DNA from: Saprospiraceae bacterium
GTDB lineage: Bacteria > Bacteroidota > Bacteroidia > Chitinophagales > Saprospiraceae
NCBI GenBank assembly: GCA_029263015.1
Contig: JAJCYI010000067.1
Span: forward strand, 1-33,811
Length of the DNA stretch: 33,811 nucleotides
Direction: 5' to 3'
In this document: positions 1 to 33,811 of the stretch, piece by piece
Position numbering within the stretch: the stretch's first letter is position 1
Layout of the letters: each line of letters begins with the position of its first letter
Position numbers and translations under genes: made by a program
The notes under the pieces: model-generated
The model's database searches: none
The model's input: the letters and a program-made list of their open reading frames with translations, nothing else
What the model was told of the DNA's origin: nothing

Positions 1-33
1 TGGAGATCGTCACAAGAATAGACACCAAGATAA
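1..33. repeat. Left terminal inverted repeat of the IS
   Basis: Matches the reverse complement of 1248-1280 at 25 of 33 positions. The longest identical block, TAGACACCAAG, lies on the inner side. Confidence 0.85.
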
Positions 34-70
34 GTTAAGAACCATTATAATTACACTTAAAACTTATCAG

Positions 71-388
71 ATGTCAAAGCCAAGAAAAAAGTACACCAAA
101 GAAGAAAAATTGGAAGTCGTAAAACTGAGTTTAGAAGAGCACGAATCAGTAAAAGGTTTAGCTCTCCGGTTTGGGGTTAGCGAGAACACTTTATACAATT
201 GGAGGAGTAAATATTTAAAGCATAAAGAAGCCTCCTTTCCCGGACAGGGGAATAAAACGATGACGGAACCGGAGCGGAAGGTCCATGAGCTGGAAAAAGA
301 ATTAAGGGAGGCCAGGTTAGAGCGGGATATCTTAAAAAAAGCGGTGGGCATCTTTTCAAAAAGCGACAGGAAATTTTCCAATTCATGA
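71..388 (+). CDS. IS3-family transposase OrfA (helix-turn-helix)
   Basis: This 105-residue protein has the usual OrfA layout. An N-terminal helix-turn-helix (about residues 10-45, with KGLALRFGVSENTLYNWRSK) would bind the element ends. A charged coiled-coil/leucine-zipper stretch follows (about residues 65-95, VHELEKELREARLERDILKK). The frame ends at an ATGA overlap with OrfB. A perfect slippery heptamer A AAA AAA lies at 334-340 in the OrfA frame. A -1 shift there reads without a stop into OrfB and adds residues (HLFKKRQEIFQFMKG) that resemble the start of longer IS3 OrfB proteins. An OrfAB fusion transposase made by programmed frameshifting is therefore likely; the frameshift is inference from sequence. 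Confidence 0.9.
   Translation: MSKPRKKYTKEEKLEVVKLSLEEHESVKGLALRFGVSENTLYNWRSKYLKHKEASFPGQGNKTMTEPERKVHELEKELREARLERDILKKAVGIFSKSDRKFSNS
334..340 (+). promoter_or_regulatory. Candidate -1 programmed frameshift site (A AAA AAA)
   Basis: Seven adenines are placed so that two AAA codons of OrfA can slip back one base. The new frame stays open through to the OrfB start at 385. This matches the known mode of OrfAB production in the IS3 family. Confidence 0.6.
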
Positions 389-1242
389 AGGGTTGCGCTA
401 AGGAATTTCCAGTTAAAAAGATGTCCGAAGTGTTTGGAGTCAGCAGGAGCGGCTACTATAGGTGGTTGAAAAACAAAGGCCCACGCGCTAAAAAAGAGGA
501 AATTTTGAATACCCAAATAAAAACGGTTTTTGAATACAGTAGAGCGACCTATGGCAGCCCCAGGGTTCATCGGGAGCTAGAGAAAATGGAAGTTAAAATC
601 TCAAAAAGCACTGTGGCCAGGCGTATGAAAAGCTTAAAGGTTACGCCTAAAACAAAGAAGAGGTCCAAGAACACGACAGATTCAAAACACGGCCTGAAAA
701 TATCCCCTAATATTTTAAACAGGGAGTTTACGGTTACAGGGTTGGGACGGGTATGGGTGAGCGACATCACTTACATCCGGCTTGGACATTCATTTGTTTA
801 TTTAACAACAGTAATAGATTTAGCTGACCGGATGGTAGTGGGTTGGAACCTGAGTGATAATATGACCGATCAGGATACCACGGTTGCTGCTTTCAAAAAG
901 GCAGTTAAGAACAGGGCAATATTACCGGGATCAATTTTCCATTCGGACCGGGGAAGTCAATACGCAAGCGACGAATTCAGGAAGTTGCTGGAGACAGAAA
1001 AATGTATTCAGAGCATGTCCCGAAAAGGAAATTGTTGGGACAATGCAGTAGCTGAATCTTTTTTCAAAACCATAAAAGTAGAATCCTTGTACCGACATAA
1101 ATTTGAAAATGCCCGGGAAGTTTATTCAGCAATATTCGATTACATCGATGGGTGGTACAATACCAGGAGAATCCATTCTTCATTGGATGGAAGGTCACCG
1201 AGGGAAATGTCAGACTTTTTAGCAGCTAATTTGGTTGCTTGA
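385..1242 (+). CDS. IS3-family transposase OrfB (DDE integrase core)
   Basis: This 285-residue catalytic subunit carries an N-terminal HTH_21-type region (KKMSEVFGVSRSGYYRWL, about residues 11-28) followed by the rve integrase core. The DDE triad is visible: D127 in VSDITYI, D188 in HSDRGSQY and E224 in AVAESFFKTIK. D188 and E224 are separated by 35 residues, the DD(35)E spacing of the family. The frame overlaps OrfA by four bases (ATGA), which would allow coupled translation of OrfB alone as well as the frameshifted fusion. It looks intact and probably active. It cuts and joins the element ends. Confidence 0.93.
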   Translation: MKGCAKEFPVKKMSEVFGVSRSGYYRWLKNKGPRAKKEEILNTQIKTVFEYSRATYGSPRVHRELEKMEVKISKSTVARRMKSLKVTPKTKKRSKNTTDSKHGLKISPNILNREFTVTGLGRVWVSDITYIRLGHSFVYLTTVIDLADRMVVGWNLSDNMTDQDTTVAAFKKAVKNRAILPGSIFHSDRGSQYASDEFRKLLETEKCIQSMSRKGNCWDNAVAESFFKTIKVESLYRHKFENAREVYSAIFDYIDGWYNTRRIHSSLDGRSPREMSDFLAANLVA

Positions 1243-1247
1243 TTTTA

Positions 1248-1280
1248 ATACCTTGGTGTCTACTGTCGTGAGGATGACCA
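1248..1280. repeat. Right terminal inverted repeat of the IS
   Basis: Reverse-complement partner of bases 1-33. It begins 5 bases after the OrfB stop and ends in CCA directly before the heptamer array. Confidence 0.85.
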
Positions 1281-1350
1281 CACCATTCACCATTCACCAT
1301 TCACCATTCACCACTCATCACTCATCACTCATCACTCATCACTCATCACT
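1281..1350. repeat. Heptamer tandem array (CACCATT/CATCACT)
   Basis: Ten consecutive 7-base units: CACCATT x4, CACCACT x1, CATCACT x5. The array starts exactly at the IS right end and overlaps the 3' end of the acyltransferase gene on the minus strand, where it supplies the last codons (MSDE) and the stop. Confidence 0.95.
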
Positions 1351-2213
1351 CTCTTCCTTTTCCATCGCCTGTGTGACCACAGCCAATTTGGCGGGTCAGT
1401 CCTTATCGCATTTTCAAGTTGGCGCGCATATTTGGTGGTGATTTCCCCGGCAGGAGTATTTTTTGGATCTAAACAAAGCTGCTCAAAAACCAATTCGTAA
1501 TATCCCCTTTTGACCCTTTTTATTTTGAAATGAAATACAGGGTAACCGGTTTTTTGTGCGATCTTCTCTGCACCATGTAAGAATGGCGTGTCCTGGTTTA
1601 AAAAGTTTAACCAATGGGCATTTTTTATATCAGAAGGTGTTTGATCGGCGATGAAAATAAATATGGCAGGTTTGCCCTTGTTTTCGATGATAGCTCTTCC
1701 GGTATTTTTCATACTGGTCAAATGGTGCCCCCATTTACTGCGCACACTATTTAAATATGCTTCAATACTCTTGTTGCCAATCGGCTTGAAAATACCGATG
1801 ACTTTATGTTGAACCAGCAGAGGAAACGAGATCACCCCCCATTCCCAATTGCCATAATGACTGCCCATCAGGATTACACTTTGTTTTTGTTGGAACAAGG
1901 GGTCGAAAATTTCCGGATTCTTGAATTTAAATCGACTGTGAAGTTCCTTTTTCGACATGCTCAATCCTTTGATGCTCTCAAAAAGGATGTCGCAAAAATG
2001 TTTGTAAAACCTATTGGTAAGCACATTGATTTCTTTCTGGGATTTCCTTGGAAATGAATTTCTCAAATTCTGTTGGATTACTCTTTTCCTATATTTTACA
2101 AAGTGAACAAACGAAAATGTAAGCGCATCTGAATAAATATAGATCAACCAAAATGGGGTGCGCGCAAACAATTTTACCAGTAATTTTACAAAAAACAAGA
2201 TCACATTTTGCAT
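1332..2213 (-). CDS. LpxL/HtrB-type lipid A or lysophospholipid acyltransferase
   Basis: A 293-residue inner-membrane acyltransferase of the LpxL/LpxM superfamily, which transfers a fatty acyl chain onto a lipid A precursor or a related lipid. An N-terminal hydrophobic anchor (NVILFFVKLLVKLF) is followed by the catalytic H-x4-E motif in GSHYGNWEWG, then the DQTP and FLHGAEKIAQKTG blocks, and the family ending WLWSHRRWK. I start at the ATG at 2213 (MQNVIL), which has an AGAAGGA-like sequence about 12 bases upstream; an in-frame TTG at 2237 would add eight residues. The stop codon lies inside the 7-base tandem array, so the extreme C-terminus (MSDE) is repeat-encoded. It is transcribed divergently from the asparaginase gene. 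The exact acyl acceptor cannot be told. Confidence 0.85.
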   Translation of the reverse strand: MQNVILFFVKLLVKLFARTPFWLIYIYSDALTFSFVHFVKYRKRVIQQNLRNSFPRKSQKEINVLTNRFYKHFCDILFESIKGLSMSKKELHSRFKFKNPEIFDPLFQQKQSVILMGSHYGNWEWGVISFPLLVQHKVIGIFKPIGNKSIEAYLNSVRSKWGHHLTSMKNTGRAIIENKGKPAIFIFIADQTPSDIKNAHWLNFLNQDTPFLHGAEKIAQKTGYPVFHFKIKRVKRGYYELVFEQLCLDPKNTPAGEITTKYARQLENAIRTDPPNWLWSHRRWKRKRVMSDE

Positions 2214-2253
2214 GTTAAAATTATTTCCTTCTTTCAAAAACAGTTAGAATGAT

Positions 2254-2261
2254 TATGTTTG
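2254..2261 (+). promoter_or_regulatory. Candidate Bacteroidota -7 box TATGTTTG
   Basis: The sequence fits the TAnnTTTG -7 consensus of Bacteroidota promoters and sits 27 bases before the asparaginase ATG in the divergent spacer. A -33 TTTG is not clear; TTTC at 2232 is the nearest candidate. Confidence 0.35.
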
Positions 2262-2288
2262 TGCATATCATTTGACAACTTCTACATA

Positions 2289-3272
2289 ATGACCTCAAGA
2301 CGAGAATTCATCACCAAGGCTTCTTTTGGTTCTTTGGCTGCAGCGGCAGGGCTTGGCAATCTTTCCTGTACAGAATCATCAAATCAACCTCCACCTTTAT
2401 CCATTGCCGGTCCTTTTGTTATTTCAACCTGGGATTTCGGCGTTAAGGCTAACAGTATAGCCATTGAGATTCTGAAAAATGGCGGTAACGCTTTGGACGC
2501 AGTAGAGGAAGGCGTAAAGGTAATCGAAGCGGATGGATCCAACACAACCGTTGGCTATGGCGGTATGCCCGATAGGGATGGTCATGTAACCCTCGATGCT
2601 TGTATCATGGATTCAAATGGTATGTGCGGTTCTGTTTGTGCACTTGAGCATATCGTGCATGCAATAAGTGTCGCAAGATTGGTCATGGAGAAAACACCAC
2701 ACGTCATATTGGTGGGAGAAGGTGCTTTGGAACTGGCCCTTGCAAACGGCATGAAAAAAGAAAACCTTCTGACGGATAAATCAAAGGCCGCTTGGGAAGA
2801 GTGGAAAAAGAAGGAAGATTATGAACCGATAATTAATATTGAGAACCATGATACTATTGGAATGGTAGCGATGGACGCAAATGGGGATTTGTCAGGGGCT
2901 TGCACCACCAGTGGACTTGGCTTTAAAATGCGTGGAAGGGTAGGGGATTCACCCATTATTGGTGCTGGCCTCTACGTTGACAATGAAATTGGCGGTGCCG
3001 CAGCCACAGGATTGGGAGAAGCCGTCTTGAGGACTTTGGGGTCTTTTTTGGTGGTTGAAATGATGCGGCAAGGCATGTCACCTGAAGAAGCTTGTAAAGT
3101 AGCCGTATCCCGAATTATAGAAAAGCATAAAAATTACAAAGATTTCCAAGTTGGATTTATTGCTATGAACAAAGCGGGTGAAACTGGGGGTTATAGCATC
3201 CACCAGGGATTTAGTTTTGCGAAGACTTCAAAAGATGAAGAGATGACGATCAAATGCAATTCGTTTATTTAA
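2289..3272 (+). CDS. Exported N4-(beta-N-acetylglucosaminyl)-L-asparaginase (Ntn hydrolase)
   Basis: A 327-residue glycosylasparaginase-family protein, which cleaves the bond between Asn and N-acetylglucosamine during glycoprotein breakdown. The family is made as a precursor that self-cleaves before a threonine. Here NHDTIGMVAMD places the nucleophile at about T189, and the downstream CTTSGLGFKMRGRVGDSPIIGAG region fits the beta-subunit substrate pocket. The N-terminus reads TSRREFITKASFGSLAAAAG, a twin-arginine signal, so the folded enzyme is probably exported by Tat. A cysteine follows at about residue 27 (NLSC), a weak lipobox. I chose the ATG at 2289 over an upstream TTG because it places the RR motif at the very start. 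No neighbouring glycosidase is seen. Confidence 0.9.
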   Translation: MTSRREFITKASFGSLAAAAGLGNLSCTESSNQPPPLSIAGPFVISTWDFGVKANSIAIEILKNGGNALDAVEEGVKVIEADGSNTTVGYGGMPDRDGHVTLDACIMDSNGMCGSVCALEHIVHAISVARLVMEKTPHVILVGEGALELALANGMKKENLLTDKSKAAWEEWKKKEDYEPIINIENHDTIGMVAMDANGDLSGACTTSGLGFKMRGRVGDSPIIGAGLYVDNEIGGAAATGLGEAVLRTLGSFLVVEMMRQGMSPEEACKVAVSRIIEKHKNYKDFQVGFIAMNKAGETGGYSIHQGFSFAKTSKDEEMTIKCNSFI

Positions 3273-3566
3273 TCAGCGTACATAAGTTATTTAGGCATGT
3301 TTTGTTTTCTGCCTTTTTGAAATATTTTACCTGCCCGAAAATATTCAATTTTTATGGAGGAGTGAAATTTCATTTTGCTGAAGTTCCTGTATCTATTTCA
3401 CTTCTTGCTTTCTAAATATTATTTCTTCCCACCACTTTGAATAATGCCGCAGGATGTGGCATCATATTTTCATTAATACTTATTTAAAATATTTATAACA
3501 TGAGGATGGCAAAATTCTCGTGGGTTTATTTGTACACTGTTCCTAAAGAACCTGATTACTAAAGTT

Positions 3567-4247
3567 ATGGATCAAGCGATCAAAATAATTATTGTTGACG
3601 ATCATCAGATATTTATCGAGGGATTGAAAGTTGTGTTGGCACGATCTGAAAAATTGAACTGTGAGGTAGTTGCAGAAGCCAATACAGGCAATGCGTTATT
3701 GAAGATTGTTGAAAATATTGAAGCAGATTTGATCCTTCTGGATATGAACCTGCCTGATATTGATGGTCTTGAAGTATTGACCATATTGAAAGAACGAGGG
3801 GTGACTACTAAAGTCATCACCTTGAGTATGTACGACGAGGCGAAGGTTATCAAATCAGCTTTCAAGGCCGGTGTTTATGGATATTTCTTGAAGAGTAATA
3901 ACATCAACGAATTGTACCTTGCCATTGAGACGGTGATGAACAACGAATCCTATTTGAGCGTCGGCCTTTCGCTTGTAAACAACACAGGCATGCATTCTCG
4001 ATTTTTTCAAAATGGCAAGCTGACGGTTTCTTATGAAGATAGGTTTGTAAAAAAATTCAACCTCACTAATCGGGAAATAGAAATATTGAAGCTGGTTGGC
4101 CAGGCCCTGAGTAATAAAGAAATAGCCAAAGAACTTTTTATTAGTGACCAGACCGTAAGTGTCCACCGGAAAAATATAATGCGTAAACTAGGAGTGAACA
4201 GCACCGCTAGCCTAATCAGGTTTTCGTACGAGAACAATATTCTTTGA
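3567..4247 (+). CDS. NarL/FixJ-family response regulator (receiver + LuxR HTH)
   Basis: A 226-residue two-component regulator. The receiver domain (about residues 4-125) has the acidic pair D11-D12 (VDDHQ), phospho-acceptor D59 (ILLDMNLPDIDG), S87 and K109 (YFLKSNN). The LuxR-type helix-turn-helix (about residues 160-222) reads LTNREIEILKLVGQALSNKEIAKE and ends DQTVSVHRKNIMRKLGVNS. No histidine kinase gene is adjacent, so it is an orphan in this window. It lies 716 bases upstream of the T9SS surface cluster, in the same direction. A dyad of the NarL type lies in that spacer (4408-4427), so control of the cluster by this regulator is possible but only inferred. It is followed by a heptamer-based hairpin. 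Confidence 0.93.
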   Translation: MDQAIKIIIVDDHQIFIEGLKVVLARSEKLNCEVVAEANTGNALLKIVENIEADLILLDMNLPDIDGLEVLTILKERGVTTKVITLSMYDEAKVIKSAFKAGVYGYFLKSNNINELYLAIETVMNNESYLSVGLSLVNNTGMHSRFFQNGKLTVSYEDRFVKKFNLTNREIEILKLVGQALSNKEIAKELFISDQTVSVHRKNIMRKLGVNSTASLIRFSYENNIL

Positions 4248-4254
4248 ATTAAGA

Positions 4255-4317
4255 GGAGTCAGGGAACAGGAGTCAGAATCCAATCTTGAAATCTGACCCC
4301 TGAAACTTGATTCCTAA
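4255..4317. repeat. Heptamer array forming an imperfect hairpin
   Basis: Nine consecutive 7-base units in one phase: GGAGTCA, GGGAACA, GGAGTCA, GAATCCA, ATCTTGA, AATCTGA, CCCCTGA, AACTTGA, TTCCTAA. The first half and the reverse complement of the second half are similar (GGAGTCA against GGGGTCA), so the transcript can fold back. It begins 8 bases after the response-regulator stop, which suits a terminator or 3' stabiliser. Confidence 0.7.
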
Positions 4318-4407
4318 AAATAAAAACACATTTTATTTTATCAACAAGTGACTTTGGTCTCATATTTGCAAAATAGTAAATACGTAGGAAGTGAAAAGGA
4401 GAACCAA

Positions 4408-4427
4408 AATACCTCCATTCAGGTATT
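4408..4427. promoter_or_regulatory. Dyad AATACCT-N6-AGGTATT, NarL-type operator candidate
   Basis: Perfect 7-base arms flank a 6-base centre. The inner 16 bases (TACC-N8-GGTA) have the geometry of the 7-2-7 sites bound by NarL-type regulators, the family of the gene just upstream. The function is inferred. Confidence 0.35.
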
Positions 4428-4518
4428 CGGATTGATGGGAAGGCCATTTAAATTTGTGGCCGAATAGATACAAATGTTAATTTCACAGCTGAGATTTCAG
4501 ATTGCAGCCAAAATGAAT

Positions 4519-4526
4519 TAACTTTG
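4519..4526 (+). promoter_or_regulatory. Candidate Bacteroidota -7 box TAACTTTG
   Basis: Matches TAnnTTTG. It lies about 440 bases before the start of the first surface-protein gene and about 90 bases after the dyad. A GATTTC sequence about 25 bases upstream could be a poor -33 element. Confidence 0.3.
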
Positions 4527-4963
4527 TCCCATTAATAATCGAAAAGTTTTCCCATGAACGACAAAATTTACACTCCTACCCTGGGCGTTATGCCTATTTG
4601 CCAATCTTCTCCTATTCCTAAAATTACATTAAGGGTTGCTCGTATTATTTTTTGTAGTCTCTGACCTTCATTGGTAGGCATTGGAGAATGCGTAAATAAT
4701 TCTCCTGTCAGGAAAACTTTTACAAACACATTTTCAGGTTACATTGATGGTAGCCGCCACTTACACACTTTGTTGAGATTCGGAATGGATTAAGTAAACA
4801 CTGTTTGGATATTGAGCCTACTTATTAATCTGTTTTTCAAAGGCTTAGAACAAAAACGATACTAATTTAGAAGTCCAAGCATTCACCTAAAGAAAAACTC
4901 CAGAGGGAAATGACTATGTTCAGTCTGGAGCTTAATCCACTATTAACAAATTATATTTTACAC

Positions 4964-7900
4964 ATGTTGAAAACGAATTTTACAAGAACGCCTAAGAAAA
5001 GGTGGGCTTTAATCTGCTTGCTTTTTCTTGTGTTGGGTTATGGAAACATGATAGCTCAGTCAATGGCCTGCAACGATTTGGTACAAGTTTCCATTGACGG
5101 AACACCTAATGCTTGCCAAGTAATAATCAATGCAGACATGATCTTGGAAGGAGACCCGATCCCAGGTCATGATTATTACATTGAAATCAAACACAACTTT
5201 ACAGTGATTGCTTCAGGAGTGAATGAAGTGACCATTACGAATGCCAGCCAATATTTTGGCTACACTCTTACCGCAACAATTGAAGACCTATCAACTGGCA
5301 ACTCTTGCTGGGGATCCATGATCCTTGAAGATAAATTAGCCCCTATCATTACTTGTTCCGACGTAACGGTCGAATGTTCCCAAGACTTAAATGTTCCATT
5401 CCCAACAGCAGTTGATAACTGTGACTTGTACCCAGAGGTGCAAATGACAGGAGAGACAACCAATTCTACAACCATTTGTCCAAATGGGTATGCAACCAAT
5501 CAAAGAACCTTTGTAGCTATTGACGAGGAAGGCAATGTTTCTTTGCCATGCATACAGACGATTTATATTGAAAGACCCACTGCGGTGGATTTCCCGAACG
5601 ATATTATATGGCATTGTACTCAGTATGATTCCTATCCTGCTATTATTAATGCCGAACCTTTAAATCCATTGGTTTGGGATAATGATCTATCCACACCAAA
5701 CGTCATTGATGTTGCTTTAAATTTGGATCCGAACGTTTTGGACAGCACCGGTTCTGGTGTTGTTGCCAACGTCATCGGCCAATTTTGCAATTACCTACAA
5801 TCAAGCAGCGACCAAGTGCTAAATACTTGTGGGACAACTTTAAAGATCCTCCGTACCTGGACGGTTTTGGATTGGTGTACTTCCACAGTGGTGACATCAG
5901 GTGTTGGAGGAGAAGATAACATACAGGTAATCAAAGTGTTGGATTCAGTTGATCCAGAAATTGAGCGCTCACCTTTTAACGTGAGTGCAAACGTGCCGGG
6001 CCTCCACCCACAACCTTGTAGGTCTCAAGCATTCCTTTTTGCACCGACCTTGGTAAGTGACAATTGTAATTCAGTTGAGGTAAAAATATTTACCCCAGTT
6101 GGCGAAGCAATTTACTTGAATGGTGACGGTACAAACGGTGGCCTCATTCCAGCACCTGGATTGACAGTTGGCGTTCACAATGTTACCTATCAGGCGACTG
6201 ATGCCTGCGGCAACCAAATCAATTTGACGGTTGCCATTACTGTGGTAGATGATATAGTCCCAATTGCTATTTGTGATGAAATAACAGATGTGAACCTTGG
6301 CACGAATGGCAAAGCAAGCGTACCTGCCAATGTATTTGATGATGGCAGTTACGATAATTGCTGTTTGGATAAATTTGAAGTGCGAAGGATGGATGATCCA
6401 TGCGACCTGCCAGGTGCATTGGATTTTGGACCAACTGTCACTTTTTGCTGTGCAGATATTGGCGACACTGTAATTGTTGTTTTCCGTGCACTCGATTGTG
6501 ATAATAATGCAAATGAATGTATGGTCACGGTCAACGTGAACGATAAGCTTCCTCCAGTACTAAATAGCTGCCCTGCTAATGAGCGGATTAGTTGCGATTG
6601 GTACGCCAGCAATCTGGAGACAGAATTAGCTGATGCGGAAGATGAGGAGGAACAATGTGAAATATTAACAGACCATTTTGGAGAAGCATACTTTTTTGAC
6701 AATTGTGGTGCGAATGTAAATTGTGATGTTAATATTGCTGTCAACCAATGCCTGGAAGGTACGCTGAGAAGGACCTGGAGCGCCACCGATGATTATGGAA
6801 ATAATTCCACGCAAGACTGCATCCAGACTATTTTCGTGGATCAGATATCTGATTGGGTCGTTGAATTTCCAATTGACATTCTTGTTGACTGTGGCACAAC
6901 TCCGCCAGATTTTGGCGAGCCGGAGGTTTTCTTTGAAACCTGTGAAATGATCGCCATTTCTTATGAAGACAAGATATATACTACGGTAGCCGATGCCTGT
7001 TATAAAATTGTCCGTGATTGGGTAATCATCAACTGGTGTGTGGTGGGCGACCACATTGACCAAGAAGTTCTCGAAGTGCCAGAAGATGAACTGGGACTTA
7101 GCTTCCCAGCTTGCGATCTTGACGGCGACGGCGATTGTGACGACCATACTTTCCGGGACAGTTGGAATGCTGCATTTAAACCAAATGCAAATGCCGCTAA
7201 CCAAACCACCTCCCCTGATACAGATACAGATTCAGACCCATGGGACGGTTATGTTATTTACGAACAAGTAATCAAAGTCCTTGATACGGTTGATCCTGTG
7301 TTTGCTGATAGTTGCCTGATTGCCGATGTCTGCATCGAAGGTATAACCTGCGGTGTAAATTTGGTGATTCCATCTCCAGCAATTGACGAATGCAGCCCTG
7401 ATGTAAATGTGGAGGCAGAAATCTTATTTGGTAATACTTGGAGCAGTGGCTTTGGACCATATAATAATGTCGCACCCGGCACTTATGAAGTGCGGTTCAA
7501 TGCACAAGACAATTGCAACAACCAATCTGCTTGCGAAACCACGATTACGATAGTTGATTGTAAAAAACCTACGCCATATTGTAAGAATGGCATTATCGTC
7601 GAACTCATGGTTCCGGTCGATAGCAATGATGTGGCGATGGTGGAAGTTTGGGCCTCTGACCTTAACGCAGCCAGTTTCGACAATTGCCCAGGATCGCTGA
7701 CATTCTCGTTTTCAGCAGATGTTGATGACCTTAGCCAAACGTATGACTGCAATGATGTTGGACAAAATGAAGTGGAAATTTGGGTGACAGATGCTTTTGG
7801 CAATCAGGATTTTTGTGAGACATTTATCGTAATTCAGGCAAACATGGGGCAATGTGGCGACGATCCGTTGGTTTCAGCTTCAGGTGCCATCGCCACGGAA

Positions 7901-9091
7901 GCTAACGGAGCAATGATGGATTTGGAAGTTAGCCTCAGCGGCGAAAGCACCGGCATCGTTGTGACCGATATTGATGGGTCTTATGATTTCTACGGCATCC
8001 CTGTCGGGAACGACATTACCATAACACCTGAAAAAGACGACGACTTGTTGAATGGTGTAACGACCTTTGACTTGGTTCTCATCAGCAAGCATATCCTTGG
8101 GGTGACAATTCTTGATTCTCCATATAAATTGATAGCGGCTGATGCCAACAATTCTGGCACAGTGACCACTTTTGATTTGGTAGAAATAAGGAAGGTCATT
8201 TTGCTGGTCAATTCAGCATTTCCAAATAACACTTCCTGGCGTTTTGTTGACAATGGTTATTCTTTCCCGAATCCAAACAATCCTTGGGAAGAGGTTTTCC
8301 CTGAAATTATCAACATAAACAACATTGCGGCTACCATTACCGATGCGGATTTTGTTGCCGTAAAAATTGGTGATGTGAATGGTAGTGCAGTATCCAATGT
8401 GGCAGGTGGTGCTGAAGACCGTAGCGCTGGTTCGCTGGTTATCACTGCTGATGATAGGTTGCTAAGTGCTGGAGAATCAGTCATCGTTGAATTTAATACG
8501 GAAGAAAAACAACTTTTGGCATATCAATTCACCATGAATTTTGATGCTTCCAGGTTGGTTTTCGACGAAGTTGAATATGGCATTGCAACAGCGGAAAATT
8601 TCGGATTTACTTTACTTGATCAAGGTGCAATAACGACTAGCTGGAATATCAGTGGGAACGAGGTAATTGATCCTCGAAACCCATTGTTCAGTTTGGTTTT
8701 GACCGCCACCCAAAACGGTTTGTTGAGTGAAATGATAAGCGTAAATTCCAGGTTTACCATCGCCGAAGCTTACGATTTGGCTGGAACTCCGATGGAAATC
8801 GAATTGAGTTTTAATGGGGAAACTACCAAGCAATTCGAGTTGTACCAAAATACACCGAACCCATTTAATGGTCAAACTTCTATTGGTTTCAGTTTGCCAG
8901 AGGCTGGGGTAGCAGTTTTAACAATCGCGGACATTTCCGGTAGGTTGTTGATAAATATGCAGCGTGAATTTGCGAAAGGATATAATGAAATTAAGATAAA
9001 CAGCAGTGATCTTCCTACTTCTGGGGTTTTATTCTATACCCTTGAATCCGCCACTGAAACGGCGACCCGGAGGATGATTGTCGTTGAGTAA
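4964..9091 (+). CDS. Large T9SS surface protein with dockerin and cohesin-like modules
   Basis: A 1375-residue secreted protein. The ATG at 4964 gives a clean signal peptide (basic start, ALICLLFLVLGYG core, cleavage near IAQ); an ATG at 4910 adds 18 unlikely residues. Residues about 50-980 are Cys-rich, HYR-like beta-sandwich repeats with motifs such as AVDNCD and RTWTVLDWC. A short regulatory-type beta domain (about 985-1025) precedes a dockerin (about 1028-1145). Its second calcium loop is good (DANNSGTVTTFD); the first has Leu at ligand position 5 (DDDLLNGVTTFD); a DFVAVKIGDVNG tail follows. Then comes a cohesin-like domain (about 1157-1280) and a T9SS type A sorting domain (about 1285-1375, YQNTPNPFNG, ending TRRMIVVE). 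Domain calls are by eye. The probable role is cell-surface adhesion or assembly. Confidence 0.85.
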   Translation: MLKTNFTRTPKKRWALICLLFLVLGYGNMIAQSMACNDLVQVSIDGTPNACQVIINADMILEGDPIPGHDYYIEIKHNFTVIASGVNEVTITNASQYFGYTLTATIEDLSTGNSCWGSMILEDKLAPIITCSDVTVECSQDLNVPFPTAVDNCDLYPEVQMTGETTNSTTICPNGYATNQRTFVAIDEEGNVSLPCIQTIYIERPTAVDFPNDIIWHCTQYDSYPAIINAEPLNPLVWDNDLSTPNVIDVALNLDPNVLDSTGSGVVANVIGQFCNYLQSSSDQVLNTCGTTLKILRTWTVLDWCTSTVVTSGVGGEDNIQVIKVLDSVDPEIERSPFNVSANVPGLHPQPCRSQAFLFAPTLVSDNCNSVEVKIFTPVGEAIYLNGDGTNGGLIPAPGLTVGVHNVTYQATDACGNQINLTVAITVVDDIVPIAICDEITDVNLGTNGKASVPANVFDDGSYDNCCLDKFEVRRMDDPCDLPGALDFGPTVTFCCADIGDTVIVVFRALDCDNNANECMVTVNVNDKLPPVLNSCPANERISCDWYASNLETELADAEDEEEQCEILTDHFGEAYFFDNCGANVNCDVNIAVNQCLEGTLRRTWSATDDYGNNSTQDCIQTIFVDQISDWVVEFPIDILVDCGTTPPDFGEPEVFFETCEMIAISYEDKIYTTVADACYKIVRDWVIINWCVVGDHIDQEVLEVPEDELGLSFPACDLDGDGDCDDHTFRDSWNAAFKPNANAANQTTSPDTDTDSDPWDGYVIYEQVIKVLDTVDPVFADSCLIADVCIEGITCGVNLVIPSPAIDECSPDVNVEAEILFGNTWSSGFGPYNNVAPGTYEVRFNAQDNCNNQSACETTITIVDCKKPTPYCKNGIIVELMVPVDSNDVAMVEVWASDLNAASFDNCPGSLTFSFSADVDDLSQTYDCNDVGQNEVEIWVTDAFGNQDFCETFIVIQANMGQCGDDPLVSASGAIATEANGAMMDLEVSLSGESTGIVVTDIDGSYDFYGIPVGNDITITPEKDDDLLNGVTTFDLVLISKHILGVTILDSPYKLIAADANNSGTVTTFDLVEIRKVILLVNSAFPNNTSWRFVDNGYSFPNPNNPWEEVFPEIININNIAATITDADFVAVKIGDVNGSAVSNVAGGAEDRSAGSLVITADDRLLSAGESVIVEFNTEEKQLLAYQFTMNFDASRLVFDEVEYGIATAENFGFTLLDQGAITTSWNISGNEVIDPRNPLFSLVLTATQNGLLSEMISVNSRFTIAEAYDLAGTPMEIELSFNGETTKQFELYQNTPNPFNGQTSIGFSLPEAGVAVLTIADISGRLLINMQREFAKGYNEIKINSSDLPTSGVLFYTLESATETATRRMIVVE

Positions 9092-9105
9092 ATAGTGGAT
9101 GGTCG

Positions 9106-9138
9106 TTGGTGAAACCTGCATTCGTGCAGTTTCACCAA
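9106..9138 (+). terminator. Hairpin after the dockerin protein gene
   Basis: Stem TTGGTGAAACCTGCA / TGCAGTTTCACCAA with one bulged base and a TTCG loop, 15 bases after the stop. The T-tract downstream is weak, so it may attenuate transcription or protect the mRNA end and not stop transcription fully. Confidence 0.55.
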
Positions 9139-9176
9139 TTACCTTTCGCAAAATTGGCAAACTACTTGCTTAAAAA

Positions 9177-9983
9177 ATGGATATGAAAATTTCAAATGTG
9201 TTTGTTTTTTTTCTGACGTACTTGTTTTCAATTGGTCTTAATGCACAGACAGTGAATTTGACCACTCCCGATATGACCGTACAACAGGGAGATTATTTTG
9301 ATATGGAAGTGCGGATCGAAAATTTTGATGAAATCATTTCTCTGCAGTTTGCTGTTTTTTGGGACGAAACGGTGTTAGATTTCCAAGGAGTGACAGATTA
9401 TAACTTGCCCGAAGTTGATATATCGGCCAATGAGCAGAATTATATGTTGTACGGACATTTAGGAAAACTCAGGTTTTTTTGGTTCGATCCTGACCCGACT
9501 TTTTCTGGTGTAACATTGGACGATGGGACAGCAATATTTAAGATTCAATTTAAAGCCATTGGCAGCAATGCTTCAACAAGCTTGGTCGAAGTAGCAGCTG
9601 ATCCGGATATACCGCCGCTACCTTTGGAATTTGTTAATGCAGCTGGGCAGGAAGTCGATATTGATATCAATGTAGGTGTGGTCACGATAGATGGTGTAAA
9701 TGCTTCAGAAGAATCAGTGACCCAAGACTTCACTTTATTTCAAAACAACCCGAACCCTTTTACTGACCTAACCAATATTTCATTTCACCTCAAGCAATCA
9801 AGCAAAACCAAACTTAGTATTTACGACCACTCCGGTAAAGTTGTTTTCGAAAGAAATGAAAACTTCACCAGTGGGTTACATACAATCCAAGTAAACCGGG
9901 ATCTGTTCACTAGTGCGGGTTCCTATTTTTTTACCTTAAAAACTGAAAATGCGACAGCTACTCGGCAACTTGTTGTCCAGTAG
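9177..9983 (+). CDS. Small T9SS-secreted protein with one cohesin domain
   Basis: A 268-residue protein with a signal peptide (ISNVFVFFLTYLFSIGLNAQ), one cohesin-type beta-sandwich (about residues 25-170) and a T9SS type A sorting domain (about 180-268: FTLFQNNPNPFTDLTNISF, ending ATRQLVVQ). The cohesin has the same signature as the four modules in the next gene: an ENFDEIISLQFAVFWD strand, a WFDPDPTFSGVTLDDGTAIF segment and FKAIG. It lacks the Cys pair found in modules 2-4 there. It lies 85 bases after the dockerin gene and may be co-transcribed with it. A cohesin normally binds a dockerin, so the upstream protein is the obvious candidate partner; this is inference. The start could also be the second Met, six bases later. 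Confidence 0.85.
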   Translation: MDMKISNVFVFFLTYLFSIGLNAQTVNLTTPDMTVQQGDYFDMEVRIENFDEIISLQFAVFWDETVLDFQGVTDYNLPEVDISANEQNYMLYGHLGKLRFFWFDPDPTFSGVTLDDGTAIFKIQFKAIGSNASTSLVEVAADPDIPPLPLEFVNAAGQEVDIDINVGVVTIDGVNASEESVTQDFTLFQNNPNPFTDLTNISFHLKQSSKTKLSIYDHSGKVVFERNENFTSGLHTIQVNRDLFTSAGSYFFTLKTENATATRQLVVQ

Positions 9984-10368
9984 TTTTTTCGTTAATGAAT
10001 TGTTGGATTCTTAATTGATTTGTAGATAAAGGCTTTAATAATAAACCAATTGACAATCTTACAATTCATCATATTTAAGCTTTTGTGAATTTAATTTTAG
10101 AAGAGTTTTTCCTCTGAATGCATAAGTCGTGAAAGCTTTTTTAAAAATGTAAATTTGAAATGAGCAAATTGTTATGCTAATGTACTGGTTGCCAAAACTT
10201 TTACATTTTAGATTTATCATTTATCATTTTACATTTATTTAGTGGCAGTTTTATCTGCGGAAACCGATTCTGGGGCATCATAAAAAAATATCAAGGTTCT
10301 GCAGGATAGAATTGCAACCTTTTTTATCCGATTACATTTTTAACCAGTTCTAGTCCCAATCCGAACAT
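9984..10368 (+). other. 385-base intergenic stretch
   Basis: No gene seen. It is AT-rich, contains the heptamer array at 10205-10239 and a TAAATTTG box at 10150-10157 that could be a promoter -7 element for the tetra-cohesin gene, although no clear -33 partner is visible. Confidence 0.5.
10205..10239. repeat. Degenerate heptamer array (ATTTATC type)
   Basis: Five 7-base units in phase: ATTTTAG, ATTTATC, ATTTATC, ATTTTAC, ATTTATT, preceded by a partial unit. It lies 130 bases before the tetra-cohesin start. Confidence 0.7.
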
Positions 10369-13300
10369 ATGAAAAGACCGATTACCAACCTCGTCCTGGG
10401 GTGGATGGCTCTGTTGTTGGCAGTGTTCCAACTTAACGCGCAGACTACCACCTTCACCGTGACTCCGCAAATCGTAACCGGCAATCCAGGAGATCAATTC
10501 ACGGTTAACATCGAAGTAAAAGATTTTGACAACATCCTTAGCATGCAGTACTCTATGGGCTGGGATGCTAATGTTATTGAATTTATCCCGCCCGTTGGAA
10601 ATATCACCAATGCGCTGGCTGGATTTACCCCGGCCAATTTCGGTACCAACAATGCTGGCAACGGCATCCTGACACTTTCATGGCTCGATCCCAATGTGGC
10701 TGGAGTTTCCATCCCAGATGGGACGGTGCTCTATTCGCTTACTTTTGAAATCCTCACTTCCGCAGGAACTGACATTGCTTTCACCAGTACACCAACGATT
10801 ATTGAAATAATCGACGGTAACGGAAATGAAGTCAATTTTGTAGGAGAAGATGCGATGGTCAATGGAGGTGGTGGCGGAGGTGGCAGTTCTGGTGACCTCA
10901 TGGTTATCGCCTCTGAAGAAACAGCAGCTGCAGGCTCCAACACTTGTGTTGATGTTTCGGTTCAGAATTTTGATAACATCCTTAGTATGCAGTATAGTAT
11001 GCATTTCGATCCCGCAATCATTGAATTCACGGGGGTACAAGGTTTGAATTTACCAGGTCTTGTAGCTTCCAATATCGGTACCAACAATGCAGGCAATGGT
11101 GACCTTACGCTATCTTGGTTGGATCCGAATGTGAGTGGTGTTACTGTACCTAATAACACGGTAATATATCAAGTCTGCTTTGATGTAATTGGGAGTAGCG
11201 GCCAAACAAGCTCATTTACCTTTGATGGAATTCCCACTGCCATAGAAGTAATCGATGGTAACAGTGATCCAGTTAATTTCATACCGGATAATGGATCGGT
11301 CACTGTAAGCGGCGGCAACCCACCACCACCACCGCCAGTTGCTGGTTTTGCTATCCTGGCATCTGATACGACTGTGGAAAGTGGTCAAAATTTCTGCATG
11401 CAGTTTTCTGTGCAGGATTTTACTGACATCTTATCCATGCAGTATTCCATGGTGTATGATTCAACCAAATTGGAATTCACTGGCTTGCAAAACCTGAACC
11501 TGCCAGGTCTGGTGACATCAAGTTTTAATACTTCCAATGCTGGAGCTATTACTATGTCGTGGCTCGATCCAAATGTAACTGGGATCACGCTCGACGATGG
11601 AGAAGTCATTTATGAAATATGTTTTGATGCAATTGGATCAAACAACTGTAATAATAGCACCCAACTTACATTTTCAGATACACCCACACCCATTGAGGTA
11701 ATTGACAAAGACGGAAATGAAGTCGATTTCAATAGCTCTCCCGGTGTGGTTTCCATCTGTGACGGAGTTGTTGGTAATCCCACCAACTTGACCTTCACTG
11801 CCTCGGATGAGACTGAGGCAACTGGATCTGAATTGTGCGTGGATGTATCAGTGGATTTGTTTGACTGCATCGTGAGTACTCAATATTCCATGCATTTTGA
11901 TCCCACGGTTTTGGAATACACTACTATCAATAATTTTGGTTTACCTGATATGACCTTAGGTGGCAATTTTGGAGTGACCAATGCCAATACTGGCGTAATA
12001 ACTTTCTCTTGGATTGACCCTTCTACTGCAGGCGTTACAGTGCCAAACGGGACTGTTATATATTCCGTTTGTTTTGATGTGATTGGTTCTTCAGGTCAAA
12101 CTTCGCCTTTTTCCTTTGATAGTAATCCAACCCTTATTGAAGTTACCGATTGTATTCCTAGCGTTCTAAATCCTGATTTTGTTGCAGGTACTGAAACTGT
12201 CGGAGACCCTTGCCCTGGCGCAGTGAGCATTATTGGCGGTGTCGTCAATGACATCATGTGTTTTGGTGCGGCAACCGGCAGTGTTGACATTTCAGTGACC
12301 GGTGGGGACAATACCTATACTTATGTGTGGACAAATGCTGGAGGCCAACAAGTTAGCACTAACGAAGACTTGACTGGAGTTGGTGCTGGTACTTATACAG
12401 TTGAGGTATCAAGCTGTGGTGGCAGTACGACTGCAATGGCGAGTTATACAATTGAGCAACCAGCGTCTGGGATGACCCTTACAGGGAATATTATTCACAT
12501 AAAATGTTTTGGTGATAATACTGGAACTGTTGACTTGATGGTAAGTGGTGGGTTTGTAAACCCGCCTTCTTGTAATTACACTTTTCTGTGGAGCAATGGA
12601 TCTACTTTTGAAAATCTTTTCGGTGTAGGCCCTGGCCCTCATTCAGTAACAGTGACTGATTGCAACAATTGCACAGCGACCGAAACCTTTACTATCAATG
12701 GTCCAGCTACATCTTTGGCTTTGTCGGCCATACCTGTACCGACACTCTGTTTTGGTGAGTGCTCAGGCCAGATCAATGCTTCTGCAAATGGCGGGCTTGC
12801 CCCATACCAGTATATGTTAAATACGGGCCCTTGGCAGAATATCGGCACTTTTACTAATCTATGTGCTGGGGTTTATACAGTCAAGACAAGAGATTCGATT
12901 GGATGTATCCGGTCAACATCAATAACGGTGACGTCTCCATCTGCAGTTCAACTTTCAGCTGCGGTGACTAACACAACAGCTGGGTGCAATGGATCAATCA
13001 ACCTCACTCCAACTGGTGGTACGCCGCCATATACTTATAGCTGGACTGGGCCGAGTTTTACTGCTTCGACCGAAGATATCAGTGGCTTATGCCCAGGTGA
13101 ATACTGTGTGACGGTTACTGATTTCAAAGGATGCACAAAGACATTGTGTGAAACAGTCCAAGCACCTTTGGCCATCTCTTTAGATAAAATTCCTTCCTGT
13201 TTTGGTCAATGCACAGGTGAGTTGAGTGTCAACATTACAGGTGGGCAAACGCCGTTCACTTTCGCATGGTCAGGAAGTCCCAGCAATCCGAGTGGCCAGA

Positions 13301-15318
13301 ACCCTGTAAACCTGTGTCCAGGCACTTACACGGTTACAGTAACTTCGGCAGATGGCCAGGTTCAAACAGCATCAGAAACAGTTGTTGGTGCATCTTCTGC
13401 TGTCCAGATAACGGGTGCTGATATTACAATGTTGAGTTCTCCTCCACCTACCAGCGATGGTAGTATTGCCTTGACAGTCACAGGTGGTTTTGGTAACTAT
13501 ACTTATGAATGGAGTAATGGTACCACTAACAACCCAGCAATAAATTTACCTGAAGGGTCATATATCGTGACTGTTACTGACATGTATGGATGCACAGCCG
13601 TCAGCGTTCCTTACACAGTATTTTTTACAACCTCCCCAATGAGTTTGAATTTGGAAGGCAGTGCTGTCTGTCTTGTGGATGTTGCTGACGGAGGAACATT
13701 GAACGTTAATGTGACTGGAGGCTTTGCCCCTTATGATTTCCAATTTTCTGGCCCAGACGTTATTGATCCTGTTCAAAATGACCAAGATGGACAATTGACG
13801 ATATCAGGGCTGACTCCTGGAAACTACTGCGTAACAGTTACCGATGCTGCTCCTGGTACTTTCAATCAAGAATTGAATGATTGTGATGACATCCAATTGA
13901 TTGACCTCGAAATTACTCCTATTGCGATTACGCCTGTGACCAATGGGAACAATGGTCAAATTGACATTACTGTTTCCGGCGGCGATCAGGTCTATACTTT
14001 TGTATGGAACAATGGCTTCCTCTCACAGGACTTAAATAACTTACAGTCAGGTTCTTATGATGTAGTAATTACAGACGCCAATGGCTGTATCGAAGAGTTC
14101 ACAGGTATTCTCGTTGAGGAATTTACTGCTTCGGTAGATGCGGTGATGAATGATTGCCCCAATGATGCAAATGGCTCGATCACAGCTATTCCAAACGGAA
14201 GCCTGAATGCGCCTTTTACTTATTTGTGGAGTAACGGTGAGACTACTCAGACCATCAACAGTTTGTCAGTTGGCACATACATGGTAACAATTACGGATAC
14301 GCTGAATGCTTCAATTGTGGTTTCATTTGAAATAAATTCCATATCAAATCTTGATGCCAACATCGAGCTAACGACTGACATCCTATGCTTTGGCGATCCT
14401 ACTGGAGGAGCGAAGGTTGTACCTTCTGATGGTATGTCGCCATATACTTATGCATGGAGCAACAGTGTTTTTTTAGATGAAATAATCAATGCACCAGCAG
14501 GGGATTATACCGTTACGGTAACGGATGCTGTTAACTGTCAAGTGGTTGTAGGCTTAACAATAGAACAACCAGATGCAATGACTGTCAACATCACTACAGA
14601 TAACGGTGCCGATTGTACAGAAGGAAATGGCCGCGCAACGGCAAATCCATCTGGTGGTACTTTACCATACACTTATACTTGGGATGATCCTTTAGGCCAA
14701 AACGGTAAAACTGCCATTTTGCTTGAGCCAGGCGCGTTCACGGTTACTGTGGCAGATGATAATGGTTGTGAGGAAACGGCCAATGCGATCATTGATCCAA
14801 TTACACCACTAATAATAGAAGGTTTGTCAGTACCTGATTCTGGTGGTCCAGATGGAGAAGCGATTGCCAATGTGGTCAGCGGAACCCCTCCTTATTTGTT
14901 TGAATGGAGGGATTACCTGGTATCAGATAGCATCCTTACCGAGCTACTCCCAGACTTATACTTCGTAAAAGTTTCGGACGCAAATGGTTGTGAAGAATTG
15001 GTGACCATCCGAGTAGAAGATGCGACTATTTGTCTGGAAGCTTCAGCGATCATTACGCCAGAAGGTGACGGTTTCAATGAAGAATTTAAACTCGGTTGCC
15101 TGTCTCGATACAGTGATAACCGTCTGGAAATCTTTAATCGCTGGGGGCAATCCGTGTTTCTTGCCGACAACTACAACAATGACAATCTTTGGCGTGGTAT
15201 CAACCGACGTGGCAATGATGTGCCTGACGGCGTTTATTTCTACGTCTTCGAGTACCACGACCCTGTCAGTAGTACCCAGCAAACGCAGAAAGGTGCGGTA
15301 ACTGTGCTTAGGAAATAG
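10369..15318 (+). CDS. Giant tetra-cohesin / SprB-repeat protein with T9SS type B sorting domain
   Basis: A 1649-residue secreted protein. After a signal peptide (about 1-25, ending LNAQ) come four cohesin modules: about 26-163, 176-312, 323-458 and 474-610. They are separated by a Gly7 linker (near 166) and a Pro6 linker (near 318). Each shows DNILSMQYSM-like and SWLDPNVxGVT motifs; modules 2-4 carry a Cys pair (CVDV/VCFD-type) absent from module 1. Residues about 625-1540 hold roughly twelve SprB-type repeats (CFGxxTG, TGGxxPYTYxW, GxYTVTVTDxxGC). The C-terminus (about 1553-1649: ITPEGDGFNEEFKLGCL, LEIFNRWGQSVF, VPDGVYFYVFEY) is the gliding-motility-associated CHU_C type B sorting domain. 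Type B substrates depend on SprF-like partners, and one is encoded next. The protein probably works as a scaffold or adhesin at the cell surface. Confidence 0.9.
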   Translation: MKRPITNLVLGWMALLLAVFQLNAQTTTFTVTPQIVTGNPGDQFTVNIEVKDFDNILSMQYSMGWDANVIEFIPPVGNITNALAGFTPANFGTNNAGNGILTLSWLDPNVAGVSIPDGTVLYSLTFEILTSAGTDIAFTSTPTIIEIIDGNGNEVNFVGEDAMVNGGGGGGGSSGDLMVIASEETAAAGSNTCVDVSVQNFDNILSMQYSMHFDPAIIEFTGVQGLNLPGLVASNIGTNNAGNGDLTLSWLDPNVSGVTVPNNTVIYQVCFDVIGSSGQTSSFTFDGIPTAIEVIDGNSDPVNFIPDNGSVTVSGGNPPPPPPVAGFAILASDTTVESGQNFCMQFSVQDFTDILSMQYSMVYDSTKLEFTGLQNLNLPGLVTSSFNTSNAGAITMSWLDPNVTGITLDDGEVIYEICFDAIGSNNCNNSTQLTFSDTPTPIEVIDKDGNEVDFNSSPGVVSICDGVVGNPTNLTFTASDETEATGSELCVDVSVDLFDCIVSTQYSMHFDPTVLEYTTINNFGLPDMTLGGNFGVTNANTGVITFSWIDPSTAGVTVPNGTVIYSVCFDVIGSSGQTSPFSFDSNPTLIEVTDCIPSVLNPDFVAGTETVGDPCPGAVSIIGGVVNDIMCFGAATGSVDISVTGGDNTYTYVWTNAGGQQVSTNEDLTGVGAGTYTVEVSSCGGSTTAMASYTIEQPASGMTLTGNIIHIKCFGDNTGTVDLMVSGGFVNPPSCNYTFLWSNGSTFENLFGVGPGPHSVTVTDCNNCTATETFTINGPATSLALSAIPVPTLCFGECSGQINASANGGLAPYQYMLNTGPWQNIGTFTNLCAGVYTVKTRDSIGCIRSTSITVTSPSAVQLSAAVTNTTAGCNGSINLTPTGGTPPYTYSWTGPSFTASTEDISGLCPGEYCVTVTDFKGCTKTLCETVQAPLAISLDKIPSCFGQCTGELSVNITGGQTPFTFAWSGSPSNPSGQNPVNLCPGTYTVTVTSADGQVQTASETVVGASSAVQITGADITMLSSPPPTSDGSIALTVTGGFGNYTYEWSNGTTNNPAINLPEGSYIVTVTDMYGCTAVSVPYTVFFTTSPMSLNLEGSAVCLVDVADGGTLNVNVTGGFAPYDFQFSGPDVIDPVQNDQDGQLTISGLTPGNYCVTVTDAAPGTFNQELNDCDDIQLIDLEITPIAITPVTNGNNGQIDITVSGGDQVYTFVWNNGFLSQDLNNLQSGSYDVVITDANGCIEEFTGILVEEFTASVDAVMNDCPNDANGSITAIPNGSLNAPFTYLWSNGETTQTINSLSVGTYMVTITDTLNASIVVSFEINSISNLDANIELTTDILCFGDPTGGAKVVPSDGMSPYTYAWSNSVFLDEIINAPAGDYTVTVTDAVNCQVVVGLTIEQPDAMTVNITTDNGADCTEGNGRATANPSGGTLPYTYTWDDPLGQNGKTAILLEPGAFTVTVADDNGCEETANAIIDPITPLIIEGLSVPDSGGPDGEAIANVVSGTPPYLFEWRDYLVSDSILTELLPDLYFVKVSDANGCEELVTIRVEDATICLEASAIITPEGDGFNEEFKLGCLSRYSDNRLEIFNRWGQSVFLADNYNNDNLWRGINRRGNDVPDGVYFYVFEYHDPVSSTQQTQKGAVTVLRK

Positions 15319-15321
15319 TGA

Positions 15322-15412
15322 GTTGGTTCATGGTTTATAGTTCTTGGTTAATGGTCGGTTTCAAGTTCCAACTTGGTTCCCCAAAACCAAGAACTAAAAA
15401 CCATGAACCAAC
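15322..15412. repeat. Heptamer-based inverted repeat (28-bp arms)
   Basis: Arms 15322-15349 and 15385-15412 pair at 27 of 28 positions. The whole block runs in 7-base units (GTTGGTT, CATGGTT, TATAGTT, CTTGGTT ... AACCAAG, AACTAAA, AACCATG, AACCAAC). It begins 3 bases after the tetra-cohesin stop and ends 20 bases before the PorP/SprF start. It could attenuate read-through and so set the ratio of the two products. Confidence 0.85.
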
Positions 15413-15432
15413 AACCGATTAAAACATCAATA

Positions 15433-16356
15433 ATGAAAAATATATTTATAATCATAGCCATCGTTTTTGGGTTTACGACTGCCCAGGCGCAAGAGCAATC
15501 AGCCGTTTTTTCCCACTATTATCTAAATCCGATTTTAGTAAATCCATCAGTAGCGGGGTTTACTGATCTGCATCAATTGCAGATGAATATCCGCAATCAA
15601 TGGACTGGGTTTCCCGAATCACCAAAGTCTTATCACATCGGCTATAACGGCCCAATCGGTAAGACATTAGGAATTGGCTTAGGGCTGATGTCCGAGAACC
15701 TCGGTAATCTTTCCAACCTGCGTTTCCAGATGAATTATGCTTTTCGTTACCAAGTGAAGCATGTGAAATTTGCAGCTGGTTTTTCAACGGAATTTTATAC
15801 GATTAAAGTGGCGGATTCTGTACTTGACAACCCACACTACCAACCTGGTGACCCTATCGTGGAAGATGCCATAGAAAACAATCGCATTTTCGATGCATCT
15901 TTAGGATTTTGGACAACCTTTTATGACAATACCTTTATCGGTCTGGCATTTTCCAATTTAGTTGTTGCTAAAATTGGTGAGATTGAATCTGGCGATCCAG
16001 AGGGTTCTTTTTTCAAATTCGTGACCCTCAATTTTGGGCACACCTTTGACATTGAGCAGTACAATTTCAAATTGACACCGTCGCTCATGGTGCAACATAT
16101 CAAAGACACACCTTTCCGTGCTGATTTCAACATCGTAGGATCTTTCATTGATGATAAGTTGATTGCAGGTCTTTCCTACCGAGCAGGTTTGGGCGGGGCA
16201 GTTGGACTCATGTTGGGCACCAATGTCGATGTGTTCAAGATCTATTACAGTTACGATGTTTCGTTTCAAACCGTGCAGCAGTATAATGGTGGAACGCATG
16301 AGGTGACCATCGCATTTGATTTTGCCGGAGGCAAGAAGAAGTTCGATCGGGGGTGA
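15433..16356 (+). CDS. PorP/SprF-family T9SS outer-membrane partner protein
   Basis: A 307-residue outer-membrane beta-barrel protein of the PorP/SprF family. The start at ATG 15433 gives a signal peptide (MKNIFIIIAIVFGFTTAQAQ); the frame also extends 20 codons upstream into the inverted repeat, which is unlikely to be coding. Family signatures near the mature N-terminus are FSHYYLNPILVNPSVAGF and RNQWTGFPESPKSYHIGYN, followed by alternating amphipathic strands (IGLGLMSENLGNL) and a late GLSYRAGLGGAVGLMLG segment. In Flavobacterium, SprF is needed for export of SprB, a type B substrate encoded next to it. The same gene order here makes this the probable dedicated partner of the upstream tetra-cohesin protein. 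Confidence 0.93.
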   Translation: MKNIFIIIAIVFGFTTAQAQEQSAVFSHYYLNPILVNPSVAGFTDLHQLQMNIRNQWTGFPESPKSYHIGYNGPIGKTLGIGLGLMSENLGNLSNLRFQMNYAFRYQVKHVKFAAGFSTEFYTIKVADSVLDNPHYQPGDPIVEDAIENNRIFDASLGFWTTFYDNTFIGLAFSNLVVAKIGEIESGDPEGSFFKFVTLNFGHTFDIEQYNFKLTPSLMVQHIKDTPFRADFNIVGSFIDDKLIAGLSYRAGLGGAVGLMLGTNVDVFKIYYSYDVSFQTVQQYNGGTHEVTIAFDFAGGKKKFDRG

Positions 16357-16361
16357 TATGA

Positions 16362-16396
16362 GGGGTCAGGAGGGAGGACTCAGGGGTCAGAGCTTG
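16362..16396. repeat. Degenerate heptamer array (GGGGTCA type)
   Basis: Units GGGGTCA, GGAGGGA, GGACTCA, GGGGTCA, GAGCTTG in phase, starting 6 bases after the PorP/SprF stop. The GGGGTCA/GGAGTCA units resemble those at 4255-4317. Confidence 0.65.
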
Positions 16397-16451
16397 ACTG
16401 CTCTTTGTATTTGAATATCAACTGGTTAGATGCCTAACGGCTAAAATAAAT

Positions 16452-16581
16452 GGTTCTTTGACAAATCCCGTGGAAACCCTCAAACCAAATGGTAAAAGGA
16501 AGCCAAAAGGTGACACCTTTTGGAAAGGTGTCACCTTTCACCCGCTATGAAAACTAAAATCACGGGATTTGTCAAAGTACC
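16452..16581. repeat. Nested inverted repeat (outer 21-bp, inner 15-bp arms)
   Basis: Outer arms 16452-16472 and 16561-16581 match at 20 of 21 positions (core TTTGACAAATCCCGTG). Inside lies a perfect hairpin, AAAGGTGACACCTTT (16506-16520) and its complement (16524-16538), with a 3-base loop. The TTTGACAAATC core recurs near 17803, upstream of the amidase gene. Confidence 0.85.
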
Positions 16582-16661
16582 AAATAAATAAAACAGTAGT
16601 TTTTGATAATAAGCTTAAACTACTCAAGAATAGATGTCCTTTAACAATTGGTTTTTGGGAT

Positions 16662-16700
16662 GGCCTCTCCTTCGTAATGACGAGGAGAGGTCACTTTTTT
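16662..16700 (+). terminator. Rho-independent terminator candidate, plus strand
   Basis: Stem CCTCTCCTTCGT / ACGAGGAGAGG with one bulge and an AATG loop, followed by TCACTTTTTT. It is the best intrinsic terminator for the surface-protein/PorP transcription unit, about 300 bases after the PorP stop. Confidence 0.6.
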
Positions 16701-16712
16701 GGCTAAAACAAA

Positions 16713-16745
16713 AGAAGCGCCGCTTTTCTAAAAAGCGACGCTTCT
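16713..16745. terminator. 15-bp hairpin with 3-base loop
   Basis: AGAAGCGCCGCTTTT, loop CTA, AAAAGCGACGCTTCT; one G-T-type mismatch. It shares the 15-3-15 geometry of the neighbouring hairpin. Confidence 0.6.
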
Positions 16746-16759
16746 GTGTTTTCCATAAA

Positions 16760-16792
16760 AAAGGTGACACCTTTTCGAAAGGTGTCACCTTT
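16760..16792. terminator. Second copy of the AAAGGTGACACCTTT hairpin, after the amidase gene
   Basis: Perfect 15-bp arms with loop TCG, ending 4 bases beyond the amidase stop. The arms are identical to those at 16506-16538. It probably acts as the amidase terminator or mRNA-end hairpin. Confidence 0.7.
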
Positions 16793-16796
16793 GGGA

Positions 16797-17756
16797 TCAA
16801 AGTCCGTTTTTTTCGATTTCCATGATAGCAGCAATGTGGGCATCAGCGACTTTCTGCCGGACGGAATCTTTCATCAATTCCAGGACTTCTGCTTTATTAT
16901 TATAAAAACCATTTTCCGTAAGGATAGCAGGCATCACGGTCTTGACCAGCACATATAGGTTTTTGATCTGGGTGGATTTCAGCTTTCGGTCTTTAAAGCC
17001 AGTTTGGTCGAGGATATGTTTCTGAAAAATGGCTGCCATCTTTTTGCCTTTTTTACTGTTCTTCGCAAACCAGGTTTCAGCGCCTTTTATGGAAGAGGAA
17101 ACCCATTTGCCAACAGCCGCAGGCCCTGCATTTGAATGCACCGATACAAATAACTTCGGCAGGTCAGATTCACGTTTGTTGGCCCGGTCCACTCGTTCTT
17201 TAAGGAAGCTGCCCACTTCCAAATAGTCAGGTACTACATCAAAAAACTTGACTCCTTTTTTTGTTAGTTCCTTCTTGATCCTTTCCACAACATCCCGATT
17301 GAATTCGTACTCAAAAAATTGCTTTTCCTGGTCATCTTCTTCCCATTTTGGCGATCTTTTTCCAGCTTGCAATTTACCGTGACCATTATCCAGGCACCAC
17401 AAAAATCGGGGGGTATGAGCTGGCGGTGGAGGCGTGGTAGGTTCGGAAGTGTCCGTGCCCGTGGAGGGCGGGGTAGGGTCTATCGGTGGTTCCGGTTCAG
17501 GAGTTGGATCAGTAGATGGCTCTGTTTCAATGGCGGCTTCTTTATCAGGATCGGCAAATGGACCAGGGTCATTATCAGCCACGGGAATATTGACCTCCAT
17601 AACATTAATGGTCTCTATCGTATCGACTGGGACGTCGGAGCTATCTTCCATTAACCCTGGAACTTTGTCATGGGAAGCGGAAGGCAGGTCTTTCTTTTTG
17701 CCTCCGAACAGAGAGCCAAAAAAGTTTGAAAAAATATCGGAAAGGCGTTTTAACAT
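16797..17756 (-). CDS. N-acetylmuramoyl-L-alanine amidase (Amidase_3)
   Basis: A 319-residue zinc amidase that would cut the bond between N-acetylmuramic acid and the peptide stem of peptidoglycan. The catalytic domain spans about residues 117-315. Visible zinc/catalytic residues are H126 (CLDNGHGK), E151 (FEYEFNRDV), H207 (SVHSNAG) and E281 (ILTENGF). The N-terminal third is unusual: an amphipathic start (LKRLSDIFSNFFGSLFGGKKK) without a hydrophobic signal core, an acidic stretch, then a Pro/Thr/Glu-rich linker (about 78-115). How it reaches the cell wall is unclear. The LDNGHG and GKRSP context resembles phage or injection-system lysins of Bacteroidota. No phage genes lie nearby. It is convergent with PorP/SprF. 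Confidence 0.87.
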   Translation of the reverse strand: MLKRLSDIFSNFFGSLFGGKKKDLPSASHDKVPGLMEDSSDVPVDTIETINVMEVNIPVADNDPGPFADPDKEAAIETEPSTDPTPEPEPPIDPTPPSTGTDTSEPTTPPPPAHTPRFLWCLDNGHGKLQAGKRSPKWEEDDQEKQFFEYEFNRDVVERIKKELTKKGVKFFDVVPDYLEVGSFLKERVDRANKRESDLPKLFVSVHSNAGPAAVGKWVSSSIKGAETWFAKNSKKGKKMAAIFQKHILDQTGFKDRKLKSTQIKNLYVLVKTVMPAILTENGFYNNKAEVLELMKDSVRQKVADAHIAAIMEIEKNGL

Positions 17757-17855
17757 GATTGTTTTTGATTAGGTGTGATGCTCAAAGGTATAAAAGTAAG
17801 GCTCTTTGACAAATCACCATAAATATGTCCGACTACTTAAGTTTTGGAAAACACG

Positions 17856-19058
17856 CTAGATACCTTCCATCGCCTGCGCCAAGTCTCCAATAATATCCTC
17901 AACATGCTCAATGCCGACAGAAAGTCTGATTAACCCATCAGTAATACCATTCCTTAACCTGATTTCTTTGGGAATGTTCAGGTGCGACATGGACGCAGGG
18001 TGCAAGATCAAAGTGTCAACGTCGCCGAGGGTAGGGGCGAGGGTGCAGAATTTGATGGCATTCATAAATCGGATGCCAGCTTTGAGGCCATCTTTCAACT
18101 CAAAACTCAACATGCCTCCAAACGATTTCATCTGCTTGCTGGCAATTCTGTGGTCGGGGTGGGAGGGGAGGCCGCAATAATTGACCCGCCCTACTTTTGG
18201 GTCATTTTCAAGATAGGTTGCGACTGCCATTGCATTTTCACTGTGGCGTTCCATTCGGACGGCGAGTGTTTTCATGCCATTGTGGACTAACCATGCGTCC
18301 CAGGGATTGCAATTTGTACCAGCCAATTTCATCGTTTGCCAAATCCTGCCATTTTTGCCCATTTGATCAATATGAGGGGTCACCAAGGCCCCAGCAATAG
18401 AATTTCCATGACCGTTCAAAAACTTGGTGGTTGAATGGACCACGTAATCAATTCCCATCTTTATGGGTTGTTGCAGATAGGGTGTAGCAAAGGTGTTGTC
18501 AATCGCACTCAACCTTTCATATTTTTTTGCTAATCCGGCCAAGGCCGAAATGTCCACGCAAGCCAATGTTGGGTTTGCGGGTGTTTCAAAATAGACCATT
18601 TTGATGTTTCTGTTTTTTTTCAAATGGTCTTCCACTAGCTCAAGATTTTGGAGGTCGCAAAGTATGGTCGTTATGCCAAATGGCGCCAGTACTTTGACAA
18701 ACAATTCCGTGGTGCCGCCATATAAGTTGCCTTGTGTCAGGATTTTATCACCACTTTTCAACCTCGACATCATCAGGGTGGTAACAGCAGCTTGTCCCGA
18801 ACTGAACATCAAAGCGGCAGCTTCTAGATCGCTTCCAGCAGTTTCGAGCGTTGCTAATTTATCGGCCACGGCCTCTATAGTCGGATTTCCATACCTTCCA
18901 TAGACATGTCCTTCTTTTTTTTGAGAAAAAATATCGATCCCTTCATCAATGGATTCAAATGAAAAAGAGGAAGTAGCATAAAGTGGCAATATATGAGGCG
19001 ATGTGGTGCGCGGATCGGCAACCTCTTTGGCGCAAATTGAATTGATGTGACGGTGCAT
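17856..19058 (-). CDS. Trans-sulfuration family PLP enzyme (cystathionine/methionine gamma-lyase type)
   Basis: A 400-residue Cys/Met-metabolism PLP-dependent enzyme. The Schiff-base lysine is K212 in HSTTKFLNGHGNS, the cofactor aspartate is D187 in AIDNTFATP, the ring-stacking tyrosine is Y113 (NLYGGT) and the phosphate-binding loop is SSGQAA. The YGRYGNPT block near residue 53 contacts the PLP of the neighbouring subunit in this family. The position occupied by the reactive Cys of Pseudomonas-type methionine gamma-lyase (YGCT) is Gly here (YGGT). That argues for cystathionine gamma-lyase/synthase or an O-acyl-homoserine sulfhydrylase over a classical methionine gamma-lyase. Cytoplasmic. It is a single gene with no methionine-pathway neighbours, so substrate assignment stays open. 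Confidence 0.88.
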   Translation of the reverse strand: MHRHINSICAKEVADPRTTSPHILPLYATSSFSFESIDEGIDIFSQKKEGHVYGRYGNPTIEAVADKLATLETAGSDLEAAALMFSSGQAAVTTLMMSRLKSGDKILTQGNLYGGTTELFVKVLAPFGITTILCDLQNLELVEDHLKKNRNIKMVYFETPANPTLACVDISALAGLAKKYERLSAIDNTFATPYLQQPIKMGIDYVVHSTTKFLNGHGNSIAGALVTPHIDQMGKNGRIWQTMKLAGTNCNPWDAWLVHNGMKTLAVRMERHSENAMAVATYLENDPKVGRVNYCGLPSHPDHRIASKQMKSFGGMLSFELKDGLKAGIRFMNAIKFCTLAPTLGDVDTLILHPASMSHLNIPKEIRLRNGITDGLIRLSVGIEHVEDIIGDLAQAMEGI

Positions 19059-19297
19059 GATTTAAATTTTATAGCAACAAAGAAATGGTTTCGTTTCTTT
19101 ATTCCCATCATGGTTTTCACAAAAAGAACCTGATTGGTGGTATGTGAGCTTAAAACTTGTTTATTTTGCAGGCTTGTAATTAGAAATTGTCTAATCAGTT
19201 GATTGTCAATTACTATCTAATTCTTGAACTCCAATTTCAATACTCGACCACTTTATATGGTACAGTATAAATTCACAACAACATTTACTGATTAGCA

Positions 19298-20359
19298 ATG
19301 CGCGGAAAGACTGGACGATCCAAAAATGATGATGAAATCCTGCAAAGCCACATATTTATTGCAGACCCGAAACAAGGTGCGATGCGGCTGGACAAATTTC
19401 TCACCGATCGGGTTTTTAAGGTAACCCGCAGCAGGGTGCAGAATGCTATCAAAGCTGGATTGGTGTTTGTAAATGGAGATGACCTTGTGAAATCCAATTA
19501 CAAAGTACGGCCAGGTGATAAGATCGAATTTATGATCCCAAAGCCTTATGATGAGGCCATCACCGTTCAGCCCGATAAAATCCCTTTAGATATAAAATAC
19601 GAAGATGACCATTTGTTGGTGGTGTACAAACCAGCAGGAATGGTTGTTCACCCTGGTATAGGGAATTACCGGCGCACGCTCGTCAATGCGTTGGTTTATT
19701 ATTTTCAAGATTTGCCAGTCATGGCGGGAAACCCTGAAAACAGGCCAGGCCTGGTCCACCGGATTGATAAGAATACGTCTGGCCTTTTGGTTGTGGCCAA
19801 AACCGACGAGGCAATTTTCAAACTGGCCAAACAATTTCAGGACCATACCATTCATCGGCGCTACCAAGCAATCGTGTGGAGCGAACCTGAAGAAGATGAA
19901 GGGACTATTGAAAATTGGATTGGTCGCCATCCCCGATACAGGACAAAAATGGCAGTGCTGGAAGACGAAAACCATGCAAAGTGGTCGGTCACACATTACA
20001 AGGTGCTGGAGCGGTTGTATTATGTCAGCCTTATTGAATGCAATTTGGAAACTGGCCGGACCCATCAGATTAGGGTACACATGTCGAACGCTGGCCACCC
20101 ACTGTTTAACGATACTAAATATGGAGGTGACCGTATCAAGAAAGGAACTGTTTTCAGTAAATACAAGCAGTTTGTTGAGAATTGTTTTAAGATTATCCCC
20201 CATCATGCCCTTCATGCCAAAGAGCTTGGTTTTGTACATCCAGCTACAGGGGAAAACATGTTGTTTACCAGTGAACTACCATCTACCATGGCCGATTGTT
20301 TGGACCGGTGGCGCTCATATGTGACAGATCGTAAATCAAAATTAACTTTGGAGAGTTGA
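19298..20359 (+). CDS. RluA/RluD-family RNA pseudouridine synthase
   Basis: A 353-residue enzyme that converts uridine to pseudouridine in RNA, most like the RluD branch acting on 23S rRNA. An N-terminal S4 RNA-binding domain (about residues 28-85: MRLDKFLTDRV, SRVQNAIKAGLVFVNG) is followed by the synthase domain. That domain carries the family motif HRIDKNTSGLLVVAK, with catalytic D157, and the later ETGRTHQIRVHMSNAGHPLF block. The length suits RluD. The nearest upstream gene is divergent, with a 239-base spacer. A 7-base tandem array begins four bases after the stop. The exact target uridines cannot be read from sequence. Confidence 0.93.
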   Translation: MRGKTGRSKNDDEILQSHIFIADPKQGAMRLDKFLTDRVFKVTRSRVQNAIKAGLVFVNGDDLVKSNYKVRPGDKIEFMIPKPYDEAITVQPDKIPLDIKYEDDHLLVVYKPAGMVVHPGIGNYRRTLVNALVYYFQDLPVMAGNPENRPGLVHRIDKNTSGLLVVAKTDEAIFKLAKQFQDHTIHRRYQAIVWSEPEEDEGTIENWIGRHPRYRTKMAVLEDENHAKWSVTHYKVLERLYYVSLIECNLETGRTHQIRVHMSNAGHPLFNDTKYGGDRIKKGTVFSKYKQFVENCFKIIPHHALHAKELGFVHPATGENMLFTSELPSTMADCLDRWRSYVTDRKSKLTLES

Positions 20360-20363
20360 ACTT

Positions 20364-20454
20364 ATTGAATGGAGAATGGAGAATGGAGAATGGAGAATGG
20401 AGAATGGAGAATGGAGAATTGAGAATTGAGAATTGAGAATGGAAAATTGAAAGT
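20364..20454. repeat. Heptamer tandem array (GGAGAAT/TGAGAAT)
   Basis: Thirteen 7-base units in phase: ATTGAAT, GGAGAAT x7, TGAGAAT x3, GGAAAAT, TGAAAGT. It begins 4 bases after the pseudouridine-synthase stop. The unit resembles the complement of the CACCATT array at 1281-1350. Confidence 0.95.
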
Positions 20455-20551
20455 TAGCACATGATGGATTTTATAAGTTTCTGATAATGTATTGATTATA
20501 ACCATAGAACAGAAGTGCTCAATAAAAAACCAATTTCCTTCGCTTTAAATT

Positions 20552-20630
20552 TTTGAACCACAAAAGGCACAATAGAGAAACAAAAGGAAAGGAATCTTTT
20601 GTGGCTCTTATGTGCCTTTTGTGGTTCAAA
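20552..20630. repeat. Inverted repeat with perfect 20-bp arms
   Basis: TTTGAACCACAAAAGGCACA (20552-20571) is the exact reverse complement of 20611-20630, with a 39-base spacer that itself repeats CTTTTGTGG. It sits about 70 bases upstream of the acyl-CoA reductase start, so it belongs to the leader or to a promoter-side element. Confidence 0.8.
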
Positions 20631-20701
20631 TAAAGAAGGAGAATAATTTCTATCAATACCCTTTAATCTTTAACGCTCCATTCTTGCCTTTGACTACGCT
20701 T

Positions 20702-21718
20702 ATGATATTAAAACAAAGAATAGCAGTGCTTTCCAAACTTGGCGAGCATTTGTTGGGGAAGGATGAGTACCTGGAGGCGGTCATGCACCGTACGCATTAC
20801 AACAACCCTTGGTTTACGATTGAAAACCAGCAGCGGGCAATCAAGTCCATTGCATCTTCATTTCTGCAAAAGGACAAGCTGAAAGAATGGGTGAATGGGT
20901 ATGACCTGAAAGAACCCAATACCCCCATAACAATAGGCTTGGTCATGGCGGGCAACATTCCGTTGGTGGGGTTTCACGACTTGCTTTGTGTGTTTGTCAG
21001 TGGTCATAAATCAAAAATAAAACTGTCAGACAAAGACAAGTTCTTGTTGCCTTACCTGTTAAAACTACTCGCAAAATTTGACACGGAGACAGAGGATTAT
21101 TTTGAAATCGTGGAAGTAATGAAGGATTTTGAAGCGGTGATCGCCACTGGTAGCAACAACGCCGCGCGCTATTTTGAATCTTATTTTGGGAAAGTTCCAA
21201 ATATTATCCGCAAGAATAGAAATGCCGTGGCGGTGCTCGATGGTACTGAAAGTCAGGATGAACTATTGGCATTGGGAAAAGATGTGTTCCGGTATTTTGG
21301 TTTGGGTTGCCGGAATGTTTCAAAGTTGTATTTGCCGGAAGGTTATGATTTTCAGCTTCTATTGGAAAAACTGCACGAATACAAGGAAATCATCTTGCAC
21401 CATAAATACAAAAACAATTTTGACTATAATATGGCTTTGCTGATGATGAACAACACCATGTTTTGGAACAACGGCTGCATTATTTTAACTGAAAATAAAT
21501 CTATTGCTTCCAGGATTGCGCTAGTTCATTATGAGTATTATTCCGATAAAGAGGCGCTCGAAAAAGAACTCTACACTAGGCGCGACCAAATTCAATGCGT
21601 GGTATCAAAAGGTTCATTTAAAAATCAGCAGACCGTTCCTTTTGGAAAAGCACAGGAGCCGCAATTGGATGATTATGCAGATGGGGTGGATACCTTGGCC
21701 TTTCTAACCCAGACCTGA
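20702..21718 (+). CDS. LuxC-type acyl-CoA reductase family protein
   Basis: A 338-residue protein of the acyl-CoA reductase (LuxC, PF05893-like) family, which reduces an acyl-CoA or acyl thioester to an aldehyde with NADPH. The likely acylated cysteine is C203 in FGLGCRNVSKLYLP. The cofactor-binding side is visible in GLVMAGNIPLVGFHD and IATGSNNAARYF. In Bacteroidota this family occurs outside luminescence, and no luxD/luxE neighbours are seen, so light production is not implied. I start at ATG 20702 (MILKQRIAVL), where similarity to the family begins; a GTG at 20612 lies in an inverted repeat. The last two codons and the stop fall inside an 84-bp perfect palindrome. It is convergent with the ZIP transporter. 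Confidence 0.85.
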   Translation: MILKQRIAVLSKLGEHLLGKDEYLEAVMHRTHYNNPWFTIENQQRAIKSIASSFLQKDKLKEWVNGYDLKEPNTPITIGLVMAGNIPLVGFHDLLCVFVSGHKSKIKLSDKDKFLLPYLLKLLAKFDTETEDYFEIVEVMKDFEAVIATGSNNAARYFESYFGKVPNIIRKNRNAVAVLDGTESQDELLALGKDVFRYFGLGCRNVSKLYLPEGYDFQLLLEKLHEYKEIILHHKYKNNFDYNMALLMMNNTMFWNNGCIILTENKSIASRIALVHYEYYSDKEALEKELYTRRDQIQCVVSKGSFKNQQTVPFGKAQEPQLDDYADGVDTLAFLTQT

Positions 21719-21794
21719 CAGGTGTATTTTTTCATATATGTTGGAGGGCAAATTTGCCCTCCAACATATATGAAAAAATACACCTGTCAGGTCT
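21711..21794. terminator. 84-bp perfect palindrome between convergent genes
   Basis: Left arm 21711-21752 is the exact reverse complement of right arm 21753-21794, 42 bases each with no spacer (centre GGGCAAATTTGCCC). It contains T- and A-runs within the arms. It starts in the penultimate sense codon of the acyl-CoA reductase gene and ends 4 bases from the ZIP stop, so it probably terminates both transcripts. Confidence 0.9.
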
Positions 21795-21798
21795 TCCC

Positions 21799-22533
21799 TC
21801 AAATGATCGTCAGTATCGAAAGTGCAATCCCTAATGCGATGGCAATCAGCTTTTTACGAGGGATGTGGTGATGGCCGGGACTATCCGTTTCAAAGATGAT
21901 GACGGTGGAGATATGGAGCAAAGAACCTACCGCAAATGCAAGGATGCCCGTTTGAATATGCGACGGGATCGCTGTCATTTCAGAAACGGCAGCTCCAATC
22001 GGCGACATGGCCGCAAAGATGGTCAAGCATATCCAGATCACCCTTTTTTTTATTTCCGAAACTTTTAGCAAAATGACGAGCGCAAAGGCCGCCGGGATGT
22101 GGTGCAGGATGATACCGTATAAAAGATGATTGTGTGTAGCGTCGTGGCCGTGTAGTTTAACATGGAATTCACCGTAATAACTGAGCGGAATGCCTTCCAT
22201 AAATGCATGAATTCCAAGTCCGAACATGACTGAAATAACAAAACCAGTGGAATATTTATGAGGAGCATGGATATGTCCATGTTCAACGCCAACCGATAAT
22301 TGTTCGAGCATCAACTGGATGAAAAAACCTGCGATGACCCAAAGGCCAACAGTGTGGCTTCCTGACTCAAATACCCATGGCATCAGGTGCAGGAAGGTGA
22401 TGCCAAGAATATATGCTCCGCTGAAAGACAGGATGATCTGCAACAATCCCTTTTTTTCTTTTTGAAATAGGAAAGCCAAACTTCCACCTAACAATACGGA
22501 TGTGAAAAGCAAGATATAGTGCCAAATGGGCAT
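21799..22533 (-). CDS. ZIP-family metal transporter
   Basis: A 244-residue inner-membrane protein with about eight hydrophobic helices, of the ZIP (Zrt/Irt-like) family that moves zinc or other divalent metals into the cytoplasm. The two metal-site helices are clear: TM4 with LGIHAFMEGIPLS (His and Glu in HxxxE) and TM5 with ILHHIPAAFAL (HHxPAA). A His-rich loop (VEHGHIHAPH) and a second His cluster (KLHGHDATHNH) lie between helices, and another (GHHHIPRKK) near the end; such loops bind metal in this family. It begins at the first ATG (22533). No metal regulator gene lies next to it. It is convergent with the acyl-CoA reductase. Confidence 0.88.
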   Translation of the reverse strand: MPIWHYILLFTSVLLGGSLAFLFQKEKKGLLQIILSFSGAYILGITFLHLMPWVFESGSHTVGLWVIAGFFIQLMLEQLSVGVEHGHIHAPHKYSTGFVISVMFGLGIHAFMEGIPLSYYGEFHVKLHGHDATHNHLLYGIILHHIPAAFALVILLKVSEIKKRVIWICLTIFAAMSPIGAAVSEMTAIPSHIQTGILAFAVGSLLHISTVIIFETDSPGHHHIPRKKLIAIALGIALSILTII

Positions 22534-22877
22534 AGGTCTGTTTTATTTGGCGGCAAAGGTATTTGATATTTGGGAACCGAGTGGCGTTCTTTTATTGATA
22601 GTTTAGGATTGAGGTGAGGCAGCCTGCCAGTAGCTGATAAAATGAAAGGTGCTGCGAACTATGCACAGGAAGCAGTCCTGCGCCAGTGGAAGACTATATT
22701 AACCATAAGATTGGTTCAATTTGAAACATAATTTTATTGATATTTTCTTTTTCTTGGTGAAAGGTAACGTTTGGCTATACGCCGTGACAGCAAATTCTGC
22801 CGGTGCGTGGACTCGCAGCGAATTTGCAGCGGGAGTGCAACGCTGGCATGGACGAGTAGCTTTTGTTATGGGCAGGA
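22534..22877. other. 344-base intergenic stretch containing an attC-like element
   Basis: No gene seen. Its right part (22765-22874) is an imperfect palindrome described separately. The left part (22534-22760) shows nothing I recognise. Confidence 0.5.
22765..22874 (-). repeat. attC-like imperfect palindrome, downstream of the small secreted protein
   Basis: Read on the minus strand it begins TGCCCATAAC-AAAA-GCTA and ends TAGC-CAAAC-GTTA, with outer AAC/GTT and GCTA/TAGC pairs and short spacers, plus an inner GCAAATTC/GAATTTGC pair. This resembles the R-L-L-R layout of integron attC sites. It shares GGCTATRCGCCG with the element at 23426-23503. Confidence 0.4.
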
Positions 22878-23369
22878 TTATCCATCTTTGAATTTAAAGT
22901 TAACGTTTCTAAACTTTAAAATTTTACTATTTTCAACAGTTAAATAAATAATCCCTTGGCAATCCTTAATTTGATTTCTCTGTATCCCTGGCAAGAAGTT
23001 TTTGATGTTTTTAAACCTGTTTACAATTAATTCTTTTTGTGACTTAGAAAGTTCAATATCTTTAGCTCCTATTTTTTTTACACATATTTGTTGGTTAAGC
23101 AAAAACAAAAGTTTAAGCTTAATTATACCTGATTGCTGAGTCTGAAAATTTAAATCTTTTGCAAGATTCTCAACAAACAATCTGAATTCTTCTTCAGAAT
23201 AAGTATCAAGTTTTGGGTCAATCTCAACTTTCTTGTAAACACTACCAGAAGATTCTGAAACCTGACAAGTTTCATTTTCCTCCCATTGAAATTCATTATC
23301 TAAGATTGACTGGCTTATTAATTCGCCAAATAATAATAGAAAGGTCAAGCACAAAATAAAATTCTTCAC
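22878..23369 (-). CDS. Small secreted protein, TonB-C-like fold possible
   Basis: A 163-residue protein that I do not recognise by name. It starts with GTG and a clear signal peptide (KNFILCLTFLLLFGELISQS), so it is exported to the periplasm or beyond. The mature part has an acidic segment (YSEEEFRLFVENLAKDL), then an alternating beta pattern (GIIKLKLLFLLNQQICVKKIG), a helix and a final strand pair (GIIYLTVENSKILKF). That pattern is reminiscent of the TonB C-terminal fold common in small Bacteroidota proteins, but the match is only by pattern. It lies alone between two attC-like palindromes, oriented as a cassette gene would be, and is more AT-rich than its neighbours. Confidence 0.65.
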   Translation of the reverse strand: MKNFILCLTFLLLFGELISQSILDNEFQWEENETCQVSESSGSVYKKVEIDPKLDTYSEEEFRLFVENLAKDLNFQTQQSGIIKLKLLFLLNQQICVKKIGAKDIELSKSQKELIVNRFKNIKNFLPGIQRNQIKDCQGIIYLTVENSKILKFRNVNFKFKDG

Positions 23370-23425
23370 AAGCTTTTATTCTTTCAGATGCCAGATTTGA
23401 GTAAAGTGGTGTTTTTTTTACTTCT

Positions 23426-23503
23426 TGCCCATAACGGTTTGCATGGCTGCAGGTGCGGCGCATAGCCACACTTGACAGCCATGCTTTGTTCGAGGCAGCG
23501 TTA
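23426..23503 (-). repeat. attC-like imperfect palindrome, downstream of RhuM
   Basis: On the minus strand it starts with the RhuM stop codon (TAACGC) and ends CGTTATGGGCA. An inner perfect pair GCATGGCTG/CAGCCATGC and outer AAC/GTT ends give a foldback. The closing GTTATGGGCA is the exact reverse complement of the opening TGCCCATAAC of the next element, as expected for the two ends of one integron cassette. Confidence 0.4.
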
Positions 23504-24502
23504 ATTTTTCTTCTTCTTTTTTTCTATTAATTTGATTTCATTTTCGAGATTTTCAAGACTTTGGAATTTCTCTGCCAATTTCCTTTTTTCTTTGTATTTC
23601 CCATATTCTTCATCCGCAATTTCATCCGCAATTTTCTTTCTCACTTTTCCTGCGTGTTCCAAAATTTCTCGTTCGTTGATTGTCAAAATATCATTCAACT
23701 TTTTTATCCAACCTTTCATGTACATTGGCTTTTTTGCCTGTGCCTGTGCTTCTGCAAATGCCAAATATTGTTCAACAAGTAAATTCAATTGTTTGAGTTC
23801 ATCCCCTGACAAATAATTCTTGGCAATTGTAATGTCGGATTTCCTTATTTTCTCTCCTTTCCATGTGGTCAACCCCATATTCTGTTTTTTTGCGCTTACC
23901 CGCTTTTTTATCAGCTCCGCAGCCGTATGCTGGTGGACAGCCCAATGTAATTTGTTTTGAACCGTCGCATAGAAATCTTTGCTCAAATCTGTATGGGAAT
24001 CATAATCAATACTTGTTGTATAAATGTCCTTTACTTTTTGGTAAAATATTTTCTCTGAACTTCGGATGTCCCGAATCCTCTCCAAAAGTTCATCGAAGTA
24101 ATTCATTTGATTACCTGATTTCAAACGCTCATCATCTAGAACAAATCCTTTTATCAGGTACTCTTTAAGTTGTTGGGTTGCCCAAATTCTGAATTGAGTC
24201 CCCCGATGGGAATTTACCCGGTAGCCGACTGAAATTACCACATCAAGGTTATAGTACAGAATCTCTCGTCTTACATTTCTGTTGCCTTCTTCTCGAACTT
24301 GTGCAATTTTTGCACAAGTTGATTTTTCTTCCAATTCCCCTGTTTTATAGATATTTTTGATATGTCGAAGTATTGAAGTCCTGTCGGTTTGGAACAATTC
24401 TTCCATTTGGTATTGATTCAGCCAAACGGTTTCATTGTCTAAAATTACTTCGATTTTGGTTTGCCCGTTCTCGGTTTGGTAGAGTATTATTTCTCCTTTC
24501 AT
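23501..24502 (-). CDS. RhuM-family protein
   Basis: A 333-residue protein of the virulence RhuM family, first named from Salmonella pathogenicity island 3; its molecular role is not established. Family blocks are easy to see: GEIILYQTENGQTKIEV at the start, TVWLNQYQMEELFQTDRTSI (a DNA-binding-like helix pair), STCAKIAQVREEGNRNVRRE, YYNLDVVISVGYRVNSHRGT, and LHWAVHQHTAAELI. The C-terminus is Lys/Glu-rich and probably coiled. I start at ATG 24502, where family similarity begins; 21 further codons upstream overlap a palindrome. The stop codon forms the start of an attC-like element. Mobile-island or accessory origin is likely. Confidence 0.88.
   Translation of the reverse strand: MKGEIILYQTENGQTKIEVILDNETVWLNQYQMEELFQTDRTSILRHIKNIYKTGELEEKSTCAKIAQVREEGNRNVRREILYYNLDVVISVGYRVNSHRGTQFRIWATQQLKEYLIKGFVLDDERLKSGNQMNYFDELLERIRDIRSSEKIFYQKVKDIYTTSIDYDSHTDLSKDFYATVQNKLHWAVHQHTAAELIKKRVSAKKQNMGLTTWKGEKIRKSDITIAKNYLSGDELKQLNLLVEQYLAFAEAQAQAKKPMYMKGWIKKLNDILTINEREILEHAGKVRKKIADEIADEEYGKYKEKRKLAEKFQSLENLENEIKLIEKKKKKN
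24296..24320. promoter_or_regulatory. Palindrome AACTTGTGCAA-N3-TTGCACAAGTT within rhuM
   Basis: Perfect 11-bp arms inside the coding region (encoding part of STCAKIAQV). Shares the AACTTGTG half-site with the palindrome upstream of the gene (24527-24550). It may simply reflect codon constraint. Confidence 0.35.
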
Positions 24503-24526
24503 ATTCAAAAAATTGCTTTTGTTTTC

Positions 24527-24550
24527 AACTTGTGCAAATCTACACAAGTT
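24527..24550. promoter_or_regulatory. Palindrome AACTTGTG-N8-CACAAGTT upstream of rhuM
   Basis: Perfect 8-bp arms lying 25-48 bases before the chosen RhuM start, a usual place for an operator near the promoter or in the leader. The same half-site recurs within the gene. Confidence 0.4.
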
Positions 24551-25161
24551 CATTTTAATTTGCAACCTTTTGTTTCTTTTTTCTTCGTTGCCACGAACTG
24601 GTGTTACTAGTAATATTACGAGTAGCTAACTTACAAGGCAAGTACCTTCCCATAAAACATGAACCGTTAGAATTCCTGCACCGAAAGATACTTTAAGACC
24701 AGTATAAAGTTTGGCACAATACAGTACAATATACCTCCCAAACCTACAAAAAAAAATAGCAACCAACCAGTTTTGCTTCTGTTGATAAATCAGCACATCA
24801 GTATTTTGAGTCAACAGCTGAAACCCGTATGTCCATACTGTCACGGTAAGGCATGGGCGAGACAAATGGCTCGGGTGGCTAAGAAATTGAAATTCAGCCA
24901 GTTAGCTATTGGCATAGAATAGGTATTGACAAAACAGGCAGTGAGCTTTGAAGTCACAAAATCGCCATTTTGTAGTTTTAATATTTAGCACGTCCAAGTT
25001 TTCCGTTTGCTGTAGCCGATTGTTTTTTTGATCTTTGTGCTTTCTTTTTCCCTCCTCTTATTTTCCCTCTTACATTATCTATTCTGGTCATCACCTGCGA
25101 ATAATTAAATTGGAAGTATTCGAAGATTGGGGCGTCAAAACTGTCAAAGGCTATTTTATTT

Positions 25162-25188
25162 TGATCGGACGGCATAGCCATCCGATCA
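25162..25188. repeat. 12-bp hairpin with 3-base loop
   Basis: TGATCGGACGGC, loop ATA, GCCATCCGATCA; 11 of 12 pairs match. No T-run follows on either strand, so it is not a standard terminator. Confidence 0.55.
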
Positions 25189-25312
25189 GGAAATTGAAAA
25201 ATAGCTTTTAAACGATTGATGCGACCTCGATTGAATTCAACAACTTCAACAAGCTGAATAAATCTCAGCAGGTCTTCTCACGTATTAATACACTATAAAC
25301 CATCAATAAATT

Positions 25313-28300
25313 ATGCAAATTAAATCTTGCCTGACCGCGGTTTGCTTATACCTATTTTCAATTGTTACGCTTTTCTCACAAACCCAATACATCGGTCCCG
25401 ACAATGGCAATTGGTTCAATGCGGCCAATTGGAACAATGGCCTCCCAGCAAATGGCAATGACCCATTGATCGGCGGGGGAGGCATTGTGGTGATCGGAAG
25501 CCCATTGACCATAGATTTTAACCTAACCAATTTTGGAAACATAACTGCTATTGCAACGGTGACAAATAATGGCACGATCTCCAATTCTGGGACTTTTGAT
25601 TTTGCTCCAACGAGTGGTTTTACCAACATGGGTACTTTCAATAATTTTAGTAGTACCAGTCTGACGGGGACAGCCACTTTTCTAAATGAAGCTGGGGCTT
25701 CCTTTACCAATAGCGGAAATTTTACCATAGAAACCGTATTCATAAATAAGGGGAATGTCACCAACAACGGAACCATAGATGCTTCAAGCGGTACGCTCCA
25801 ATCGGAGGGAACTTTCAATAACAACCAATCCCTGACCACAGAATCTCTAACTATCTCGAATGGTAGTTCTTTCACTAATAATTTTGGATCGAGCCTCATC
25901 GTCATTGGTTTATCAGCTCAATTTATGGTAGATGGCTCTTTCAACAACCTCGGCAGCTTGATTGCCGAAGGCGTATTTACTGTCAATGGAACTTTCTCGA
26001 ACAGTAGTGGGGTGTCAATTATTGGCACCCTAACTATTAATCCACTTGCCCAATTCAACAATGCTGGGGGCACGGTGGCCAATCATGGTATCGTGGTGAA
26101 TCATGGTACGTATGTCAATGATTTTCAATTGATTAACCATGGATCGTTTGACAATTTTGGGCAATTTAATAACAACAACAGTATTGATATTCAACCTGGC
26201 GGACAATTCCAAAACCATGCTGGCGGCTCCATTTCAATGGGATTTGGCTCGATGATAAATAACGATGGTTCATTTGTGAACGATGATTCCATTGACAGTT
26301 TTGGGACGATTGAGAACAATAATTCTTTTGTAAATTTTGGAACGATCAACAGCTTCAGCGGCTCAAAAATCACCAACAATAACGGAGGTTTCAATAATTT
26401 GGGAACCATCAACTCCAATGATAAAGTCACCAATAATTCGATTTTTGCAAACAGTGGATCGGTCAATGTCAATGCTGGATCACTGTGGTTGAATACCTCC
26501 ATTTTCACGAACGAAATTACAGGTCAGATAAACTGCATACAGGATTTTCAGAACAGCGCTTCTGCGACGTTCGTCAATAATGGCCAATTTAGGAATATGG
26601 TGAGGACGCTTAACCAAGGCATGTTTACCAATAACGCTTTCCTAAATAACATAGGTGATTTTACCAATGAAGTCGGAGCTACGTTATGGAACAATGAGCT
26701 GATCTTGCAGGAAGCTGGGAATATTTTGAACAGAGGTGTGATCCAAAACAACGACCATATATTGAGCGATGAATGTTCTACCATTAGCAATGACGGTACG
26801 ATTGATAATGCTGGAAATTTGGAAGTTCATGCCATCCTGTTCCAACGGGGCATATTGGCTGGTTTGCCGATTGACTGTGTGGGCTGTTATGTGCATGCAG
26901 GTCTGACCCCAGATGCGCCCAGCATTTGCCAAAATGTGTCATTTGGTGCGGATATCAATGGTGATGTAAAAGTGTACGCCCCAGAATTGATTGCTTTTGA
27001 AAAATTTGATAGCTGCTCGAATATGGTTTACCTCGCCAATGGCATGGATCGACCCGTTTTTGACTGTTCCGACATTGGCACAACCATAAGTGCAAATGTT
27101 GTGTTAAGGACTCGTTTGAACGACAGTCTGACCTGCACGGCAATCATTACTCCAGAAGATATTTTAGAACCCCAGTTTATCGAATGTCCAAAGGATCAGG
27201 TTATATACACACCGGAACCGACGGTGTCAGCCACATGGAATGCGCCTGGTTTCATAGATAATTGCACGACTACCAATGTCGTTGCAAGTCACACCGCCGG
27301 GGATAGTTTTCCAATTGGCATTACTGGCGTAACTTATACAGGCACAGATGGTTACGGTAATGCCAATAACTGCCAATTCAGAATTGATGCGCGGCAGGCT
27401 CCTCTTGGGGGAAGCTGCGTAGGCGATTCAAATGCCCCAACTTTTGCAGGCTGCCCAAATGATATAAATCTGGCAACTGCTGGATTTAATGCGAATGCTG
27501 TTTGGGTTGCCCCGACTGCTACTGACAATTGTTATCCATTGCTGGTCAATTCCACTCATGTGCCTGGGCAGTCATTTGCTATTGGCACAACAACCGTTAC
27601 CTACACAGCATTTGATGGCAATGACAATGAAGGAATTTGTTCATTCGATGTAACCGTCAGTTTTGAAGACCCATGTCAATTAGACATTACAGCACCTTCA
27701 ATCGTAAACTGCCCGTCTAATATTTACCAACCAACAAATGCAGTAACCAATGGTGCAGTAGCAATTTGGGCTTCGCCCAATGTATTTGATTTATGCGGCG
27801 TTGCATCACTTACGTCTAGCCATTTTTCTGGGAATGTTTTTTCAACTGGCTCTTCTACAGTCAGTTACACCGCAATTGATAACAGTGGAAATAGCTCCAA
27901 CTGCAGTTTCTTTATTACAGTTGGTGATGATCCATGTCCGGGAAATGTTGCACCGCCTGTTTTCACCAATTGCCCATCAGATATTTCGATTTTGACTTCA
28001 GAAAGCTCGGCGGTTGCAAATTGGACAGCACCAACGGCAAGTTCCAGTTGCGGCCCTGTGGCGATCAACAGCAATTTTAGTTCGGGTTCGGTTTTTCAAC
28101 TGGGTTCAACAAAAGTCAATTATGTTGCATCCGATTTGAAAGGGAACACCAGCACCTGTAGTTTCAATATTATTATTCAAAATGATTGCTCCGTGGACAA
28201 TGATTCCCCAGTAGTAACCAATTGTCCAAGCAATATTACCGTTGCTAACATCGGTGGAACTGCCACTGCGGATTGGGTTGAACCAACTGCATCTGACAAT

Positions 28301-31147
28301 TGCGACTTGATCGTATTTACTTCTTCATTTTTGCCTGGGGCAAGTTTTCCAGTAGGTGTCACAACAGTCATTTATACGGCGATAGATTTTAGCGGGAATG
28401 TCACAACGTGCGAATTCAACGTTGCAGTGGTTGACGCACCTAACTGTATTTCGAATGCCTCCCCAATCGACCAATCCATTGGGGTTGATCCAGTCTCGGT
28501 AAACCTGACTTGGAATACTGCTTTGAATGCTGACAGTTATGATGTTTACCTCGGCAGTTCGAATCCTCCAACTACTATTGTATCCGTAAATGTTGTCGGA
28601 ACTTCGGCGTCCATTCCGAATTTGCAGGGGGGCACCACTTACTTTTGGTATGTAGTTCCAAAAAATGCAGCAGGGAGCGCTATTTCCTGTCAAAGTAATT
28701 CGACCCAGTTTACGACCGCCAATAAGGGAAGTTCGGGTTGCAACCTTGAAGCCCTGTTGATTGCTTCAAGTACTAATTTGAACTCTTCCGATGCTGCTGT
28801 AAAATCAAGATTAGAGTGGCTGGGTTTTAATGTTACAGTGAAAGATGATAATCAGACAGCTACATCTGATGCCGACGGGATGGGCCTGATTGTCATCAGT
28901 TCCACGACCCTTTCGACGAATGTAAACACCAAATTTCGGGACATCCCTGTTCCAGTCATCAATTACGAAGGCTGGTTGCACGATGATTTCAAAATGACTG
29001 GGTTTTCTTCTGGTGCTGATTATGGTTCGCAGGGCGGGACTTATTACTTGACTATATCTGACCCAAGCCATCCAATTGCTGCTGGATTTAATGGGAATAC
29101 CAGTATCTATTCCAATAATAATACAGTTACTTGGGGCAATCCAACTTCTGGTGCTGCGGTGATTGCGCATGTACCTGGCAACTCAGATAAGGCAGCAATC
29201 TTTGCCTACGACACTGGCGATCAGATGGTTGGAATGACCGCACCTGCACGACGGGTTGGGTTTTTCCTTCACAATTCTACAGCAAATTTACTAACCAATA
29301 AAGGCCTGGCGTTGTTTGATGCCACTGTCAATTGGGCCGCTGGATTGCAACCGCCAGGTACTACGTGCAATGATAATGACCCCTCTACTACGGACGACAT
29401 CATTCAAGCTGATGGCTGTACTTGCGCTGGTACTCTATGCGCTGGAGAAATTACAGAATTTTTATTTTATGATCTAAATAACGACAATGGAATTCCGATC
29501 ACTGATGGGGAAACCTACTATTTGGATGAAATTCCAGATGCGTTTAATATCGAAGCAATAACGACTGGTGATGTGGGCAGTGTGCATTTTACTATTTCGG
29601 GAAATGCAAATGAATCGCACACGGAAAACATTTTCCCTTATCGCTTCATTGGAGACAACAACCCTTTGGGACTGGACGCAGGTGAATACACAATTACTGC
29701 TACCGTTTACGCAGAAGACCATGCGGCTGGGGTTTCATGCAGCGAGCTATCCGTTGCTTTTATTTTGGAAAACAATCCCAACCAACCAGAACCAAAACTA
29801 CTTGAGGTTGGTGAAATCACTTTTGAACAAGCAAGTGGTAATGCCTGGTATTTTGTGCCTTTTGAAAATGCCTTTGATGAAATTCCCATTGTTGTTTTAG
29901 GGCCTCCTTCGGCAAATAGTACCCACCAGGTAATCCCTCGCATCAAAAGTGTGAGTGAGGAAGGATTTGAGTTCCAGTTGGACGAATGGGATTACCTCAA
30001 CGGCTATCACCCTGTGGAGACTTTATACTATCTGGCGGTGCTCCCCGGCAACCATGAAATAGATGGGGTGGAAATCGAGGCCGGGTCGTTTGTGGCGAAT
30101 AGTTCATGGACGACCAAATACTTCAATAAGTCGTTCGAAAGCACACCGGTGGTGCTGCAAACAGTTGCTTCTTATAATGATGGAAATGCAGTAGCTCCAC
30201 GTGCCAAACAAGTGAAGGCCAATAGTTTCAGGTTGAAATTACAGGAAGAAGACATGAGCAGCCATGCCTATGAAACGATCCATTATATCGCCTTGGAGCA
30301 GGGGGGGTTCAATTACGAAGGCCATAATTTCTTTGCGGGTTTGACTTCCAATAGTGTCAAACATTATTGGTACGATGTGGATTTTGATGCAGCATATTCA
30401 AATCCCGGATTTTTGGCAAGCTTCCATACTTACGATGGTGGCGACGTCTGTGCGCTGAGGCATCAAAACCTAACTGGTGGGAATGTAGAAATCAGGGTGG
30501 AAGAAGAACAATATTTCGATAGCGAAATGAACCATACCACGGAGGCAGTTGGCTGGTTGGTTTTTGGAACAAATTCATCTGGCAATCTCATTGCTGATAG
30601 CAGGCCCGATTTTCAATTGGAAACTGTAAAAGGGGAGGAGCACGTTGAATTATACTGGACACATAATGAAGGTTTTAAAATTGAAACTTATATTTTACAG
30701 AAATCAACAAATGGCATTGATTTTAAGCTCTTTTCGGAACTTCAGTCTAAAGGCGGTCATACTGAAAAAATGTATCAGGGATATGACCTGTCACCAGCGC
30801 TTGGCGATAATTTCTACCGTGTAATGATGGTTGACTTGGATGGTTCTTTTACTTATTCGGAAATCAAGTTGATCCATTTCACTGACCTCGTTGATTTTGT
30901 GCTTTTTCCTAATCCGGCCAATGATTTTGTCAAAATTAACTTGGAGGAAGTGGTTGGTTCTGAAAATGTTACCATCCAGGTTTTCAATAATTTGGGCATT
31001 CAGATGAAGGTTTTTGAATTGGATAAAATTTACAGCAGATATTATCAACTTGATATCAGGAGTTTGAAAGAAGGCCACTACATCATTTGGTTAAACGTGC
31101 CAGGAAGAAGGCCGACAGCTAGGCAACTGGTGGTGGGGAAGATTTGA
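25313..31147 (+). CDS. Giant T9SS adhesin: beta-solenoid, HYR repeats, lectin-like repeats
   Basis: A 1944-residue secreted protein. A signal peptide (ending TLFSQ) precedes about 490 residues of Asn/Gly-rich repeats of the form F-x-N-x-G-x-(I/F)-x-N, about 20 residues each, predicted to wind as a beta-solenoid. Five HYR domains follow (about 614-1042: NCPSNI, PTASDNC, GVTTVIYTAIDFSGN). Then come a fibronectin-III-like domain (about 1043-1140), a Rossmann-like domain resembling ThuA/glutamine-amidotransferase folds (about 1143-1340), a CNDNDPSTTDDIIQADGC motif (about 1351), and three repeats of about 85 residues with an H-type-lectin-like pattern (about 1496-1755: PVVLQ, GFEFQLDEWDY, ETLYYLAV). 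The T9SS type A sorting domain is last (about 1855-1944, FVLFPNPANDF). Probable role: adhesion to surfaces or glycans; domain calls are by eye. Confidence 0.85.
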   Translation: MQIKSCLTAVCLYLFSIVTLFSQTQYIGPDNGNWFNAANWNNGLPANGNDPLIGGGGIVVIGSPLTIDFNLTNFGNITAIATVTNNGTISNSGTFDFAPTSGFTNMGTFNNFSSTSLTGTATFLNEAGASFTNSGNFTIETVFINKGNVTNNGTIDASSGTLQSEGTFNNNQSLTTESLTISNGSSFTNNFGSSLIVIGLSAQFMVDGSFNNLGSLIAEGVFTVNGTFSNSSGVSIIGTLTINPLAQFNNAGGTVANHGIVVNHGTYVNDFQLINHGSFDNFGQFNNNNSIDIQPGGQFQNHAGGSISMGFGSMINNDGSFVNDDSIDSFGTIENNNSFVNFGTINSFSGSKITNNNGGFNNLGTINSNDKVTNNSIFANSGSVNVNAGSLWLNTSIFTNEITGQINCIQDFQNSASATFVNNGQFRNMVRTLNQGMFTNNAFLNNIGDFTNEVGATLWNNELILQEAGNILNRGVIQNNDHILSDECSTISNDGTIDNAGNLEVHAILFQRGILAGLPIDCVGCYVHAGLTPDAPSICQNVSFGADINGDVKVYAPELIAFEKFDSCSNMVYLANGMDRPVFDCSDIGTTISANVVLRTRLNDSLTCTAIITPEDILEPQFIECPKDQVIYTPEPTVSATWNAPGFIDNCTTTNVVASHTAGDSFPIGITGVTYTGTDGYGNANNCQFRIDARQAPLGGSCVGDSNAPTFAGCPNDINLATAGFNANAVWVAPTATDNCYPLLVNSTHVPGQSFAIGTTTVTYTAFDGNDNEGICSFDVTVSFEDPCQLDITAPSIVNCPSNIYQPTNAVTNGAVAIWASPNVFDLCGVASLTSSHFSGNVFSTGSSTVSYTAIDNSGNSSNCSFFITVGDDPCPGNVAPPVFTNCPSDISILTSESSAVANWTAPTASSSCGPVAINSNFSSGSVFQLGSTKVNYVASDLKGNTSTCSFNIIIQNDCSVDNDSPVVTNCPSNITVANIGGTATADWVEPTASDNCDLIVFTSSFLPGASFPVGVTTVIYTAIDFSGNVTTCEFNVAVVDAPNCISNASPIDQSIGVDPVSVNLTWNTALNADSYDVYLGSSNPPTTIVSVNVVGTSASIPNLQGGTTYFWYVVPKNAAGSAISCQSNSTQFTTANKGSSGCNLEALLIASSTNLNSSDAAVKSRLEWLGFNVTVKDDNQTATSDADGMGLIVISSTTLSTNVNTKFRDIPVPVINYEGWLHDDFKMTGFSSGADYGSQGGTYYLTISDPSHPIAAGFNGNTSIYSNNNTVTWGNPTSGAAVIAHVPGNSDKAAIFAYDTGDQMVGMTAPARRVGFFLHNSTANLLTNKGLALFDATVNWAAGLQPPGTTCNDNDPSTTDDIIQADGCTCAGTLCAGEITEFLFYDLNNDNGIPITDGETYYLDEIPDAFNIEAITTGDVGSVHFTISGNANESHTENIFPYRFIGDNNPLGLDAGEYTITATVYAEDHAAGVSCSELSVAFILENNPNQPEPKLLEVGEITFEQASGNAWYFVPFENAFDEIPIVVLGPPSANSTHQVIPRIKSVSEEGFEFQLDEWDYLNGYHPVETLYYLAVLPGNHEIDGVEIEAGSFVANSSWTTKYFNKSFESTPVVLQTVASYNDGNAVAPRAKQVKANSFRLKLQEEDMSSHAYETIHYIALEQGGFNYEGHNFFAGLTSNSVKHYWYDVDFDAAYSNPGFLASFHTYDGGDVCALRHQNLTGGNVEIRVEEEQYFDSEMNHTTEAVGWLVFGTNSSGNLIADSRPDFQLETVKGEEHVELYWTHNEGFKIETYILQKSTNGIDFKLFSELQSKGGHTEKMYQGYDLSPALGDNFYRVMMVDLDGSFTYSEIKLIHFTDLVDFVLFPNPANDFVKINLEEVVGSENVTIQVFNNLGIQMKVFELDKIYSRYYQLDIRSLKEGHYIIWLNVPGRRPTARQLVVGKI

Positions 31148-31158
31148 GATTAAACTCG

Positions 31159-31207
31159 GAGGTGCTGAGACGCTGAGTTTGTTTTACCCTCCGCGTCTCA
31201 GCACCTC
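31159..31207. terminator. Hairpin with 15-bp perfect arms between convergent genes
   Basis: GAGGTGCTGAGACGC (31159-31173) pairs with 31193-31207. The right arm encodes the last residues of the PAP2 protein (EVLRR). Placement between the adhesin stop and the PAP2 stop suits a bidirectional terminator. Confidence 0.65.
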
Positions 31208-31762
31208 TGCGTTAAAATATTTATCAAATACAAAATAGCAAACAAGGGCGATCAAACTCCCCAAAACTGCCCCTGCCAAGGCGTCCAACGGAAAATGCAC
31301 TCCCACATAAACCTGCGAATAAGCGATGCTGGCCGCCCAAAGTAACAAGGGTACTTTCGTCCATTTCACTACCTTGCCCAAGGTTAAAAAAAGAAAAACT
31401 GCCATCGAAAAATGATTGGCTGCATGGGAGGAAGGGAAACTGTACCCACTGCCACAACGCACCAATAAATTCATGTCTTTTGGTTGTTCAAGCACTTTGC
31501 AAGGACGCAATCGTTTTACTGATTTTTTTATCAAATGGCTACTCGTTGCATCGGCCACACCCACGGTCAAGGCCAATGCCATGACGATGTACATTCCTTG
31601 TTTTTTAAAGTTGATGGTGAAAAATGCAATCAAGAACATGTACAGTGGCATCCAGGTGTACTTGTTTCTGAGGATAGGTAAGAGAAAATCGAAAAACTGA
31701 TTTGACCAATCGGAATTGATGAGATGAAATATTTGTGCGTCCCACTGAAGTAGTTCAGTCAT
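31184..31762 (-). CDS. PAP2-family membrane phosphatase
   Basis: A 192-residue inner-membrane protein of the PAP2 (type 2 phosphatidic acid phosphatase) superfamily, which includes undecaprenyl-pyrophosphate and lipid phosphatases. About five to six hydrophobic helices. The three motifs are KKSVKRLRP, SFPSSHAAN and YSQVYVGVHFPLDALAG. In the third the usual Arg of SRxYxGxH is Gln, a change I believe is common in Bacteroidota members. The start codon overlaps the stop of the upstream arginase-superfamily gene (ATGA at 31759-31762), so the two are translationally coupled. The last codons come from a hairpin arm. The lipid substrate is not determined. Confidence 0.88.
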   Translation of the reverse strand: MTELLQWDAQIFHLINSDWSNQFFDFLLPILRNKYTWMPLYMFLIAFFTINFKKQGMYIVMALALTVGVADATSSHLIKKSVKRLRPCKVLEQPKDMNLLVRCGSGYSFPSSHAANHFSMAVFLFLTLGKVVKWTKVPLLLWAASIAYSQVYVGVHFPLDALAGAVLGSLIALVCYFVFDKYFNAEVLRRGG

Positions 31763-32811
31763 AAGTTTGCAGATTGGCCCATTAAGTTACAAAGTTTGTA
31801 CAAAACCCGTGCGCCAACATTCCCGTCCCATTCGTTTCCAAGGCCTGCCACTTCACAGAGGTCAAAACCAATAATTTCCCGCCCACTTTTTACTACTGTT
31901 TTAACCAAATAACAGGCTTCCGAAAAATTTAGGCCACCGGGGACAGGCGTACCTGTATTTGGGCAAAGGTAAGGGGAAAGCCCATCTATGTCGAAGCTGA
32001 TGTAAACGTGATGTGGCAATTTGGAAATAATCTGGTCACAAAGGTCCTGGTAGGTTCCCCCACCGTACTTGCCCTCCTGTATTTTTTGGTCTGTCCAAAC
32101 TTCAATTCGGTTATTGGATTTTGCTACAACTTCCGTTTCTTCTTGGCAATGATCCCTAACCCCTACTTGAATCAACTTGGTTATATTGTTGATCATCAAT
32201 GCATTATGAAATATGGATGCATGGGAATAAGTAAAACCCTCATAAGCCTCTCGCAAATCTTGGTGGGCATCAATCTGTAAAATGCCGAAGTTTTCATATT
32301 TATTGGCAAGTGCTTTCAAAAAACCTAAAGGCACGCTGTGGTCTCCCCCTACGATCCCTACTTTTTTGCCTACTTCCAGCAATTTAGTTGATTCTTGGAA
32401 AACCCAATCTTTTAATTGCAAGCAGGCTTTGTTGATTACCGATAATGTGGATTTAGCTTCCTCATCTTGCTCAATTTGGCCACCATTTTCAAGGAATTGA
32501 ATATAAGCCTCCGCTTCTTTCCGCATCTCTTTGCTTTTGTTCAGCCAAAACAAATCAATATGCCGCATATAAATGCCCATCTTCCAAGCGTCGGGGACAT
32601 CGCTGTCGTACAAGTCCAATTGAGGAGAGGCTTCCAAAATATTTTGTGGTCCAGTGGAGGTTCCTGCATTGTATGAAACAGTCACATCCCATGGCACTGA
32701 AAGCAGTACAATGCCTGCATCTTCTTCATTAAATGGCAAACCAATGAAATGTCCATTTTTCAGTCCCACACTGGAAGGGTCGAGATTGGTTATTTTTTCT
32801 TGTTTTGTCAT
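31759..32811 (-). CDS. Arginase/agmatinase-superfamily protein (ureohydrolase)
   Basis: A 350-residue metal-dependent hydrolase of the ureohydrolase superfamily (arginase, agmatinase, formimidoylglutamase), which cuts a guanidino or formimino group with a dinuclear Mn centre. Metal-ligand motifs are GGDHSVPLG, QIDAHQDLREAYEG and SFDIDGLSP. The last differs from the usual DxDxxDP in having Ser for the final Asp. The long N-terminal segment (DPSSVGLKNGHFIGLPFNEED) is typical of the Bacteroidota agmatinase-family subgroup, whose substrate I cannot assign. I start at ATG 32811 (MTKQEKITNLDPSSV); the frame continues upstream to 32955 through a hairpin and is not credible there. It is coupled to the PAP2 gene by a 4-base overlap. 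Confidence 0.85.
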   Translation of the reverse strand: MTKQEKITNLDPSSVGLKNGHFIGLPFNEEDAGIVLLSVPWDVTVSYNAGTSTGPQNILEASPQLDLYDSDVPDAWKMGIYMRHIDLFWLNKSKEMRKEAEAYIQFLENGGQIEQDEEAKSTLSVINKACLQLKDWVFQESTKLLEVGKKVGIVGGDHSVPLGFLKALANKYENFGILQIDAHQDLREAYEGFTYSHASIFHNALMINNITKLIQVGVRDHCQEETEVVAKSNNRIEVWTDQKIQEGKYGGGTYQDLCDQIISKLPHHVYISFDIDGLSPYLCPNTGTPVPGGLNFSEACYLVKTVVKSGREIIGFDLCEVAGLGNEWDGNVGARVLYKLCNLMGQSANL

Positions 32812-32841
32812 AATAAAATGCTTGGACAAAACTTTTATTTG

Positions 32842-32894
32842 CAGATGAGATGGGAGGCACCACGCCACAGGCGTGGTGCCTCCCATCTCATCTG
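32842..32894. repeat. 25-bp perfect hairpin in the leader of the arginase-family gene
   Basis: Arms 32842-32866 and 32870-32894 are exact complements with loop ACA (GGCACCACGCC at the top of the stem). It ends 31 bases before the arginase-family ATG on the minus strand, and its outer end touches the first copy of the 13-bp repeat. It could be a terminator for miaE or a leader control element. Confidence 0.8.
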
Positions 32895-33071
32895 ATTTCC
32901 GAAATTTCAGCAAAACCAGAGCGGAGGTTATGCCCAACACGCACTTTTTCTTCAAGGCGAATTTCGGAAATCTTGTTAATTAATGCCCTGTGAGATTTCC
33001 GAAATTGTTTTTGGGCGACAACCTGGGACAGGCGAAAGCTTTATTTCAAAGAGATTGAAATTTCGGAAATC
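32894..33071. repeat. Four copies of a 13-bp near-palindrome GATTTCCGAAATT
   Basis: Copies at 32894-32906 (+), 32960-32972 (-), 32994-33006 (+) and 33059-33071 (-). Each is close to AATTTC-N-GAAATT. Orientation alternates, so adjacent copies can also pair as hairpins. The set fills the spacer between miaE and the arginase-family gene. It may be a multi-site operator or a repeat element. Confidence 0.8.
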
Positions 33072-33076
33072 AGGCC

Positions 33077-33661
33077 TCAATGCAGAGCAGGTCTGATTTC
33101 CAGGCCATCAATGATTTTACCTTCTATTTCGGTCCACCACTCAAGGCGATCATAGACTTGTTTTTCATCAAAATAGTTAAGTGCCATTTTCACGAATACA
33201 TGACCATGCTTGGCTTCTGAAGCCCAGAGGATCTTGTAAAAACGGTGCATCTCCTTATCGTCCTGAGCTTCGCTAACAAGCCGGAATCGCTCTGCTCCCC
33301 TAGTCTCTACAACCGAAGCAATCAGCAGGCGATCTAGAAACCGTTCCGTCCTCCCACTGTGGCAACGTTTAATAAGTTCTGTTACGTAAGGATCTTTGCC
33401 AATAGAATGGGTGAGTTGGATGCCACGGCTGGCCATGATGTCATAAACTTGCTGGAAATGCTCGAGTTCTTCGATCCCAATGGCAATTAGCTCGGGAATG
33501 ATTTCCACCCGGTTGGGAAATTTGGCCACAAAGCTCATGGCCATGGCGCTGGCCTTTCTTTCACAGTCAGCGTGGTCTTGCAGAAAGGCTGGGAAGTCGT
33601 GCATTACGGCAGCAACCCATTCGGGCTTGGAAGGGGCGGCAAGGTCGAGGTTCAGTTTCAT
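33077..33661 (-). CDS. miaE: tRNA-(ms2io6A)-hydroxylase MiaE
   Basis: A 194-residue non-heme diiron monooxygenase that hydroxylates the isopentenyl group of 2-methylthio-N6-isopentenyladenosine at position 37 of tRNAs reading UNN codons. The four-helix ferritin-like layout and its iron ligands are visible: E34 (DCERKAS), E65 and H68 (IEELEHF), E119 (VETRGAERF), and E149 and H152 (SEAKHGHVF). Length and end-to-end pattern match bacterial MiaE. The ATG at 33661 is the only good start. It is transcribed in the same direction as the arginase-family gene, across a 265-base repeat-filled spacer. No miaA or miaB lies in the window. Confidence 0.93.
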   Translation of the reverse strand: MKLNLDLAAPSKPEWVAAVMHDFPAFLQDHADCERKASAMAMSFVAKFPNRVEIIPELIAIGIEELEHFQQVYDIMASRGIQLTHSIGKDPYVTELIKRCHSGRTERFLDRLLIASVVETRGAERFRLVSEAQDDKEMHRFYKILWASEAKHGHVFVKMALNYFDEKQVYDRLEWWTEIEGKIIDGLEIRPALH

Positions 33662-33772
33662 TAGTTTGGATCACTAGTGTTGCGTTAAGAAAAACAAATT
33701 CGTTGTAAAAAATTAACTATCAGTTAGTTACAGAGGTTTTTCGATTTCACGACTTCAGCGAATTTCTATGAA

Positions 33773-33802
33773 ATTGGCTATTTTTCACTAAAAATAGCCA
33801 AT
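33773..33802. terminator. Bidirectional terminator-like hairpin at the right edge
   Basis: TTGGCTATTTTT (33774-33785), loop CACT, AAAAATAGCCAA (33790-33801), plus one outer A-T pair. The stem contains its own T/A runs, so it could stop transcription from either side. The gene to the right is outside the window. Confidence 0.55.
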
Positions 33803-33811
33803 GTATCAGGG

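Follow-up and report, generated by a model that had tools for sequence, protein, structure and literature searches.

A conserved gene cluster for a multi-cohesin, type B-tailed protein and its PorP/SprF partner in Saprospiraceae: a candidate surface scaffold

Genes and modules of the locus

The window, by which we mean the whole stretch of 33,811 nucleotides analysed from a Saprospiraceae genome (assembly GCA_029263015.1, contig JAJCYI010000067.1), carries four plus-strand genes, ORFs A to D, separated by gaps of 85, 385 and 54 bases. Modules, tails, gene order and copy numbers, as reported below, are read from the sequence. ORF A (4964-9091) joins a bead-string ectodomain to an Ig-dockerin-cohesin cassette and a type A sorting tail of the type IX secretion system (T9SS), a system of the Bacteroidota type. 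The first ATG of its frame lies at 4910; the start at 4964, giving MLKTNF..., makes by eye the better signal peptide. The ectodomain (5060-7879) strings together beta-sandwich domains, and many of its cysteines are invariant in an alignment of 45; the cohesin (8423-8788) was recognised by Pfam and by fold comparison, and the type A sorting domain (8855-9091; PF18962, TIGR04183) closes the protein, with Por_Secre_tail at 32.6 bits over a Pfam cut-off of 27 when the whole protein is searched.

ORF B (9177-9983) is a small protein with one cohesin (9255-9578; 35.0 bits in Pfam) and a type A sorting domain (TIGR04183 of NCBIfam, 46.9 bits). ORF C (10369-15318) starts with four cohesins, at 10456-10797 (45.3 bits), 10906-11307 (30.3 bits), 11365-11688 (31.1 bits) and 11800-12132 (27.6 bits), scored by Pfam at 89.9 bits for the four stretches, and it further holds 12 SprB stretches (248.9 bits). 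Its type B sorting domain (15040-15318; PF13585, TIGR04131) gives 77.6 bits with CHU_C and 35.5 bits with TIGR04131, the latter barely above the cut-off of 35, and the next gene encodes a PorP/SprF protein, so that type B substrate and partner stand side by side. This next gene, ORF D (15373-16356), belongs to the family of PorP/SprF outer-membrane partners (PF11751, 175.4 bits; TIGR03519, 196.8 bits); it was listed with a TTG start, and by counting there are in-frame ATGs at 15403 and 15433.

The initial annotation, made from the letters of the sequence, had described a dockerin-cohesin protein, a mono-cohesin protein and a tetra-cohesin protein, each with a T9SS sorting domain, followed by PorP/SprF. 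The profile scores and, for ORF A, the fold comparison bear this out for all four genes, and the two dockerin strings it had named, DANNSGTVTTFD and DFVAVKIGDVNG, are both present in the translation of ORF A.

Promoter-like sites (39, against 28.8 with an sd of 5.1 in shuffles) and terminator-like sites (15, against 10.1 with an sd of 3.1) gave nothing decisive. Elsewhere the window encodes a transposase with Integrase-core and HTH_21 domains (385-1242, plus strand), a pairing that we take to be IS3-like, a RhuM family protein (23501-24565, minus strand; 373 bits) and a protein of 1944 aa that combines five HYR stretches and a match to H-type lectin with a type A T9SS tail (25313-31147, plus strand).

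The dockerin and its calcium loops

Searched as a whole protein, ORF A reaches 19.0 bits with Dockerin_1 (PF00404), below the Pfam cut-off of 22.9; the dockerin segment alone scores 25.0 bits, above it. With A2, a profile built from dockerin relatives of the same genome in which the window sequence is itself one row, ORF A gives 267.5 bits. In profile searches these dockerins match solved ones (4dh2_B, E 5.2e-8; 4uyp_B, E 6.8e-7).

The second calcium loop, DANNSGTVTTFD, is complete (8141-8176, from translation and alignment). For the first loop, alignment places at 8051-8071 a C-terminal half, NGVTTFD, and native Dockerin_1 matches start at profile position 10 in 8 of 11 cases in this genome. 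Judging from alignment and tail-swap scores, the first loop looks split, its N-terminal half apparently being supplied by the tail DVNGS (8372-8386), so that a GDVNGS tail about 107 residues away would complete it. The two halves lie 100-119 residues apart, and the tail can be read as loop positions 1-5 in 139 of 155 dockerins, a count that is partly built in because some of the loci were chosen by a tail pattern and the pattern used for reading also fixed letters. We therefore repeated the comparison by alignment on 54 dockerins from fetches independent of the tail pattern; there, 48 of the 52 with all letters have a tail of the form D-x-N/D-x-S/T/N/D. When the tail was moved to the front of three dockerins, their Dockerin_1 scores rose from 25.0, 24.2 and 20.3 to 38.3, 34.0 and 33.4 bits; shuffled tails in the same place gave 27.4, 29.3 and 22.5 bits. 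A contiguous but degenerate first loop is favoured by the residues just before NGVTTFD, where position 1 is D or N in 49 of the 54 and position 3 in 38; at position 5 of such a loop the commonest residue is Leu, which is not of ligand type, and the full pattern occurs in only three. Mean-field DCA of dockerin and cohesin, too shallow at 126 effective sequences, ranks the pair I68-V166 seventh, which weakly favours the split loop.

Cohesins and the cis dockerin-cohesin unit

By the Pfam cut-off for Cohesin (PF00963, 24.1 bits), ORFs B and C are above and the ORF A copy, at 16.1 bits, is below. The latter was placed by family profiles and by comparison of a predicted fold: a PDB search with the modelled segment 7880-8833 of ORF A gave 63 matches at E <= 0.001. 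The 50 listed are by title cohesin, cohesin-like or scaffoldin chains, with the exception of 2o4e and 3kcp, which are titled only as an interaction module and as multimodular components. For this copy the proposed cohesin-like module is thus a cohesin fold and not another beta-sandwich family. Profile searches also link these cohesins to solved ones (1g1k, E 9.7e-8); a single-sequence search found no solved cohesin for ORF B.

Cohesins contact dockerins through an Asp position in strand 3 and a Glu in strand 8. The column aligned with the Asp/Asn of solved cohesins is here Gln, in 100% of 132 cis cohesins, 89% of 51 of the ORF B type and 68% of 263 scaffold cohesins, and column 117 is Glu in 89%, 92% and 74% of these classes, respectively. 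Cis and scaffold cohesins differ at conserved columns (A116, A118, Y119 and a Cys pair), so one dockerin need not bind both. The cysteines, at columns 17 and 94, are each present in 81% of the 263 scaffold cohesins and are not conserved in the cis cohesins. As a side observation, these two columns might form a disulfide, for example within 10906-12132 of the window.

In 101 of 102 dockerins of related loci a cohesin follows 13-31 residues after the dockerin, in a set biased towards this outcome by ranking with the dockerin-cohesin query A1 and with its single miss at a contig end; the linker is 13-20 residues, and 31 in one case. Within the genome itself a cohesin comes just after the dockerin in 13 of the 15 dockerin ORFs read. 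AlphaFold2 modelled ORF A 7880-8833, aligned with 95 relatives, with a pLDDT of 95.3 and a pTM of 0.91, which places dockerin and cohesin confidently relative to each other as a predicted rigid unit. Given this predicted unit and the cohesin close behind most dockerins, one cannot simply take ORF A for a client of ORF C, and the initial view of it as merely held there finds no support in that form.

The bead string of ORF A (940 residues) was modelled with a pLDDT of 86.7 and a pTM of 0.41, a value to be set beside that of the cassette with the caution that the string has many more domains. Its Foldseek matches included cadherins, contactins and the neck of Aureispira GhpA, all with low TM-scores, the top one being GhpA (PDB 9flp) at 0.15. 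Kinship with GhpA was set aside, as a profile search gave no sequence match at E <= 0.001. The bead profile did match 4m03, a platelet-adhesin chain of another bacterium, with an E of 1.7e-5.

Gene order in related genomes

With ORF B as query, 120 genomes of the family gave at least 47 stand-alone full-length matches by count, window included, and we fetched the loci of the best 40 of at least 46 outside the window. A cohesin-bearing gene is next in 39 of these 40 (the exception is L147); in L132 and L138 it is only a contig-end fragment with one cohesin, and in L127 a second ORF B copy, seen by eye, precedes the scaffold. Complete scaffolds, with 3-10 cohesins each, are present in 31 of the best 40 loci, and PorP/SprF is the next gene in 30 of the 31, the remaining contig ending 55 bases on. 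The initial annotation had singled out this pairing of a multi-cohesin type B protein with PorP/SprF, and its gene order is conserved. A dockerin gene lies at most 600 bases upstream of the operon in 7 of the 40 loci and downstream of PorP/SprF in 12, and it directly flanks the operon in only 19 of 40, with several contigs ending there.

A scan with A1, using one pattern on the GDVN tail, kept at least 79 loci with mostly Saprospiraceae titles. Eight of them also carry ORF B and a multi-cohesin gene: L034, L035, L040 and L041 together with PorP/SprF; L039 (seemingly the same record as L114), L052 and L109 up to a contig end; and L064, from Phaeodactylibacter xiamenensis KD52, with a cut PorP/SprF and a scaffold in two frames. 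The two frames of L064 overlap (12253-20446) and hold four and eight cohesins. ORFs A-D belong to a conserved system.

Dockerin proteins of the genome and their distribution

The genome (6.95 Mb in 245 contigs) contains by Pfam 11 dockerins (E <= 0.001), 26 cohesins (E <= 0.01) and 17 PorP/SprF proteins; the 11 Dockerin_1 matches are flagged over the cut-off, two of them only together with frame neighbours. A genome-wide dockerin count, proposed with the initial annotation, came to 17 copies with profile A2. We read 15 dockerin ORFs and that of locus L153, which makes 16 and, if all are among the 17, leaves one unread. Two of the 15 end right after the dockerin, with neither cohesin nor sorting tail. 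In the dockerin proteins scanned, the domains are Ig-like (HYR among them), CarboxypepD_reg-like and, in one instance, P_proprotein, besides DUFs. Across the 14 of 17 proteins covered, Pfam recognised no glycoside hydrolase, no other catalytic domain and no carbohydrate-binding one (the other three are a 5178 aa protein, that of L153 and the unread one), in agreement with the absence of enzymes and carbohydrate-binding modules first noted for the locus. A multi-cohesin type B gene occurs together with PorP/SprF and a dockerin protein in three clusters of the genome, namely the window, C172 with five cohesins and C210 with two.

Of 40 relatives, 24 have a match to profile A2: 23 of the 25 from the family and one of the 15 from the rest of the order. 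In a set of 296 genomes from across the phylum, 17 gave a match, five in the family and 12 outside; among the non-matching genomes one from the family is listed and 259 are unlisted. Co-occurrence of A2 with a further query, A5, was dropped as evidence, since dockerin-cohesin proteins are themselves among the matches of A5; ten genomes are without A5, and of these nine lack A2 and one has a weak A2 match, with 0-2 cohesin matches each.

Proteins ending in a dockerin were then collected from A2 matches by a frame length of 1027-1114 aa, which gave 15 loci, 14 from other genomes of the same genus. They hold 16 ORFs with a terminal dockerin and neither cohesin nor sorting tail, ending 1-17 residues past the dockerin (L163 is cut by a contig end and may be longer), and their N-termini resemble signal peptides by eye. 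In L155, L157, L160, L161, L166 and the genome's own L023 the dockerin-only gene adjoins a five-cohesin type B scaffold, so that the order PorP/SprF, five-cohesin type B scaffold, dockerin-only protein recurs in six genomes of one genus. L153 is a further dockerin-only ORF of the genome, and in L137, from another genus, a similar protein follows an operon of the ORF B type. These proteins, all outside the window, fit better as clients of the scaffold than ORF A does. Separately, L144 (13965-19331, minus strand) encodes a dockerin protein with a type A tail in which a cohesin was not detected.

Discussion

The explanation that we consider best, and whose chances we judge evenly balanced, is that ORFs A-D make a T9SS-exported adhesive surface scaffold on which dockerin-ended proteins dock in trans, those of the ORF A type being closed in cis. 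By analogy with Flavobacterium and Porphyromonas, ORF D would collect ORF C at the translocon and hold it at the outer membrane, and ORF C would display its cohesin array on the SprB-repeat shaft. Onto these arrays, and perhaps also onto the small cohesin protein ORF B, the cell's own dockerin-ended proteins would dock, chiefly those lacking a cohesin in their own chain, to form a coat of Ig-type stalks that serves adhesion or matrix building. For ORF A and the majority of its paralogues, the cohesin that comes next would keep the dockerin in a closed joint, situated directly above the sorting tail, that may open to exchange partners. It is this binding in trans that we infer. Counting against it are the conserved differences between cis and scaffold cohesins, the low share of loci with a dockerin gene flanking the operon (19 of 40, with several contigs ending there) and the fact that the dockerin-only arrangement was seen in one genus. 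The picture of ORF C as an SprF-exported scaffold for dockerin-bearing partners, proposed at the outset, is in this way retained in part: the cohesin and dockerin relatives and the order of type B gene and PorP/SprF speak for it, and ORF A as its simple client is not supported.

For export, the genome has SprA (2278 bits); for the gliding machinery, its best GldJ match, 360.9 bits, is below the cut-off of 458.2. In Flavobacterium johnsoniae, the type B substrates tested are reported to depend on their cognate PorP/SprF shuttles, some crosstalk aside; the tail is reported to determine where they end up, and mobile substrates are placed outside operons with a PorE-like gene (PMC12618676); type B tails are described as binding PorP-like proteins (PMC9143113). 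Among the ten neighbouring window genes scanned, none is PorE-like. A bolder extension, which we think doubtful, makes the dockerin a second surface-sorting signal, by which tail-less proteins with a signal peptide would reach or stay outside only via the cohesins of a type B scaffold; as the T9SS is reported to pass folded proteins (PMC9251779), they might even be exported already bound to it.

The main rival holds that the dockerin and cohesin of each protein pack only in cis, the scaffold cohesins being generic adhesin beads on which nothing docks. The cohesin 13-31 residues behind nearly every dockerin, though counted in a set fetched with A1, the high pTM of the cassette and the conserved residues peculiar to cis cohesins are all expected from it. 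It accounts poorly for the dockerin-only proteins, which have no cis cohesin and adjoin five-cohesin scaffolds in six genomes, and for cohesins kept as arrays of 3-10 beside PorP/SprF in chains without a dockerin, and we regard it as a serious but somewhat unlikely reading. Dockerin-cohesin proteins could instead join head to tail by swaps between neighbours, forming fibres with ORF C as their base: most copies carry both halves of the lock on one chain, and loop positions 9, 10 and 12 are alike in both dockerin loops and across the family. Against this, the short linker and the confident single-chain model favour closure in cis, and every such protein has its own sorting tail, which makes fibres quite improbable. 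A cellulosome-like enzyme complex, suggested by the cohesin and dockerin modules only, is hardly credible, since Pfam detected neither a glycoside hydrolase nor a carbohydrate-binding domain in the 14 of 17 dockerin proteins of the genome that were scanned. Being apparently without enzymes, the proposed scaffold is more likely for sticking than for digesting.

Among the matches listed from the open-licence literature, which comprises neither subscription papers nor preprints, no title concerns a cohesin-dockerin system tied to type IX secretion. For cohesin or dockerin in Saprospiraceae, the text matched in that literature names only cellulosome modules in seagrass metagenomes, and a review covering both scaffoldin and SprB treats them apart in the portions matched. 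Should our reading be true, a family that is widespread in the environment would be using cohesin-dockerin assembly as a kit for building its surface, coupled to the type B anchoring of the T9SS. The dockerin would then exist in a form with a split calcium loop, and proteins that lack a sorting tail might hitch-hike to the surface.

Several known systems share features with this one. The Aureispira GhpA grappling hook and ORF A probably have only Ig-type beads in common. ANME archaea, as described in PMC9012536, resemble the present case in that numerous dockerin and cohesin proteins, scaffoldin-like chains with up to 5 cohesins included, occur in organisms with no known role in breaking down cellulose; being archaea, these would secrete and anchor such proteins in other ways. 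The cellulosome scaffoldins and dockerin proteins of Clostridia share the cohesin fold, dockerin relatives and a multi-cohesin chain; here, however, the proteins have T9SS tails, no enzyme or carbohydrate-binding module in 14 of 17 dockerin proteins, and a dockerin that usually has its own cis cohesin and an apparently split first calcium loop. Closest in layout to ORFs C and D are SprB-SprF and Fjoh_3952-Fjoh_3951, for which SprB repeats, a type B tail and an adjacent PorP/SprF are reported (PMC12618676, PMC9143113). To adhesins of this kind, the present system adds an N-terminal array of 3-10 cohesins and, before the scaffold, a small gene whose product pairs a cohesin with a type A tail.
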